From: Geoalkalibacter halelectricus
Lineage (GTDB): Bacteria > Desulfobacterota > Desulfuromonadia > Desulfuromonadales > Geoalkalibacteraceae
Reading direction: 5' to 3'
NCBI RefSeq assembly: GCF_025263685.1
Contig: NZ_CP092109.1
Span: 682,001-746,000, forward strand
DNA: 64,000 bases
This document shows, piece by piece, positions 1 to 64,000 of this stretch. A program made the position numbers and the translations under genes. Each line of letters starts with the position of its first letter. Within the stretch, counting starts at the first letter, position 1. Under the pieces are notes generated by a model that was not told the DNA's origin, ran no database searches, and saw only the letters and a program-made list of their open reading frames with translations.

Positions 1-17
1 AATTTTCGCTTCGGCCC

Positions 18-39
18 GGATAGTCCGACAGCCTCCTAG
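18..39. repeat. Half of a palindromic REP-like element
   Basis: These 22 bases match the right arm of the long hairpin at 38001-38070 with a single mismatch (t for c). The left arm would lie before the window. The element therefore occurs at least twice in this genome; here it sits directly upstream of a truncated gene remnant. Confidence 0.6.
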
Positions 40-85
40 GGATGTCCTTGAAAGTAGAAGAAATACAATTAATCTTATCTTGTAA

Positions 86-217
86 AACGACTTCAAGGTC
101 CATCTGTTCGGCAACAAGCAGGGCGACATGAACCCGGCTGGGCTCTGGCCCTCGGACCATGCCGGCGTCGCGGCGCGTCTTCAGTATGGGGCGAAACAGC
201 AGATTGCGGGCAACTGA
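86..217 (+). pseudogene. 3' remnant of a gene, C-terminus only
   Basis: An open frame starts right after an in-frame TAA at 83-85 and ends at TGA 215-217. It has no start codon or ribosome site of its own. The roughly 43 residues read like a genuine protein C-terminus, including the string GLWPSDHAGVAARLQY. An SDHxGVxA-type ending is common in endonuclease/exonuclease/phosphatase-fold proteins, so that family is my low-confidence guess. The sequence before 86 is AT-rich and looks intergenic, so the 5' part seems to be lost, possibly at a rearrangement next to the repeat at 18-39. Confidence 0.4.
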
Positions 218-243
218 TCGCGGATTTTGGTCGGGAGGCGCGG

Positions 244-810
244 ATGGTGGTACAGGTCATTTTCGATTTTCTTGATCCGGACGTCATCCGTGGGTGGTAC
301 AGCATCGATGATGTGGTGATGGGCGGCCGGTCGCGCAGTCAGGTATCCGGAGATCCCGCGGAGGGCATGATTTTCTCCGGCACCCTGTCCCTGGAAAACG
401 GCGGGGGCTTCGCATCGATCCGCTCGGCGGTCGGCAGCTACGATCTGGGCCGTGCCAGTGGTGTGCAGTTGGTCGTCCGGGGCGATGGGCTGCGCTACAA
501 GCTGTCCTTGCGCTGTGACAGCGCCTTTGACGGTATCGCCTATCAGGCCGGCTTTGCCACCAGAAGGGATGAGATACAGACCATTCCTTTACCCTGGACG
601 GTCTTTGCTCCGAGCTACCACGGCCGGGTGCTGCCCGATGCGCCGTCTCTCAACCCCGCCCGAATCCGCAGCTTCGGTTTTCTTTGCGCCGAACGCCGGC
701 CAGGCCCCTTCCGCCTAGCCATCCGTTGCCTGCTCCCCTTGGAAGAAGAGTGGAATGCGACCGCCTCAGGCGATGCCGTGCCGGGGCCTGCGGACCCGGG
801 AGAGAACTGA
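244..810 (+). CDS. CIA30-domain protein
   Basis: The 188-residue protein looks like the CIA30 (complex I intermediate-associated protein 30) beta-sandwich family. An N-terminal FDF..PDVIRGWYSIDDVVMGGRS stretch matches the family signature W..vdDvVMGG, and a carbohydrate-binding-like core with an FGFLCAE strand follows near residues 140-150. The start is backed by a GGGAGG ribosome site at a good distance. Bacterial members are small soluble proteins of unknown role; the human homologue is a complex I assembly factor, and no complex I gene is nearby. The C-terminal tail after about residue 165 is low-complexity. The same frame continues past the TGA with a hydrophobic stretch (see 811-897). 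Confidence 0.75.
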   Translation: MVVQVIFDFLDPDVIRGWYSIDDVVMGGRSRSQVSGDPAEGMIFSGTLSLENGGGFASIRSAVGSYDLGRASGVQLVVRGDGLRYKLSLRCDSAFDGIAYQAGFATRRDEIQTIPLPWTVFAPSYHGRVLPDAPSLNPARIRSFGFLCAERRPGPFRLAIRCLLPLEEEWNATASGDAVPGPADPGEN

Positions 811-897
811 TCCATCCTGCTGTGGCTTGGTGTTACCCTGGTGCTGTTCCACCTGCTGTTAACCCGCGGCGCCACCTCTTTGTTTCGTGAGTTCTAA
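811..897 (+). other. Hydrophobic in-frame extension after the CIA30 stop
   Basis: Directly after the TGA at 808-810 the same frame stays open for 28 codons to a TAA. It encodes one strongly hydrophobic segment (LLWLGVTLVLFHLLL) and a short basic tail. No ATG, GTG or TTG precedes the hydrophobic stretch. It may be a remnant of a small membrane protein, a 28-residue peptide from a non-canonical start, or UGA readthrough; I favour a remnant. The AT-rich run 898-1024 that follows is the leader of the next gene. Confidence 0.25.
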
Positions 898-1024
898 CCA
901 CCAAATCAAAAAATAAAAAACGACCTCAAGGGTAAGTTTACAAATCAAAAAAACGAGATAGATTATGATCGTAGGCAATAACACCAAAACTTTATAAACC
1001 ATTAAATTCCTAAGGAGTTTCGCG

Positions 1025-1261
1025 ATGAAGGTTTTCGTTAAATGTTTCGCTCAACTCGCCAAGGAGGATGTCTGCGATTATCACGGAAGTACTCCTCATG
1101 AGCTTGCTGAGGGAGCTAAGGTCAAGGATCTAATCCAGAAACTTGGCCTGCCGGTGGGTGATATCAAATTGATATTCGTAAACAACCTTATTGTTGGGAG
1201 TGATACCATTCTTCGCAATGAAGATAAGGTTGCTCTCGCTCCCGCAACAGGAGGAATGTAA
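1025..1261 (+). CDS. MoaD/ThiS-family ubiquitin-like sulfur carrier
   Basis: A 78-residue protein with the beta-grasp pattern of MoaD/ThiS: an N-terminal MKVFVKCFAQLAK strand, a central VKDLIQKLGLP helix, the IFVNN strand, then DKVALAPATGGM. Such carriers are adenylated and thiocarboxylated on a C-terminal Gly-Gly. Here one Met follows GG, so either the last residue must be removed or the carrier is non-standard. The ribosome site is TAAGGAG. The gene stands alone with its own terminator. It is more AT-rich than its surroundings. Other MoCo or tungsten-cofactor genes in the window (two moeA) give it plausible partners, but which pathway it serves cannot be told. Confidence 0.75.
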   Translation: MKVFVKCFAQLAKEDVCDYHGSTPHELAEGAKVKDLIQKLGLPVGDIKLIFVNNLIVGSDTILRNEDKVALAPATGGM

Positions 1262-1318
1262 ACGATAAACCCGACATGTAATTGATTTCTGGTTTTAAGT
1301 TCTGAAAGCACACTTAAA

Positions 1319-1350
1319 AACAGCTTCCTGGTTGGAGGCTGTTTTTTTTT
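1319..1350 (+). terminator. Rho-independent terminator of the MoaD-like gene
   Basis: A 10-bp stem (AACAGCTTCC pairing with GGAGGCTGTT, one G-T pair) is followed by a run of nine T. Confidence 0.85.
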
Positions 1351-1481
1351 GATCGCTCACGATTCGAAAAAAAAATTATTTGGCCCCTTTTTTGCTGAAT
1401 TTTGTAGAGCAAATACCCCTTTTATGCGTATTATTGTTAAAAATTTAATTCTCCTAATCCCATTTTGAAGGTTTCCAACGC

Positions 1482-3563
1482 ATGAAGCTATCAAAATCAT
1501 TAAACTTAATTCTCTTGCTTCTATTTTTCGTTGGTTCCCTGGCGGTGATACTGACGGTTAATTTCAGTCTAAAAAAACAGGCATATCTCGACGCTGAACG
1601 GGAAGCGGAATTGTTGATCGGCATGCATGAGGCGATTTATCAATATTTTGTGCACGAACTACAACCCGAGGTTAAAAAAATGGCAGAACGGCTGGATGAG
1701 CAGAATGTATATAATCCAGTCTGGATGTCATCGCTATATGCCCTACGCAAAATCGGGCAGGAGTTCAAAACCATCACCGGTGAACGCTACGCCTTTCGGA
1801 AGACTATTGTCGGAGCGCGCAATCAAGACAATGAGGCCAATGCATTCGAACGTAAATTCATTGCGCAACTCGAACTTGATCCAGACTTGAAGGAGTTGTC
1901 GCGGATCGTTTACCTGGAAGATGGCCCCTATTACCTGTCCATGCGTCGGTCCTCATCCATGGTTGAGAATTGCCTGCGTTGTCACAGTACTCCGGACAAC
2001 GCGCCGGCGGAATTGCTGGAAATTTACGGCTCCTATCTTGGATTCGGTCGCTCCGTCGGTCAGGCCTCGGCCATTTCCATGCAAATTCCCGTCGCGGACT
2101 CCTACGCCAAGGCCGACCAACTCACCCTGCAACTTTCCATGATGCTTCTCGGGCTGTTGTGCCTGTTGTTCCTGACCCTGTCGCAGTCGATACGCCGCCT
2201 GGTGGTCAACCCCTTGCAACGTTTTCATTCACAGGTTCGTGCGATTGCAGGCAACCCCCATTCCCTTCGGCAAAAAATCGATGACCTTCCTGGACGAGAA
2301 TTTCAGGAATTGTCCGAAGAATTTAATCGCATGTCGGAAAGTCTGGCGGACTATAGTGAAAATCTTGAAGCCTTGGTTGAGGATCGCTCACGTGAACTGA
2401 ATTGCGCCAAGGATGCCGCTGAGCGGGCCAATCGCGCCAAATCGGAATTCCTGGCGGCCATGAGCCATGAAATCCGCACTCCCATGAACGGGGTCATCGG
2501 CATGAACGAACTGCTGCTTTCGACGCAACTATCCGGCGATCAGCGGGAATATGCCCTGACTGTGAAGCAATCGGCCCAAGCCCTGCTTTGCATCCTTAAT
2601 GATATTTTGGATATCTCGCGCATCGAGGCAGGGCAAGTTCGTTTGAAAACTAGCCCCCTTGATCTCCGCCATCTGCTGAAAGATGTCGTCGCCCTGATCA
2701 AAGGGGGTGCCGACGCCAAAAATCTGACCTTATCGGTACACTGTGCTGAAGATTTCCCTCCCCTGGTGGTTTTGGATGAGGGACGCGTCAGGCAGGTTCT
2801 GATCAATCTGCTGAATAATGCCGTGAAATTCACCCTTGAAGGATCGGTAAGCTTGAGTGTTGCCACAAATGAGGAAGAAAGCAAAATTCTTTTCGGTGTG
2901 GAGGATAGCGGCGTTGGAATGGATCATGCGGGATTGACACGTATTTTTGAACCTTTCGTGCAACTTGACAATTCCCTGGCGCGGACTCATGCAGGGGTTG
3001 GGCTTGGCCTTCCTATTACAAAAAACCTTATTTCCCTCATGGGTGGAGAAATTGCAGTGGAGAGCCGGTTCGGGCAGGGATCGCGATTTTCCTTCTGGCT
3101 GCCCTTGGTTCGCGCCCAATCCGCTGCCCCTGCGACCACCGGGAGGATGGAGGTGAACCAGGTTGACGAGATCCGGCCTTTGGATATTCTGGTGGCCGAG
3201 GATAATCCGGTCAATGCCAAGGTTTTGTCCCGCTTGTTGGAAAAAGCCGGGCATCGGATTACCCTGGCGACCAATGGAGGAGAGGCATTGCAACTTGCCG
3301 AAAACAAACCGTTTGATCTGGTTTTCATGGATGTTCAGATGCCCGTTGTCGATGGCTTGGAGGCAACCCGAGGTCTGCGAGAACGTGAAAAAGTCACGGG
3401 GGGGCGGGTTCCCGTGATCGCCTTGACGGCCCATGCCCTGAAAGAAGATCGAGAGCGCTGTCTCGCCGCGGGAATGGACGACTATCTGACCAAACCGCTG
3501 ATGGCCGAGGAACTGTACCGCGCGGTGGCTCATTGGAGTGGAACTGCAACGCTAAACCGTTGA
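1482..3563 (+). CDS. Haem-binding hybrid sensor histidine kinase (DUF3365-HAMP-HisKA-HATPase-REC)
   Basis: A 693-residue membrane sensor. Transmembrane helix about 7-27, a periplasmic Tll0287-like DUF3365 domain about 40-205 with a c-type haem motif C164-L-R-C167-H168, a second helix about 215-235, then HAMP. The kinase core has phosphoacceptor His329 in the [10 protein letters not shown] box, an N-box ([11 protein letters not shown]) and G boxes ([14 protein letters not shown]). A C-terminal receiver (about 565-685) carries Asp617 in MDVQMP. The haem would make it a redox or gas sensor; that is inferred from the family. It opens a signalling block on one strand with the kinases at 3749 and 5369. 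No DNA-binding output domain is encoded, so it probably relays to another protein. Confidence 0.9.
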
Positions 3564-3646
3564 GGACCGTTGAGGATATTTGACCTGATTTTCCGCTCGA
3601 AGGCAGCAGGCGCATGGATCGTCCGTAAGCCTCAAATGCGAAAAAT

Positions 3647-3683
3647 GGTCAAAAATATTTTAAGATATTGTAAAATATTGACC
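3647..3683. promoter_or_regulatory. AT-rich inverted repeat upstream of the REC-kinase gene
   Basis: Outer arms GGTCA and TGACC enclose inner arms AATATTTT and AAAATATT, all inverted. It lies about 65 bases before the start at 3749 in the otherwise featureless 185-base gap. The layout suits a regulator operator overlapping a promoter, but no regulator is identified. Confidence 0.4.
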
Positions 3684-3748
3684 TTGGATGCTCGACGTCC
3701 ACGGGAATGCCTTGTGTAGAGTGCGGCGGTTTTCATTAAGGGGGTAGC

Positions 3749-5341
3749 ATGGCCGAAGAATATACGAATATTCTCATCGTTGAAGACGAGAAGGCACATG
3801 CTGAGGCTATTTCCCGTGCTTTTTCCTCATCAAATTTCCAGGTCCGCATCGACCAGGCGAACACTTTGCGCGACTATCACCAAAAAGTCGCGGCGAACAT
3901 TCCCGATGTCGTTGTGATGGATCTTAATCTTTCGGACGGTTCGGCTTTGGATGTGCTTGATGCCGGAACCGCCGAAGGAGCTTACCCCATTCTCGTCATG
4001 ACGGCTCACGGCAACGAAGCCATGGCTGTGGCGGCCATGAAGGCCGGCGCTCTCGACTATGTCGTCAAATCCGCCGAGAGCTTCGCCGCCATGCCGCAGG
4101 TCGTTCAGCGCGTATTGCGTGAATGGCGTCTGGTGCAAGAAAAGAAACGCGCTGAACAAGCACTGGTGGAGAGCGAGAGACGGCTGCGACTTGCCTTGGA
4201 GGCCGCCGAGCAGGCCTCGTGCGCTAAAAGCGAATTTCTGGCCAACATGAGCCATGAGATTCGCACGCCGCTCAACGGGATTTTCGGATTGCTGCAACAC
4301 CTTAAATCCTCTCCCTTGGCGGAGGATCAGGCGCAAAGTGTCGATCTCGCCCTCGAATCCGGCCAAAAGCTTCTCAGTATTCTGAATGACATTCTCGATC
4401 TTTCGCGCATTGAGGCAGGGTGCATGGATCTAAGCAACACCAGCTTCGATCCGGCAAAGCTGGTCACCCAGGTCTGCGGTATCTTTCATGCCAATGCCGC
4501 CGCCAAAAATCTGGTGCTCCTGCAGGAAATTTCCCCTGATCTTCCCCCGCGCGTCATCGGTGATGAAGGCCGATTGCGTCAGGTGCTTTTCAATCTGGTG
4601 GGCAACGCGGTCAAATTCACCGAACAAGGTGAGATCATCTTGCACGTTGAAGCTCTTGACGATCCCAAGCGCCTCAATGGATTGCGGTTGGAGTTCACGG
4701 TGCAAGACACCGGCATCGGCATTGCGCGCGACAAACTCGACGCCGTTTTCGAGCCCTTCTATCAGGTCGACGGCAGCAACACCCGCAGGTACGGGGGGGC
4801 CGGGTTGGGGCTTGGCATCGTCAAGCGCCTGGTGCAATTGATGAGAGGTGATTTAAGGATTGAAAGCGAATTGGATAAGGGAACCCTGATCCACTTCGCC
4901 GTTGAGGTTGAACGGGCCGGGCCGGATTCTGATTTCGAGGACATCGCGGCCGCGGAAATTAACCTACCAGTCCGACCGTTAAAAATCCTTCTGGCCGAGG
5001 ATGATCGCATCAATCGCTTTACCCTGGAACGTATGCTGGCAAAGCAGGGGCACGAGGTTCGTGCCGTTACCGATGGCCGGAAGTGCCTGGACTTGCTGCG
5101 ACAGGATTGCTTCGATGTGGTTTTCATGGACATTCAAATGCCTGAAATGGACGGCCTTGAAGCCACCCGCCTGGCGCGAAGCCTCGACGACCCGCAAAAA
5201 TCCCGTATCCCGATAGTTGCTCTGACCGCCCACGCCATGAAAGGCGATCGGGAAAGATTTCTCGCCGCCGGCATGGACGACTATATCAGCAAGCCCGTAC
5301 ATGCGGAGGAAATCCGGCGCGTATTGGCCAGGTTTGCATGA
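3749..5341 (+). CDS. REC-HisKA-HATPase-REC hybrid kinase, soluble
   Basis: A 530-residue cytoplasmic protein. The N-terminal receiver (about 6-125) has Asp58 in VVMDLNLS. A short coiled-coil linker leads to HisKA with His169 ([10 protein letters not shown]), then HATPase with N-box [11 protein letters not shown] and G boxes DTGIGI and GAGLGLGI, and finally a second receiver (about 410-528) with Asp461 in MDIQMP. There is no transmembrane segment and no PAS domain, so its input is phosphorylation of the first receiver, presumably by a neighbouring membrane kinase. The start is supported by AAGGGGG upstream. It sits 27 bases before the second DUF3365 kinase and is likely co-transcribed with it. 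Confidence 0.9.
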
Positions 5342-5368
5342 CGTCGTTCCTTCGGAGGCTTTCCGATA

Positions 5369-7654
5369 ATGCAGGATGATAATGGGCGAACTGTTTCTTT
5401 AAAAGATCCCGCAGGCACCGCGTCGGCCGGCATTTCCTTTCTGATTATCGCTCTTTTCTGGACCGCGGTAATCGCAACCCTGGCCGGCTGGCATTATTAT
5501 CGGGCCGCTGAAGCTGCACTTGAGAATGCCCGCACCGCCGCACGCCACAGCTTCGGCAAGGACGTGACCTTTCGCCGCTGGGCCACCGGGCATGGAGGTG
5601 TCTATGTACCGGTAACGGAAGCCACGCCCCCCAACCCCTACCTGACCCATGTCTTCGAACGCGATATCAATAGCCCGTCGGGGCGTGCCCTTACCCTGAT
5701 CAATCCCGCCTACATGCTGCGGCAGATGCACGAAATGGCCGATGAGCTGTTCGGCGTGCGCGGTCACATCACCAGTCTCAAGCCCCTGCGCCCGGAAAAC
5801 GCCCCCGACGAATGGGAAATAAAGGCCTTGCACGCGTTTCAGACCGGAACTGAGGAATGGTCGTCCAAAACCTCTATGGACGATGAACCTTATCTACGTC
5901 TCATGCGGCCCTTGATCGCCGAGGAAGGCTGCCTTAAATGCCACGGAATTCAGGGCTATGAGGTCGGCGACATTCTCGGCGGCGTGAGTGTGGCCATCCC
6001 CTGGGAGCCCTATAGGCAAGCCTTCCATGCCGCGCTGCCCGGCTTTGTTTTCGGCTATGGCGGCTTGTGGTTGTTTGGGCTGCTCTTCATCGTGGCAAGC
6101 CGGCGGCGTTTGGCCGAGCATCTGAAAGAGCACCGCAAGAGCGAAGAACGCTTGCGATTGATGGAGGACAACCTTCCGGACAGCTATGTCTATCAATATC
6201 GCCACGGCAAGGACGGCGTGCCGGAATTTCTTTACGTGAGTGAAGGCGTCGAGCGGTTGCATGGCTTGAGTCAAGAGGCGGTTTTGGTCGATGCGGGCGT
6301 TCTTCATCGGCAGATTGACCCGCAACAGCTTTCCACCCTGATGGAGGCCGAAGCACTGAGCCTAAAAAATATGACGGATTTCCAGGCCGAGTTGCGTATG
6401 CGCCGCAGTGACGGTGAGTGGCGCTGGATTCAGGTTCGCTCCCGTCCACGCCGCTTTGAAGACGGAACGATTATTTGGGATGGCGTGGCCACCGATGTTA
6501 CGGAGCGCAAGCTGACACTGGAGAAGCTTCAGGATAGCGAAGCGCGGTTACGGCACTGGCACGTCCTGATGCAATACATCATCGAGCACGATCCCAATGC
6601 CATCTTTGTTTTGGATCGCGACCTGAGACATTTGTTTGTCAGTGACCGGTTTCTGCGTGACTATGGGCTTGGAGAAAAGGACATCATTGGAAAACATCAC
6701 TATGAGGTCTTTCCAGATATTCCGCAAAAGTGGCGTGAGGTTCACCGAAAGGCCCTGCAGGGGGAGATTCTCAGTGCCGAGGATGAACCCTTTGCTCGTG
6801 AAGACGGGCGCATCGATTATACCCGCTGGCAGTGTCGCCCCTGGCATGAAGTCGACGGCTCCATCGGCGGAATCATTCTTTATACCGAAGTCGTCACCGA
6901 GCGAGTGGAAGCCAACCGGGCCTTGCAGCAGCGCACCCTGGAACTCGAGGAGCGCAGCGCTGAATTGGAACGCTTCAACTACACCGTTTCCCACGACCTG
7001 AAAAGTCCTCTCGTTACGGTTAAGTCCTTCCTCGGATTTTTGGAAAAAGACCTGGCCGCCGGGGATGCCGAACGCATTCAGACCGATATCGACTACATGC
7101 GCGCCGCCACCCAGAAGATGAGCCAACTTCTGGCTGAGCTGTTGGAAATGTCGCGCATCGGTCGCATCGTCAATCCACCGGTTCGGGTAGCCTATGGCGA
7201 CCTGATTCAGGAAGTCCTGGCCCTGGTCGCGGGACCGATTGCCGAGCGAGGGGTGGAAATCCAGGTCAGTGATGAAGACCTCGTGCTCTTCGGTGATCGT
7301 TCACGGCTGGTGGAAATCTGGCAAAACCTGGTGGAAAACGCCGTTAAATACATGGGCGGCCAAACGACCCCGTTTATTTACATCGGCGTTGAAGACCGGG
7401 CAGGCGAGCAGGTGTTCTTTGTGCGCGACAACGGCATGGGCATCGACCCGCGTTACGCCGAGAAGATTTTCGGTCTGTTCGAAAAACTCGACAGGCAAAC
7501 CGAGGGCAGCGGTTTGGGGCTGGCGCTGGTCAAACGCATCGTGGAAGTTTACGGGGGGCGCATCTGGGTGGAGTCGGTCGGTGAAGGGCAGGGGAGCTGC
7601 TTTTTCTTCACCCTGCCGGGCGCCTGTACAAGCAAGGGGGAAGAAATCTCATGA
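5369..7654 (+). CDS. Haem-binding PAS histidine kinase (DUF3365-PAS-PAS-HisKA-HATPase)
   Basis: A 761-residue membrane kinase. Transmembrane helix about 22-44, DUF3365 periplasmic sensor with haem motif C188-L-K-C191-H192, and a second helix about 218-240. Two PAS domains follow (about 258-375 and 390-515), then a phytochrome-type kinase with His542 in VSHDLKSPL and ATPase motifs NLVENAVKY and GSGLGLAL. It lacks a receiver of its own. Its stop overlaps the start of the response regulator at 7651 by ATGA, a strong sign that the two form a cognate pair. The haem places redox potential or a diatomic gas among likely signals (family inference). Confidence 0.9.
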   Translation: MQDDNGRTVSLKDPAGTASAGISFLIIALFWTAVIATLAGWHYYRAAEAALENARTAARHSFGKDVTFRRWATGHGGVYVPVTEATPPNPYLTHVFERDINSPSGRALTLINPAYMLRQMHEMADELFGVRGHITSLKPLRPENAPDEWEIKALHAFQTGTEEWSSKTSMDDEPYLRLMRPLIAEEGCLKCHGIQGYEVGDILGGVSVAIPWEPYRQAFHAALPGFVFGYGGLWLFGLLFIVASRRRLAEHLKEHRKSEERLRLMEDNLPDSYVYQYRHGKDGVPEFLYVSEGVERLHGLSQEAVLVDAGVLHRQIDPQQLSTLMEAEALSLKNMTDFQAELRMRRSDGEWRWIQVRSRPRRFEDGTIIWDGVATDVTERKLTLEKLQDSEARLRHWHVLMQYIIEHDPNAIFVLDRDLRHLFVSDRFLRDYGLGEKDIIGKHHYEVFPDIPQKWREVHRKALQGEILSAEDEPFAREDGRIDYTRWQCRPWHEVDGSIGGIILYTEVVTERVEANRALQQRTLELEERSAELERFNYTVSHDLKSPLVTVKSFLGFLEKDLAAGDAERIQTDIDYMRAATQKMSQLLAELLEMSRIGRIVNPPVRVAYGDLIQEVLALVAGPIAERGVEIQVSDEDLVLFGDRSRLVEIWQNLVENAVKYMGGQTTPFIYIGVEDRAGEQVFFVRDNGMGIDPRYAEKIFGLFEKLDRQTEGSGLGLALVKRIVEVYGGRIWVESVGEGQGSCFFFTLPGACTSKGEEIS

Positions 7655-8112
7655 CCGGTGAACCGATTGTAATCTTGCTGGCCGAGGACGATCCGGCCCA
7701 TGCGGAAATCGTGCGCAGGAACATGGAAATCTCGCGCATCAGCAACCGGCTCGAACATGTCGTCGACGGCCAGGAAGCCCTGGATTACCTCTACCAGCGC
7801 GGCCACTTCAAAGATCCCGCCTGCTCGCCCCGGCCGGGTTTAATTTTGCTGGATCTGCGCATGCCCCGCGTCGATGGCCTCGAAGTGCTCAAAACCATCA
7901 AGAACGATCTCGATTTAGCGCGTATCCCGGTGGTGGTCTTGACCACCTCGGCGGCCGAAGCCGACATGGCCAAGGCCTATGAGCATCATGCCAACAGCTA
8001 CCTAGTCAAGCCCGTCGATTTTCCCCAGTTTGTCTCCCTCCTGGAAACCATCGGCTATTACTGGCTGATTTGGAATAAATGCCCCGGGCGCCAGAACCAT
8101 GCCCGTAGCTGA
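7651..8112 (+). CDS. Rcp1-type single-domain response regulator
   Basis: A 153-residue stand-alone receiver of the Rcp1 type, which normally partners phytochrome-like kinases. The acidic pocket LAEDDP (near residue 11), Asp68 in LLDLRMP, the TTS threonine and the LVKPVDF lysine loop are all present. It overlaps the upstream kinase gene by four bases (ATGA). No output domain is present, so it acts through protein contact. The 206 bases that follow, to 8318, contain nothing I recognise. Confidence 0.9.
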   Translation: MTGEPIVILLAEDDPAHAEIVRRNMEISRISNRLEHVVDGQEALDYLYQRGHFKDPACSPRPGLILLDLRMPRVDGLEVLKTIKNDLDLARIPVVVLTTSAAEADMAKAYEHHANSYLVKPVDFPQFVSLLETIGYYWLIWNKCPGRQNHARS

Positions 8113-8318
8113 TGCCTAAACCAGCTTGTATGAAGCCACCAGAACGGGAAAGCGGGGGACGTTGTTTCCCTGTCAACCAAATGGCCGAAAATTTAACTGG
8201 ATAACCGCGTCACTGAGGATTCTGATGATGTTCGCGGTAGAACATATAACCAGGTGAGGTTCAAAATGCTTCAATCACCTTACGCCGAGGCAGGGTTTTA
8301 TCCTGTCCCATTTTGCCG

Positions 8319-8642
8319 CTAAACCAGCATTCCCCCGAGCCAGTAGAGCAGCATTCCCACCAGAACCGTGGCGCCCAGGCTGCGGGTTTTCAGGGCGAAC
8401 AGCAGAGTCGGAATGGCGACCAGAAATTCCAGCTTGCCGAGACTGATTTCGCGGCTGACGTGGTCCGTGAACAGGATTGGGGCGAGTAGGGCGCTGAGGA
8501 TTGCCACGGGGATCAGGCTGAGCCAGTCGATGAGCCATCGCGGCATCCGCCGTTGAGCGAAATAAAGCAGGGGAAGGGCGCGCGGCAGGTAGGTAACCAT
8601 TCCCATGCCGGCGAAGAGAAGCAGATAATCGTTGAAGGTCAT
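8319..8642 (-). CDS. azlD: AzlD-family branched-chain amino acid transport subunit
   Basis: A 107-residue membrane protein with four predicted helices, typical in length and pattern for AzlD (early TYLPRALPL motif, C-terminal LLYWLGG). AzlD works with AzlC as a branched-chain amino acid exporter. The start ATG overlaps the azlC stop by four bases (8639-8642), so the two are translationally coupled in the order azlC-azlD. Confidence 0.85.
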   Translation of the reverse strand: MTFNDYLLLFAGMGMVTYLPRALPLLYFAQRRMPRWLIDWLSLIPVAILSALLAPILFTDHVSREISLGKLEFLVAIPTLLFALKTRSLGATVLVGMLLYWLGGMLV

Positions 8643-9349
8643 GCCCCCCTCCGCAGGCTGCGTTTCAAAAAGAATCCGATCGTCGCGGCGCTGACCGAGG
8701 CACCGACGATGTAGGTGTCGCCGGGCAGCAGAATATACCAGGCAACGGCCAGCGCCCCTGCGATCAGGGCGGTCAGAAGGTAGATGCCCCCTTGGAGTTG
8801 CATCGCCAGCAGACAAATGAACATCGCGGTCAGGGCATAGTCGATTCCCAGGGCTCCCGGTGGAACGAATTGCCCGACCAGAACTCCGCAGACCGTGGCG
8901 AAAATCCAGACGGTATTGGCCAGTTGGTTGACGATCAGCGCCTTCCAGCGATCCCAGGCCCCGTCGCGAAAGCGGGTGTGGTTGACGGCAAAGCTTTCGT
9001 CGGTGATGCCGTAGGCAAACAGGGCGAGAAATCCGCGCGCGACGCCGCGCAGGTACACCGCCAGGGCCGAACTCATCAGCACATGGCGCAGATTGATCAC
9101 AAAGGTCGTCAGGATGATGGCCGGCGCCGAAGCGCCGGCGGTGAGCATGGCGACGCAGATGAACTGGGCGCTGCCGGCGAAGACCAGAATGGACATCATG
9201 GCCATGGCCCACCAGGGAATGCCTGCTTGCTGGGCAAGAACGCCGAGCGCCAGCCCGATGGGAAAATACCCGAGGCAGATGGGCCAGCCGGCGACGGCGC
9301 CCTGCTGCAGATGCGGCCGATTTTTTTCGTGACTTGTGGGGGCGGTCAT
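8639..9349 (-). CDS. azlC: AzlC-family branched-chain amino acid permease
   Basis: A 236-residue integral membrane protein with the AzlC pattern: an N-terminal GYFPIGLALGVLAQQAG region, FAGSAQF, NLRHVLMS and YGITDESFAV motifs. It is the large subunit of the AzlCD exporter. Start supported by a GGGA ribosome site. It is transcribed away from the TauE-type gene at 9520 across a 170-base gap that must hold both promoters. Confidence 0.88.
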   Translation of the reverse strand: MTAPTSHEKNRPHLQQGAVAGWPICLGYFPIGLALGVLAQQAGIPWWAMAMMSILVFAGSAQFICVAMLTAGASAPAIILTTFVINLRHVLMSSALAVYLRGVARGFLALFAYGITDESFAVNHTRFRDGAWDRWKALIVNQLANTVWIFATVCGVLVGQFVPPGALGIDYALTAMFICLLAMQLQGGIYLLTALIAGALAVAWYILLPGDTYIVGASVSAATIGFFLKRSLRRGA

Positions 9350-9519
9350 GTTTTTTTATCCCGTGTTTTTCTTGGAGGCTCAAGGCGGGAAAATAAAAAA
9401 AGTTTTTTCACCGGGATAATTTCGGTAAGATTCGACCCTGTATCCTTTTTTCCATCTTCTGTTAAATGCGGATCCACTCGTATCGCATGGATCGCAATGA
9501 CTGCAAGGCTTGAGCGAAC

Positions 9520-10317
9520 ATGATTTATTGGATTCTTTACCTGGCGACGGGAGCCTTCGCGGGTGTTTTGGCCGGCCTGCTGGGCGTCGGCGGGGGCATT
9601 GTCATCGTGCCGCTGCTGACCTTTGTATTCACGGCCCAGGGGCTCGCTGAAGGCTACATTCTGCACATGGCGCTGGGAACCTCTCTGGCCAGCATCATGT
9701 TTACCTCCATTTCCAGCTTTCGCGCCCATCACGCGCGCGGGGCGGTGGATTGGGCGGTGGTGCGCACCATCACCCTGGGCATCATGACCGGGACTTTTCT
9801 GGGCAGTTGGGTGGCAGCACAGTTCAGCAGCCGCTTTCTTGCCGGCTTTTTTGTCGTTTTCACCTACACCGTGGCAACGCAGATGCTCTTCAACGCGCGT
9901 CCCAAGCCATCGCGCACCCTTCCCGGGCGGGGGGGAATGTTCGGCGTGGGCAACCTCATCGGCGGCGTGTCGAGCTGGGTGGGCATCGGCGGCGGCAGTC
10001 TTTCAGTACCGTTTCTGGCCTGGTGCAATGTGCCCATACACCGGGCGGTGGGAACCTCGGCGGCCATCGGATTCCCCATCGCCGTGGCTGGAACTTTCGG
10101 CTACCTTCTCAACGGCTTGGGGGTTCCCGGTTTGCCGAACGAAACCATCGGCTTTATTCATCTGCCGGCGCTGTTCGGAATTGCTTTGGCCAGCGTCTGC
10201 ACCGCGCCTTTGGGAGCGCGCCTTGCCCACAGCCTGCCGGTAGCGCGCCTGAAAAAATTCTTCGCTGTTTTCCTGATTATCATGGGAACCCGCTTGCTGC
10301 TGACTTTGGTGTGGTAG
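9520..10317 (+). CDS. TauE/SafE-family sulfite or organosulfonate exporter
   Basis: A 265-residue protein with about eight membrane helices and the two internally repeated TauE/SafE signatures, GLLGVGGGIVIVPLL near residue 20 and GVSSWVGIGGGSLSVPFL near 155. Members move anions such as sulfite, sulfoacetate or thiosulfate; the substrate here is unknown. It converges on selD with a 16-base gap. The ribosome site is weak (TTGAGCG). Confidence 0.88.
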   Translation: MIYWILYLATGAFAGVLAGLLGVGGGIVIVPLLTFVFTAQGLAEGYILHMALGTSLASIMFTSISSFRAHHARGAVDWAVVRTITLGIMTGTFLGSWVAAQFSSRFLAGFFVVFTYTVATQMLFNARPKPSRTLPGRGGMFGVGNLIGGVSSWVGIGGGSLSVPFLAWCNVPIHRAVGTSAAIGFPIAVAGTFGYLLNGLGVPGLPNETIGFIHLPALFGIALASVCTAPLGARLAHSLPVARLKKFFAVFLIIMGTRLLLTLVW

Positions 10318-10333
10318 GCTGAATCCGCCCTGT

Positions 10334-11371
10334 TTAGCTGACGCGCAGGCGTCCGGCGGGGCCGGCGGCGATTTCACCGACGACATAGGCGCCGCAGCCC
10401 GAGGCGAGCAACCGATCGCGCAGGACAGCGGCTTTCTCGGCGGCAACGCTGATGAACAGACCGCCTGAGGTTTGGGGATCGGCGAGCAGATCAAGCACCG
10501 GGGAAGGGAGGTGCCCGGCGTCTAGCACCCGCGGCAGATAATGGTCGCGATTGCGGTGGCTGCCGCCAGGGATCAGCCCCAGGGCCGCCATTTCGGTGGT
10601 TCGCGGATAGGTGGGCAGGCTCGGGCCGTAAAGGGTCACGCAGACTTCGCTGGCCTCGGCCAGTTCGAGGGCATGGCCGAGCAGACCGAAACCGGTGATG
10701 TCGGTGCAGGCGTGTACGCCGATCTCGAGCATGATTTCCGCGGCACGGCGGTTGAGGGTGGCCATGCCGGTGATGGCCGCCTCCAGGTCGGTTTCCGTGA
10801 GCACCTCGCCTTTGAGGGCGGTGGTGAGAATGCCGGTCCCCAGGGGTTTGGTCAGCAGAAGCTGATCGCCGGGGCGGGCGCCGACGGTGGTGACCATGCG
10901 GCGCGGATCGACCAGGCCGGTCACGGCAAGACCGTACTTGGGCTCTTCATCTTCCACCGAATGACCGCCGACAATGACGGCGCCTGCTTCAACGACTTTG
11001 TCCGCGCCCCCCTGCAACACCGCGGTGAGCATGTCAACCCCCAGGCATTTGGGAAAGCCGATGAGATTGAGAGCGGTGATGGGCCGCCCGCCCATGGCGT
11101 AGATATCAGAAAGGGCGTTGGCCGCCGCGATCTGGCCATAAACAAAGGGATCGTCGACCACCGGGGTGAAGAAATCCACCGACTGCACCAAGGCGAGTTC
11201 GTCCGAGATGCGGTAAACACCGGCATCGGCGAAGGGAATGGCGGCCGACAGCAGGTTGGGGTCGGCGGATTGCGGTAGTTGACGCAGCACCTGCGCCAGG
11301 GTCTCGGGCCCGATTTTGGCCGCTCAACCCGCGGAGTGCGACAGGCTCGTCAGGCGAACTTTCTCTGTCAT
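10334..11371 (-). CDS. selD: Selenide, water dikinase SelD, itself a selenoprotein (in-frame UGA)
   Basis: SelD makes selenophosphate from selenide and ATP, the selenium donor for selenocysteine tRNA. The first uninterrupted ATG, at 11290, lacks the catalytic N-terminus. Reading from the ATG at 11371 gives MTEKVRLTSLSHSAG, then TGA at codon 16, then AAKIGPETLAQVL. That is exactly the SelD active-site loop, in which Cys or Sec stands three residues before the essential Lys (Lys19 here; Cys17 and Lys20 in E. coli). The corrected protein is 345 residues, the usual length. Other family motifs follow, such as QSVDFFTPVVDDP and the GGHSVEDEE loop. It ends the selA-selB-selD operon, 47 bases after selB. 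Confidence 0.93.
11324..11326 (-). other. selD: Selenocysteine codon (UGA) of selD
   Basis: In-frame TGA at codon 16, in the position of the catalytic Cys/Sec of SelD. The bases just downstream in the mRNA (about 11285-11320) are GC-rich and contain a small CCTG-GCG-CAGG hairpin that could be part of a bacterial SECIS element; I have not folded it. Confidence 0.9.
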
Positions 11372-11418
11372 CGGCTTTCCTTCTTCCAAAGCATCCAGTT
11401 TTTCCCTACGCAATTATT

Positions 11419-13344
11419 TTAATCCCCCGGTAGCTTCCACGCCACCCGTTCGTCGCCGACGCGGCGGGTGTATTTGAGGGCATCGTAGTGTTCCAACAGG
11501 GCCTGCACCTGCTTGCGCGCACTGCCGAGCAGGTCGCGAAATTGCGCCAGGGTCAGGGTCTGTTGCTCGACAAAGTGCTTTTTCAGCAAGTCCAGGGCGT
11601 GCTGGTAAGTTTCGCTGTGAAGAAAGCTCTCCTCATTGAGTTTGACCAGCTTGCCCTCGGCGAACAGAAAGGAAAAATAGAGGTCGGCCTCCGCGGCGGA
11701 GATCCCCAGGCGGTCCATCATTTCCTTGCGATTTTTTGCCAGGGCGCCTTCCTCGCGATAGGCGTCTTCCAGTTTGGTAAGCATCTCCGCCTGGTGCGGC
11801 GTCGGGCGCGGTTCCCATCCGGGTAGGCGCAGCCATTCGGTCTTTTGCACCAACTGCCCGTCGTCGATGACCATCTGCAAAAGCTTTTGGAAGGCTTTGG
11901 GAGATACTTTTTCAGGCAGCGCCCCTTTGAGGGTGGCGTGGGGGATGCCCGGTTGCAGCGGATTCGCCTCGTGAAAGCGGCTGAGTTCATCAAGCAGGCG
12001 GTGCCGCCATGACGCCAGGGCGTCGCTGGTGGCCCATTGGTCGACCAACTGCCAGGCCAGTCCCTCTTCGTCCAGGATTTTGAGATTCTGTTCGACCCGC
12101 TCACGGCTCAGGCCGGAGAGAATTTCCAGGTTCTTGACCGTGGACACCTGTTGTTCGGCGAGTTTTTGCAGCAAAAAGGACTTCTCGCCGCTTTCGAGTT
12201 CCTTGAGGCCCGCCATGATATCGGCACGGAACCGGCGATGTTTGACCGGGCGCGGATCGAGCACGCGTCCGCCGCCGATGGTGGTCATGGGGCTGTAGGA
12301 GCGAATGATGAAGCGGTCTTCGCGGTGGGCGACCAGGGGGCGATCCAGATGAATCTGGGCGATGACACTTTCTCCGGGCTGCAGAACGTCACGGTCGAGC
12401 AGGGCCACCAGGCCCACCACCCGGGCGGTACCCAGATAGAGGTGTACCGGATCGCGAAACCGCAAGGGGCGGGGCGCGTCTGCCAACAGGCTGAGGCGTG
12501 CGTCGATGCAGGTGGTTTGCTCGAAAACCTTGGGCGTGGCGACCACCGCCCCGCGGCGAATGAGTTCGCGATTGAGGCCGGCGAGATTCAGGGCGACCCG
12601 CTGTCCGGCCAAAGCCTGCTGAACCTGTTTGCCGTGAACTTGAACTTCCCGCACGCGCACCGTGGTTGAGGGGGGCAGCACTTCGACCATGTCGCCGGGG
12701 CGCACCGTGCCGGACAGCAGGGTGCCGGTGATCACCGTGCCGAAGCCGGGCAGGGTGAAGTGCCGGTCGATGGGCAGGCGCATGGGGCCGTCGCTGTCTT
12801 TCTCCGGCAGGCTGCGAACCTCGGCCTCGATGAGGCCGACCAGATCCGCAAGGCCTGCTCCCGTAAGCGCCGATACCCGCGCCACCGGGGCTTTTTCCAG
12901 AAAGGTGCCGGCGATTTCCTCGCGCACTTCCTCTTCCACGATGTCGATCCAGTCCTCCTCGGCCAGATCGCATTTGGTGAGCACGACGATCCCTCTAGGG
13001 ATTTGCAGCAGGTCGAGGATCTGCAGGTGCTCGCGGGTCTGGGGCATGACGCCCTCGTTGACGTCGACCACCAGCAGCACCAGGTCGATGCCGCCGATGC
13101 CGGCCAGCATGTTGTTGATGAAACGCTCGTGTCCGGGGACATCCACCACCCCGGCGATGAGGCCGCTGGGCAGACGAAAGGGGGCAAAGCCCAGATCGAT
13201 GGAGATGCCGCGGGCTTTTTCCTCCTTGAGGCGGTCGGTTTCGACCCCGGTCAGGGCGCCGATCAGGGCAGTTTTGCCGTGGTCGACGTGGCCGGCGGTG
13301 CCGATGATGACATGACGTTCGGAGGCTGGAGGTGCTTTACTCAT
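11419..13344 (-). CDS. selB: Selenocysteine-specific elongation factor SelB
   Basis: A 641-residue GTPase that delivers Sec-tRNA(Sec) to UGA codons by binding the SECIS hairpin. The N-terminal G domain has GHVDHGKTAL (G1), DVPGHERF (G3) and TKCD (G4). EF-Tu-like domains 2 and 3 follow, then a C-terminal series of winged helices (about 380-641) for SECIS binding. The length fits bacterial SelB. It overlaps the end of selA by eight bases and precedes selD, so the three form a coupled operon. The operon's own product SelD needs this factor to be made. Confidence 0.95.
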   Translation of the reverse strand: MSKAPPASERHVIIGTAGHVDHGKTALIGALTGVETDRLKEEKARGISIDLGFAPFRLPSGLIAGVVDVPGHERFINNMLAGIGGIDLVLLVVDVNEGVMPQTREHLQILDLLQIPRGIVVLTKCDLAEEDWIDIVEEEVREEIAGTFLEKAPVARVSALTGAGLADLVGLIEAEVRSLPEKDSDGPMRLPIDRHFTLPGFGTVITGTLLSGTVRPGDMVEVLPPSTTVRVREVQVHGKQVQQALAGQRVALNLAGLNRELIRRGAVVATPKVFEQTTCIDARLSLLADAPRPLRFRDPVHLYLGTARVVGLVALLDRDVLQPGESVIAQIHLDRPLVAHREDRFIIRSYSPMTTIGGGRVLDPRPVKHRRFRADIMAGLKELESGEKSFLLQKLAEQQVSTVKNLEILSGLSRERVEQNLKILDEEGLAWQLVDQWATSDALASWRHRLLDELSRFHEANPLQPGIPHATLKGALPEKVSPKAFQKLLQMVIDDGQLVQKTEWLRLPGWEPRPTPHQAEMLTKLEDAYREEGALAKNRKEMMDRLGISAAEADLYFSFLFAEGKLVKLNEESFLHSETYQHALDLLKKHFVEQQTLTLAQFRDLLGSARKQVQALLEHYDALKYTRRVGDERVAWKLPGD

Positions 13345-14755
13345 CGGTATCAGCGAGTGCCTTTGTCAGGGATTGCAGGAGCGCATCTTCTTCTTCGGGA
13401 GCGACGGTGCGCAGGTTGAGCAGCAACTGATTATCAGCAATACGCCCGACAACCGGCGGTGACTGCCGACGCAGGCGCGCGGCCAGTTGGTCGACCGAGA
13501 CGGCATCCGTGGTCAGAGCCAGGGCGAAACCCGCAAGCTCGGTCAGGGGCAGGGCGCCGCCGCCCACCGTTGCCGGGGTGGAAACCACACTAAGGGTGGC
13601 GCGGCTGTTCAGGGCCTGGCGGGCCCGGGTGGCAAAATTCTCGGTGCGCAGCCGTAACTCTTCGGGGTCCGCGGCGAGCATGGCCAGAACCGGGACTTCG
13701 CGCAGAGCGCGGGCCCGATCGAGGTAGAGCCGCAGGGTCGCCTCCAGTGCCGCCAGGGTCAGCTTGTCCATGCGCAGGGCGCGCGCCATGGGATGCTTGC
13801 GGATTTTTTCAATGAGGTCGCGCCGTCCCAGCAGAATCCCCGCCTGCGGACCCCCCAGCAACTTATCGCCGCTAAAGGTCACAATATCGATTCCGGCCGC
13901 CACGGCTTCGGCCACGGTGGGTTCGCGCGGCAAGCCGTATTCACTGAGGTCGAAGAGCATGCCGCTGCCCAGGTCTTCCATGACAATGATGCCGTGGCGG
14001 CGCCCCAGTTGCACCAGTTCGGCGCCAGAAACTTCGGCACTGAAGCCAAGGATGCGATAGTTGCTGGTATGAACCTTGAGCAGCAGCCCGGTATGTTCGT
14101 TGATGGCGTTTTCGTAGTCGCGTGGATGGGTCTTGTTGGTGGCGCCGACCTCGACCAGGCGCACGCCGCTGGCGGCCATGACCTCGGGAATGCGAAAGGC
14201 GCCGCCGATTTCAACCAACTCGCCGCGCGAGACGATGCCCTCACGGCCCTGGGCCAGGGCGGCGAGGGCCAGATAGACGGCTCCGGCGTTGTTGTTCACC
14301 ACCGCGGCGGCTTCGGCGCCGGTCAGGCGGCACAACAGCTCCTCCACATGCGCATGGCGCTGGCCGCGGCGACCATCGCTCAAATCGAGTTCCAGGTTGG
14401 AGTAGCGACACGAAACCGCGACGATGGCCTCAAGCGCCAGGGTAGCCAAGGGGGCGCGACCGAGATTGGTGTGCAGCAGAGTACCCGTGGCGTTGATCAC
14501 CTGGCGCAAATTGGGCGCCAGGCGCGCCAGGGCGTGGCGGGCGGCGACCTGTGCGACCTGCTCCTCGGACAAAGTCTCTGGATCGATGGTCGTGGGGTCG
14601 GCAAGAATCCGCCGGCGCAGCTCGGCGACCGCGGCCTGGGCCGCTTCCTTGAGCAATACTGGGGGGCAGCGCTCGGCCAAAGCGGTCAGGGCGGGTTGCT
14701 GGAGAAGGCGATCGATGGCCGGCAGGGCGCGCAGCAGACTGTTAGAATCGGACAT
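13337..14755 (-). CDS. selA: L-seryl-tRNA(Sec) selenium transferase SelA
   Basis: A 472-residue PLP enzyme that converts seryl-tRNA(Sec) to selenocysteinyl-tRNA(Sec) with selenophosphate. Family motifs are the INATGTLLHTNLGRAPL region near residue 90, VNNNAGAVYLAL and the PLP lysine Lys298 in TFSGDKLLGGPQ. It is the first gene of selA-selB-selD. The tRNA gene selC is not visible in this window. The upstream gap to 14912 contains a 28-bp perfect palindrome. Confidence 0.95.
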   Translation of the reverse strand: MSDSNSLLRALPAIDRLLQQPALTALAERCPPVLLKEAAQAAVAELRRRILADPTTIDPETLSEEQVAQVAARHALARLAPNLRQVINATGTLLHTNLGRAPLATLALEAIVAVSCRYSNLELDLSDGRRGQRHAHVEELLCRLTGAEAAAVVNNNAGAVYLALAALAQGREGIVSRGELVEIGGAFRIPEVMAASGVRLVEVGATNKTHPRDYENAINEHTGLLLKVHTSNYRILGFSAEVSGAELVQLGRRHGIIVMEDLGSGMLFDLSEYGLPREPTVAEAVAAGIDIVTFSGDKLLGGPQAGILLGRRDLIEKIRKHPMARALRMDKLTLAALEATLRLYLDRARALREVPVLAMLAADPEELRLRTENFATRARQALNSRATLSVVSTPATVGGGALPLTELAGFALALTTDAVSVDQLAARLRRQSPPVVGRIADNQLLLNLRTVAPEEEDALLQSLTKALADTDE

Positions 14756-14858
14756 GGGATTCGGGCCTTTTGGGGTGCGGGCTGGATCGCAAAAGGCACA
14801 GACGGCCCGCGATCAGGGCCACACCAATAGCACAAAAAGCGGCACGGGAACAAGTCAT

Positions 14859-14886
14859 CCCGACACCTTGCGCGCAAGGTGTCGGG
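14859..14886. repeat. 28-bp perfect palindrome between the kinase and selA
   Basis: Fourteen bases (CCCGACACCTTGCG) are followed immediately by their exact reverse complement, with no loop. It lies 27 bases past the stop of the large kinase and about 100 bases before selA, both minus strand. It may stop the upstream transcript or be a protein site; there is no T-run. Confidence 0.5.
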
Positions 14887-14912
14887 CTCCATGCGAATCC
14901 GGCAAGCATCAT

Positions 14913-17900
14913 TCAGGATGCATTCGGGGTATCCCCCAGGGTTTTCTCGATGGTCTGAAGAAATTCACCGATCTGAATGGGCTTGGTGATGCGCCCGTCC
15001 ATTCCGGCGCGCAAAAAGCGCCTGCGGTCGTCCTCTCCGGCATGGGCAGTGAGGGCGATGACGGGGGTGCGGCGCCCGATTTCGACCTCCTTCTGGCGCA
15101 GGATGCGCGTGACCTGCATGCCGTCGAGCTGGGGCATTTGAATATCCATGAGAACCAGGTCGAAGGAGTCGTTTTCCAGGCGCTCCATGGCCTCGGCGCC
15201 ATCGGTGGCGGTGACGACCTCCCAGCCCTTGCGTTTGAGCACGGTTGCCACCAGATGCCGAATCATGGCTTCGTCCTCGGCGACGAGAATGCGCGCGGTA
15301 CGATTCAGGGGCTTGGCATAGGTCTCTGTCGGCGGAGCCCGCCGGGTTTTTGGAACAGGGACCAACTCGGGTTCCAGAAACGGTCGGGCCGGAATGGAAA
15401 AGAAAAATTCACTGCCCCGACCTTCCTCGCTCTCCACCCAGATTTCCCCGCCCATCTGACAGACGATACGCTGACAGATGGCCAGACCCAAGCCGGTACC
15501 GCCGTACCTGCGGGTGGCCGAGCCGTCGATCTGGCTGAAGCTCTGAAACAGCAGCGACTGTTTTTCCGCGGGAATGCCAATGCCGGAATCGCGCACGGAA
15601 AAAAGCAGCATCGCGCTGCCCGGTGCGATCTTTTCATCCTTTTTGAGGCAGATGGACAGATCGATGCGGCCTGTTTGGGTAAATTTGACCGCATTGGAGA
15701 GCAGGTTGGTCACCACCTGCCTCAGGCGCAGGGAATCGCCGATGATGTGGCGCGGGACGGACGGTTCGACCTTAAAATGGATGGGCAGTTTTTTCTTGGC
15801 GGCCTCCATGGCGAATCCAGCCAGGGTGGTTTCCAGGGTGTCGACGAGGTCGAAGGGCAGCTCCTCGAGCACCATGCGGCGCGCCTCGATGCGCGAGAAG
15901 TCGAGCAGATCCTCGATGAGGCGCAGCAGCGTCTCCGCCGACGACTGGGCCATGTCCAGAAATTGCTCCTGGTAAGGGGTCAGCGGGGTTTCAGCCAGCA
16001 GTTCCTGGGCGCTTTTGATGATGGTCAGCGGCGTGCGTACCTCGTGACTGACGTTGGCGAGAAAATCGCTTTTGGCGCGGCTGGCGTTTTCCGCGGCCTG
16101 GCGTGCTTCATTGAGCGCCTTTTCTGTCTCCTTGCGCTCGCTGATGTCGATGCCGCTGCCCCAGATGTTCCATCCGGGGATGATGCAGGTGCAGGCACCG
16201 TTGGACCAGAGAATGGTCTTGCGCGCGCCGTTCTTGCATTTGATGGCCAACTCGACCGAGCCCGTGCCACCTTCCGCGGAGCAGATGTCCTGTAGCCAGC
16301 GCCGGCGATTGTCTGCGTCGGCGAACAGGCGCTCGGGGGCCATGGGGTTGCCCACCACTTCTTCGGCCAGAAATCCGGTGACGCGTTCGCATTCGCGATT
16401 CCAGAACACGATCTGGCCGCGCTCATCGGCGGCGAACACCATGGCCGGCAGGTTGTCGACGACCACCTTGAGACGTCGTTCACTCTCTTCCAGGGCCAAT
16501 TTCTGCTTGCGTGCCTCGGTTATGTCGCTCCAGGCCACCACCGCGCCGGAAATATCCCCGCCCTTGTCGCGAATCGGTGCGGCATGTACCGCCACCACCA
16601 GCGGCTCACCCAGCCCACACTGCAGCAACCATTCCGATCCGCTGGTCACCTCGCCCTTGCGAATCGCGCGCACCAGGGGCAATTCCTCGGGGCGCGCGGG
16701 TTGCACGCCGTCGAGATGATGCATGCCCCACAACTGCGAATATTCACGCATCGTGGAAGCGCGAACCTGATCCAGGCTCAGGCCGCACATATCCAGACCG
16801 TTGCGGCTGAGCATGTGCAGGTTACCGTCCTGGTCGGCAACCCCCAGGCCCAGGGGAATGTGATCGAGAATGGCCTGCAGCACACTGCGCGCCTCCTCGG
16901 CTTCGCGGGCACGTTCCTCGGCGACCTGGCGCTGCTGCTCGCGTTCTTCCTCGGCCTGTTTGCGCAAGGTGATGTCGATGAATGAGATGACCACACCCTC
17001 GATGACGTCCTGAAGGGAGCGGTACGGGAAGATGCGCAGCAGATAACAGCGCCCGTCGGCGGTGCACATTTCCTGCTCATGCTCGTTGAGCTTTTTCAAT
17101 ACGGTGCGGGCACCGGCCAGAATCGGATCGGTGTCGAGCTTGCCCGCAATGTGATGAAAGGGACGTCCGAGGTCGGAATCGATGAGGTTGAAAATTTCCG
17201 CCGCGGCGGGCGTGAAGCGTCGCACCCGGCCATCCTTGTCGAGAAAAATCGTTGCAATCTGGGCGCTTTTGATCAGGTTGGAGAGATCACTGCTGGTGCG
17301 GGCCAGTTCCTCGTTCTTGTTTTGCACCTCGGCGTTGACGGTAATCAATTCCTCGTTGAGGGCCTGAAGCTCCTCGCGGGATGTTTCCAGCTCTTCGTTG
17401 GCCGAGTGAAGCTCCTCGTTGATGGACATCAGCTCTTCATGGGAGGTTTCGTATTCGCGCACCGCGCTGGCGAGCTGCTCGGTTTTGTTTTTCAGCTCCT
17501 CCTCGAGATACTGAATGAGATGTTCCTTGTCATGTGCCACGGGAAGAGCGGGGTCGGCCTCGGCGCTCGCGGCCTCAGGTGCCAGGGGCGACTCGGTGGT
17601 CTCCTGGATGACCACCAGCAGCAGATCGTCGCTGAAACCGGCGCCGAAGGGGTCGGCGATGACGTTGAGAAGACGTGTTCGTCCGCCAAGGTGCAGGCGC
17701 ACATCCTGGTAGACGGTCTTCCTTTTCTCCTTGAAGGCCTTAAAAGTAATGGAACGCAGCACCGGCTGAAGTTCTTCACGGGCCATGCGGATGAGATTGA
17801 ATTGGGCCGCGCCGATGGGCGGCACCAGAAAGTCTCCGGCGTCACTGGGAAAATGCACCACGTCGAGGTCGCGGTTGACCACCACTGCCGCCGGGGCATA

Positions 17901-19433
17901 GTCGCGCAGCAGTTTCTTTTCCGCCACCGCACCCAGGGAAACCTGTGAAGCACGGGCGGTGGGCGGGTGGGGCGGCGGGCCGATCGTCGTACCAAATGGT
18001 GGCAAGGTCAGCCTCTGAGCGCGGGGCGGTTGCCCGGGGCCGCGTTGATATAGACGCCATTTCTTGTCGACGACCCGAAAATATTGGGCGGCCTCGCCGA
18101 GGTGCTCGGAGGCACCCAGCAGCAAATGACCCCCGGGGCGCAAAACCTGGTGAAAGCTCACCAGCAGCTTTTTCTGCACCGAAGGCTCCAGGTAGATAAG
18201 CAGGTTGCGGCAGGAGATGAGATCAAGTTGCGAGAAGGGCGGATCCTTGAGCAGGTTGTGGTGGGCAAAGAGAATCTTTTCGCGCAAATCCTCCTTGACG
18301 CGATAGCCGTCCTCCACACGCTCGAAATAGGCCTCCAGACGCGCCGCGGAGATGTCGCGCGCGATGCCGGAGGGGTAGAATCCGGCCCTGGCGACGGCAA
18401 TGGCTTCAGGGTCGAGATCCGTGGCGAAAATTTGGATGTCGAGGTTTGAATCGGCTTGCTTGAGGGCTTCGCAGAACAGGATGGCCAGCGAATAGGCCTC
18501 CTCGCCCGTCGAGCAACCGGCGACCCAGGCACGCAGCGGACCCTCGTCGGCATGGGCGGAGATGAGGGCGGGAACCACCGTCTTTCGCACCAGGGCCAAG
18601 GCCTGCTCATCGCGGAAAAAGCGGGTCACGCCGATGAGCAAGTCGTGAAACAGCGCGTCAATTTCTTCCTCGCTGGTGCGCAGCAGCTTGAGGTAGTCGC
18701 TCAGGGTGCGTTTGCCGCGAATCACCAGACGGCGGCGGATGCGGCGCAGCAGGGTTTTGTTCTTGTAGCAGGCGAAATCATGGCCATGGCGCTGATGCAG
18801 CAATTCGAGAATGGCGCGCAGGTTTCTGCCGTCGCTGGTGGTCGGCTTGTCGCCCTGGGAAGACGCCCCCAGGAAGGGAGCAATCTGGGCGAGTTTGCCG
18901 GCAAGATCGGCGGGTTGCAAAACCCAGTCGGCCAATTCGCGATGACTTTGATCCACGCCGGCCTGAGCCAGAACCAGGCCGCCTTGGGCCTTGAGGGCGC
19001 GCAGGCCGAGGGTGCCGTCGCCCGAGGTACCGGCCAAAATCACCGCGGCTGCCTGATCTCCTTGTTGCTCGGCCAGAGAGCGTAAAAAGTGGCCGATGGG
19101 CGCTGGCGGCATGGAATCGTCGGGGAGAGGATCCAGATGCAGACGCCCATTTTCAACGCGCAGCAAAGATGCGGCGGGCAACAGGTAGACCGCATCGGGC
19201 TTGAGCGCTTGTCCCGGGCGCGCGGTGCGTACCTTCAGAGCCGTGCAGCGACCTAGAGCCGCGGCCAAGCCGCGGGATCCCCCCTCTGGTGGTGGGCAGA
19301 GAATGACCACCGCCATGCCGGTGTGGGCGGGCAGGTTGGCGAGAAAGGTTTTGAGAGGGTCGAGATGCCGGGGCGAGACGCCAACGGCAACGATGGGAGG
19401 GGAGGGGAGGTTCTCGGATCTGCCCGTAGTCAT
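14913..19433 (-). CDS. CheB-CheR-PAS-histidine kinase-REC hybrid, 1506 residues
   Basis: A giant chemotaxis-type signalling fusion. Domains in order: CheB-like methylesterase (about 12-185), CheR methyltransferase (about 205-470, SAM motif AGCSTGEEAYSLA), a PAS-like region (about 520-620), a long coiled coil (about 640-740) rich in EEL repeats, three PAS/PAC units (about 740-1110), HisKA with His1130 (VSHEVRTPL), HATPase (DSGIGI, GTGLGLAI) and a receiver with Asp1430 (MDIQMP). The CheB domain keeps the Ser of the GxS turn and the Asp of GTSGDG. The histidine of the usual VVQHLxP segment is replaced (VVILCPPP), so esterase activity is doubtful. CheR looks intact. There is no membrane segment. 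A weak AGGGC ribosome site precedes the ATG. Confidence 0.9.
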   Translation of the reverse strand: MTTGRSENLPSPPIVAVGVSPRHLDPLKTFLANLPAHTGMAVVILCPPPEGGSRGLAAALGRCTALKVRTARPGQALKPDAVYLLPAASLLRVENGRLHLDPLPDDSMPPAPIGHFLRSLAEQQGDQAAAVILAGTSGDGTLGLRALKAQGGLVLAQAGVDQSHRELADWVLQPADLAGKLAQIAPFLGASSQGDKPTTSDGRNLRAILELLHQRHGHDFACYKNKTLLRRIRRRLVIRGKRTLSDYLKLLRTSEEEIDALFHDLLIGVTRFFRDEQALALVRKTVVPALISAHADEGPLRAWVAGCSTGEEAYSLAILFCEALKQADSNLDIQIFATDLDPEAIAVARAGFYPSGIARDISAARLEAYFERVEDGYRVKEDLREKILFAHHNLLKDPPFSQLDLISCRNLLIYLEPSVQKKLLVSFHQVLRPGGHLLLGASEHLGEAAQYFRVVDKKWRLYQRGPGQPPRAQRLTLPPFGTTIGPPPHPPTARASQVSLGAVAEKKLLRDYAPAAVVVNRDLDVVHFPSDAGDFLVPPIGAAQFNLIRMAREELQPVLRSITFKAFKEKRKTVYQDVRLHLGGRTRLLNVIADPFGAGFSDDLLLVVIQETTESPLAPEAASAEADPALPVAHDKEHLIQYLEEELKNKTEQLASAVREYETSHEELMSINEELHSANEELETSREELQALNEELITVNAEVQNKNEELARTSSDLSNLIKSAQIATIFLDKDGRVRRFTPAAAEIFNLIDSDLGRPFHHIAGKLDTDPILAGARTVLKKLNEHEQEMCTADGRCYLLRIFPYRSLQDVIEGVVISFIDITLRKQAEEEREQQRQVAEERAREAEEARSVLQAILDHIPLGLGVADQDGNLHMLSRNGLDMCGLSLDQVRASTMREYSQLWGMHHLDGVQPARPEELPLVRAIRKGEVTSGSEWLLQCGLGEPLVVAVHAAPIRDKGGDISGAVVAWSDITEARKQKLALEESERRLKVVVDNLPAMVFAADERGQIVFWNRECERVTGFLAEEVVGNPMAPERLFADADNRRRWLQDICSAEGGTGSVELAIKCKNGARKTILWSNGACTCIIPGWNIWGSGIDISERKETEKALNEARQAAENASRAKSDFLANVSHEVRTPLTIIKSAQELLAETPLTPYQEQFLDMAQSSAETLLRLIEDLLDFSRIEARRMVLEELPFDLVDTLETTLAGFAMEAAKKKLPIHFKVEPSVPRHIIGDSLRLRQVVTNLLSNAVKFTQTGRIDLSICLKKDEKIAPGSAMLLFSVRDSGIGIPAEKQSLLFQSFSQIDGSATRRYGGTGLGLAICQRIVCQMGGEIWVESEEGRGSEFFFSIPARPFLEPELVPVPKTRRAPPTETYAKPLNRTARILVAEDEAMIRHLVATVLKRKGWEVVTATDGAEAMERLENDSFDLVLMDIQMPQLDGMQVTRILRQKEVEIGRRTPVIALTAHAGEDDRRRFLRAGMDGRITKPIQIGEFLQTIEKTLGDTPNAS

Positions 19434-19543
19434 GGCAATGCCCTGTGTAAAGGGGTTGCGATCAAAAAAATTCAGAAAAAAATCTTATTTAATTATCAAC
19501 GCAATGACAATAAAAAGTTTGATGAAATTAAGTAATTGCTCCG

Positions 19544-19572
19544 CATGAGGTCGCACCCCCATGACAAGGGGC
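19544..19572 (+). repeat. Truncated copy of the 111-bp palindromic repeat
   Basis: The stretch matches the left end of the element at 63655, including the unique ACAAGGGGC just inside the terminal repeat, and then diverges. With the full copy at 21586-21696 in the opposite orientation it brackets the MoeA-PBP gene. It lies in the 179-base gap 19434-19612, which otherwise shows only AT-rich sequence. Confidence 0.65.
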
Positions 19573-19612
19573 CCCGGCCCGGATGAGTAAATACGAAATT
19601 AATTTGGTTTTT

Positions 19613-21553
19613 TTATCGACCCAGGCCAAGACCGGGCGTCATGATTTCGCCGGTTAAATAAACCTCATAGCCCCCCAGGGCCGCGATTTTTTCCCGTATG
19701 CGCGTGGTGCGCAGCAGTTCAAGCAGAGTGACTATGCGTGGATCGTCGAGCAGGTGGTTGGGAATCAGCAGGTCGTAGCGTTCCGACGCCAAGGGTACGA
19801 AATCCAGATCCAGGGCACGAGCCGCGGAGAAGATGCCCAGGCCGCAATCGGCGGCGCCGGAGGAAATATTGATCGCCACCGCCATGTGGGTGTGCTCCTC
19901 GCGCTGGTAGCCGTTGATACTGCGCGGGGCAATGCCGGTTTGCTGCAAGTGATGGTCGAGAAGGATGCGGGTTCCGGCGCCGCGCTGCCGGTTGACAAAG
20001 TTCACATCGGCGCGGGTCAAATCGGCAAGACCCTGGATATCCTTAGGGTTGCCTGCGGCGACGATCAAGCCCTGATGGCGGATGGCGAGGTTGACCAGGG
20101 TCAGTGGTATGTCAGGCACATAGCGCGCGAGGAAAGGGAAGTTGAAATCCTGGCTGTGAGGATCGAAAAGATGACAGCCGCTGATCATAGCGGAACCGTC
20201 CTTGAGCGCGGTAAGCCCGCCGAGGCTGCCCACATGGGTGGACACCAGGCGATAAGGGTCGGCCAGGCCCATGAGTTCGTTGCTCAACAGATCCAAGGTG
20301 TTGTCGTGGCTGCCGACATGCAGCAGCACCCGTTCGAGGTTTGCCTCGGGCACCAGCAGCTCGGCCTCCAACTCGGCGCCCTGCTCGATCCCTTCGCTGT
20401 TGGCCGGGATGCGTGCCAGAGCCTGGGCGCGGGTGAGGCTTGAGAGCAACCCCGCGCCGCGGCTGAAAGGGGTGGCGAGGGCCTGTTCGCCGCAGGTTCC
20501 CACCGCCAGGCGCAGGATTTCCTCGGTGCCGAGTTTCGAGGCGGTCTTGCGTGTCAGCTTCACATCTTTGCGCGGGCGCAGGGGCGGTTGCCGGTGGCCC
20601 AGCCAGGCGACCAGGGGGGCGACGATTTCCTCGAAGCACACGATGGCGCTGCTGGGAAAGCCGGGCGCGCCGACCAGAAGCTTGCCCTGGGCCACCGCCA
20701 GCAAGGTCGGTTTGCCGGGGCTGACGGCCAGGCCATGGACGAGAATCTGCCCCAGGGATTCAAAAACCTGACGGGTGAAGTCCTTGCTGCCGGCTGAGGA
20801 TCCGGCACCAACCACCACCAGGTGGGCGTCGCTTTCCAGGGCTTCCTGGACGGCCGCGCGCAGGCGCTCGGGATCGTCGGGCACCGGCGGGACACGCCGC
20901 GTAACGGCCCCCCATTGGTGGGCCAGAGCTTGAAATATCTGGGAATTGCTTTCGACCACCTGGCCGGGTTGCGGGGTCGGACGGGTGGTGAAGTCGAGCA
21001 CCTCGTCGCCGGTGGGAACAAAGGTCAGGCGAATGGGCTCCCAGGTGTCCACTTCCCAGACGCCGGCGGTGAGCAAAGCGCCGATGTCATAAGGCGACAG
21101 CAGGTGATTCTGGGGCAACAGCAGTTCGGTGGCGATCACGTCATCGCCGACCCGACGCACGTGCATCCAGGGATAGGCCGCGGCCTCGATTTCCAGGGCG
21201 CCGTCCGCCCGGGTGATGATGTCCTCGATTCTGATCACCGCATTGGTGTTTTCAGGCAGGGCCTGACCGGTGTTGACGGCAAAGCAGGTGCGCCCCGGTT
21301 CGAGCTTCAGGGGCGCTTCCTCGCGGGCGCCGAAGGTGTCCTCGGCGCGCACCGCGTAACCGTCCATGGCGGCACTGTGGTAGGGGGGCGAGGACAGGTG
21401 GGCGTAAATCGGAGCCGCCGTCACGCGTCCCGCGGCCTCGTGGGTGGGGGTGCGTTGCGTTGCGACCAGGGCGGCGCGGTCCAGGGCGGCGCGCGCCCGC
21501 TCCAGGGCTTCAGGTACGGGCAGGGTGTGCAGATAGATATTGCGTGGGGCCAT
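19613..21553 (-). CDS. MoeA-like molybdopterin protein fused to a periplasmic-binding-like domain
   Basis: A 646-residue two-part protein. Residues about 1-400 are MoeA-like, with the PYHSAAMDGYAV motif near residue 60 and the GAGSSAGSKD loop; MoeA inserts molybdate into molybdopterin-AMP. Residues about 410-640 resemble the PBP-like domain that follows MoeA in some anaerobes (VGSHDNTLDLL start, GAGTRILLDHHL motif) and may sense molybdate or tungstate. I chose ATG 21553 (MAPRNIYLH) because the open frame further upstream runs through the 111-bp repeat; ATG 21589 is the alternative. It lies downstream of a second, unfused moeA on the same strand. It might make a cofactor for a different metal or enzyme class. 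Confidence 0.85.
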   Translation of the reverse strand: MAPRNIYLHTLPVPEALERARAALDRAALVATQRTPTHEAAGRVTAAPIYAHLSSPPYHSAAMDGYAVRAEDTFGAREEAPLKLEPGRTCFAVNTGQALPENTNAVIRIEDIITRADGALEIEAAAYPWMHVRRVGDDVIATELLLPQNHLLSPYDIGALLTAGVWEVDTWEPIRLTFVPTGDEVLDFTTRPTPQPGQVVESNSQIFQALAHQWGAVTRRVPPVPDDPERLRAAVQEALESDAHLVVVGAGSSAGSKDFTRQVFESLGQILVHGLAVSPGKPTLLAVAQGKLLVGAPGFPSSAIVCFEEIVAPLVAWLGHRQPPLRPRKDVKLTRKTASKLGTEEILRLAVGTCGEQALATPFSRGAGLLSSLTRAQALARIPANSEGIEQGAELEAELLVPEANLERVLLHVGSHDNTLDLLSNELMGLADPYRLVSTHVGSLGGLTALKDGSAMISGCHLFDPHSQDFNFPFLARYVPDIPLTLVNLAIRHQGLIVAAGNPKDIQGLADLTRADVNFVNRQRGAGTRILLDHHLQQTGIAPRSINGYQREEHTHMAVAINISSGAADCGLGIFSAARALDLDFVPLASERYDLLIPNHLLDDPRIVTLLELLRTTRIREKIAALGGYEVYLTGEIMTPGLGLGR

Positions 21554-21585
21554 GGGATTATTGATTCCAGAAAAGTAGCTTTTCG

Positions 21586-21696
21586 CCATGGGGTCGCACC
21601 CCCCATGACGAGGGTGTCTGGCGCCAGGGATGGCGCCAGTCAAGCGGCCAGGGACGGCGAAAAGCGCCCCTTGTCATGGGGGGTGCGACCCCATGG
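21586..21696. repeat. 111-bp palindromic repeat, full copy (MITE/REP-like)
   Basis: Perfect 24-bp terminal inverted repeats (21586-21609 and 21673-21696, starting CCATGGGGTCGCACC) surround a core with its own inverted repeat (CTGGCGCCA...TGGCGCCAG). The reverse complement is about 95 percent identical to the element at 63655-63761. It separates the two moeA genes and supplies a spurious coding extension upstream of the downstream one. Confidence 0.85.
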
Positions 21697-21714
21697 CGGG
21701 AAATTGATACACGA

Positions 21715-22953
21715 TCAAAGCAGCCAGACGTCGACCCAACATCCTTCGGGAAGTCCTTCGGTGTCGGCGGCGATGGGCAACAAGCCGTCGCTATGCAGCA
21801 GGGTTCGCAGCAGGCCAGATTTGCCCGAGACCGGGTGCGCGAGCAGACCCCCTGCCGATTCTTCCAGGCGCACCCGCAGGTAATCCTCGCGGCCCTGGCT
21901 GGAGGTGAGGTTGCGGGTCAGTCTGGCGCGGCGCAGAGAGCGGTGGCTGGTATCCAGGGCGCGCGAGTCACCCGCCAGGTGCCTGACCAGCGGTTGCCCC
22001 AGGACCAGCATCACCACCTGGGCCGATCCGACCTGTCCGGGCAGACCGAGGATGGGTTTGTCGCCAACGCATGCCAGAATGGTGGGCTTGCCCGGTGCCA
22101 TGGCCACTCCATGCGCCAAAATCCGAGCTCCGGGCAGTTGCGCGATGGCATCCAGGGTGTGGTCCCGGGTGCCTTTCGAACTGCCCCCGGAGAGAAACAG
22201 GGCGTCGTTATTGGCCAGGCCGCGCTCCAGGGCGCCGCGCAGTTGCTCGAGGTCATCGTTGACGATACCGAGTTGTTCCACCTGTCCCCCGGCCTGAACG
22301 ATCATGGCGGCGACGGCGTGAGAGTTGACATCGCGCATTTCACCGGGGCGCGGCTGTGCCTCGACCGGCACAATTTCGTCTCCGGTAGAGAGAACTGCGA
22401 TCCGCGGACGGCGGTGGACGCGCACCTGCTGCAACCCCAAGGCCGCCAGCAGGCCGATTTCGGGAATGCGCAGGCGCGTGCCGCGCGTGAGCACGACGGC
22501 GCCCCGGCGGGCGTCCTCGCCGCGAAACATGAGATTTTCCCCCGGGGCCAGGCTGCGGCGCACCTCGATGGTGCCGTCGCCGATCTCCTGGGTGTGCTCG
22601 ACCATGACCACGCAGTCGGCGCCGGCGGGAAGAAAGCCGCCGGTGGGAATCCAGGCACATTCGCCGGGCTGAAGACCGAATTGGGGGAAAACATTGACTT
22701 CGATCCTGTATCGGCACTCCAGGTAGGCGGGATTTGCTTCTCCGGCGCCGAAGGTGTCGGCTGCCGCCACGGCATACCCATCCATGCTGGAGCGGTCCGC
22801 AGCCGGCAAATCCTCCTGGGCGGTGAGATCCTCGGCCAGGATACGCTCATGGGCCTCGGCAAAGGAAATCAACTCGTCTGGGGTGGATTCAAATTGATGA
22901 AACAGCCGGGCAAACTCGGAGCGACTCAGGGTTGAAAGAAAGCGACTGCTCAT
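21715..22953 (-). CDS. moeA: Molybdopterin molybdenumtransferase MoeA
   Basis: A 412-residue MoeA of normal length. Motifs: DRSSMDGYAVAA near residue 60, PTGGFLPAGAD near 110, LSTGDE near 185 and GGSSKGTRD near 255. It inserts Mo (or W) into adenylated molybdopterin. ATG 22953 is preceded by CGGGAG at seven bases; an in-frame codon ten residues earlier lacks this. A possible -10 (TATAAT on the minus strand at 22994-22999) lies about 40 bases upstream, with no good -35. Further upstream is the GTGNCAC-like array at 23092-23158. Confidence 0.92.
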   Translation of the reverse strand: MSSRFLSTLSRSEFARLFHQFESTPDELISFAEAHERILAEDLTAQEDLPAADRSSMDGYAVAAADTFGAGEANPAYLECRYRIEVNVFPQFGLQPGECAWIPTGGFLPAGADCVVMVEHTQEIGDGTIEVRRSLAPGENLMFRGEDARRGAVVLTRGTRLRIPEIGLLAALGLQQVRVHRRPRIAVLSTGDEIVPVEAQPRPGEMRDVNSHAVAAMIVQAGGQVEQLGIVNDDLEQLRGALERGLANNDALFLSGGSSKGTRDHTLDAIAQLPGARILAHGVAMAPGKPTILACVGDKPILGLPGQVGSAQVVMLVLGQPLVRHLAGDSRALDTSHRSLRRARLTRNLTSSQGREDYLRVRLEESAGGLLAHPVSGKSGLLRTLLHSDGLLPIAADTEGLPEGCWVDVWLL

Positions 22954-23091
22954 AGGCAACTCCCGGAAATACAAAAAAAGCAAACAACACCGAATTATAC
23001 AAAGAAATAGGGGGGAGGATGAAAATTTTTATTCCTTGAGGAGAAAAAACCTTAGCCGCAAAGGTGGGGGGGCAGGGCAACGAGAAAAAAC

Positions 23092-23158
23092 GTGGCACCC
23101 TGGGAAAGACTGTGCCAAATGGCGACACGCTGTGTCACCGGTGGCACGAATTGTCACC
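23092..23158. promoter_or_regulatory. Array of GTGNCAC-like half-sites upstream of moeA
   Basis: Six related 7-mers, direct or inverted: GTGGCAC at 23092, TGTGCCA at about 23111, GCGACAC at 23122, GTGTCAC at 23132, GTGGCAC at 23141 and TTGTCAC at 23151. The last five recur every 9-11 bases, one helical turn. Sites at 23132-23147 form a near-perfect palindrome centred on CCGG. This is typical of cooperative regulator binding. It lies about 140-205 bases before the moeA start. The regulator is unknown. Confidence 0.5.
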
Positions 23159-23192
23159 GAAGGATCCGGGGGGAGGTGAATGGGGGATGTCT

Positions 23193-23369
23193 TTACACCG
23201 CGTGTCGATGAAGGTCGGTGTTGATCGCATCCTGTTCGATAATGATGTTGTTTTGCGTGATTTGGGCGCGATAGGGGCGCTCCGGGTCGATGCCATGGGA
23301 TTTGAACAGGCGACTGACCTCACGAGGATTGCGGCCGAGAATCTGGTCGAGGGCGAAATCGTGGCGCAT
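23193..23369 (-). CDS. Small protein, 58 residues, unknown
   Basis: Short gene with a strong start: AAGGAG nine bases before ATG 23369 and a TAA stop. The product begins MRHDFALDQILGRNPREVSR and ends TDLHRHAV. It is charged and has no membrane segment or Cys. It follows the 125-residue protein gene by 67 bases on the same strand and could be in its operon. An AT-rich stretch with a CATAAT hexamer in between might give it its own promoter. I do not recognise a family. Confidence 0.5.
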   Translation of the reverse strand: MRHDFALDQILGRNPREVSRLFKSHGIDPERPYRAQITQNNIIIEQDAINTDLHRHAV

Positions 23370-23436
23370 AATACAGGTCTCCTTGGTGATGCGAGGTTTT
23401 TATGACCTTTATATTATGCAAAATTGGGGCCAGATA

Positions 23437-23814
23437 TTAAGGGGAGTCCCATCCCTCGTAATTGCGCAGCAATTCGCAAAGGATTCCAACCTGTTCGTGG
23501 TCAAGGTTGAACGTCAGTCCGCAAAAGGATTTGTAGCAGTCGATGCGCGCAGCCAACTCTTCGCCCCATTCGGGGTCAAAAAAGCTCACCATGGCCGCGA
23601 GGAATTGTTCCTCGCCGCCGCTTTCCTGGGCGAACACCGCCTCTATGAGGGCACGTTGCGGCTTGAGTTGATCCTTGCTCTTGGCACTTTCCGTGGTACC
23701 CGGTCCGAACAGGTCCGCTCCCAGCAATTCGACGCCACGCTTCCATGCAGCGAGGAAGTTTTGGGTTTTGGTCTTCGATTGTTCAAGTACATTGAGAACG
23801 TTGTCGGTACTCAT
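23437..23814 (-). CDS. Hypothetical protein, 125 residues
   Basis: A soluble, mostly helical, acidic protein with three cysteines in the C-terminal third (in RIDCYKSFCGL and GILCELL). No signal peptide and no family I recognise. Its ATG overlaps the stop of the upstream cytochrome gene by four bases (ATGA), so the two are translationally coupled and probably functionally linked. Composition matches the neighbours. Confidence 0.7.
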   Translation of the reverse strand: MSTDNVLNVLEQSKTKTQNFLAAWKRGVELLGADLFGPGTTESAKSKDQLKPQRALIEAVFAQESGGEEQFLAAMVSFFDPEWGEELAARIDCYKSFCGLTFNLDHEQVGILCELLRNYEGWDSP

Positions 23815-24323
23815 GGCTGTTTTTCCTTGGGTTTTTCTTCCAGCTTCGGAGTCTTTCTAAGCAGGGGCTGATCGTTGATGAAGGCCACTTTTTCCGCCAC
23901 ATGGCAGTTGAGGCAGGCCTGGTGAGCACTGTGCAGGGCTTTTTCGACGGCGCGGGTATCGTCTTGCGCCCAGGCCACATCAAGCGCTTTCCAGGGGCCT
24001 TCGAGAAATATGGCCTCAGCGTTGGCGCGGCGCGCCGGACGCTTCATCAGCCCGTTTTCAATGGCGTCGGCGATTTTTTTCCAATGGTAGTCGGCCAGCA
24101 GCCAATTTTCATCCGCGACAGCCTGGCGCACATGCCCGTAGCGCAGTCCCGTTTCAAGCATGGCGCTGGAAAAGCCGCCCAGATAATGCTCCAAGCGCTC
24201 AAGGCGGGTTTTTTCGTCGGCTCCGGTGAGCCAGTGGCGATCAGCGGTTTTGGTCAGGGAGGCGGTGGCGGGAACTGCGAGGGCAAAAACCAGCAAAGCG
24301 ATTATCCAGCGCGTTGGCGACAT
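23811..24323 (-). CDS. Periplasmic monohaem c-type cytochrome
   Basis: A 170-residue exported protein: signal peptide MSPTRWIIALLVFALAVPATA, then a helical domain and one haem motif C137-L-N-C140-H141 near the C-terminus, followed by a Lys/Glu-rich tail. The long helical N-part and late CxxCH resemble cytochrome c-prime-like or small Geobacter-type cytochromes, but I cannot place it in a named family. The start at 24323 is chosen because GGAGG sits eight bases upstream. It is the first gene of a short operon with the 125-residue protein and is divergent from the flavin oxidoreductase at 24519. Confidence 0.8.
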   Translation of the reverse strand: MSPTRWIIALLVFALAVPATASLTKTADRHWLTGADEKTRLERLEHYLGGFSSAMLETGLRYGHVRQAVADENWLLADYHWKKIADAIENGLMKRPARRANAEAIFLEGPWKALDVAWAQDDTRAVEKALHSAHQACLNCHVAEKVAFINDQPLLRKTPKLEEKPKEKQP

Positions 24324-24518
24324 GGAGAAATCCTCCAAAAAAAGTAAGGGAAAAAGAACACAACGGGTAAGTTGAATTTTAACCGACTTGCGGCGATTCG
24401 CAGGAATTTTCTACGAAAGCGGCGGCACGCAGGGTTCGCGTTTGCTATGCTATTTGGCATTCGGGTGCAGGCCGACCTGATTTCGTCGTGAAACCTGACT
24501 TGCAAAGGAGGATGTCCT

Positions 24519-25835
24519 TTGGGCAAAAAATCCGTACTGGTCGTCGGGGCAGGCGTTGCCGGACTTAGTGCCGCCCATGCCCTGCGCGGCCGGGGTTTTG
24601 AGGTTCGGGTGCTGGAGGCCGGCGCGCGCATCGGTGGGCGCGCCGGCAGCGATTTCGTCGAGGATTGTGTCCTGGATCGCGGCGCCCAACTGCTCTCCGA
24701 TGGTTATGTCAATGTCTGTCGCTTGATCGATGAACTTCACCTGCGTGACGATTTGCGCCCGGCCAGTCCCTGGACGGCGGTGGTTCTCAAGGGCAGGGGG
24801 CGGGCAGTGAGTTCCGCGCGCCCCTGGAGCGTCAACACCAGCGGGTTGCTGGGAATGTCCGATTCCCTGACCCTGGCCAATGGGTCACGTCAACTTTTTA
24901 AAGATACCGAGAGCCTGCCTCTTGACAACCTGAGCTGCTGGTCGCAGTTCGACGACGAAGCGGCTGACCTCTGGTTGGCCCGCCAATTTAACGATCAAAT
25001 CCTCGATTATGTTTTCGAACCCATTTTGCAGGGATTTTTCTTCCAGGAACCGGAGGAGATGTCGCGCGCCCTGGCCATGCTGGTATGGAATTTCGGCGGA
25101 CGCGGCAAATTGCCCCGCGCCCTTTTGGGCGGCATGGAAGCGCTGGTCGAGGCCCTGGCCGAGCCTCTGCGGGTAGATCTTCGCAGTCCGGTCGAAGCCC
25201 TGGATATCACCCACGATGGCGTTGTGGCGCGCACCGCCCAAGCCTGCTTTTCCGCCGACCATCTGGTGCTGGCGGTCCCGGCTCCCGCGGCACGGGACAT
25301 CTACACCCCCGTCGATGAGGTCGAAACTCGATTGGTGTCGACGGCTTATTCCTCGGCCATCGTACTGGCCTTGCTGATTCCCGACGGACTGCCCAAAAGT
25401 TCCATGCCCGGCGACGTGCACGCGATCATGATCCCGCGGCGTGAACGGCGCGTCATCGGCAGCGTCATTCTGGTCACGCGCAAATGCCCCATTCACGTGG
25501 ATCGCGGTGAATTGCTCAACGTGATGCTCAGCGGCGCGGCATCCAGGCGCCTGCTCGATGCGCCCCTGGACGACATCCTGGCGGAGGCGATACCGGAGCT
25601 GGAATTTTTCTATCCTGGCATCAAGGCGCGCGTGGATACGGTGCGCGCCTTTCGCTGGCGTGATGCCTGTGCTGGTACTCCCGTGGGTCGCTGCCGGGAT
25701 TTGCGCATCTATCGGGCGCACACGGGGCCGCGGCGCGTCTGGCTGGCTGGAGACTACATGGGCTCTCCCAATCTGGAGGGCGCGGTGGAGAGCGGTCTGT
25801 GGGCGGCGCGTGCCATCGCCGATCGTGAGGGTTGA
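24519..25835 (+). CDS. FAD-dependent amine oxidase/protoporphyrinogen oxidase-like oxidoreductase
   Basis: A 438-residue flavoprotein. N-terminal dinucleotide fold GAGVAGLSAAHALRGRG with ARIGGRAG, and the C-terminal FAD-contacting motif GDYMGSPNLEGAVESG, are typical of the flavin amine oxidase superfamily (HemY, carotene desaturase-like). Substrate unknown. The start codon is TTG at 24519, seven bases after a perfect AAAGGAGG; the nearby ATG at 24512 is out of frame. Confidence 0.85.
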   Translation: MGKKSVLVVGAGVAGLSAAHALRGRGFEVRVLEAGARIGGRAGSDFVEDCVLDRGAQLLSDGYVNVCRLIDELHLRDDLRPASPWTAVVLKGRGRAVSSARPWSVNTSGLLGMSDSLTLANGSRQLFKDTESLPLDNLSCWSQFDDEAADLWLARQFNDQILDYVFEPILQGFFFQEPEEMSRALAMLVWNFGGRGKLPRALLGGMEALVEALAEPLRVDLRSPVEALDITHDGVVARTAQACFSADHLVLAVPAPAARDIYTPVDEVETRLVSTAYSSAIVLALLIPDGLPKSSMPGDVHAIMIPRRERRVIGSVILVTRKCPIHVDRGELLNVMLSGAASRRLLDAPLDDILAEAIPELEFFYPGIKARVDTVRAFRWRDACAGTPVGRCRDLRIYRAHTGPRRVWLAGDYMGSPNLEGAVESGLWAARAIADREG

Positions 25836-25940
25836 GCACTTCTCCCGGTCGCGACCGGCTTGCATATTCATGAATTTCTGCTTGAATGGGTGCCAATATA
25901 GACCGATGCAGTCATCAAATCGCCAACAGGGAGGTCAGCC

Positions 25941-26633
25941 ATGAAAAATCGAATCTTCATCTTGCTCTGTGCTTTTTTCTGTCTCGTCTCGGTGCTCGCG
26001 GCGGGCGCCGCGGCCAAGCCTTTCACCCTGGATCCCTTACCCTATGCCTCCGATGCCCTGGAGCCCTACATCGACAAAATGACCATGGAAATCCATCATG
26101 GTCTGCACCATCAAGCCTACATCAACAACCTCAACGCCCAGGTCCAAAATTTCCCCCAGCTCGAAGGCATGGCCCTGGAAGAGATGATGGCGAAGATTTC
26201 AACCTTCAACATGGCGGTGCGCAACAATGGCGGCGGCCACTACAACCATGATCTGTTCTGGAAGGTGATGGCGCCGCCGGGGCAGGGGGGCGAGCCCTCC
26301 GCGGAGTTGCTCGCGGCCATTGAGAAAGCCTTCGGCTCCTTGGAGGAAATGAAAAAGCAGTTCAACCAGGCGGGTGCGACGCGCTTTGGGTCGGGCTGGG
26401 CCTGGCTGATCGTGAAGGATGACAAGAGCCTGGCGGTGACCTCGACGCCCAACCAGGACAACCCCCTTATGGACATCGCCGAGGTCAAGGGTGCGCCGAT
26501 CCTGGCGCTCGACGTCTGGGAGCACGCCTATTACCTGAGCTACCAGAACCGACGCGGCGCTTATCTGGATTTCTGGTGGAAAGTTGTGAACTGGAACGAG
26601 GTCAATCGCCGCTATGCGGAAGCTGTTCGCTAG
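25941..26633 (+). CDS. sodA: Exported Mn/Fe superoxide dismutase
   Basis: A 230-residue SOD that turns superoxide into oxygen and peroxide. An N-terminal signal peptide (about 1-25, ending AAGAAA) marks it as periplasmic, unlike the usual cytosolic enzyme. Metal ligands by alignment with E. coli SodA: His52 (EIHHGLHH), His103 (NHDLFW), Asp191 and His195 (DVWEHAYY). The GGHYNH and NQDNPL contexts favour the Mn or cambialistic type. GGGAGG ribosome site. Its TAG overlaps the stop codon of the convergent NifQ fusion inside a palindrome (26629-26644). Confidence 0.92.
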   Translation: MKNRIFILLCAFFCLVSVLAAGAAAKPFTLDPLPYASDALEPYIDKMTMEIHHGLHHQAYINNLNAQVQNFPQLEGMALEEMMAKISTFNMAVRNNGGGHYNHDLFWKVMAPPGQGGEPSAELLAAIEKAFGSLEEMKKQFNQAGATRFGSGWAWLIVKDDKSLAVTSTPNQDNPLMDIAEVKGAPILALDVWEHAYYLSYQNRRGAYLDFWWKVVNWNEVNRRYAEAVR

Positions 26634-26644
26634 CCCGGGCTAGC
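26629..26644. repeat. 16-bp palindrome spanning two overlapping stop codons
   Basis: The palindrome GCTAGCCCGGGCTAGC contains the stop of sodA (plus, 26631-26633) and of the NifQ fusion (minus, 26630-26632). The two genes therefore end tail to tail with a four-base overlap. Confidence 0.8.
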
Positions 26645-27649
26645 AAAACATAGCGCGTAATCACTGCACAGCCCACAGGCGGGCGCCTTGCATAGGCGCC
26701 CGCCTTGCTGTTCGCACAGTTGCTTGTACAAAAAGCGCTTCCAGCGCATGCCCTGGTGATTGGCCGCCGCCAGGGAGGGCAGCAGGCGGGTGATGGCGGC
26801 GGTGAGTTGCGGGCGCTCAAACAAACCCATGGCGACCCACAGATGTCCCGGATAGGCGGCGCGCGCCGCAATGATGCGCGCCAGGTAGCCGGCCAGTCGG
26901 CGCTGCACCGCGTCGCCTTCGGTCGGAACCTGGGCGAGCAAAAAGGGAAGAAGTTCCTCGGCCATCCGCGGCACGGGTTGGGAGGCCAGCGGGGCATGAT
27001 CGGCGAGCCAATCCAAATCCTTGCAGGCAAACAGCGTCTGGAGAAGATCCGCGATCGCCCCGTCGGGCAAGCCCAGGGCCGCGGCCGGTTGCCTGGTTTC
27101 AGCGACGGCCACGCACAGCAGACAGGCAAACAGGTGGCGGTCGCGGGCGTCGATGCCGGGCGGGCAGGGACGATTCATGAGGCTGCGATACAAGGGGTGA
27201 TCGGGGTCGACCCGCGGCTCCTCCTGGTGATCCTCGGGCTTCAAAGTTTTCTCGACGCGGCCCACATGCTCTCGGGCCGCATCGAGGGCGGCGTGCAGGG
27301 CGGCGACGGCCAACTCGGCGCAATAACCGCGCTCGGGGGGCAAGCCGCCCAGCAGCGTTTCGATGTCGTCGGTGCCAAGGTCGCGCGCCTGGGTGGTGGA
27401 TCGCAGTAGGGCCAGTTCCGCCGCCGCCGCGCACGCGGCCATGGAAAAACCGCAGCCGAAGACCTGATAACGCAAATCCGCGATGTGATCGTCATGAATG
27501 CGCAGGAAAAACCGCGCCGCCAGACGTGACCCGGCCTCATCGCCACCGAGGCCGACCTCGCCGACGCCCTGGGCTTCGGCAAGAGTGCCGGCGCGACGCG
27601 TATCGGCCGCCCAGCGGCGAATGGTCTCGGTATATTCGGACATGGCCAT
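26630..27649 (-). CDS. Fusion of IscU/NifU-N-like scaffold and NifQ
   Basis: A 339-residue protein with two parts. Residues about 1-130 resemble the IscU/NifU N-terminal Fe-S scaffold: QGVGEVG, then YQVFGCGFSMAAC (Cys66) and GYCAELAVAALHAAL (Cys110). The first canonical scaffold Cys (in NPxCGD) is absent. Residues about 165-339 are NifQ-like, ending in the diagnostic C320-x4-C325-x2-C328-x5-C334. NifQ carries a Mo-Fe-S cluster and feeds Mo to NifEN for FeMo-cofactor. The third gene after nifE and nifN, it starts at ATG 27649 in a TGATG overlap with the nifN stop; ATG 27643 is also possible. The fusion suggests cluster building and Mo loading on one chain (inference). Confidence 0.85.
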   Translation of the reverse strand: MAMSEYTETIRRWAADTRRAGTLAEAQGVGEVGLGGDEAGSRLAARFFLRIHDDHIADLRYQVFGCGFSMAACAAAAELALLRSTTQARDLGTDDIETLLGGLPPERGYCAELAVAALHAALDAAREHVGRVEKTLKPEDHQEEPRVDPDHPLYRSLMNRPCPPGIDARDRHLFACLLCVAVAETRQPAAALGLPDGAIADLLQTLFACKDLDWLADHAPLASQPVPRMAEELLPFLLAQVPTEGDAVQRRLAGYLARIIAARAAYPGHLWVAMGLFERPQLTAAITRLLPSLAAANHQGMRWKRFLYKQLCEQQGGRLCKAPACGLCSDYALCFASPG

Positions 27650-28944
27650 CAACCCTTGGCCTCGTGCCTGCGCTGGTGGTCGGCGGCATTGGCCACCTCA
27701 CAGAGAAAATAGGCCCCACCCTCATAGAGCAGATCGTTCTTCAACTGATTTCCGACCTGCTCCCAATTGGGAAATCCCCGCAACACCAAGCCCTTGTGGT
27801 ATCTCAGTGCGAGCGCCTCGCAGTGGAAGTTGCCGATGATCAGGTCGTAGTCCTCGTGCAGTCGTTCGGCGTCTTCAAGATCGCCGACCAGCACGCGCGT
27901 GGCCTTGATAGGGGCAAGCTGCGGCGCGTCCACCGTGGTGAGCGCCAGGGTGACACGTCCGCCCGCCTCGGTGAGGGCCTGGCACAGACCAGCGACCTGA
28001 TCCGGTTCGCCAACCACCGCAAAGCGGGTCTGACCCAGGGCGAAATGGCAATCGAGCATGGCATCCTGCAAGCGCATGCGCCAGCGCTTCACGCCAGGGT
28101 GAATCTCGGTCGCCGGCATCTTCTGCATCAGCAATTCCACCAGGGCGTCGCTGACCTCCAATCCGTGCAGATGGTCGAAATGATGGACGGACATGGCGGG
28201 ATTTTTTTCCCGCAGGGCCTGCGCGCAGTCGCGCATGGAGGCTCCGATGCTGATCACCAGGGCGGCATCGGCGAGGTTTTCGATGTCATCGACCTCGATC
28301 CCCCCGCCGCTCAAGGCGCCCTGCTTGTGGCCGAGATGGCCGTCCAGGGAGGTCGAGAGATCGGGCAGCGCCAGGGCTTCAAAACCGAACAGGGCTATGA
28401 ACTCCTTGATTTTTTCGACCTCGATGGGTTGCAGGCCGACATGGGGGAGAAGCACCAGCTTGTCCGGCTGGACCTGGTCGGTCGGGCGCACCAGTTGGCG
28501 AATCAGGGCGCGCGTCGCCAGGGCCCAACCGCTTTCCAGGCCCCCTTCGTAATCGGGGGTGTTGACATGGACGAGGGGAAAGTCGATTTTCGCCGCCACT
28601 CCGCGGATGTCGTCGCCCTTGGTCTCGGTCAGGCCGGTGGTGTGCAGGCCGATGAGTTTCGGCGCGACCTTGGCGGTGATGTTCTTGACCGATTCGACGA
28701 TGTTGTAATCGCCGCCGTCGAGAATGGCGGTGATGTCGGTCACGGCGGTGGTTTGAATGGCGATGGGCTCGCTGAAATGGCGGGTCAGAAACACCTTGGT
28801 GAACGACGCGCAGCCCAGGGCGCCATGCATGAGCGGCATGCACTGGTTGACGCCCAGAAACGCCAGGGCCGCGCCCATGGGCTGGGAGAGTTTGATCGGG
28901 TTGACCTGCAGGGGTTTACCGGGCTTGCGGCTCACTTCTCCCAT
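27649..28944 (-). CDS. nifN: Nitrogenase FeMo-cofactor scaffold subunit NifN
   Basis: A 431-residue NifN, the beta-like partner of NifE in the NifEN scaffold that matures the nitrogenase cofactor. It opens with the family pattern KPLQVNPIKLSQPMGAALA, followed by HGALGCASF (cluster Cys), DGGDYNI and GLTETKGDD. The start overlaps the end of nifE by 13 bases, and its stop abuts the NifQ fusion (TGATG). No nifHDK is in the window. Confidence 0.93.
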   Translation of the reverse strand: MGEVSRKPGKPLQVNPIKLSQPMGAALAFLGVNQCMPLMHGALGCASFTKVFLTRHFSEPIAIQTTAVTDITAILDGGDYNIVESVKNITAKVAPKLIGLHTTGLTETKGDDIRGVAAKIDFPLVHVNTPDYEGGLESGWALATRALIRQLVRPTDQVQPDKLVLLPHVGLQPIEVEKIKEFIALFGFEALALPDLSTSLDGHLGHKQGALSGGGIEVDDIENLADAALVISIGASMRDCAQALREKNPAMSVHHFDHLHGLEVSDALVELLMQKMPATEIHPGVKRWRMRLQDAMLDCHFALGQTRFAVVGEPDQVAGLCQALTEAGGRVTLALTTVDAPQLAPIKATRVLVGDLEDAERLHEDYDLIIGNFHCEALALRYHKGLVLRGFPNWEQVGNQLKNDLLYEGGAYFLCEVANAADHQRRHEAKG

Positions 28945-30284
28945 GGGGCCCTCCGTGCGACGATATTGAAGACCGGGTTCTCCAGGGCGTTCTTGATGTC
29001 CTCGGCCAGGTTGAGCAGGCCCTGATAGCCGCCGTAGCTCTTTTTCTTCTCCTGATTGACGTCGATGAAGGCGATGCGCTTCTTGATCGCGGTGTAGAGG
29101 CTGCGCCCCCCGGCCAGCAGCAGATGGGCGCCGGTCTGGTCGATGATTTTCGCCTGCTCGGTGCCGGGGTTGGTCATCAGCACGCCGCTTTCGCCCAGGT
29201 ACTGCCTGGCTTTCTCCTTGTCGTCCTCGGTGGCCTTGCGCACCGAAGTGGCCACCACCTCGATGCCGAGATCCTGAAGCGCAGATGCGATGGACCAGGA
29301 TTTGTTGCCGCCGGTATTCAAGATCGCCTTCTTGCCCTCAAACAAACGCCGGTAGGGTGCCAGTTTCTCTTCCAGCCAGGCCTCCTCGCGAGCGACCAGG
29401 GTCCGGGTACGTTCGCGCAGATCCTCATCCCCAAGGGCATCGGCGATGGCGAGCAGGCCGCTGCTGGTGTCTCGCTTGCCGTAGAAGGACAGGGAGATAA
29501 AGGGGATGCCGTATTGCTCCTGCATCTTGCGGGTCAGGGATATGAGGGATTTGGCGCAGACGATGACGTTGAGGCGCGCCCGATGGGCGGCACGAATATC
29601 GGCAATGCGCCCGTCGCCGCTCAGGGTGGCCAGCACGCGAATCCCCAGTTCCTCGAGCAGGGGAGTGTATTGCCACATGTCGCCGGTGACATTGTATTCG
29701 CCGATCAGGTTGATGTCGTAGGGGGTTCGCACCTCCGGCTCCTTGGTGCCGACCAGCGCCGCAAGCACCGCCTCGCCGCCCAGGCGGCTGCCGAGGTTTT
29801 TGCTGCCGACGAATCCCGGGGCGTGCACCGGAATCATGGGAATGCCGTAGGTGCTTTGCGCCTGACGGCACACTGCGTCGATGTCGTCGCCGATCAGGGC
29901 GGTGACGCAGGTTGCGTACACGAAGACGGCCTGGGGTGCATAGTTTTCGATAATGTAGTCGATGGCCGCGCGCAGTTTCTCCTCGCCGCCGAACACCACG
30001 TCGTTGGTCGAAATCGCCGTGGTGAAACCCATCTGGGTAAAGTCATGGCCGCGGTGGCTGGTCGGGGTGGCGCGCGTCTCCCAGGATGCCCCCAGACAGG
30101 TGATGGGGCCGTGTACCAGATGCGCGGCATCGGCATAAGGGAATAGGGCGATCTGGGCACCCTCAAAGGCACAGCCGCCAGTGGTGGCGCCAGGTGTCTG
30201 GGTGTTGCAGGCGCTTTTTTTAGCCGCGCTGTGGGAGCAGGCGCTTTCAACCAGAAGGTCCTTGATTTTGGGTTTTTTTGCCAA
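28932..30284 (-). CDS. nifE: Nitrogenase FeMo-cofactor scaffold subunit NifE (TTG start)
   Basis: NifE, the alpha-like subunit of NifEN. Motifs: ESACSHSAAKKS near the N-terminus, GCAFEGAQIAL, HGPITCLGASW, FVYATCVTALIGDD and a C-terminal GGYQGLLNLAEDI. I place the start at TTG 30284 (MAKKPKIKDLL, 450 residues). AAGGA lies about seven bases upstream and the protein then starts like other NifE. An in-frame ATG at 30389 would put 35 non-homologous residues on top of the sigma-54 promoter. First gene of nifE-nifN-nifU/Q. Confidence 0.93.
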   Translation of the reverse strand: MAKKPKIKDLLVESACSHSAAKKSACNTQTPGATTGGCAFEGAQIALFPYADAAHLVHGPITCLGASWETRATPTSHRGHDFTQMGFTTAISTNDVVFGGEEKLRAAIDYIIENYAPQAVFVYATCVTALIGDDIDAVCRQAQSTYGIPMIPVHAPGFVGSKNLGSRLGGEAVLAALVGTKEPEVRTPYDINLIGEYNVTGDMWQYTPLLEELGIRVLATLSGDGRIADIRAAHRARLNVIVCAKSLISLTRKMQEQYGIPFISLSFYGKRDTSSGLLAIADALGDEDLRERTRTLVAREEAWLEEKLAPYRRLFEGKKAILNTGGNKSWSIASALQDLGIEVVATSVRKATEDDKEKARQYLGESGVLMTNPGTEQAKIIDQTGAHLLLAGGRSLYTAIKKRIAFIDVNQEKKKSYGGYQGLLNLAEDIKNALENPVFNIVARRAPWEK

Positions 30285-30372
30285 GATCCGATCCTTTCCG
30301 CCGAAGTTGTTCGGCTGGCCATGGCTCAAAGGTCCGGCGCACTTGAAGGCGCGCCCCTTCCGGCTTGTCCTT

Positions 30373-30388
30373 TGCAAGAGCTTCGCCA
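30373..30388 (-). promoter_or_regulatory. Sigma-54 promoter of the nifE operon
   Basis: On the minus strand the sequence is TGGCGAAGCTCTTGCA: GG and GC are separated by exactly ten bases and sit in good TGGC and TTGCA contexts. Transcription would start near 30362, about 78 bases before the nifE TTG. I found no TGT-N10-ACA NifA site upstream; Geobacter-type nif control uses another enhancer-binding protein (known for that group; inferred here). Confidence 0.75.
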
Positions 30389-30489
30389 CATCGAAAAGGC
30401 AAATGTTTTGGGCTGTTTTCGCGGTGTCGGGGTCGAAAAGGTGGAAGAAATACGGGCAGGGTGTTTAAGAAATGGGCATATTGAGCATT

Positions 30490-30521
30490 CGGCCCCTGGC
30501 GGGTGCGCCGCTCAGGGGCCG
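30490..30521 (-). terminator. Hairpin after the secreted-protein gene
   Basis: A nine-base stem (CGGCCCCTG with CAGGGGCCG) and 14-base loop lie just past the stop of the gene at 30540 and upstream of the nifE promoter. No T-run, so it may need Rho or simply insulate the operon. Confidence 0.45.
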
Positions 30522-30539
30522 GAGAAATGGTAGGCGGAA

Positions 30540-31172
30540 TCAGCGCGAGGCGCGGATTTCGATGTTGTTCAAGATGTTTTCCAGAACCGGTCGGTCGGCC
30601 GGATCCTTGAGATGGTCGTTGGCATAGACCCAGAACCAGAAGGGCCGCGCGTAGCCGACGATGCCCATGAACAAATGGGGATCACCGTCCTCGGTGTATT
30701 CGATCTTGAAATATTGCGCCTGCTGCGCGCCTTTGACTTCGACGGGACGGTGTTCCTCGGCCGTTTTTTCCCACCCTTCATCCGAAACGCCTTCGGCGGC
30801 GTAACGAGCCGAGATGGCCACGGCATCGGCGGAAGGATCAGCGTCGCGGCGGCCGATGGGGGAGAAACTGATCAGCACGTGAGCTTCGCTTTGTTCATTG
30901 AAGATCAACAGATCGTTGGTCGCCAGGCGTTGGCGGGCGCCGCGCAGGGCATCGTCCTTCGAAAGGGTGCGACCGGCGCGCTCGGCGTCCTCAAGCAAGT
31001 GTTCGGCCAGATGTTCAACCAGGGCCGGGCTTGCTTCACGCGAGACGGTCCAGGGGGCGGGCAGTTCCGGCAGAATCACGCTCAGGTTGCGGCGCAGTTC
31101 GTAAACCTCCGCCGAGACACCTAAAGGGAAAAAGAGAAGGGCTGCCAAGACAAGAATGATAAATTTTCTCAT
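30540..31172 (-). CDS. Secreted hypothetical protein, 210 residues
   Basis: The N-terminal signal peptide (MRKFIILVLAALLFFPLGVSA, about 21 residues) predicts a periplasmic protein. The mature part starts EVYELRRNLSVILP and contains aromatic strands (FWFWVYAND) near the C-terminus. No Cys, haem motif or membrane segment. I recognise no family. A clear AGGAGA ribosome site precedes the ATG. The 277 bases upstream (31173-31449), shared with the divergent gene at 31450, hold no feature I can name. Confidence 0.7.
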   Translation of the reverse strand: MRKFIILVLAALLFFPLGVSAEVYELRRNLSVILPELPAPWTVSREASPALVEHLAEHLLEDAERAGRTLSKDDALRGARQRLATNDLLIFNEQSEAHVLISFSPIGRRDADPSADAVAISARYAAEGVSDEGWEKTAEEHRPVEVKGAQQAQYFKIEYTEDGDPHLFMGIVGYARPFWFWVYANDHLKDPADRPVLENILNNIEIRASR

Positions 31173-31449
31173 AAGATTCTCCTCAGAACAGGGTTATTTG
31201 GAAAACAATACCATAAAATCAGCGAAGTGCCGAAACGAGGAAGAAAGCGATTCGTCCGGCGCCCTGGAAGAGGGGAAAAGAAAACATAATGTGGAGCTCG
31301 GCTTCATTAAAGGTCTGGCTAGAAAAGAAAATTCAATCAAGCCTTTATCTGTGATTGACCAGAAGGTGTTCATTGTGAGACATTAAGAAATCTTTGGGTA
31401 CATCAGGGTTCTTCCCCCTCCGAGTAAGGTTCGTCGTCCGAGCGATCTG

Positions 31450-32382
31450 ATGGTTCGTATCAAGACCTCTTCATTATTCCGCACCTTTTTGTTGTGCGTT
31501 CTCATGGTTTTTTCCATCGGCGCCACCAGCAGTTGGGCACAGACCCGCGTTGCGGTTCTCTATCCTCAGGTGCAGGAACCCTTCCTGTCGGTATTTCAAA
31601 GCATTCTTCGCGGCGTCGAATCGGATGCGAGTCTGACGGCGCGCCCCTTCGCCCTGCCCGAAAATCCCGACCTTGTGGCCCTGGATGCCTGGCTTGAGAG
31701 TGAAGGGATCGACCGGGTGATTGCCCTGGGGCGTCAGGGCGTTGCCGCCGCCCAAGCCCTGAACGGATCGCCGAAAATTGTTTTTGGCGCACTCTCGGCT
31801 CCTCCTCAGGGAATTTCGGGCATAAGCCTTTCTCCCGGTCCCGTCGTCATGTTTCAGCACCTGGCGGATTTGGCCCCTCGGGTGCGCAACGTTCACCTGG
31901 TTTATTCCTCGGCCAACGCCTGGCTGGTTCCCCTCGCCGAGTCGGCCGCCAAAGCCCAGGGACTGCGCCTGGCCACCTACCAGGTCGCGGATTTGCGCGA
32001 AGCCCTGCACGAGTATCGCCATCTGCTCCAGAGCCTGCGGGGGCCCACCCACGCCATCTGGCTGCCCCTCGACAATATCACCGCGGACGATGAGTTGGTG
32101 CTGCCCCTGGTGCTTCAGGGTGCCCTTGAAAAAGGGCTGGTGGTTTTTTCCAGCAAACCGGCGCATGCCCAGCGCGGCGCACTTTTTTCGGTTTACCCCG
32201 AGCATTTTGTTCTGGGACAGAGTCTGGCGCGGATGGTGGCATCCGCCACCCAGCAGGAACCTGTGATCGCTCCATTGGCCGATGTGCAGTTGGCCGTCAA
32301 CCTGCGGACGGCCTTTCATCTTGGTTTGCGTTTCACGCCGCGCCAGCAGGAACGGTTCGACCTGGTTTTTCCAACGCGATGA
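31450..32382 (+). CDS. ABC-type substrate-binding protein (ABC_sub_bind family)
   Basis: A 310-residue exported binding protein of the TrpX-like ABC_sub_bind family: signal peptide ending SSWA, then an RVAVLYPQVQEPF strand, VIALGRQGVAAA and VFGALSAPP, and a second lobe from about 140 (NVHLVYSSAN). Such proteins usually serve an ABC importer, but no permease or ATPase is nearby. The gene instead overlaps a sensor kinase gene by four bases (32379-32382) and precedes a TonB receptor. It may therefore act as the periplasmic ligand sensor of that kinase (inference). Confidence 0.85.
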   Translation: MVRIKTSSLFRTFLLCVLMVFSIGATSSWAQTRVAVLYPQVQEPFLSVFQSILRGVESDASLTARPFALPENPDLVALDAWLESEGIDRVIALGRQGVAAAQALNGSPKIVFGALSAPPQGISGISLSPGPVVMFQHLADLAPRVRNVHLVYSSANAWLVPLAESAAKAQGLRLATYQVADLREALHEYRHLLQSLRGPTHAIWLPLDNITADDELVLPLVLQGALEKGLVVFSSKPAHAQRGALFSVYPEHFVLGQSLARMVASATQQEPVIAPLADVQLAVNLRTAFHLGLRFTPRQQERFDLVFPTR

Positions 32383-34061
32383 GCTTAATGGTAGCCATGC
32401 AAAACCTTACCGGACAGCGTAAATTTTTCTCAAGCTTTCGTACTCGCCTGTTGGCGGCCGCGACCTTGGGAATTCTTTGCCTGGCTTTGACCGCGGCGTT
32501 AACCACCGCCTGGGTGAGCGGCAATCGTGCCCAGGCGCAGATGATCGCCCAGGGCATTCAAGTGACCGATACTCTGGCCGGGCAAAGTGCCCTCGCCCTG
32601 TTGTTCGCAAGCCGCGAGAACGCAGAAAAGCCCCTGTCGGCCATCATGGGCTTTCCGAATGTCGATTACGCCGGGATCTTCGACCCGAACGGCGAGGCTC
32701 TCCTGGTGGTTGGGAGCGACTACGCATCCCTGCCTCGAGCGCGCGTTGGTACACGCGAAGCTGGAGCCGTCCTGGCGCGTGAGACCGCTTTCGCCTGGCA
32801 TTTCGTGGCGCCGGTCTATACTGGCGCGACCACCGAGATGTCTGATCCGCTCGATTCGCCTTTTGATTTGGGGCCGCCGCCCAAGGAACTTTTGGGCTTT
32901 GCCTACGTGGCGATGAACAAGAGAGCCCTGCACGCCCTGAACATGAACATTTTCATCAATAATCTGGTCATCGGCTTGTCCTTTGCCGGGGTCATTGTTC
33001 TGATTCTCAATATCGGTATCAAGCGTTTGCTGCGGCCCCTGGACCAACTCTCGGCGCTGATGCGGGAAGCCGAACGGAACAACGCCTATGTTCTGGCCGA
33101 TCTCAAGGGGCCTGAGGAAATCACCCACATGGCCGGAGTCTACAACCGCATGATGACCAGCCTCGAAGAGCGCGACCGGCGCTTGCGCCGGCACCAGGCC
33201 GTGCTGCAGACCGAGGTGGCCTTGCGCACCCGCGAACTGGTTCAGGCCCGCGATGCCGCTCTGAATGCCAGCCGCTATAAATCCGAATTTCTCTCCAACA
33301 TCAGCCACGAATTGCGCACCCCCCTTCAGGCCATCATCGGTTACGCCGACGTGGTGCGGGAGGACCTGGAACTGGAGGGGATGGAAGAGAGCGCCAGGGA
33401 GCTTGGCCGCGTCATCCACAACGCCAAGCGTTTGTTGAACCTGATCAACGACATCCTGCTGCTGGCCAAGGCCGAGGCGGGCCGGATGGAGTTGCGCATG
33501 CAGGTGGTCGATTTGCGCGCCTTGGCCAGGGAAGCGGCGGAAACCATTCAGCCCCTGATGCAGCAAAACGGCAACCACCTCGATGTTGAGCTTCGCGTTG
33601 AACAAGACATCGAGATCGATCGGGAAAAGCTTCTTCAGGCGATCCTCAATCTTCTGAGCAACGCGGCCAAGTTCACCAATCAGGGAACCGTCACTCTGGA
33701 GATGGAGCAAAAGTTGCACCTGCTCAAGATCAGCGTGGCCGATACGGGTATCGGTTTGACTCTTGAGCAGCAGCGCATCATTTTCGAGGAATTCCGTCAG
33801 GTCGACGGCAGTTATACCCGTAAATTCCAAGGCACCGGCCTGGGCCTGACCATCACCAGGCGTTTTTGCGAACTGATGGGGGGCGGTATTCAAGTGCAAA
33901 GCGAACCCGGCAGCGGTTCGGTGTTCACCATCGAGATTCCCTTGCCCGTATGTGTTGATCGGGGTGAGGAATCCGCCTCGAGGGCGCAGGGCGAATTCAG
34001 TTTTGAGTTCAAGCCGGGCCGCGACCAGGATTTATTGCCAGAAAATCAAGGGGGGGCATAA
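32379..34061 (+). CDS. Membrane sensor histidine kinase (CHASE8-like-HAMP-HisKA-HATPase)
   Basis: A 560-residue kinase. Transmembrane helix about 22-46, a periplasmic domain about 47-190 resembling CHASE8 (QSALALLFASRENAEKPL, DYAGIFDPNGEAL), a second helix about 193-213, HAMP to about 268, a coiled coil, then HisKA with His310 (ISHELRTPLQAI). HATPase motifs are ILNLLSNAAKF, DTGIGL and GTGLGLTI. There is no receiver domain and no adjacent response regulator, so its partner is elsewhere. Translationally coupled to the binding-protein gene. In this position it would report periplasmic ligand to the cell and may govern the TonB receptor gene that follows. Confidence 0.88.
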   Translation: MSLMVAMQNLTGQRKFFSSFRTRLLAAATLGILCLALTAALTTAWVSGNRAQAQMIAQGIQVTDTLAGQSALALLFASRENAEKPLSAIMGFPNVDYAGIFDPNGEALLVVGSDYASLPRARVGTREAGAVLARETAFAWHFVAPVYTGATTEMSDPLDSPFDLGPPPKELLGFAYVAMNKRALHALNMNIFINNLVIGLSFAGVIVLILNIGIKRLLRPLDQLSALMREAERNNAYVLADLKGPEEITHMAGVYNRMMTSLEERDRRLRRHQAVLQTEVALRTRELVQARDAALNASRYKSEFLSNISHELRTPLQAIIGYADVVREDLELEGMEESARELGRVIHNAKRLLNLINDILLLAKAEAGRMELRMQVVDLRALAREAAETIQPLMQQNGNHLDVELRVEQDIEIDREKLLQAILNLLSNAAKFTNQGTVTLEMEQKLHLLKISVADTGIGLTLEQQRIIFEEFRQVDGSYTRKFQGTGLGLTITRRFCELMGGGIQVQSEPGSGSVFTIEIPLPVCVDRGEESASRAQGEFSFEFKPGRDQDLLPENQGGA

Positions 34062-34141
34062 GGTGCGGTTTGATCGAATTAATCCGCCGTTCACTGCAAA
34101 GGAGGGGGAGTGGAGCAGCCGTTTCAACAGGAGGTAGGTCC

Positions 34142-36295
34142 ATGCGTCACGGCCTGAGAGGTTTGAGTCTCGCCCTCGTCCTTATTCTTTTTGCGCCCCT
34201 TGGTTCCCGGGCCATAGCGGAGATGGATTTTTCATCCCCCACGGTTCAGGAAATGCGCGATTTCTACGGGGACGAGGCCTTCATCACCATCGCCACCGGC
34301 AGTCGCAAACCCGTTTATCGCGCGCCGGCCGTGGCCACCGTGATCACCGCCGCGGAGATCAAGGCCATGGGGGCGCGCAGCCTCGACGAGGTGCTTGAGA
34401 CGGTTGCCGGCTTGCATGTGGTGCCCTCGGCACTCAATCGATTGGATTCGATTTACTCCATCCGCGGAATTCATACCGGTTTTAACCCCCATGTTTTGCT
34501 GTTGATGAACGGTGTTCCCTTCACCAACAATTTCAACGGTGGGCGACCAATACTCTTTCGTTTACCCGTTTCAAACATTTCCCGTGTTGAAGTTATTCGC
34601 GGGCCAGGGTCGGCTGTATATGGAGCCGATGCTTTTGCAGGGGTCATCAATATAATTACTAAGGACGCAACCGATATCGATTATACGGAAGTTGGGGGTC
34701 GAGCAGGCTCCTTTGGCAACCAAGATTTATGGCTTCAACATGCGATAAAATCTTGGCCCTGGCATCTAAATTTTGCTTTAGATTTACATAGGAGCGATGG
34801 AGATAGACATCGAAAAATAGATTCAGACCTGCAAAGTGCATTAGATCAGGAATTCGGAACAAATGCTTCACTCGCACCAGGCGCGTTAAAGACTGACTTC
34901 GATGTTCTGAACCTGCATCTCAACCTTGAGCGAGGTAATTGGCAGATCAGAAATTGGTATTGGCAACAAGATAATGCCGGTCAGGGAGCAGGGGGGGTTC
35001 AGGCCTTGGATGCCAAAGGGGGCCACTCTGAAAATCTTTATTTATTTGACGTGGAATATAAGAATGCGGATGTTGCAGACCATTGGGACTTAAATGCGAG
35101 GGCAAATTACCTTTATCGTAAAACGAACAGCCGACTTTATTTATTTCCACCGGGGGCTCGAATTCCTATCGCAGAGGATGGAAATGTAAGCTTTGACAGC
35201 CCGGTTGGAAATGTATTGTTTCCTGATGGTGTTATTGGAAACCCTATTGCCCGGGAGGACCAGATAGGTTTTGACATTGTTTCATTTTACAACGGATTTT
35301 CCAACCATAGATTGAGATTCGGGACTGGTATTAAATACCAGAGTATCTCAACTGAGGAATATAAAAATTTTGGTCCAGGTGTAATTGATGGCAGTGAGGA
35401 CATTGTTGGAGGCGCTTTAGTAAACGTTACTGGTACGCCTTTTATATATTTGCCGGATAAATCGCGAACCGTTTTTTTTCTTTCAGTTCAAGATGAGTGG
35501 CAAATATCACGGAATTGGGAAGTAACGACTGGGGTCCGTTTTGATCATTATTCTGATTTCGGTAAAACAATTAATCCGCGAATTGCCCTTGTTTGGGCAA
35601 CACGACACAATCTTACAACTAAACTAATGTATGGACGCGCTTTTCGAGCCCCCTCTTTTTCCGAGCAATTTGCGATTAACAACCCCGTTATTTTGGGAAA
35701 CCCTAACCTCAACCCTGAAACCATTGATACGGTTGAACTTGCTCTGGTCTATCGTCCAATTTTTGATATGCAAATTGGATTGAATTTATTTGGATATAAA
35801 GCAAATGACCTTATAGAGTTTATTCCGGACACAGGTGTGGATAGCAGTACTGCACAAAATAGCAGAAACCAAGATGGATATGGATTTGAACTCGAAGGGA
35901 TGTGGGATTTTTCCGAAACTTTGCGTTTAAGGGGAAACTACGCTTGGCAGAGGTCGATAGATAAGGATACCAGACATCGAATTCCTGATGCCCCTGGCCA
36001 GCAATTGTATATAAGTGCAGATTGGCAATTTTTGCCTCAATGGTTGCTGCATCCTCAATTGAATTGGGTTGGAAGCCGTAAACGTGCCGAGGGAGATTTA
36101 CGAGAAAACATTAAGGATTACACCTTGGTGGGCGTTACATTGCGCCGAGAGGAGATTCTAAAAAATCTTGATTTTGCTGTAGCAGCTCGTAATATTTTCG
36201 ATGAGGATGGACGTGAGCCAAGCACCGGCATCATTGGAAATGACTACCCCGTAGAGGGGCGCCATTTCTGGGGTGAATTATCTTATAGGTTTTAA
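34142..36295 (+). CDS. TonB-dependent outer-membrane receptor
   Basis: A 717-residue receptor. Signal peptide to about residue 27, plug domain about 50-170 (VATVITAAEIKAMG, IRGPGSAVYGADAFAGVINI), a 22-strand beta-barrel, and a C-terminal phenylalanine (GELSYRF). The start is ATG 34142 with AGGAGG seven bases upstream. Ligand unknown; receptors of this shape take up metal chelates or cobalamin-like compounds. Odd feature: bases up to about 34545 are GC-rich like the neighbours, while the rest is clearly AT-rich, as are the two genes behind it. The gene looks like a recombination mosaic whose barrel was replaced. Confidence 0.92.
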   Translation: MRHGLRGLSLALVLILFAPLGSRAIAEMDFSSPTVQEMRDFYGDEAFITIATGSRKPVYRAPAVATVITAAEIKAMGARSLDEVLETVAGLHVVPSALNRLDSIYSIRGIHTGFNPHVLLLMNGVPFTNNFNGGRPILFRLPVSNISRVEVIRGPGSAVYGADAFAGVINIITKDATDIDYTEVGGRAGSFGNQDLWLQHAIKSWPWHLNFALDLHRSDGDRHRKIDSDLQSALDQEFGTNASLAPGALKTDFDVLNLHLNLERGNWQIRNWYWQQDNAGQGAGGVQALDAKGGHSENLYLFDVEYKNADVADHWDLNARANYLYRKTNSRLYLFPPGARIPIAEDGNVSFDSPVGNVLFPDGVIGNPIAREDQIGFDIVSFYNGFSNHRLRFGTGIKYQSISTEEYKNFGPGVIDGSEDIVGGALVNVTGTPFIYLPDKSRTVFFLSVQDEWQISRNWEVTTGVRFDHYSDFGKTINPRIALVWATRHNLTTKLMYGRAFRAPSFSEQFAINNPVILGNPNLNPETIDTVELALVYRPIFDMQIGLNLFGYKANDLIEFIPDTGVDSSTAQNSRNQDGYGFELEGMWDFSETLRLRGNYAWQRSIDKDTRHRIPDAPGQQLYISADWQFLPQWLLHPQLNWVGSRKRAEGDLRENIKDYTLVGVTLRREEILKNLDFAVAARNIFDEDGREPSTGIIGNDYPVEGRHFWGELSYRF

Positions 36296-36299
36296 CGAA

Positions 36300-37118
36300 A
36301 TGAAGCCAGATCACAGAAAAGACCAAGTGCGGACGGAAGTTTTCGCAAAGCGTCCAGCAACACGTATTTGGGATGAATCTCGTACCGAAAATAACCCATT
36401 TATTGCAAGCAGTTGTCGGGTTTTTGGGTTTGATCTTCTCGATTTGATGAAAAAACGAAGTTTTGTTGACGTCCTTTTTCTTCTCTTCAGGGGCGAGCTT
36501 CCCAGCAGCGAACAGTCCGAATTACTTGAACAGTTAATGATTTCTATAATTAACCCAGGTCCACGGCATGTCGCTACACGCGCTGCCATGAATGCCGGGG
36601 TGGGCAAGACCGATACTGTCCATATTTTGCCAATCTCTTTGGCAATCATTGGTGGTGATTATTTAGGCGCTGGAGAAGTGGAACAGTCCATGCGCTTTTT
36701 CAGGAAGCAGCAAAAAAAATGCCCCGAACAGGTGTTTGAATTTTTTGTTGATGAAAAGCAGCGTCCTCATGAAGGAGATTGGCACCCTGTTCCAGGTTTC
36801 GGTAGTCGTTTCGGCTGTGTCGAGGTGATGCAACAAGATATTGCTGACTGCTTAAGTAAATTACCCGGCGCAGGCAAAGCGCTTGAATGGGGTTGCAAAT
36901 TTTCCGCTCTATTGGCCTCAAAGGATATGGGGTGGTTGTCGCCAGGCGTGGCTGCTGCTGTATTTTCTGATTTGGGATTTCATCCCAAAACGGGTGCAGG
37001 CCTGTTTCAATTGCTAAATGGACCTGGATTGTTGGCCCACGGCCTTGAAATGGCGAACAAACCAATGACTTCCATGCCTTTTCTCGATGACGAGAGGTAC
37101 ATTATTGAAGATGAATAA
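36300..37118 (+). CDS. Citrate-synthase/citryl-CoA lyase-fold protein A, catalytic residues lost
   Basis: A 272-residue protein with the citrate synthase layout: GFDLLDLMKKRSFVDVLFLL, GELPSSEQ, a central IGGDYLGAGEVEQSMRFF segment, PGFGSRFG and a C-terminal LLNGPGLLAHGLEM. By alignment with the citryl-CoA lyase branch the catalytic positions are changed: the His of VHGGA is replaced (YLGAG), the His of PGFGH is Ser, and the Asp of NVDG is lost (LSPG). It starts five bases after the receptor stop (ATG 36300), and the next, related gene overlaps its end by eight bases. AT-rich like the receptor barrel. It may pair with protein B; function unknown. Confidence 0.7.
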   Translation: MKPDHRKDQVRTEVFAKRPATRIWDESRTENNPFIASSCRVFGFDLLDLMKKRSFVDVLFLLFRGELPSSEQSELLEQLMISIINPGPRHVATRAAMNAGVGKTDTVHILPISLAIIGGDYLGAGEVEQSMRFFRKQQKKCPEQVFEFFVDEKQRPHEGDWHPVPGFGSRFGCVEVMQQDIADCLSKLPGAGKALEWGCKFSALLASKDMGWLSPGVAAAVFSDLGFHPKTGAGLFQLLNGPGLLAHGLEMANKPMTSMPFLDDERYIIEDE

Positions 37119-37932
37119 CAATATTATTGAATATTGGAATACCCAAAGGGGTAAAATTCGTTCGCGCAAAGGAGGCTGGAGAGTCGGGAAGGGAGTTTTT
37201 TGCCACGGATACAATCTATTAGAAGACCTGGCGGGCAGCCATTCTTATTTTCAAGTTTTGATTCTTCAAGCTACAGGTCGCCTGCCAGACAAGAAGTTTG
37301 CAGATTGGTGTGAAGCCTTTTTTATCTGTTTGAGTTGGCCGGATGCGCGAATCTGGTGTAATCAGATTGGTGCTTTAGGGGGAACGGTGCGCGCGTCCGT
37401 TGTTGCTGCAACCGTTGCCGGTGTTCTCGCCGGAGATTCACGCGCTTACGGCCAAAGGACTCTGGTAGAGGGGCTGCAATTCATTCAAGGGGCGCTTAAG
37501 GAAAAAAGACGGGGCCTGACAGCCAGGGATATTGTTCATCAAGAATGCAAGCGCCAAGGTGGAAAGCCTCAAATAATGGGGTATGCTCGACCGATTGCCA
37601 AGGGAGACGAGCGAATTATTGCAATGGAGCGCGTCGGAAAGGAACTTGGATTTGATGTGGGCGCGCATTTGAGTCTGGCCTACGAAATTGAAAATGTTTT
37701 GTTGGATGAATTTGATGAGGGCATGAATATTGGAGGCTTTGTTTCGGCTTTTTTTTCGGACCAGGGCTATTCCCCCAAAGAAACATATCAGATCTGTTCC
37801 GTTCTTATAGCGAGTGGTGTCACGGCCTGCTATGTCGACACCTATGACCGTCCCCCCGAGAATTTTTTGCCCATGCATTGCGACGACATTGATTACCAAG
37901 GTCCACCACCCCGCCCCGTCCCCGAAAAATAG
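37111..37932 (+). CDS. Citrate-synthase/citryl-CoA lyase-fold protein B, catalytic residues lost
   Basis: A 273-residue relative of the previous protein. Family landmarks: NLLEDLAGSHSYFQVLILQATG near residue 35, the WPDARIWCNQIGALGGT segment, GDSRAYG where citrate synthases have GPLHGGA, MGYARPIAKGDERI where they have PGFGHRVYK, and MNIGGFVSAFFSDQGYSP where they have NVDF. All three catalytic residues are therefore absent. The conserved-looking tail HCDDIDYQGPPPRPVP contains Cys and acidic residues. Start ATG 37111 inside the end of gene A. The two together may form a heterodimer that binds a citrate-like or acyl-CoA ligand, or use new chemistry (inference). Confidence 0.65.
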   Translation: MNNNIIEYWNTQRGKIRSRKGGWRVGKGVFCHGYNLLEDLAGSHSYFQVLILQATGRLPDKKFADWCEAFFICLSWPDARIWCNQIGALGGTVRASVVAATVAGVLAGDSRAYGQRTLVEGLQFIQGALKEKRRGLTARDIVHQECKRQGGKPQIMGYARPIAKGDERIIAMERVGKELGFDVGAHLSLAYEIENVLLDEFDEGMNIGGFVSAFFSDQGYSPKETYQICSVLIASGVTACYVDTYDRPPENFLPMHCDDIDYQGPPPRPVPEK

Positions 37933-37941
37933 ATTTTTGGC

Positions 37942-37977
37942 AAAAAACGGCCGGGAATTTTATCCCGGCCGTTTTTT
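37942..37977 (+). terminator. Terminator after the citrate-synthase-like pair
   Basis: Stem ACGGCCGGGA/TCCCGGCCGT with a six-base loop, flanked by A and T runs, so it can work in both directions between the convergent genes. Confidence 0.9.
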
Positions 37978-38000
37978 GATTCATTTGGCTAATAAGTTTC

Positions 38001-38070
38001 CTAAAAGGCTGTCGGGCTATCCATGAGCCGGATTTGCAGCCGGCTCATGGATAGCCCGACAGCCTCCTAG
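38001..38070. repeat. Long hairpin repeat (REP-like), 30-bp arms
   Basis: Arms 38001-38030 and 38041-38070 are inverted copies: 25 bases pair perfectly and two outer bases mismatch, with a ten-base loop. The stop codon of the acetolactate-synthase-like gene (38067-38069) lies inside the right arm. A one-mismatch copy of the right arm occurs at 18-39, so this is a dispersed element. Confidence 0.85.
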
Positions 38071-39875
38071 CGCCCTAAATTTTTCATGCGCATCCCCATG
38101 GGAGGAACTTCCTCCCCATCGACGATCACATCCAGCAGGGTTGGTCCTTGGCGGCGACAGATTTGCTCGATGTCGAGGTTGTCCAGGTCGGCGATGGATC
38201 GGATGTTGTAGGCCTCGGCGCCCATGGCGCGGGCCATGCCCGCGAAATCCACCGGCGGCAACTCGAAACCGACCGGTTCGGCACCCCCGAGGCGTTGGCC
38301 GTGCTTGACCATGCCGAGGGCGCCGTCGTTGAGCATCACGTAAATCACCGGAAGCTTTTCGGCGACCGCAACCGTCAATTCCTGCCCGCTCATCAGCCAA
38401 CTGCCATCCCCCGTGAGACAAACCACCGGTGCGCCGGGGCAGCCGATGGCCGTGCCGACGGCGGCCCCGATTCCCCAGGCCATGGCCCCGTAGCCCATGG
38501 CCACACGATAGAGGTCACGGCCTTGGGGCATAAGATAATGGATCGACCAGGTCCAACTGTTGCCGGCATCGGCAATAAAGCGCGTATGGGCCGGGAATCT
38601 TCTGGAAAGCTCATGCATCAGCCGCTGCGGTTTGAGGGGCAGGGCATTGCTGTAGAATTTTTCCGCCTCGTTGAGGTGAATGCGCGGCGGCGGCAGTTTG
38701 CGCGATGCGTTGCCGGCTTCCTCGGTGTTTTGCGAGGCGATTGAGCGGTCGGCCACCAGGCGCAGTTGCCTGGGGCAGCAATGTTCGCGTACCTGAGCCA
38801 GGAGATTTTTAAAGATGCTTTGAATGGTGCCGCACACATGCAGGTGCGCCAGGGGCGCCAGATGAAAGTTTTCGGCGGTGACGTCGATCTGGACGAGTTT
38901 TTCCTGAAATGCCTTGCTTTTCAGTAGACTCCCGAAGACCAAATCATCCATGCGTGTTCCGACCGCCAGAACGAGGTCCACTTCCGCGTCGTTGACCGCC
39001 TGGGAGGCGCTCTCATGACCGGCGAAGCCAAGCGTTCCGCGGTACAGGGGGTGGTGGTGGTCGGCATGGCGTTTGCCGGCCGGTCCACTGACGAAAATCG
39101 CATGGACGGCATCGATGAATTCCATGATGACATCCATGGCGCCGCCGCAGTCTTCACCGAGAATCACCACTATGCGCGGGCTTTTGGCCACCTCGTTGTA
39201 CAGCGCGTCCATGGCCTGCAGGTTGGTCATGTCGTGGGGGTTGAGAAGATTGTTGAACAGCGGCATGTAGGCATCGGAGCGCAAGCGCCGGGGTGAAGCC
39301 AGCACATCCATGGGAATGCTCAGGTGCGCCGGGCCGGCGGGTGGCCCCTGGGTGGCGAGGATGGCCGAGAGCAGCTTGCCCTCGAGCTGGCCGCGGTGGG
39401 AGACCAGACTGCTGAAGCGGGTACAGGCCTGGAACATGGCGACGGTATTCACCGCCGTGCAGGAAGACTCCTGCAGGGTGCGCCTGCCGAACTGCGGCAA
39501 GGCGGTCTGAGCGGTCAGAACCAGCATGGGAATGTTGTCGGCGTAGGCCGAAGCCACTCCGGTAATCAGATTGGTCGCTCCCGGCCCGGTGGTGGCGCAG
39601 CATACCCCGAGTTTGCCTGTTTCTCGGGCATAGCCGTCGGCCATGAAGGCCGCCCCCGCCTCGTGGCGGGCGATGATGGGGCGCAGGCCGCCGCGTCTGG
39701 AACTGCGCGCCATGGCATTGTAGAGGGGCTCGATCGCCCCGCCGGGCACGCCGAAAATGTACTCGACACCGATGCCCTCGAGGTATTCCACCACCAGGTC
39801 GCCCAATTCGGGCCGGCAAGTCGCGGTTATCTCACTCGGGGACGGGGCTGTTTGCGATGCTTTAAAGTCCACCAC
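38067..39875 (-). CDS. Thiamine-diphosphate enzyme, acetolactate synthase large-subunit-like
   Basis: A 602-residue member of the IlvB/acetolactate synthase family, which joins pyruvate-derived units. Catalytic Glu72 (RHEAGAAF), the GPGATN loop, and the TDP/Mg motif GDGSW...LND near residues 500-530 are present. Start GTG 39875: GGAGG lies five bases upstream, and the next codon is also GTG. No ilvH/ilvN small subunit or other ilv gene is near, so it may be a catabolic or otherwise specialised relative. Its stop lies inside the hairpin repeat at 38001-38070. Confidence 0.82.
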   Translation of the reverse strand: MVDFKASQTAPSPSEITATCRPELGDLVVEYLEGIGVEYIFGVPGGAIEPLYNAMARSSRRGGLRPIIARHEAGAAFMADGYARETGKLGVCCATTGPGATNLITGVASAYADNIPMLVLTAQTALPQFGRRTLQESSCTAVNTVAMFQACTRFSSLVSHRGQLEGKLLSAILATQGPPAGPAHLSIPMDVLASPRRLRSDAYMPLFNNLLNPHDMTNLQAMDALYNEVAKSPRIVVILGEDCGGAMDVIMEFIDAVHAIFVSGPAGKRHADHHHPLYRGTLGFAGHESASQAVNDAEVDLVLAVGTRMDDLVFGSLLKSKAFQEKLVQIDVTAENFHLAPLAHLHVCGTIQSIFKNLLAQVREHCCPRQLRLVADRSIASQNTEEAGNASRKLPPPRIHLNEAEKFYSNALPLKPQRLMHELSRRFPAHTRFIADAGNSWTWSIHYLMPQGRDLYRVAMGYGAMAWGIGAAVGTAIGCPGAPVVCLTGDGSWLMSGQELTVAVAEKLPVIYVMLNDGALGMVKHGQRLGGAEPVGFELPPVDFAGMARAMGAEAYNIRSIADLDNLDIEQICRRQGPTLLDVIVDGEEVPPMGMRMKNLGR

Positions 39876-39924
39876 GAATACCTCCTGCTGTTTTTTGCAG
39901 TACGACAATCCTGTCCGAATACAA

Positions 39925-42402
39925 TCAAGGAAGCTGCAAGTCCTCAACCGGTTGAGGCTGTCCGATGTGAAAGCCTTGGGCATAGTCGATGCCCAGTTGG
40001 GTCACCAGGTTCAGTACCACATCGTTGTGTACGAACTCGGCGATGGTTTGTTTGCCGAGGTTGGTCGCGACCTCACAAATGGATTTGACCAATACCTGGT
40101 CGATGGGGTCGCGATCCAGGTGCCGGATGAAGCTTCCATCCACCTTGATAAAATCGGCGGGGAACTGCTTGAGAAAACCAAAAGTGCTGAAGCCCGTACC
40201 GAAATCATCCAGGGCAAAATCGCACCCCAACTGCTTGATCTGAGCGATCATGCGCTGGGTGGCGCTGATGTTGGAGATGCCCGCATTCTCGGTCAATTCG
40301 AACATCAGCCGCCGTGGATCAACCTTTTGCGCCCGCAATTGTTCTTCGATCAGGGGCACCAGGTCGCCGTCGTTAAAGGATTGGGCGGAGAGATTGACGG
40401 CGATGCGTCGCAGCCGCGGATGATTCTTGAGATGGCGCACGGCCAGTTTGATAACCGCGTGATCAAGTAGGGTCATTTCACCGGCGCGTTCCAGGGCGGG
40501 GATGAATTCTCCTGGTTTGGCGATGCCTTGTCCGGGAACGTCGAGGCGCACCAGGGCTTCGTAGTGGGTGATTTTTCCGCTGGCGATGTGCAGGATGGGT
40601 TGAAAGTGAAGCAGCAAGCGGTCGTTTTCAATGGCGTGACGCAGCCGCGATGCCCAGTTGAGGCTCAGACTCAAGGCGTCATTTTCACGATCCATGGGGT
40701 CGTAAACCCTGATGCGGTTGCGACCCTGGCGCTTGGCGGCATAGAGAGCCATGTCGGCCTGCTTGAGATAATCCTCCGGGGTTGCTCCATGTCCGTTGAT
40801 CTCGCTGATGCCGATGCTGCAGCTCAATTCGAAGGATTGCCGATCGCTGAGTGTGAGGGGATGCTGCTGAATGACCTGCGCTACTTCCGCGGCCACCATC
40901 AAAGCCTGGGCCTGATCGGCATGGGGAATCAATATGGCGTATTCGTCTCCTCCCAGCCTGCACAGAACATCGGATTGGCGCAGCCTGCCCAGCAGGGAAG
41001 CGCCGATTTCACGCAGGATCAGATCCCCCTGTTGATGGCCGAAATTATCGTTGATGACCTTGAAGTGATCGATATCCAGACAGAGCAGGGCATGCTTGCT
41101 CTTGTCCCGCGCACTGCGCACGGCCAGACGGCGCAGGGCACCTTCGAAGTAATGGCGGTTATAGAGGCCTGTCACCTGGTCGTGCATGCTCAGAAAGGCC
41201 AGCTGCTTCTGAATGCTCTTGTGTTCGGAAATATCGTCCAGACAACCGAAAATCGAGCGTTTACCTGCCTCGGAGGTACTGGCGTCGAGCCGGCAGTCAA
41301 CCCAGAGGATGCCGCCCTGGTTGTCACGCAGGCACATCTCTCCCTGAAGCTGATGAATTTTTCCGGACAGCAGGGGTTCGAACCAATTGGTGCGCTCCTC
41401 TTCCGACGAAGGCAGAAACAATGCCAGGGGCTGATGCAGGGATTCTTCCAGGGTAAAGCCCGTCAACTCAGTCCAGGCCTGGTTGAGGAAGCAGATCTTG
41501 CCATCCTGATCGAGCTCGATGACCACGGTGCGCAGATTCGCCAGCAGGCGCTGGTGGGCCTCGGAAATTATTCGGTAAGCCTCGGTGCTTTGCTTGAGTG
41601 CATCCACGCGCGCGGCAAATTGGCTGTTGCTGACCAGATAGTCCTCGCGGCGCACCGCCAATTCGCAAACGCGGCGCAACTGATCGGCCATGAAGGGCTT
41701 GGCGATGAAGTCGGCCGCGCCCTGCAGCATCAGCTCCTCGGCCAGCTCAACGCTGCTGAAGGCGGTCATGGCAACAACCGCCTGGGAGCGGTCGATCTTC
41801 ATGATCTCGCGGAGAACCTGGGGACCGGACATGCCAGGCAGCATGGTGTCGAGGAGTACGAGGTCATGGCGGCGCGCCATCCACGCGGCCAGGCCCGAGG
41901 GGCCGTCCTCGGCGATCTCCACGTCGAAGCGACGACTCAGAACGCGCTGGGCGATCTGGGCCGTATCAGGGGTGTCCTCCACCACCAGCACGCTTGGATT
42001 GCGAAAGGCCTCCCCGGGCATTACCAGGCAGTTGCGTACTACCTGAGGCAATTGCCAATGATGATCCAGGGCCACCATGGCGTTGACGCCGAATTCACGA
42101 GCGGTGGTTTCAGCGATGCGCTCGCACCAGGTCTTGGCGACGACGATAATGGGGATATCACTCTTGCATTTGAAAACCCCGCTGCGCAGCAGGCGCGCCA
42201 GTCGCCAACCATCGAGGTCGGGCATTTCAATGTCGGTGATGAGCAGGTCGACGGCGACATTGCGCAGAACGCGCGAGGCGCTCAGACCGCAGGAACCTTC
42301 GGAGATCTTGGCATGCCCGGCATCTTCCAGCAGGGCGCGCAAGGTGGCACGGATTTCCGCTTCGCTGTTGACCAGAAGTATATGACTGTGATTTGCGATC
42401 AA
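39925..42402 (-). CDS. REC-REC-PAS-GGDEF-EAL cyclic-di-GMP signalling protein
   Basis: A soluble protein of about 825 residues. First receiver about 8-125 (TDIEMPDLDG), second about 135-255 (LLDTMLPGMSG), PAS about 300-410 (FLNQAWTELTGF), diguanylate cyclase with GGDEY, and phosphodiesterase EAL with YEALVRL, NLSAQS, ELTEN and DDFGTGFST. Both catalytic motifs look intact, so it could make and break cyclic-di-GMP. The start is uncertain: I prefer TTG 42402 (GAGA upstream). The in-frame TTG at 42492 coincides with the -35 box of a good promoter. Confidence 0.9.
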   Translation of the reverse strand: MIANHSHILLVNSEAEIRATLRALLEDAGHAKISEGSCGLSASRVLRNVAVDLLITDIEMPDLDGWRLARLLRSGVFKCKSDIPIIVVAKTWCERIAETTAREFGVNAMVALDHHWQLPQVVRNCLVMPGEAFRNPSVLVVEDTPDTAQIAQRVLSRRFDVEIAEDGPSGLAAWMARRHDLVLLDTMLPGMSGPQVLREIMKIDRSQAVVAMTAFSSVELAEELMLQGAADFIAKPFMADQLRRVCELAVRREDYLVSNSQFAARVDALKQSTEAYRIISEAHQRLLANLRTVVIELDQDGKICFLNQAWTELTGFTLEESLHQPLALFLPSSEEERTNWFEPLLSGKIHQLQGEMCLRDNQGGILWVDCRLDASTSEAGKRSIFGCLDDISEHKSIQKQLAFLSMHDQVTGLYNRHYFEGALRRLAVRSARDKSKHALLCLDIDHFKVINDNFGHQQGDLILREIGASLLGRLRQSDVLCRLGGDEYAILIPHADQAQALMVAAEVAQVIQQHPLTLSDRQSFELSCSIGISEINGHGATPEDYLKQADMALYAAKRQGRNRIRVYDPMDRENDALSLSLNWASRLRHAIENDRLLLHFQPILHIASGKITHYEALVRLDVPGQGIAKPGEFIPALERAGEMTLLDHAVIKLAVRHLKNHPRLRRIAVNLSAQSFNDGDLVPLIEEQLRAQKVDPRRLMFELTENAGISNISATQRMIAQIKQLGCDFALDDFGTGFSTFGFLKQFPADFIKVDGSFIRHLDRDPIDQVLVKSICEVATNLGKQTIAEFVHNDVVLNLVTQLGIDYAQGFHIGQPQPVEDLQLP

Positions 42403-42462
42403 GGGGATTCTCGACGGCCGGCCAAGTTGGGTTTCATCATTAAGAGGATGAAGTGGATTTAA

Positions 42463-42492
42463 AAAATAGCTTTTATGAATCAGGCCTGTCAA
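42463..42492 (-). promoter_or_regulatory. Sigma-70 promoter of the GGDEF-EAL gene
   Basis: Minus strand: TTGACA (42487-42492), an 18-base spacer and TATTTT (42463-42468). Initiation near 42456 leaves a leader of about 50 bases before TTG 42402. Confidence 0.6.
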
Positions 42493-42525
42493 CCGCTAAA
42501 AAATTAACATTGAAGGGTTGGGTGT

Positions 42526-43452
42526 TCAGCCTTGATCAAGATGGTGGAGACCTAATTTTCCGGCGGTCAGGATGGCGGCGCGCATTTCCGCGCGCGACAC
42601 CCGACAATCCAGGGGAGGGTAGTCCGCGGCGAGGAAACAGGGGCGATACTGGTCCATGAGGTTGATATAGGTGCGCGGTGAAATGTCCCGGGCAAGGAAG
42701 GCGAGAATACGGTCGGTGCCGGCCAGGCTGTCGGGGAGCACGAGGTGGCGCACCAACAGTCCGCGCCGCGCGATGCCGGCCTCGCTCAGCATCAGATCCC
42801 CGACCTGCCGGTGCATTTCCTTCACCGCCGCGCGATTGACTTCTGCATAGTCGGAAACCTTGACAAAAGGCCGGGCGGTGGCGGAATCGGCGAATTTCAT
42901 ATCGGGCAGGTAAATGTCAATCACCCCGTCAAGCAGGTGCAGCGATTCCAGGCAGTCGTAGCCGCCGCTGTTGTAGACCAGAGGCAGGCGCAGACCTTGC
43001 GCGGCAGCCAGATTCACCGCCTCGAGAATAGGGGCAACCACATGGCTGGGCGTAACCAGGTTGATGTTGTGGCAGCCGCGGTCCTGTAATCCAAGCATGA
43101 TGGCCGCCAACGCCTCGGCGGTGACCTCATGCCCTTCACCTTTTTGACTGATCTCCCAATTCTGGCAAAAAACGCAGTGCAGGTTGCAATAGGCAAAGAA
43201 AATGGTGCCCGATCCGTTCCAACCCGAAAGCGGTCGCTCTTCGCCAGGGTGCGGACCGTAGCTGCATATCCGGGCCAAAGCTCCGGATTTGCACGCGCCC
43301 TGTTCGCCTTGCAGGCGATTGACCCGGCAGCGGCGGGGACACAGGGTGCATTGTCCCAGCATCTGGCGCGCCTGGCGAACACGCTCGGCAAGCGCGCCGC
43401 TTCTCAACAGATCCAGGTAGGTGGGGGCAAATTCCCTTGGTGTCGCACCCAT
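42526..43452 (-). CDS. Radical SAM protein, PflA-like (COG1313 type)
   Basis: A 308-residue radical SAM enzyme. The [4Fe-4S] motif C89-N-L-H-C93-V-F-C96 is preceded by an extra Cys cluster (CTLCPRRC near 35-42, then a further Cys in QGACKSG), the pattern of the uncharacterised PflX/AmmeMemo-adjacent group. The substrate is unknown. The start at ATG 43452 follows the stop of the second radical SAM gene by two bases, so the pair are co-translated. Confidence 0.85.
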   Translation of the reverse strand: MGATPREFAPTYLDLLRSGALAERVRQARQMLGQCTLCPRRCRVNRLQGEQGACKSGALARICSYGPHPGEERPLSGWNGSGTIFFAYCNLHCVFCQNWEISQKGEGHEVTAEALAAIMLGLQDRGCHNINLVTPSHVVAPILEAVNLAAAQGLRLPLVYNSGGYDCLESLHLLDGVIDIYLPDMKFADSATARPFVKVSDYAEVNRAAVKEMHRQVGDLMLSEAGIARRGLLVRHLVLPDSLAGTDRILAFLARDISPRTYINLMDQYRPCFLAADYPPLDCRVSRAEMRAAILTAGKLGLHHLDQG

Positions 43453-43454
43453 GG

Positions 43455-44345
43455 TCAGTAGTAGGCCTCGCCGTAATCGGGAATTTCGTTCCACCAGTCG
43501 GGATGTCGTTTGCCTTCCAGCAGTGCCGTTTCGGCCTGGGCAATGATTTTTTCGCGATCCTTAGGGTAGCTGCCTGCCAGATTGAGGCTGTTGGAAATGT
43601 GGTTGGAGCGCAAAATGGTGCGTCGGGGATGCAGATGCCGCACCAGGGTGAGCGCTTCCTCAATGATCTGGCCGTTTCTCAGGGGGGTGATGGCGGAAAA
43701 ATAGGCATCGTTGTGGCGGCGAAACATGGTCAGCAGAGAAAAATATTCGGGAGACAAGGCGTTGATCCACTCGGCGGTGGCCAAGGCATGCGCCTCGCTG
43801 CGTTCTTGTCCCGCCAACCCCAGCACCGCCGTCACCGAAAGTTTCAGGCCCGCGGCCTGCGCCTTGCGGCACAGTTCCAACATTTGCCCTGCGGTGAAAC
43901 CCTTGCGGGCGAGCGCCAGCGTGGCGTCATCGCCGCTTTCCAGGCCGAAATAAAGGATGCGCAGCTTCTTCTCGCGCAATATCTCCAGTTCGGCCTGGGA
44001 TTTGGTCGTCAGGCTGTTGGGCGAGGCGTAAATGCCCACGCGGGTCAGGTTGGGCAGGGTCGCGGCAAGCTCATCGAGGATGGCCGTCAGGTCGCTCTGC
44101 GGCGCCACCAGGGCATCGCCGTCGGCGAGAAACACGCGCTGAATGTAGGCGCGGTGGTGGCGGGGGATGGAGTGAACCTCGGCCAGGATTTCGGCGCGCG
44201 GCCGCACTCGAAAGCGCTTCATCTTGTACATTCCGCAAAACCCGCAGTTGTTCTGCGAGCAGCCGATGGTGGCCTGCAGAATCAGCGACTGAGCTTCGGA
44301 GGGGGGGCGAAACACAGGTTCTTCGTAATCAAAATAATAATACAT
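43455..44345 (-). CDS. Radical SAM protein, B12-independent Elp3/HemN-like
   Basis: A 296-residue radical SAM protein with a C29-x4-C34-x2-C37 cluster motif (CSQNNCGFC), GLESGDD and a TIM-barrel-sized core. The spacing between the first two Cys is four, as in Elp3-like rather than classical members. It lies nine bases from the DUF3014 gene and abuts the PflA-like gene. The three probably form an operon 45170-42526. Function not known. Confidence 0.83.
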   Translation of the reverse strand: MYYYFDYEEPVFRPPSEAQSLILQATIGCSQNNCGFCGMYKMKRFRVRPRAEILAEVHSIPRHHRAYIQRVFLADGDALVAPQSDLTAILDELAATLPNLTRVGIYASPNSLTTKSQAELEILREKKLRILYFGLESGDDATLALARKGFTAGQMLELCRKAQAAGLKLSVTAVLGLAGQERSEAHALATAEWINALSPEYFSLLTMFRRHNDAYFSAITPLRNGQIIEEALTLVRHLHPRRTILRSNHISNSLNLAGSYPKDREKIIAQAETALLEGKRHPDWWNEIPDYGEAYY

Positions 44346-44354
44346 GGGACTTCT

Positions 44355-45170
44355 CTAGTTGGGCAGAGTGGTGACCAGCTCACGGATTTCGCGCAGTTTG
44401 GTCTTGAGTATGCGGGCATTGTCCGGCCCGACGCGAAGCATGATTTTTTGCCCGGCGGAGAGGGCTTCAAGCTCAGGATCGACGAACCGGTAGCGAACCA
44501 CGTGCTGCTTGACCTCAATTGGTTCGCTTACCTGCGGGGTGGCCAGCAGATGATCGATGACCGCGACCAGCCGATCGTTGAAATAGCCCGGGTGGCCCAA
44601 CTGGCGATAGGCCTGCTGAAACAATGGATAAAGACGCACATAGACGGACACGGCTTGACGGCTGTCCACGGCGTTGACCAGGCGCACGAAAGTGTTGTAG
44701 CGCCGCTGGTTCTGAGGGCTGATGATTTTTTGGGATTCGGGGCCCTCGACCATGAAGGTGCCGGGCATGGGTCGCGTGGGCAGCAGGCGCACCGGAAGTT
44801 CCTTCTGCGGCAGGGTGTCGACGGTGACCACGATGCGCTGAATCAGGTTGTTGAGAACAAAGAGTTCGCCCAACTCCTGGCCAGGAAAAAATCGCGCCAG
44901 TTGTTCACGCATCTCCGCGTCGCTTTCGGCAAGGGCGGGAAGGGGACGCGGAGGCGCGGGCGGTTCAGGCGCGGGCTCCTCCACCACGGGGACAGGGATG
45001 TCGGGCACCGGGTAGCGTACGGCCGGTTCCTCGCGCGGCGGCAGGGGTTGAGGAGGGGTCTCCACGCGGGGTGGCGGCTCGGGGTCACGGTGGCGCGTGC
45101 CCTGCCAATAGAAAAAACCGGCAACGGCGACGAGAACCACGGCAACCAAGGCAATCAGGGGTTTTTTCAT
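44355..45170 (-). CDS. DUF3014 membrane-anchored protein
   Basis: A 271-residue protein: N-terminal transmembrane helix (about 4-22), a long Pro/Glu-rich linker (about 28-85), then a conserved DUF3014 domain (FPGQELGELFVLNNLIQRIVV, RYNTFVRLVNAV, VRLYPLFQQAY). The linker suggests a periplasmic domain reaching across the envelope. Function unknown. First gene of the presumed operon with the two radical SAM proteins. Confidence 0.82.
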   Translation of the reverse strand: MKKPLIALVAVVLVAVAGFFYWQGTRHRDPEPPPRVETPPQPLPPREEPAVRYPVPDIPVPVVEEPAPEPPAPPRPLPALAESDAEMREQLARFFPGQELGELFVLNNLIQRIVVTVDTLPQKELPVRLLPTRPMPGTFMVEGPESQKIISPQNQRRYNTFVRLVNAVDSRQAVSVYVRLYPLFQQAYRQLGHPGYFNDRLVAVIDHLLATPQVSEPIEVKQHVVRYRFVDPELEALSAGQKIMLRVGPDNARILKTKLREIRELVTTLPN

Positions 45171-45417
45171 GGCAATGCATTCCTTGGGAAGAGGAGCGAA
45201 TGCGTCGCTCAGGAGATCTTGCGGGGCCGAAGAAGCGTTCGAATCCCGGCAAACCGGTGAAAAATTGGTATAAGAGTATCGAGAATTTCGTTGGCGGCAA
45301 CTCTGTTTCCGGCAGGTACCAGTGTAGCAAATTTCACCTTGGATCGATACCTCCCCAAGATCGGTTTGCCGGCATTTTCTGCCCTAAAGCAAACCCTAAC
45401 CGACGCAAGGTGCTGGC

Positions 45418-47295
45418 ATGTCTTCCTCCCTGATGCTTCTCTATGATCCTGCCCGCGAGCAGGAAGCGCTGGAAAAGGTTGTTCCTCTCTTTGCGCACCA
45501 CGAACTACAAACCTACCCCTATGTTCTGAAAAACATTCCGGATTGGGGCGAAGAACACAAAGTACTTACCTATCTGGGCGACGAGGATCTGGTCGAGATT
45601 TTGCCGGTGGCCGCCGAACGGGGGTGGCATTTGGGGCTGTTGCCTCATCCGGACATGGAGCATGCGCGGGTCGGCTACGGGGTTGCGGAAAAACTCGCGG
45701 ATGCTGCTGAGGATATCCTGGCCGAGCCCCCCGAGCGACAGGTGGATTTGCTCTACTGCAACGGTCGCCCCGTGTTGCGGTCGGTCGTTTTGGGCGAGGT
45801 TTTCAGCTTGCGACCCGCAGCCGAGGTTGAGGCGCTGAGCGTGCGGTTTTTGAGCTTTTGGCAACGCCTGCGCAAGCTGGGCAAGCTGCGCCCGCAGCGC
45901 TATGAGATCCTCACCCAACAGGAAAATCAGCTCAACACCGCCGCCCTCGGCATGGTGGCGGTCGAGCACTCAGGCAATTCGGTGCTTGCCAAAAGTCTGT
46001 TGCCCGACACGAAGATAAATGACGGCCATCTGCACCTGTTGGTTCTTGCGCCGCGCAGCCTGATGGAGATGCTGCGTTTTTTTCTCGGGGCTCTGTTTTT
46101 CGCCAATCGAAAACATAATCGTCTGGCGCCCTTTATCGGTCATATCCGTACGGCTTGGCTGAAGATTTCCAGCGACCAACCCATGGAATACATTCACGAC
46201 GAGGCCTGGTTGAGCTGTCAGGAGCTGGTCTTCGAGGTAGCCTCCCGGGTATTGCGCCTGATCCCGGGACGGAATTTGGATATCGACGATGCCGGTCAGC
46301 GCGAAAAGGAGGTCTTTCGCGTGCAGGCCTTGCCGGCGGGCGAAGCGACCAGGGAACTGATCGCCAAACCCCTGCCGATTCTTTCCCATGCCGCTACCGA
46401 GGAGTTTCGCGATCTTTACGAGCATCTCTGGGATAATGCCCGGCCGGCCTCCCATTACCTGACCCTGACGGTGCTCTCGGCCTTGCTGGCGACCATCGGA
46501 TTGTTCGCCGACAGCTCGCCGGTCATCATCGGAGCGATGATTCTGGCGCCGACCATGGCGCCGATCATTTCCCTGTCCATGGCCGTTGCGCGTCAAGACA
46601 TCGCGCTGCTCGGTGCAAGTCTGCGCACCCTGGGAATAGGGATTGCGCTGGCCATGGGATTTGCGGCGGTGGTCGGGTGGCTGATGCCGCTACGGGAGGT
46701 GACGACAGAAATCGCGGCGCGTTTGAGTCCCACCTTGCTTGATCTGGGCGTGGCGGTCATCTCGGGCATTGCCGGAGCCTACGCGCACGCGCGCGAGCAT
46801 GTGGCGAAGAGTCTTGCTGGAGTGGCCATTGCCGTGGCCCTGGTGCCGCCCTTGGCGGTCGCGGGCATCGGTATCGGCTGGATGGATCCGGAGGTGCTCT
46901 GGGGGGCATTGCTGCTGTTTTTGACCAACCTTTCGGGCATCGTGCTCATGGGTAGCCTGACGTTCCTGGTCCTGGGTTTCGCACCCTTTCGCCGTGCGCG
47001 CCGCGGCCTGCTGATTTCCCTGCTCCTGGTCGGGCTGGTCTGCATTCCCCTGGGGTTGGGGTTTGCGCGCATGCAGGAAGAACAGGCCATCATCCGCGCC
47101 CTTGAAGGCATGGAGGTCAAGCAGGTGTTGATCCGCGATGTGCGGGTGCGCAGGGGCGAGCCCTTGTATTTATCTATGCGGCTGATTTCCACGACCTCCG
47201 TCGATGATGCATCCATGGAAGACATCAAACACGCCATTGAGGAGCGTATCGGACGGCGGGCCGTGGTGGAGGCGGCCATCGGGGTCAGGCGCTGA
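45418..47295 (+). CDS. DUF389 membrane protein with lipid-kinase-like N-terminal domain
   Basis: A 625-residue protein. The N-terminal about 290 residues resemble the diacylglycerol/NAD kinase fold (DGHLHLLVLAPRSLMEMLRFF near 200), though the glycine-rich nucleotide loop is poorly conserved. Residues about 340-560 form the DUF389 (TIGR00341) membrane domain with around six helices (SSPVIIGAMILAPTMAPI motif), and a small soluble C-terminal domain follows. Function unknown. The upstream gap 45171-45417 shows no clear promoter. Confidence 0.78.
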   Translation: MSSSLMLLYDPAREQEALEKVVPLFAHHELQTYPYVLKNIPDWGEEHKVLTYLGDEDLVEILPVAAERGWHLGLLPHPDMEHARVGYGVAEKLADAAEDILAEPPERQVDLLYCNGRPVLRSVVLGEVFSLRPAAEVEALSVRFLSFWQRLRKLGKLRPQRYEILTQQENQLNTAALGMVAVEHSGNSVLAKSLLPDTKINDGHLHLLVLAPRSLMEMLRFFLGALFFANRKHNRLAPFIGHIRTAWLKISSDQPMEYIHDEAWLSCQELVFEVASRVLRLIPGRNLDIDDAGQREKEVFRVQALPAGEATRELIAKPLPILSHAATEEFRDLYEHLWDNARPASHYLTLTVLSALLATIGLFADSSPVIIGAMILAPTMAPIISLSMAVARQDIALLGASLRTLGIGIALAMGFAAVVGWLMPLREVTTEIAARLSPTLLDLGVAVISGIAGAYAHAREHVAKSLAGVAIAVALVPPLAVAGIGIGWMDPEVLWGALLLFLTNLSGIVLMGSLTFLVLGFAPFRRARRGLLISLLLVGLVCIPLGLGFARMQEEQAIIRALEGMEVKQVLIRDVRVRRGEPLYLSMRLISTTSVDDASMEDIKHAIEERIGRRAVVEAAIGVRR

Positions 47296-47326
47296 GCAAT
47301 GAACAATTCTCATGGGTCGGGGCAAT

Positions 47327-47372
47327 AAAAAACGAGGGCTGATGTCGGTGCCATAACCGACGTCAACCCCCG
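47327..47372 (-). terminator. Terminator of metY
   Basis: On the minus strand GACGTCGGT pairs with ACCGACATC around a six-base loop; a further GGGGGTT/AGCCCTC pairing extends the stem, and a run of six T follows. It lies just after the metY stop. Confidence 0.85.
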
Positions 47373-47403
47373 TGAGACTTGGGTTGGGAAATGTTCGCGG
47401 ATA

Positions 47404-48771
<1,368 letters not shown>

Positions 48772-48819
48772 TCAAATCCGAAAAAAACTTCAACCAATTT
48801 TTCCTTTGCTGGGGTCTCC

Positions 48820-50487
48820 ATGGACATCCTCATGATCGAAGCGGTGGTCGCCGAACTCCAGGCCAAGATCGCCGGGGCGCGCATCGACAAGATCTTTCAA
48901 CCCGAGGCGGACATCCTCATCCTGCGGGTGTGGAACGGACGGGAAAACCTGCGTTTGCTGATTTCCGTCGCACCACGCTCACCCCGCATCCATCTCAGCA
49001 CGCAGAGTTTTCCCAATCCCCCTGCGCCGCCGCGGTTTTGTCAGTTGCTGCGCGCCCGCCTCGATCGGATCACAGAGGTGCGCCTGGTTGAGAACGAACG
49101 CATCGTGCAGCTAAGCTGCCGGGGAGGGGACGGACAAGACTACCTGCTGGTGGTGGAGTTGCTCGGCAGGCGCTCGAATGTGGCGCTGGTGGATGCCGCG
49201 GGCACGATCGTCGATGTTTGGAGGCGCGACAAGGAGGCGCCGGGCGAACGACCCTTGCTGCCCGGGCAAGCGTACCGGCTGCCGCCGCAGCGGCCCTTGA
49301 TGCCCTTGGCCGAACTCAAAGCCCTGCCGACTGAGTTGCGGGAGCCCAAGGCGACGGCTCAATGGCTCTTTCGGCAGGTGACGCCCATGTCCTCCTTTGT
49401 TGCCCGCGACCTGGCGGCGAGTTTGGAGGCGGGCGCCGCGCTTGTGAACCAGATCGAGGAACTTCTCGCCCGCCGGCGCGAGCAACGCTATGCCCCCGTG
49501 GTTGGACGCCTCGAAGGCAAACCCTTTGTTTCGCCTTTTGCCCTCACCGCTCTTGCCCTTGAAGGGGCGCGCGAGTTTTCCTCGCCCTCCCAGGCCACCG
49601 AATATTTTCACGCGCTTGTGTTGGGGGATTCTGCGGATGTCGGTGAGCAGCGAGCGCTTCTACAACTGGTCAACCGCCGGGAAACGCGCGCGGCGCGCAG
49701 GCTGGAGCGGATTCTCGCCGAGAGCGAGGAGCAAAAGGAAGTCGAGGGGCTACGCGAGACGGGGGAGTTGTTGCTCGCCAACCTTTTTCGAATCAAAAAA
49801 GGCATGCACGCCGTCACCGTCGAGGATTATTACACTGAGCCGCCGCAAAAGCGCTCCATCACTCTAGATCCCCAACTGACACCAAGCGAGAACGCCGAGC
49901 GGTATTTTCGCCGCTATAAAAAAACCAAACGTGCCGAGGAGCACATCGCGCGCCGACTCTCGGAAACCCGACAGGAACTGGCCTGGCTGGCCGATGTCAG
50001 GCATGCCCTGGAGCAGGCCGTCGAACCGGCCGATATCGCCGTGATCCGTGCCGAACTCGAAGACGCCGGGCTGCTCGGCACAACCAGGCGGATTGAGAAA
50101 AGACAGTTGCCCGATTTGCGCGAACGGGTGCGCTCGACCCTGAGTCCGGGCGGCTATCAGCTATATTGGGGCCGCAACAACCGCACCAATGATTACGTCA
50201 CTCGCGCGTTGGCCGCGGCACGGGATTGGTGGTTTCATGCCAAGGACATTCCCGGCTGTCATCTGGTGCTCAAGGCCAGGCCTGGCGAGGATGAGATACC
50301 CGAGGAGGATTTGCGCCATGCGGCGGCGCTGGCGGCGGGCTACTCGCGGGCGGCGGAGTGCGCCAAGGTGGAAGTCATGGTCGCTCGGGCTGCAGATGTA
50401 CGCAAACCCAAGGGGGCGCCGCCAGGGCAGGTCAGCGTCCGGTCCTTTCGCACCCTGCTGGTGTCACCAAAAAAAATACCGGAATAG
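48820..50487 (+). CDS. rqcH: NFACT-family ribosome quality-control protein RqcH
   Basis: A 555-residue NFACT protein (bacterial Rqc2 homologue) that adds alanine tails to nascent chains on stalled 50S subunits. NFACT-N about 1-220 (DILMIEAVVAEL, IDKIFQPEADILIL), a helical/coiled-coil middle, and a C-terminal NFACT-R domain (YWGRNNRTNDYVTRALAAARDWWFHAKDIPG near 445-485). Length normal. Divergent from metY. Confidence 0.88.
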   Translation: MDILMIEAVVAELQAKIAGARIDKIFQPEADILILRVWNGRENLRLLISVAPRSPRIHLSTQSFPNPPAPPRFCQLLRARLDRITEVRLVENERIVQLSCRGGDGQDYLLVVELLGRRSNVALVDAAGTIVDVWRRDKEAPGERPLLPGQAYRLPPQRPLMPLAELKALPTELREPKATAQWLFRQVTPMSSFVARDLAASLEAGAALVNQIEELLARRREQRYAPVVGRLEGKPFVSPFALTALALEGAREFSSPSQATEYFHALVLGDSADVGEQRALLQLVNRRETRAARRLERILAESEEQKEVEGLRETGELLLANLFRIKKGMHAVTVEDYYTEPPQKRSITLDPQLTPSENAERYFRRYKKTKRAEEHIARRLSETRQELAWLADVRHALEQAVEPADIAVIRAELEDAGLLGTTRRIEKRQLPDLRERVRSTLSPGGYQLYWGRNNRTNDYVTRALAAARDWWFHAKDIPGCHLVLKARPGEDEIPEEDLRHAAALAAGYSRAAECAKVEVMVARAADVRKPKGAPPGQVSVRSFRTLLVSPKKIPE

Positions 50488-50584
50488 AAGAAAAACCTTG
50501 CAATTTATCGAGTTGCGGGTATCTTTAAAATAAATTAATTTTAAATAACCCATCTTCTCGGTTTGCAAGGAAGGCAGGTGGACT

Positions 50585-51004
50585 ATGGTCATGGAGGGCA
50601 GTCCGCGGCACAACATTCTCGAAGGGCTCAAAGCCCTGCACGCTGAAACCTTCCCGAAAATTTGCGGCAACTGCGGCGCCGTTTTCCATTCCACCGAGGA
50701 TTACGTGCGCAAGACCCGCAAATTGTTCGGCAACGGCTGGTTTCGTGCCGCGGATGATGGGGAGTTGAATTTTGTCCAGATGTACCGCAACTGTCGCTGC
50801 GGGTCGACTCTGCTGGTTCATTATTGGGATCGGCGCGACGACAGCGAACCCGGGCGGCGACGCCGGGAAAAATTTCAGCGCGTTCTCGATCAGTTGGTCG
50901 CCAGGGGCTGGGACCGCGATATTGCCCGCGACGAATTGCTGAAATTTTTGCTTGGCGAGAAAAGCTCGTTGCTTGAAATCTTTCTCGCCCGTCTCCACAA
51001 TTGA
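50585..51004 (+). CDS. Conserved hypothetical protein with Cys pairs
   Basis: A 139-residue soluble protein with two Cys pairs, CGNC near residue 27 and CRC near residue 70, that look like a zinc or iron site. The C-terminal half is charged and helical. No named family. Starts ATG 50585 after GGTGG, with ATG 50591 possible. It follows rqcH by 97 bases on the same strand but need not be its partner. Confidence 0.65.
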   Translation: MVMEGSPRHNILEGLKALHAETFPKICGNCGAVFHSTEDYVRKTRKLFGNGWFRAADDGELNFVQMYRNCRCGSTLLVHYWDRRDDSEPGRRRREKFQRVLDQLVARGWDRDIARDELLKFLLGEKSSLLEIFLARLHN

Positions 51005-51035
51005 ATTGCCTGCCGGTCGCTTTCGGCCAAGCTAC

Positions 51036-51830
51036 CTATTCCCTGCTCGAGCCCCGGCCGCTGCCGATTCCGCGCTTGCTGGCGCGAATGAACTCAAGCA
51101 TCTCCTGAACATCCTCGGTCACCCGCAGTTCGCCTTGCACCTTATCCAGGGCCGCTTCCAGACCTAATCCCGAACGAAAAATCACCTTGAACGCCTCTTT
51201 GATCGCGCGCACCCGATCGGGCGTGTAACCGTTGCGTTTCAGCCCCACGGTGTTGATGGCGCGAATCCAATTGAGACCGTCGTTGATGCAGAAGGGGGGA
51301 ACGTCCTTGGCCGCTCCCGAGCCGCCGCGCAGCATGGCAAAGGCGCCAATACGCACGAACTGGTGCACCTGGCAGTTGCCGGAAATGATGGCCCGGTCGC
51401 CGATTTCCACGTGTCCGGCAAGCAGGGCGCCGTTGACCAGGATAATATGATTGCCCAGCACGCAGTTATGGGCAACATGGCTGTTGACCATGAAATAGTT
51501 GTTGTCGCCGATCAGGGTTTGGGTGCCGGGACGATTGCCGCGGTGCACCGTAACTCCTTCGCGAAACACGTTGGCGTCACCGATAAGGGTCTGGCTTTCC
51601 TCGCCCTTATAGCCGAGATCCTGGGGTTCGTGACCGATGACGGCGCCGGGAAAGATGCGGTTGTTGCGCCCCAGGGTGGTCCAGCGGCCGACATGGGCGC
51701 CGTGCATGAGGTGAGTGCCGTCACCGATGACCACATCGGCATCGACGAAGGCCTGGGGACCGATGATCACCTGCTCGCCCAGCCGGGCTCGGGGGTCAAC
51801 GTATGCACTGGGATGAATCTGTGCCGCCAT
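51036..51830 (-). CDS. lpxA: LpxA-type UDP-GlcNAc acyltransferase, orphan copy
   Basis: A 264-residue left-handed beta-helix protein with hexapeptide repeats and catalytic His121 in the VAHNC segment (His125 in E. coli LpxA). LpxA adds a hydroxyacyl chain to UDP-GlcNAc, step one of lipid A synthesis. It stands alone, away from any fabZ/lpxD/lpxB, so it may be a second copy or a relative acting on another UDP sugar. The C-terminal tail GRGSSRE is unusual. Confidence 0.82.
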   Translation of the reverse strand: MAAQIHPSAYVDPRARLGEQVIIGPQAFVDADVVIGDGTHLMHGAHVGRWTTLGRNNRIFPGAVIGHEPQDLGYKGEESQTLIGDANVFREGVTVHRGNRPGTQTLIGDNNYFMVNSHVAHNCVLGNHIILVNGALLAGHVEIGDRAIISGNCQVHQFVRIGAFAMLRGGSGAAKDVPPFCINDGLNWIRAINTVGLKRNGYTPDRVRAIKEAFKVIFRSGLGLEAALDKVQGELRVTEDVQEMLEFIRASKRGIGSGRGSSRE

Positions 51831-51977
51831 GGAGTCACCTTTGAATCAGGGTTGGGTCAGAAATGGGAGGCGGGGGCGCGGAAAGGGCCCCGGCCGTCCG
51901 GCGCCCTTGGATATAACACCGCCGGGGGCCGGTCGGCAAGGGGAATATGGTGCGCAGGGAAAAGTGGTCCGGCTAAG

Positions 51978-53648
51978 CTATTCGGGCTGCGGTATGGTGA
52001 AGCAAAAACGGCTGCCGCCCTTCTCGTCGACGGGACTTTCCACCCAGATATCGCCGCCGTGAAGATGCACGATTTCCTTGCAGATGGCCAGGCCCAGGCC
52101 GGTGCCCTTGCGCGCGCGTGGCGTATCACAGCGAATCTGCTGGTAGCGACCGAAGAGGTCTTTTTGCTGGTCCTTGGGAATGCCCGGCCCCTCATCGGTG
52201 ATCTCAACTCTCAGGGCCTTGGTTGTTCCAGGGCCGGGGGCGTGCAGGTGCGCGGCGATGCTGATACGTCCGCCGCGCGGGCTGAATTTCGCGGCATTGG
52301 TCAGCAGGTTGGTCAGCACCCGGTGCAACTGCTGCGTGTCGCCCATAACGGTCGGCAGGTCGGCACAGGCGGAGAAATCCATCCGGAGGTCCTTCTCCAG
52401 AAACAAAGCGGCCAGATCCTGAAAGGTGGCTTTGGCCAGGTCCGCGAATTGAAAGGGGCCGGAACGGATCTGCATCTTCCCGGCTTCGAGCTTGGAGAGG
52501 TGCAGGATGTCCTCGATCAGGGACAAAAGGCGGTCCGAACCCCCCTGAATATTGTGCAGGGCTGACTTTTGCTCGTCGCTGAGGGGGCCGAGCATGCCTT
52601 GGGCCAGGACATCGGAAAAACCGCGGATGCTGGTCAGAGGGGAGCGCAGGTCGTGCACCAGCATGGAGAGGAAATCGGCCTTGACCTCCTCGATTTCCGT
52701 GAGTTTGCACAAATAGCGGGCCACAATGAGGAAGCGCTCGGCAACCCATTGCATGGCCTGCACGATGCCTTCGCTTGGACGGCGCGGAGTGCGGTTGAAA
52801 AGACAAATCAAGGCCAGCAGCGTGTCGCCGTCCTTAATCGGTACCGCATGAAAAATATGCAGATCGCCGTCAGGTTCCGGCAGTAATGGTGGATTCTCGG
52901 GATAAATCAGAAGCTGGGTGCGAGCGCCGTCATCGCTTTCCAACCCGGCCTGCGCGAGCATCATTTCCTGGGCTCGAAGAGCGAAACCGCTTGGCATGGG
53001 CACGTTGAGGCCCAGGGCCAGGGTCTGTTTCTCGCGGCTGTGGCGCAGCAGCAGGCCCGCGGCGTCATGGCGACAAATGGCGCCGAGAAATTTGAGCAGT
53101 TCCTGCGCCAGGGCGGGCACGTCGTGAGCCAGGCTGGTCAACCTGAGAATTTCGTTGGAGATCGTCGATTCGTAGAGCAGCCGGTCCAAAATCGTATTGA
53201 CGCGCGCCTGTATAACCTCACGCGGCGGATGCTCGGCAGCGGTGGTGACGGGCGCTGGGGCATGGACGGGCGGATTGCGGGTGAGGATTTGCTCTAGCGC
53301 CGCCGCGATCTGGTCCGTGGGCGAGGACTTTTCCAGGTACAGATCCGCGCCGGCGTGTTGGCCCCAGAAACGGTCATGCTGTTCGCTGAGATTGGTGAGA
53401 AGAATGACGGGGATCTTCGCGGTTGCCGGATCGTTTTTGAGCAGACGGCAGAGGTGATAGCCGTTGAGCTCGGGCATGACGATATCGCTGAGTACCAGAT
53501 GCGGAGGATCCTGGTAGACTATACCGATGGCTTCAACGCCATTGCGCGCGGTTCGGACTGCATATCCCCTGTCCTCCAGGGCGTCCTGCAGAACGGCTAC
53601 CTGGGTCGGACTGTCATCCACCACCAGCACAGTGAGGTTTTTTTTCAT
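51978..53648 (-). CDS. REC-GAF-HisKA-HATPase soluble hybrid kinase
   Basis: A 556-residue cytoplasmic kinase. N-terminal receiver with Asp55 (LVLSDIVMP), a GAF-like domain about 165-310, HisKA with His332 (LVHDLRSPL) and HATPase with LTNLLTNAAKF, DEGPGI and GTGLGLAI. Its phosphorylated input comes from outside through the receiver. It sits alone between lpxA and glnB. Confidence 0.88.
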   Translation of the reverse strand: MKKNLTVLVVDDSPTQVAVLQDALEDRGYAVRTARNGVEAIGIVYQDPPHLVLSDIVMPELNGYHLCRLLKNDPATAKIPVILLTNLSEQHDRFWGQHAGADLYLEKSSPTDQIAAALEQILTRNPPVHAPAPVTTAAEHPPREVIQARVNTILDRLLYESTISNEILRLTSLAHDVPALAQELLKFLGAICRHDAAGLLLRHSREKQTLALGLNVPMPSGFALRAQEMMLAQAGLESDDGARTQLLIYPENPPLLPEPDGDLHIFHAVPIKDGDTLLALICLFNRTPRRPSEGIVQAMQWVAERFLIVARYLCKLTEIEEVKADFLSMLVHDLRSPLTSIRGFSDVLAQGMLGPLSDEQKSALHNIQGGSDRLLSLIEDILHLSKLEAGKMQIRSGPFQFADLAKATFQDLAALFLEKDLRMDFSACADLPTVMGDTQQLHRVLTNLLTNAAKFSPRGGRISIAAHLHAPGPGTTKALRVEITDEGPGIPKDQQKDLFGRYQQIRCDTPRARKGTGLGLAICKEIVHLHGGDIWVESPVDEKGGSRFCFTIPQPE

Positions 53649-54416
<768 letters not shown>

Positions 54417-54512
54417 CCACGGCGGTAATCAGTAAATATCAGACATTGTTTTGAGCCGCTCTTCACTGGGAAGGTCGGTTCGAGAAATGCCAAACGTTCA
54501 AAGGAGACGCGC

Positions 54513-55922
54513 ATGACCCCGAGAGAAGCTGTTGAGTTTGCCAAGGAACAAAATTGCCAGATGGTCGATTACAAATTCCTGGATTTCGTCGGTGTGTGGC
54601 AGCACTTCACCACACCCATCAGCGAATTCGGTGAAGACGTTTTCGAGGAAGGTCTGGGTTTCGACGGGTCGTCCATCCGCGGCTGGCAGCCCATTCACAA
54701 CAGCGACATGCTGATCATGCCCGACCCCTCGACCGCCAAACTCGACCCTTTCCCTGAAATTCCCACGCTGAGCCTCGTCTGCAACATCATCGACCCCTTC
54801 ACCCGTGAAGGCTACACCCGCGACCCGCGTTTCATCGCTCAGAAGGCCGAAGCCTATCTGAAATCCACGGGCATCGGCGACACCGCCTTCTTCGGCCCCG
54901 AGCCTGAATTCTTCGTGTTCGACGACGTGCGCTATGCTTCAAGCGCCAACCAATCCTTCTATCACCTGGATTCGGTGGAAGGCACCTGGAATACCGGCCG
55001 CGAAGAATTCCCCAACCTCGGCTACAAACCGCGCCACAAGGAAGGCTACTTTCCCTGCGCTCCGACCGATTCCCTGATCGATTTGCGCAACGAGATGGTG
55101 CAGGTTCTGCAAAGCGTCGGTATCCGCGTCGAGGCGGCTCACCACGAAGTGGCCACCGGCGGACAGTGCGAAATCGACATGCGCTTTGATTCCCTGGTTG
55201 CCATGGGCGACACCTTGCAGTGGTTCAAGTACATTATCAAAAACGTTGCCGTACGTAACGGAAAAACCGTCACTTTCATGCCCAAGCCCCTGTTCGCTGA
55301 CAACGGCTCGGGCATGCACTGTCATCAGTCGATCTGGAAGGACGGCAAGAACCTCTTCTACGGCGATGGTTACGGCGGACTCTCCAAGGAAGCCCTTTGG
55401 TACATCGGCGGCATCATGAAGCACGCCAAGGCCCTGTGCGCTTTCACCAATCCGACCACCAACTCCTACAAGCGCCTGGTGCCCGGGTTCGAAGCGCCAG
55501 TCAACCTGGCCTACTCCAACCGCAACCGTTCGGCCTCGCTGCGTATCCCCGCGACCTCCAACCCCAAGAGCAAGCGCGTCGAGTACCGCACCCCCGATCC
55601 CTCGTGCAACGGCTACCTGACCTTTGCCGCGCTGCTCATGGCGGGCCTTGACGGCATCGAGAACAAGATCGATCCGGGCGATCCCCTCGACAAGGACATC
55701 TACGGCTTGAGCCCCGAAGAGCTCAAGGACATCCCCGGCGTGGCTACCTCCCTGCAGGACGCCCTCGAATCCTTGCGCAACGACCATGAATTCCTGCTCA
55801 AGGGCGACGTGTTCACCGAGGACGTCATCGATATGTGGATCGACTACAAGATGAACGCCGAAGTCAACCCCGTACGCATGCGCCCCGTGCCCCTGGAATT
55901 CGCCCTGTACTACGACTGCTGA
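54513..55922 (+). CDS. glnA: Glutamine synthetase, type I
   Basis: A 469-residue GSI that makes glutamine from glutamate, ammonia and ATP. Motifs: FDGSSIRGW, the [12 protein letters not shown] metal/ammonia site, the ATP site [25 protein letters not shown], and the adenylylation region [13 protein letters not shown] whose Tyr is the regulatory site. AAAGGAG ribosome site. In operon with glnB; a strong terminator follows. Confidence 0.97.
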
Positions 55923-55945
55923 TCCATCGGCAGCACCACCGCATT

Positions 55946-55978
55946 AAAAAAAGCCCTCGGTTCGCCGGGGGCTTTTTT
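55946..55978 (+). terminator. Terminator after glnA
   Basis: Stem AAGCCCTCGG/CCGGGGGCTT with a short loop, preceded by seven A and followed by six T. Confidence 0.9.
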
Positions 55979-56003
55979 GCGTGAAGATTGAAGTGAGTTT
56001 TTT

Positions 56004-56090
56004 ACCGCAGAGCACGCTGAGTGCGCGGAGGAAATTAGTTGTTTGAGGTTTTGTTTAATCATTCTCTGCGCACTCAGCGTGCTCTGCGGT
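56004..56090. repeat. Inverted repeat, 27-bp arms
   Basis: Arms 56004-56030 and 56064-56090 are inverted copies with one mismatch and a 33-base AT-rich loop. The unit ACCGCAGAGCACGCTGAGTG resembles a short repeat seen dispersed in many bacterial chromosomes. It is in the gap between the convergent glnA and AEC genes. Confidence 0.75.
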
Positions 56091-56102
56091 GAATAGACTT
56101 TT

Positions 56103-56993
56103 TTAGAGTAAATACAACAGAATTGTCAGCGTCACCGCGCTAAACAGCGTTGTCATCAGGATCGTGCCGGCCACCAGATCGGCGCGTCCGCCGAAGCGCA
56201 GGGAATAGAGCAGGGGCAGCACGGCGGAGGGGGTGCTGGTTTGCAGGATGACCACGGCGCGCGTCAGTCCGTCGATGCCGAGCAGCGCCGTCAGACCCCA
56301 GGCGATCAGGGGCGCAACGCCAAGGCGCACGGCGGTGGCCAGGGAGAAGAAACCGACCCGGGCCTGCCATTGAGTGCGCGCCAACTGCATGCCGAGCATG
56401 GCCAGCATCAGGGGGATGGCCGCCTGGCCAAGCAAATCCAGGGGGCGCAGGATGAAATCCGGAGGTGTCCAGCCGATCCACTTGAAGAAAAAGGCCAGAA
56501 TAACGCCATGGAAGATGGGTATTTTTCCCATGTTGGCCAGGGCGGTAGGCAAGGAACTGCGCGAGCCTTGCGCAATAACGATGGCCAGGGTGCCCAGGGG
56601 GATGTTAAAAAGAACGAAGGTCAGAACCGAAATTTCCAGGGCCGCCTCGCCGAAGGCGAAATAGGTCAGGGGCAGGCCGAAATTGCCGACGTTCATCATG
56701 ACCGTGGTGAGCAGCAAGGCGCTGCGGCTTTCGCCGTCAAGCCCCAACAGGGCCGCCAGGCCCCGGGACAAGGCATAGAGAATCGCCGTGTAGAGGATCA
56801 TGAAGAGAAACAGGTTTCCCGCCAGGCTCAGATCGAATTCGCGCTTCATCAGGGCGCTGAATACCAGGGCGGGTGCCAGCAGATAGAGCGACGTGAGTGT
56901 GAGGGTGCGAAAGTCCAGACGTGCGCATTTCTCCAGAACGAAGCCGCTGGCGATGATGACAAAGACGGGAAGAACCACCTGGATAAAGAGCAT
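56103..56993 (-). CDS. AEC-family membrane transporter
   Basis: A 296-residue protein with about ten membrane helices of the auxin-efflux-carrier family. Signs are the N-terminal VVLPVFVIIASGFVLEKC helix, MMNVGNFGLPLT near 100 and a terminal repeat half. Substrate unknown; bacterial members move organic acids such as malate or amino acid derivatives. Sits alone, convergent with glnA. Confidence 0.83.
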   Translation of the reverse strand: MLFIQVVLPVFVIIASGFVLEKCARLDFRTLTLTSLYLLAPALVFSALMKREFDLSLAGNLFLFMILYTAILYALSRGLAALLGLDGESRSALLLTTVMMNVGNFGLPLTYFAFGEAALEISVLTFVLFNIPLGTLAIVIAQGSRSSLPTALANMGKIPIFHGVILAFFFKWIGWTPPDFILRPLDLLGQAAIPLMLAMLGMQLARTQWQARVGFFSLATAVRLGVAPLIAWGLTALLGIDGLTRAVVILQTSTPSAVLPLLYSLRFGGRADLVAGTILMTTLFSAVTLTILLYLL

Positions 56994-57123
56994 GCAAGAC
57001 CTCGCCGGTAATGAAGCGCGAGATTAGCATGCGGTCTGGTGAGGTGCAATGGTCCCGGTCCATGTGTTAGACTCAACGGCTATCCGCATCGCATAAATCC
57101 CTTGAAAAAGGAGAACAGTCACG

Positions 57124-57981
57124 ATGTTTCGTTTGCTTACCACGGTGATTTTGCTTGGCACATTGGTGCTTTTCGGCTGTCGACAGAAGCAAGAGCCGCC
57201 CACGGCGCGCGTCGTGGCCAGCGAGGCCTACCGCAGCTATTTCGGCGAGCCGCCCACCGTGGCAGAGGGGGTGTGTTACGCGCTGGTGGGCTTCTACCCC
57301 TTAGCCGATGATCCCACCCGCTTCCGACCCGTGCCCCATTTTACCTTCGCCACCCAAGGTCGGCCGCAGATGCTGCTGCAACAGGTCATGTTCGGGCCGG
57401 AAGCCTTCGGCATGGATGATTTTCTGATTAATCCCTTTCCCGAGAACGCCTCGCTGCGTGAGGTTTCCGTGAGTGACGGATTGGCGACGGCGTATTTTTC
57501 CCCGGAATTGATGCAGGTGCGCTCCGACTTGCAACAGGCCATGCTTGCCGCCATCGGTCACACCCTGCTGCAATTCGAGGAAATCGAGCGCGTTCAAGTG
57601 ATGGTAGGCGGCCAGATTCCGCCGCTGTTTCCGGAAGGCGATATATCGCTGCAAGGAACCGAAGTGGTTGACCCCGGGCCGCCGGTTCTGCTGCAGGCCT
57701 TGCTGCATGAGGATTCCGATGCGATTCCGGGCGAAATGCTGGTCTTTTTCGATCGGCCCGTCGAGGTGCGCAGTTTCGTGATGGAATTCCCTCAAGGCGA
57801 GGCGGTTCAGGGTGATTACTTCACCTCGGTGTTCGACATGGCGGTCGTTGTTCATCCCGCCGACCCCGGACGCATCCGCCCCGGCGACGAGGTCTATCTG
57901 AGCTGGAATATCGTAGACGGCAAAGGGCGTGAATCCTGGGGGGACGGGCTTTGGCCCCTGGCGCTGCTTTCCCACGATTGA
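57124..57981 (+). CDS. GerMN-domain lipoprotein
   Basis: A 285-residue lipoprotein: signal peptide with lipobox LFGC (Cys19), then a GerMN domain about 100-160 (INPFPENASLREVSVSDGLATAYFSPEL) and a C-terminal beta-rich Gmad2-like part from about 185. GerMN proteins are spore-germination or envelope proteins of unknown biochemistry; here likely anchored in the outer or inner membrane. Preceded by AAAAGGAG. Confidence 0.82.
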   Translation: MFRLLTTVILLGTLVLFGCRQKQEPPTARVVASEAYRSYFGEPPTVAEGVCYALVGFYPLADDPTRFRPVPHFTFATQGRPQMLLQQVMFGPEAFGMDDFLINPFPENASLREVSVSDGLATAYFSPELMQVRSDLQQAMLAAIGHTLLQFEEIERVQVMVGGQIPPLFPEGDISLQGTEVVDPGPPVLLQALLHEDSDAIPGEMLVFFDRPVEVRSFVMEFPQGEAVQGDYFTSVFDMAVVVHPADPGRIRPGDEVYLSWNIVDGKGRESWGDGLWPLALLSHD

Positions 57982-58108
57982 GGCGGTTTCAGGGCCGTTA
58001 TTCCCATTGACAGCCACCAGCCATCCTGATTAAATACCGGCTTTGAGCCCGCCTTGCCCCTGCCACGGGAAGGCCCCATCGCAGCAAACCAGTCTCTGGG
58101 AGGACATG

Positions 58109-59413
58109 ATGAATCCACTGGCCGCCGAACTCAATGAAATGCTTGCCCAGCACAACCCCAATGTTCTTGAATCCCTTTCGGATCTCGGGAAAAACCTGTT
58201 TTTCCCCAAGGGGATTTTGACCCAATCGGCGGAAGCGAAGGAAAAAGCCCATAAATTCAACGCCACCATCGGGATCGCCACGGAAAAGGGCGGCCCCATG
58301 TATTTGCCCTGCATTCACGAGAAACTGTCCGCCTTCGATCCCAAGGATATTTATCCCTACGCGCCGCCGGCCGGCCGTCTCGACCTGCGCAATCTCTGGC
58401 GGGAAAAAATGCTGGAAGAAAATCCTAGCCTGCGCGGCAAGCATTTCAGCCTGCCCATCGTCACCAGCGCGCTCACCCACGGTCTGTCCATTGTGGCCGA
58501 CCTGTTCATGGACACGGGCGATCACCTGATTCTGCCCGACATGCTGTGGGGCAACTACAATCTGACCTTTGCCACCCGGTGTGGCGCCATCGTCAAGAAG
58601 TATCCGACCTTCACCGTCGCCGGCGGTTATGATGTCGATGCCTTTAAAGCGGTGCTGCGTAATTCCGCCGAAGAAAAAGGCAAGGCAGTGGTGCTGCTCA
58701 ACTTTCCCAACAATCCCAGCGGCTACACCCCGACGGTGGCCGAGGGGGATGCCATTGTCGAGGCCATTCTGGAAGTGGCCGAGAGCGGTTGCAAGATCGT
58801 GGCGGTGACCGACGATGCCTATTTCGGCTTGTTTTTCGAGGATTCCCTCAAGGAATCGCTGTTCGGCAAACTCGCCAATCAGCATCCCAACGTACTTGCG
58901 GTCAAGCTCGACGGCGCCACCAAGGAAGAGTATGTCTGGGGCTTTCGCACCGGCTTCATCACTTTCGCCGATGGTCATGAATACGAAAACACACCGGTCA
59001 TGACTGCCTTGGAGAAGAAAACCCTGGGCATCATTCGCGCCACCATCTCCAACTGCCCGCATCCTTCGCAGACCTTTGTGGTCGAGGCGCTCAAGTCGCC
59101 CAAGTTCCAGAAGCAGAAGGAAGAGAAGTTCAAGGTGATGAAAGGGCGCGCCCTCAAGACCAAGAAAGTTCTCGACAGCGGAAAGTACGACAAGGCCTGG
59201 GATTACTACCCCTTCAATTCGGGTTACTTTATGTGCCTGAAGCTCAAGACCGTGGACGCCGAGAAACTGCGCGTGCACCTGCTCGACAAGTACGGGGTGG
59301 GCACTATCTCGATCGGCAAAACCGATCTGCGCATCGCCTTCTCCTGCATCGAGGAGGGCGACATCGCGGAATTGTTCGACATCATCTATCAGGCGGTTCA
59401 GGATCTGTCCTGA
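58109..59413 (+). CDS. PLP-dependent class I/II aminotransferase
   Basis: A 434-residue fold-type I aminotransferase. Motifs: YAPPAGRLDLRNLWR, NFPNNPSGYTP (substrate Asn/Pro loop), TDDAYFGLFF and the candidate PLP lysine in KLDGATKEEYVWGFR. The KEEYVWGFRTGF region is not the usual SxxK of the AAT family and fits an uncharacterised sub-group. Start ATG 58109 chosen for its spacing to GGGAGG; ATG 58106 is possible. Confidence 0.8.
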   Translation: MNPLAAELNEMLAQHNPNVLESLSDLGKNLFFPKGILTQSAEAKEKAHKFNATIGIATEKGGPMYLPCIHEKLSAFDPKDIYPYAPPAGRLDLRNLWREKMLEENPSLRGKHFSLPIVTSALTHGLSIVADLFMDTGDHLILPDMLWGNYNLTFATRCGAIVKKYPTFTVAGGYDVDAFKAVLRNSAEEKGKAVVLLNFPNNPSGYTPTVAEGDAIVEAILEVAESGCKIVAVTDDAYFGLFFEDSLKESLFGKLANQHPNVLAVKLDGATKEEYVWGFRTGFITFADGHEYENTPVMTALEKKTLGIIRATISNCPHPSQTFVVEALKSPKFQKQKEEKFKVMKGRALKTKKVLDSGKYDKAWDYYPFNSGYFMCLKLKTVDAEKLRVHLLDKYGVGTISIGKTDLRIAFSCIEEGDIAELFDIIYQAVQDLS

Positions 59414-59426
59414 TTTCGATTCATGA

Positions 59427-59460
59427 ACAAACGGCCCGCTTCGGCGGGCCGTTTGTTTTT
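59427..59460 (+). terminator. Terminator after the aminotransferase
   Basis: Thirteen-base perfect stem (ACAAACGGCCCGC/GCGGGCCGTTTGT) with a TTCG tetraloop, then TTTT. Confidence 0.93.
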
Positions 59461-59468
59461 GGTGTGGC

Positions 59469-60761
59469 GTGATAAACCTCAAGCGATTTCTTGAAAACAA
59501 TCCCAATCTAAAGAAATTTCAAGGGTTTCTTCCCGAGGGCCAGCCCTGCTACCTGGTCGGGGGAGCGGTGCGCGACATTCTGCTTGAGCGCGAAATTCAC
59601 GACTTTGATTTTGCCCTGCCCGAAGATCCTACCGCCCTGGCGCAAGCCTGGGCGCGCCACAGCCGCGGGCATTGGTTCTGGTTGGATGAAGCGCGGCGCC
59701 AAAGCCGGGTGGTGCTCGGTCGCGGTTCGCAGGAACCGACCTTTGACTTTTCGCCTTTTCGCGCCCCGGATCTCGAAGGGGATTTGCGCGGCCGAGATTT
59801 TACCCTCAATGCCTTGGCCATCGACATGCAGCGTGCCGCCGCCCCGGTGCTTATCGATCCCTTGAATGGGGCGCGTGATTTGGCCGAGGGCCGACTCAGG
59901 GCCTGCTCTCCCACCAGCTTCAGGGACGATCCCCTGCGGGTTTTGCGCGCGGCGCGTTTTGCCGCGGCGTTTCATCTGCATCCCGATGAGCAGACCCTTG
60001 CCCTGGCCCGGGAGGCAGCACCGCGCTTGGCCCAGATTGCCGGCGAGCGCATCAAGGCCGAACTCTTTGCGCTCTTTTCCGTTGACGATCCGCGTGTTGG
60101 GCTTGAGGTCCTGGTTCAATCCGGCGGCGGAGAAAATTTGTTCGGGCCTGATAGTCCGGCGAGCCTGCACCAGACGCTGGAATTGACTTCGGAATTTTGC
60201 CGGTCTCTGAGCACTCTTCCGGAAAGCCGTGCCTGGCTTGCCGCCGAGGTCGAGGCCGGCTTGAACCGTAGCGCCTTGTTGCGGTTGGGTGTTTTACTGC
60301 GATCTCTTGCAACACCTGTGGATTTTCCCCAACTACGCGAACGCCTCGCCCTGGCGCGCATGACCTCCAGGCGCCTGGAGGCTCTGCTGGCGTTCAATCC
60401 AGAAACTCTGGCACCACCCCCGGATGCTCCTCAAAGCCAACGCCGACTTGCCCTGTGGGCCGAGCGACTGGGTCCGGATCCCGCGGACGCCCTCTTGTTC
60501 CTTGCCTGTCAAAAGGGCGCGGATCAGTACCCGCCAGCCCTTTTGTTCCAAGCCCTGCACGCCTGGCAGGCATTGAACAAGCAGGGGCGGATAGCGCCCC
60601 TGGTCGGTGGCGATTGGATTCGCCGCGAACTCCAGATCGCCGACGGCCTAAAGATTGGCCGATTGCTGGACCTCCTCGCCGAAGCCGAATGCCAGGGCCT
60701 GGTCGATGCTCCGGAAACGGCCCAAAAGTTCCTGAAATCCCTGGCCGAAAAAGGTGATTGA
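59469..60761 (+). CDS. tRNA nucleotidyltransferase/poly(A) polymerase-family protein
   Basis: A 430-residue nucleotidyltransferase. The Pol-beta catalytic head has LVGGAVRDILL, the metal Asp pair DFDF (HDFDFALP) and RGRDFTLNALAIDM; an RNA-binding helical domain follows. It adds CCA to tRNA or A tails to RNA; from sequence alone I cannot split Cca from PcnB. It starts nine bases after the terminator above, and its stop overlaps the promoter of the downstream tRNA. Confidence 0.83.
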   Translation: MINLKRFLENNPNLKKFQGFLPEGQPCYLVGGAVRDILLEREIHDFDFALPEDPTALAQAWARHSRGHWFWLDEARRQSRVVLGRGSQEPTFDFSPFRAPDLEGDLRGRDFTLNALAIDMQRAAAPVLIDPLNGARDLAEGRLRACSPTSFRDDPLRVLRAARFAAAFHLHPDEQTLALAREAAPRLAQIAGERIKAELFALFSVDDPRVGLEVLVQSGGGENLFGPDSPASLHQTLELTSEFCRSLSTLPESRAWLAAEVEAGLNRSALLRLGVLLRSLATPVDFPQLRERLALARMTSRRLEALLAFNPETLAPPPDAPQSQRRLALWAERLGPDPADALLFLACQKGADQYPPALLFQALHAWQALNKQGRIAPLVGGDWIRRELQIADGLKIGRLLDLLAEAECQGLVDAPETAQKFLKSLAEKGD

Positions 60762-60786
60762 CAAAGGATAGGCCGGTTTCTATAAT
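60758..60786 (+). promoter_or_regulatory. Consensus sigma-70 promoter of tRNA-Gly
   Basis: Perfect TTGACA (60758-60763), 17-base spacer, perfect TATAAT (60781-60786). The -35 overlaps the stop codon of the preceding gene. Start near 60793. Confidence 0.92.
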
Positions 60787-60802
60787 CCACACCCACATAA
60801 AA

Positions 60803-60877
<75 letters not shown>

Positions 60878-60887
60878 TAAAAATCAA

Positions 60888-60920
60888 AGGCTTACGGTAT
60901 TTGCCGTAAGCCTATTTTTG
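60888..60920 (+). terminator. Terminator of tRNA-Gly
   Basis: Ten-base stem AGGCTTACGG/CCGTAAGCCT with a six-base loop, followed by ATTTTTG. Confidence 0.9.
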
Positions 60921-60963
60921 TTTATTCTTGAAACAGGCGGAATCAAGACTAAGAGGGATCCCC

Positions 60964-63501
60964 ATGACCCGTAAGCGGGATGTTCAAGAGAGTGATTCAA
61001 GGGCAATGCTCGACGGGCGGCGTTTGGATATCGACATTAAGGGTATGAGCTGCGCCTCCTGCGTGGGGCGGGTCGAGAAGGCGCTGCGTGCGGTTTCTGG
61101 AGTGTCCGAGGTGTCGGTGAATCTCGCCACGGAGAGAGCACATATCGTTTTCGAGCAGGGGCGAGAGGATGGCGCCGCGGCTGTCGAGGCGATAATAGAC
61201 GCCGGATACGAGCCCCAGGTACAAACCCTTGAACTGCGCGTTTCGGGAATGAGCTGCGCTTCCTGCGTCGGGCGGGTGGAGAAGGCCTTAAGGAGCCTGC
61301 AAGGGGTTCTTGATGCCCAGGTCAATCTCGCCACGGAGGTGGCGACTGTCCAGGTTATTTCCGGGATGGCGACCCCGGAAGCCCTGGTTGATGCCATACG
61401 CCGAGCCGGCTATGGTGCCGAGAAATCGGGATCGACCACCGAACAGGAGGCGCGAGCAGGGGAGGAGCGGGAAATGGAAGCGCGACAGCTCAAGCGCTCC
61501 GTTTGGTTCGCCGCGGCGCTGACGCTGCCCATTTTCGTGCTCGACATGGGCTCTCATTTCATCCCGCCTTTTCATCATTGGTTGCTTCAGATCGTCGGGC
61601 AACAAAACCTATTTTACCTGTTTTTCGTGCTGGCCAGCCTGGTGCAGTTCGGACCGGGGTTGAGGTTTTACCGCAAGGGCTGGCCGGCTCTGGTGCGCGG
61701 CGGGCCGGATATGAACTCGCTGGTCATGCTTGGCACCTCCGCGGCCTGGGGTTATTCGGTGGTGGCGACCTTCGTGCCGCACCTATTGCCCGAGGGCACG
61801 GTTCATGTTTACTTCGAAGCCTCGGCGGTCATCATCACCCTGATTCTGGTGGGCCGCCTTCTGGAAGCCCGGGCCAAGGGGCGCACCAGCGAGGCCGTCA
61901 AACGACTCATCGGATTGCAGGCCAAAACCGCGCGCATCGTACGTGAAGGGCAGGAGCAAGAAGTGCCCATCGGCGAGGTGCGCCTGGACGATCTGGTGCG
62001 GGTGCGGCCCGGCGAGAAAATTCCCGTCGACGGTGAGGTGGTCGAAGGGCATTCCTATGTGGACGAATCCATGATTACCGGCGAACCTCTGCCGGTGGTC
62101 AAGGAGCAGGGAGCCGAGGTGGTGGGTGGCACCATCAACAAGACCGGCGGCTTCACCTTCCGCGCCACCCGTATTGGCGCCGATACCCTGTTGGCGCAAA
62201 TCGTGCGCATGGTCGAGCAGGCGCAAGGGGCGAAATTGCCCATTCAGGCGCTGGTGGACCGGGTGACCAATTATTTCGTGCCGGCGGTGATCGGCGCGTC
62301 GCTGCTGACCTTCATGGTGTGGATCTTTTTGGGACCGGCTCCGGCGTTGACCTTTGCCCTGGTCAATGCGGTCGCGGTACTCATCATCGCCTGCCCCTGC
62401 GCCATGGGGCTGGCGACGCCGACCTCGATCATGGTCGGCACCGGAAAGGGTGCCGAATTGGGCATTTTGTTTCGCAAGGGCGATGCCTTGCAGCGTCTGC
62501 GAGATGCGCAGGTGATCGCTTTGGATAAAACGGGCACCCTGACGCGGGGCCGTCCGGAACTGACCGATTTCATCGTCGCCGAGGATTTCGACGAAAATAC
62601 GGTACTGCGGCTGGTAGCCGCCGTGGAACGCCTATCCGAACATCCCATTGCCGAAGCCATCGTCGCCGCCGCCCGAGAGCGGGGGCTCGAGGTCGGCGAA
62701 GGCAGTGACTTTGCCGCGGAACCGGGGTTCGGTGTCGTTGCGACGGTCGCCGGTCGGCGCATCCAGGTAGGGGCCGATCGTTTCATGCGCAGGCTCGACC
62801 TTGATCCCGATGTTTTTGCCCAACAGGCACAAGACCTCTCCTCCCAAGGCAAGACACCGCTTTATGCCGCGGTGGACGGACGGCTCGCCGCCATTCTGGC
62901 CGTGTCCGACCCCATCAAGGATTCGACGCCCGCCGCCATCAAGGCTCTTCACGCCGAGGGTTTGCGGGTGGTTATGATCACCGGGGACAACCGCCGCACT
63001 GCCGAGGCCATCGGCCGACGACTTGGCATCGATCAGGTCGTTGCCGAGGTCCTGCCCGACGGCAAAGTCGACGCCGTGCGTGAGCTTCAGTCCGGGGAGC
63101 GCAAAGTCGTTTTCGTCGGCGACGGCATCAACGACGCTCCCGCTCTGGCGCAGGCCGATGTCGGCATCGCCATCGGTACCGGCACCGATATCGCCATGGA
63201 ATCGGCGGAAGTCGTTCTCATGTCGGGCGATCTGCGCAATGTGCCCAATGCCATCGCCTTGTCCAGGGCCACCCTGACCAACATCAAGCAAAATCTGTTC
63301 TGGGCCTTTGCCTACAACACTCTGCTCATCCCCGTGGCAGCCGGCATCCTTTACCCTTTTCTCGGCTTGCTGCTCTCGCCGGTCTTTGCCGCGTTGGCAA
63401 TGGCCGCCTCCAGCGTGTGCGTGCTGAGCAACGCCTTGCGCCTGCGGCGCTTTTCTCCCCCCATTCCCGCCCAGGTCGCCAAGGAAACGATCACGGGGTA
63501 G
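60964..63501 (+). CDS. copA: Cu(I)-exporting P1B-type ATPase CopA
   Basis: An 845-residue copper pump. Two N-terminal heavy-metal domains (about 19-85 and 88-152), each with GMSCASC, then a membrane domain with the metal-site motif C477-P-C479, phosphorylated Asp521 in DKTGTLT and the hinge GDGINDAP. Eight membrane helices expected. The start is ATG 60964 (AGAGGGA upstream). It uses ATP to export Cu+ from the cytoplasm. It follows the tRNA terminator, so it needs its own promoter; no CueR or CopY gene is nearby. Confidence 0.95.
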
Positions 63502-63654
63502 GTTCGCCGGCCGGTCTTCGACGGCAATTTTCCCACTTTCTGGAAAAATCTCCTTCGCCTGCTAGACTTTCCATTTGTTTCCCGTGTTTTGACGGCTTGC
63601 CATGAATGGGCGCAAATTCCGTCGGGCATTCTTACAGCCAAGGTAACTGTTCAG

Positions 63655-63761
63655 CATGGGGTCGCAACCCCCATGACAAGGGGCGCTTTTCGCCGTCCAT
63701 GGCCGCTAGACTGGCGCCATCCCTGGCGCCAGACACCCTCGCCATGGGGGCTGCGACCCCA
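63655..63761. repeat. 107-bp palindromic repeat, second full copy
   Basis: Left end CATGGGGTCGCAACCCCCAT and right end GCCATGGGGGCTGCGACCCC are near-perfect inverted repeats; the core has TGGCGCCAT...CTGGCGCCA. It matches the reverse complement of 21586-21696 at roughly 95 percent. It lies in the 301-base gap between copA and hcp, and otherwise I see nothing in that gap. It could influence hcp expression. Confidence 0.85.
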
Positions 63762-63802
63762 AACCGGGTGAAATAGATACCAACAAAAAAAGGAGGCACA
63801 GC

Positions 63803-64000
63803 ATGGAAGCAATGTTCTGTTACCAGTGTGAGCAGGCGGCGCAGGGGACCGGCTGCACCAAGATGGGCGTGTGCGGTAAAACTCCGGAGGTCGCAGCTCT
63901 GCAAAATCTCATTGTGTGGGGATTGATGGGGATGTCCTTCTGGGCGCACAAGGCGCGCGAGAAGGGAGCCATCGATGCCGAGATCGACCTGCACCTCATT
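63803..64000 (+). CDS. hcp: Hybrid-cluster protein (hydroxylamine reductase), 5' part
   Basis: The first 66 codons of a gene that runs past the window. The sequence begins MEAMFCYQCEQAAQGTGC. Cys6, Cys9, Cys18 and Cys24 (CYQC, GTGC, GVCGK) are the proximal Fe-S cluster ligands of Hcp, which reduces NO or hydroxylamine. AAAGGAGG precedes the ATG. Confidence 0.93.
   Translation, partial: MEAMFCYQCEQAAQGTGCTKMGVCGKTPEVAALQNLIVWGLMGMSFWAHKAREKGAIDAEIDLHLI

Follow-up and report, generated by a model that had tools for sequence, protein, structure and literature searches.

A locus pairing a TonB receptor and a kinase sensor with two citryl-CoA-lyase-fold proteins and a thiamine-diphosphate enzyme in Geoalkalibacter halelectricus: a candidate for small-molecule synthesis and sensing

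The window analysed in this work is a stretch of 64,000 nucleotides from Geoalkalibacter halelectricus (assembly GCF_025263685.1, contig NZ_CP092109.1, positions 682,001 to 746,000), and all coordinates below are those of the window. As originally predicted, five consecutive genes of the same strand occupy positions 31450-37932, with an ATGA at 32379-32382 coupling sbp and hk and an overlap of eight bases (37111-37118) between csA and csB. Beyond 37932 lie two convergent genes, encoding a thiamine-diphosphate (ThDP) enzyme (als) and a REC-REC-PAS-GGDEF-EAL protein (ggdef). The features are as follows:

31450-32382, + strand: sbp, ABC_sub_bind periplasmic binding protein (PF04392, 33.5 bits for a cut-off of 25.9)
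32379-34061, + strand: hk, membrane histidine kinase, HAMP-HisKA-HATPase (profile matches)
34142-36295, + strand: tonB, TonB-dependent outer-membrane receptor (ORF from 34070)
34540-37940, no strand: low-GC block, i.e. most of tonB plus csA and csB (GC and gene trees; breakpoints approximate)
36300-37118, + strand: csA, citryl-CoA-lyase-fold protein (ORF opens at 36273; full canonical catalytic set absent)
37111-37932, + strand: csB, paralogue of csA (separate set of invariant residues; numbering from 37087)
37941-37978, no strand: stem-loop with T-rich flank, fitting a terminator between convergent units (consensus match)
38067-39983, - strand: als, ThDP enzyme of BbmA/CsmA type, convergent with the five-gene unit
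39925-42492, - strand: ggdef, REC-REC-PAS-GGDEF-EAL protein (domain matches)

The receptor start at 34142 is an ATG with a Shine-Dalgarno-like GGAGG upstream, as read from the sequence, and the true start of als probably lies downstream of 39983, because homologue matches begin near residue 17-59. Sites of the stem-loop type numbered 8 in the region for 12.8 expected by shuffling, so that the one at 37941-37978 counts as a consensus match only. The gene nifE adjoins the locus in this window; a link with the nitrogenase cofactor was considered and rejected, since the outer flanking genes were found only at the loci of congeners and the module is present at other loci too.

The last two genes of the unit had been predicted to encode degenerate proteins of the citrate-synthase fold lacking the His-His-Asp catalytic positions. 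The fold is upheld by the predicted models: AlphaFold gave both proteins a citryl-CoA-lyase fold (pLDDT 92 for csA and 88 for csB), the csA model matching PDB 6hxp (VIA Z 22.2, rmsd 5.6, 237 aligned) and the csB model 6hxo (Z 21.9, rmsd 5.2, 253 aligned). Sequence matches to 6hxp were 8.2e-17 (csA) and 4.7e-9 (csB), and the matches of both family profiles to solved structures were citryl-CoA lyase, ATP-citrate lyase and citrate synthases, except for three unrelated rows at E 0.2-1, two of them with csB and the third with csA. Both proteins scored below the cut-off of the NCBIfam citryl-CoA lyase family PRK06224, i.e. 77.5 bits for csA (cut-off 212) and 53.3 bits for csB (cut-off 245).

The catalytic triad of citrate synthase, His274/His320/Asp375, is taken here to correspond to H99/H139/D189 of 6hxp. 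It is missing from both proteins of the locus, as predicted: G. halelectricus csA has Y130/S178/P224 at the His/His/Asp positions and csB has A120/R168/G216, A120 adjoining the invariant Y121. Loss of the first histidine is not universal in the csA family, however, as this position holds His in 54 and Tyr in 19 of the 80 aligned proteins. Counting the commonest letters only, Ser occupies the second histidine position in 58/80 csA and Arg in 66/66 csB, and the Asp column is Thr (45/80) or Pro (25/80) in csA and Asn (39/66) in csB. The csB alignment was restricted to proteins of 260-320 residues (n = 66 including G. halelectricus); the csA of L084 and the csB of L032, L057, L083 and L087 (stops in frame) were left out of the alignments, and the alignments A3, A4 and A6 had 73, 63 and 26 rows, respectively (hand-picked for spread).

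Each family has invariant residues of its own, R88, W90, C91, N92, Y121, R168, P169, D174 and R176 in csB and, among polar residues of csA, R98, H99, T102, Q246 and E259; csA and csB therefore look repurposed rather than decayed. The loss of the canonical catalytic set in both proteins would also suit a role as regulators that bind a ligand or CoA without catalysis and that descend from citryl-CoA lyase. We find such a role highly improbable, as the many invariant polar residues of each family suggest an active site, and so does the constant pairing with a ThDP enzyme described below.

Patterns made from two conserved peptides picked out 95 related loci, of which the best 80 were used; divergent members are missed by this search. 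The view that receptor, sensor and the two citrate-synthase-fold proteins belong together was borne out. A TonB receptor is present at 72 of the 75 csA-csB loci, and a wide occurrence of the pair in genomes without receptor or kinase was not seen, the three receptor-less loci being those of two Magnetococcales bins and Ca. Magnetaquicoccus, where als-csA-csB is present. Among the 35 loci with full flanks (9.9 kb or more to either side), all have a TonB receptor and a sensor part, 34 an SBP or YfiR-like protein and 32 a ThDP enzyme; one of the three without a detected ThDP gene, L035, has a short als-like match. In the controls, 20 stretches taken from four of the carrier genomes, TonB, ThDP and SBP genes were found in none, a kinase in 2 and a ggdef gene in 1, the YfiR and clustered-SBP labels having been applied to the csA-csB loci and not to these stretches. 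Carriers include Gallionellaceae, Cellvibrionaceae, Desulfobulbales and Desulfuromonadales, with Malonomonas rubra and Cellvibrio mixtus as cultured examples.

Gene order varies between lineages while gene content is constant (79 loci; L029 is absent from the table). With unlabelled ORFs skipped, als was placed before csA on the same strand at 12 loci, after csB on the same strand at 10 and convergent beside csB at 7. Kinase and GGDEF genes are common, as the control stretches illustrate, and could in principle stand next to receptor and enzyme genes by chance, with no functional link between them. Such an accident appears scarcely credible in view of the stable content and of the receptor (35/35) and ThDP enzyme (32/35) counts against 0/20 each in the controls. 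A csA homologue occurs alone at five loci, in surroundings that resemble fatty-acid genes as judged by eye. No description of this locus was found in the open-access literature searched.

The ThDP enzyme is the constant partner of the pair: a ThDP match was found at E <= 1.7e-130 in all 11 csB-bearing genomes (98 relatives examined). A profile built from 26 ThDP proteins of the module scored BbmA at 535.6 bits and CsmA at 449.8 bits, for 350.9 bits with the best acetolactate synthase, and these two are the nearest solved structures to the als family. BbmA and CsmA are alpha-hydroxy-beta-keto-acid synthases according to the available excerpts of PMC12395478 and PMC13307353. The G. halelectricus als reached 293.7 bits with TIGR00118 (biosynthetic acetolactate synthase), below the equivalog cut-off of 538.35, and an ordinary acetolactate synthase was ruled out by score. 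The als protein would be a ThDP carboligase of natural-product type. As the likeness of these proteins to citryl-CoA lyase or acetolactate synthase lies below the family cut-offs, routine annotation may assign the cs and als proteins to primary metabolism.

Putative tailoring genes accompany the pair at some loci. Members of two short-chain dehydrogenase (SDR) families lie within 3.3 kb of csA at 21/75 loci (one of the 20 control stretches had a weaker SDR1 match, 95.8 bits), and genes for an APS kinase, a sulfotransferase and an O-methyltransferase were found at 4/75, 4/75 and 2/75 loci, respectively. The sulfotransferase count is that of Pfam-confirmed members only; ORF cluster 11 also held antisense ORFs over als. 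SDRs also occur in catabolic loci, which counts against a biosynthetic reading. The neighbour-family scan covered 39 of 154 unlabelled neighbour ORFs, the others being looked at singly. Among the annotated neighbours there was no inner-membrane importer that recurred (partly by eye; 25 of 42 neighbour families). That a citrate-like ligand is imported and handled, as first proposed, finds no support in this company, i.e. a ThDP carboligase as constant partner, tailoring genes at some loci and no recurring importer among annotated neighbours; on our best reading the locus does not import citrate, and biosynthesis of a recognised molecule fits better.

Since csA and csB have the fold of citryl-CoA lyase and the ThDP superfamily includes lyases (e.g. 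2-hydroxyacyl-CoA lyase, benzaldehyde lyase), als, csA and csB could instead act in the cleavage direction, for the uptake and degradation of a citrate-like or acyloin-like compound from outside. This is improbable in our judgement: als is nearest to BbmA and CsmA, genes for sulfotransferase, APS kinase and O-methyltransferase lie near the pair at some loci, and a CaiB-type CoA-transferase and a tricarboxylate transporter instead mark two more ordinary citryl-CoA-lyase-like loci, L027 and L028, as seen by eye.

On the sensor side, no permease gene adjoins sbp, and the binding protein had been suggested to serve the kinase. The other loci agree with this suggestion, as a YfiR-like protein replaces the ABC_sub_bind protein at some of them, and at the Cellvibrio-type loci (n = 14) one ORF cluster corresponds to a YfiR-like protein fused to the kinase (domains checked in one member; the YfiR/HmsC-like assignment was checked in four proteins). 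The product of sbp is thus probably the ligand-binding partner of hk. The sensor domain of hk has a weak likeness to sCache_4/CHASE8, the CHASE8 match being weak across the kinases as well (2/10, best E 0.0056), and the REC-REC-PAS-GGDEF-EAL protein is the likely output partner of hk.

The GC content of the low-GC block ranges from 0.38 to 0.56 (150-base steps) against 0.57-0.61 just upstream. The trees of sbp, hk, als and ggdef each pair the G. halelectricus window with a relative, G003, a pairing that is rejected by tonB (p-AU 2.9e-5) and by csA+csB (p-AU 2.1e-5), the clades tested having been named after inspection of the identity table; the tree of tonB-csA-csB conflicts with those of the other four genes. 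The same data do not reject the genus Geoalkalibacter as one clade (p-AU 0.144), and therefore the trees do not settle which lineage exchanged the block. An identity drop near residue 205 of the TonB receptor was not used as a breakpoint, because the comparison with L019 drops likewise (plug vs barrel); GC and trees were used instead. The split of the block shows clearly in Desulfuromonadales, with L023 left out of the identity correlations; in other lineage sets, chosen by hand, it shows partly in Cellvibrionaceae but not in the Gallionella-type or Desulfobulbales-type ones. As tonB, csA and csB are adjacent, their joint replacement is no proof of matched specificity; the receptor-cs block does offer a direct route for testing it.

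Our proposal, which we hold to be evenly balanced, is that the genes of the locus serve to synthesise a small diffusible molecule, to recapture it and to sense it outside the cell. In this pathway, csA and csB together would join an als-derived intermediate to an acyl-CoA-derived unit in a new active site, and genes at some related loci would afterwards modify the product by reduction, methylation or sulfation. The molecule would then leave the cell (no exporter was identified for the locus) and be returned to the periplasm by a TonB receptor fitted to the csA-csB product, a step suggested by gene association and block exchange. There the ABC_sub_bind protein, or elsewhere the YfiR-like one, would present it to hk, which would signal to the REC-REC-PAS-GGDEF-EAL protein and change c-di-GMP, as the domains suggest. 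Product, self-recognition and c-di-GMP output are all what we infer.

The enzymes might alternatively make a chelator of alpha-hydroxy-acid type, the receptor importing its metal complex and the sensor reporting on it. TonB receptors often carry metal chelates, several carriers (Gallionellaceae, Geoalkalibacter, Electrothrix, Magnetococcales) have iron-related habits, and the tree signal of the receptor is also that of the cs genes, all of which would suit a metallophore. We nevertheless deem it somewhat unlikely, given a presumed sensor output of c-di-GMP type, the lack of a recurring inner-membrane importer among the neighbours examined and the absence of any Fur box match within 3 mismatches in the window (single consensus).

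Returning to self-sensing, we tentatively advance a broader and more doubtful version, in which it is widespread among Gram-negatives. A ThDP carboligase would work with a heteromeric enzyme of the citrate-synthase fold, one with a new active site, to produce an autoinducer; this would get back into the periplasm solely by way of its own TonB receptor and act through binding protein and kinase on c-di-GMP, receptor and synthase being exchanged together as a specificity cassette. Should the proposal of synthesis and sensing be right, citrate-synthase-fold proteins would have been rebuilt as a two-subunit biosynthetic enzyme, in the role that a ketosynthase-type enzyme has in pathways of a related kind. 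Small molecules served by an outer-membrane receptor and a c-di-GMP sensor of their own would then await isolation as a class in Gallionellaceae, Cellvibrionaceae, Desulfobulbales and Desulfuromonadales, among other groups.

Among known systems, the furanolide (cyanobacterin) pathway CybC/CybE/CybF likewise has a ThDP acyloin-type enzyme, and acyl-CoA is used there after the ThDP step (PMC12395478, available excerpt). CsmA and BbmA (printed 'BpmA', taken as the same) are described in that excerpt as homologues of CybE, and als is likened to CybE through its BbmA and CsmA scores. The second enzyme differs, being CybF in the furanolide pathway and, as proposed here, a citrate-synthase-fold pair; a receptor and sensor belong to the present locus and none are mentioned for furanolides in the text available. 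The excerpt of PMC8777810 gives CybF the annotation 3-oxoacyl-ACP synthase and describes it as a ketosynthase; homology of csA/csB to it found no support, their solved-structure matches being those listed above. Neither the recurring neighbours nor the annotated ones, which make up part of the neighbour ORFs, included a CybF-type ketosynthase as judged from annotation. Carbazole biosynthesis (CqsB3 (NzsH) and CqsB1 (NzsJ)) also differs, having in the available descriptions a KASIII-like condensing enzyme followed by the carbazole synthase CqsB2.

The likeness of csA and csB to citryl-CoA lyase (6hxp) and to the ATP-citrate lyase core extends over nearly the whole chain, whereas the His/His/Asp set is absent, the chains are two paralogues and the gene company is another. 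YfiR-YfiN is a system of periplasmic control of c-di-GMP, which the YfiR/HmsC-like (DUF4154) proteins of some loci and the GGDEF-EAL partner resemble, except that a histidine kinase and REC relay stand here in place of a membrane GGDEF protein. LuxP-LuxQ senses an autoinducer by a periplasmic binding protein and a membrane histidine kinase, and here too a binding-protein gene adjoins a membrane histidine kinase gene; the binding-protein family is a different one, and in the present locus a TonB receptor and presumed synthesis genes accompany the sensor.

The locus is best read as serving the biosynthesis, recapture and sensing of a small molecule (a signal or a metallophore), with a repurposed citrate-synthase-fold pair; no description of its gene set, sbp-hk-tonB-csA-csB-als-ggdef, was found in the open-access literature searched. 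The five genes originally predicted, encoding an ABC_sub_bind periplasmic binding protein (sbp), a membrane histidine kinase (hk), a TonB-dependent outer-membrane receptor (tonB) and two paralogous citryl-CoA-lyase-fold proteins (csA and csB), were recovered in the window with their coupling. Likely starts, read from the sequence, are 34142 (tonB), 36300 (csA) and 37111 (csB), so that csB overlaps csA by 8 bases. The unit had been ended at 37932; two further convergent genes lie beyond:

37941-37978, stem-loop between the csB-ending unit and the two convergent genes (consensus match only)
38067-39983, convergent to csB, ThDP enzyme gene (als)
39925-42492, convergent, gene of a REC-REC-PAS-GGDEF-EAL protein (ggdef)

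Directly past the als stop codon, a palindrome (38009-38065) corresponds to a REP-like element, with 80 matches in its own genome (both strands counted), i.e. about 40 places.

Within the order, csA was detected in 13 of 98 relatives (11 close, 55-65 % identity; two distant, 27-29 %) and csB in 11, the same genomes as the close csA. Where contigs were long enough, close loci displayed the order sbp-hk-tonB-csA-csB, then convergent als and ggdef; locus L021 carries a divergent ggdef. At E 1e-90 or better, als was present in 16/98 relatives, i.e. the 11 csA-csB genomes and five from one other family (42-45 % identity, without cs genes). Als relatives without cs genes were noted at L115-L119 (near 8200-10800; five genomes of another family, 39-45 % identity).

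A scan of 84,980 species genomes for csA relatives was performed, and the best 80 of 95 loci were retained. According to their records, carriers were Gallionellaceae, Chromatiales, Cellvibrionaceae, Desulfobulbaceae, Desulfuromonadales, Magnetococcales and a single Nitrospirae, with numerous metagenome bins among them; csB was present in 75/80. The 75 csA-csB loci, many of them on short contigs, contained a TonB receptor in 72 cases, a ThDP enzyme in 56, an ABC_sub_bind or YfiR-like protein in 57 and some sensor part in 60; for the 35 loci with at least 9.9 kb on each side, the respective counts were 35, 32, 34 and 35. With the thresholds for window proteins unchanged, 20 control stretches (20 kb each, drawn from four genomes of carriers) yielded no TonB, als or sbp, two kinases and one ggdef. 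Gene orders included ALS-csA-csB-TonB, ALS-TonB-csA-csB, TonB-csA-csB with convergent ggdef and ALS, and csA-csB-ALS-TonB-YfiR-hk; co-location has thus been kept through rearrangement. Three loci (two Magnetococcales bins and Ca. Magnetaquicoccus) carried als-csA-csB without TonB, and five had csA but no csB, als or TonB, in a fatty-acid gene setting as judged by eye. In the latter (L050, L056, L059, L062 and L068, near 7600-10800), the genes around csA resemble, again by eye, those of an acyl-CoA dehydrogenase, a thiolase, a FadB-type protein and an acyl-CoA ligase. Large ORFs adjoin receptor-less als-csA-csB in L104 (11391-16571, a Ser/Thr kinase-AAA-GAF-histidine kinase protein) and L108 (6057-11369), and L106 has an AMP-binding ligase.

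AlphaFold models were confident for both csA (pLDDT 92.0, pTM 0.85) and csB (pLDDT 88.0, pTM 0.81). The csA model matched citryl-CoA lyase 6hxp (Foldseek TM 0.67 normalised to query length, E 2.9e-11; VIA Z 22.2, rmsd 5.6, 237 aligned) and the csB model matched 6hxo, the core of ATP-citrate lyase (Z 21.9, rmsd 5.2, 253 aligned), the two families being related (hhalign probability 97.8). To read the catalytic columns, csA proteins (80) and csB proteins (66) were aligned with 6hxp. The first histidine column holds His (54/80), Tyr (19/80) or Phe (4/80) in csA and most commonly Met, Ser or Ala in csB, followed there by an invariant Tyr; the second holds Ser in 58/80 csA and Arg in 66/66 csB; the aspartate column holds Thr (45/80) or Pro (25/80) in csA and Asn (39/66) in csB. 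Family-specific invariants (in csA including G96-H99, T102, Q246 and E259; in csB R88, W90, C91, N92, Y121, R168, P169, D174 and R176) are compatible with a new active site. From their constant pairing, we infer a csA-csB heteromer. More ordinary citryl-CoA-lyase-like proteins occur in L027 (9366-10187) and L028 (3864-4694), next to genes labelled by eye as encoding a CaiB-type CoA-transferase and a transporter of tricarboxylates.

H107-E108 and the GDG motif (525-527) of als, which we take to have catalytic and cofactor roles, are invariant across 26 module members. Against the acetolactate synthase model, als reached 293.7 of 538 bits, under the cut-off; a profile built from the 26 sequences scored the solved ThDP enzymes BbmA and CsmA at 535.6 and 449.8 bits, acetolactate synthases following from 350.9 downwards. 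PMC12395478 describes CsmA and 'BpmA', taken here as the same protein as BbmA of the PDB, as homologues of CybE, the enzyme of the furanolide (cyanobacterin) pathway that forms its product from two 2-oxo acids in an acyloin condensation. In two known pathways, the next step, condensation with an acyl thioester, is carried out by ketosynthase-type enzymes, CybF (PMC12395478, PMC8777810) and CqsB1 of the carbazole pathway; by position and fold, the csA-csB pair could take over that condensation.

Tailoring genes point to the making rather than the breaking of a molecule, which SDRs by themselves would not. In 21/75 loci, an SDR gene scoring at least 300 bits is located no further than 3.3 kb from csA (one family in 15 loci, a second in 6), those scanned with Pfam being short-chain dehydrogenases; for 18 of these loci, its frame begins at most 0.94 kb from the end of csA, i.e. 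adjoining csB, one being on the other strand. One of 20 control stretches had a weaker SDR match (95.8 bits). O-methyltransferases (L052, L070), APS kinases (L061, L065, L067, L091) and sulfotransferases (L064, L065, L066, L072) were also found, some on the opposite strand; in the window, none of these four gene types adjoins csB.

The kinase sensor domain showed weak likeness to sCache_4 (3/10 kinases) or CHASE8 (2/10). In loci of the Cellvibrio type (one cluster of 14), the kinase carries a fused YfiR-like (DUF4154) domain, which elsewhere is a separate protein (four proteins checked). In the part of the neighbours covered (some judged by eye, plus the first 25 of 42 families), no recurring inner-membrane importer was seen, which is compatible with periplasmic sensing.

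Across eight genomes of the order (28 non-independent pairs), identities of sbp, hk and als correlated together (r 0.91-0.94), as did those of tonB, csA and csB (0.87-0.93), with lower values between the two sets (0.62-0.73); ggdef, with a divergent copy in one locus, correlated more weakly with all others (0.37-0.75). The sbp+hk+als tree grouped the window with congener G003 (100/100) and rejected G002+G003 (p-AU 7.7e-6), as did single-gene trees of sbp, hk, als and ggdef (p 0.020 to 1e-48). Conversely, the tonB+csA+csB tree grouped G002 with G003 (100/100); window+G003 was rejected by these data (p-AU 1.1e-11), by tonB (2.9e-5) and by csA+csB (2.1e-5), and a single window+G002+G003 clade was not (p 0.144). 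One or more of these lineages must therefore have exchanged the tonB-csA-csB block while the genes around it stayed fixed. Its GC is low in the window, and likewise in L019, pointing to the window copy as an incomer. Joint exchange of receptor and cs pair suggests a receptor that has to fit the product; a simpler explanation would be linkage of adjoining genes. Cellvibrionaceae showed a similar, less clean split (TonB-csA 0.94, kinase-ALS 0.91, csB-kinase 0.36), which was absent in the Gallionella-type and Desulfobulbales-type sets.

Outer flanking genes of the window were found in congeners' loci only. The stretch 42526-45170, upstream of ggdef, contains a DUF3014 gene and two genes of radical-SAM proteins, each shared with one or two congeners, and 26630-30389 holds a NifE-like and a second Oxidored_nitro gene (nitrogenase-component-like), adjoining a NifU_N-NifQ fusion.
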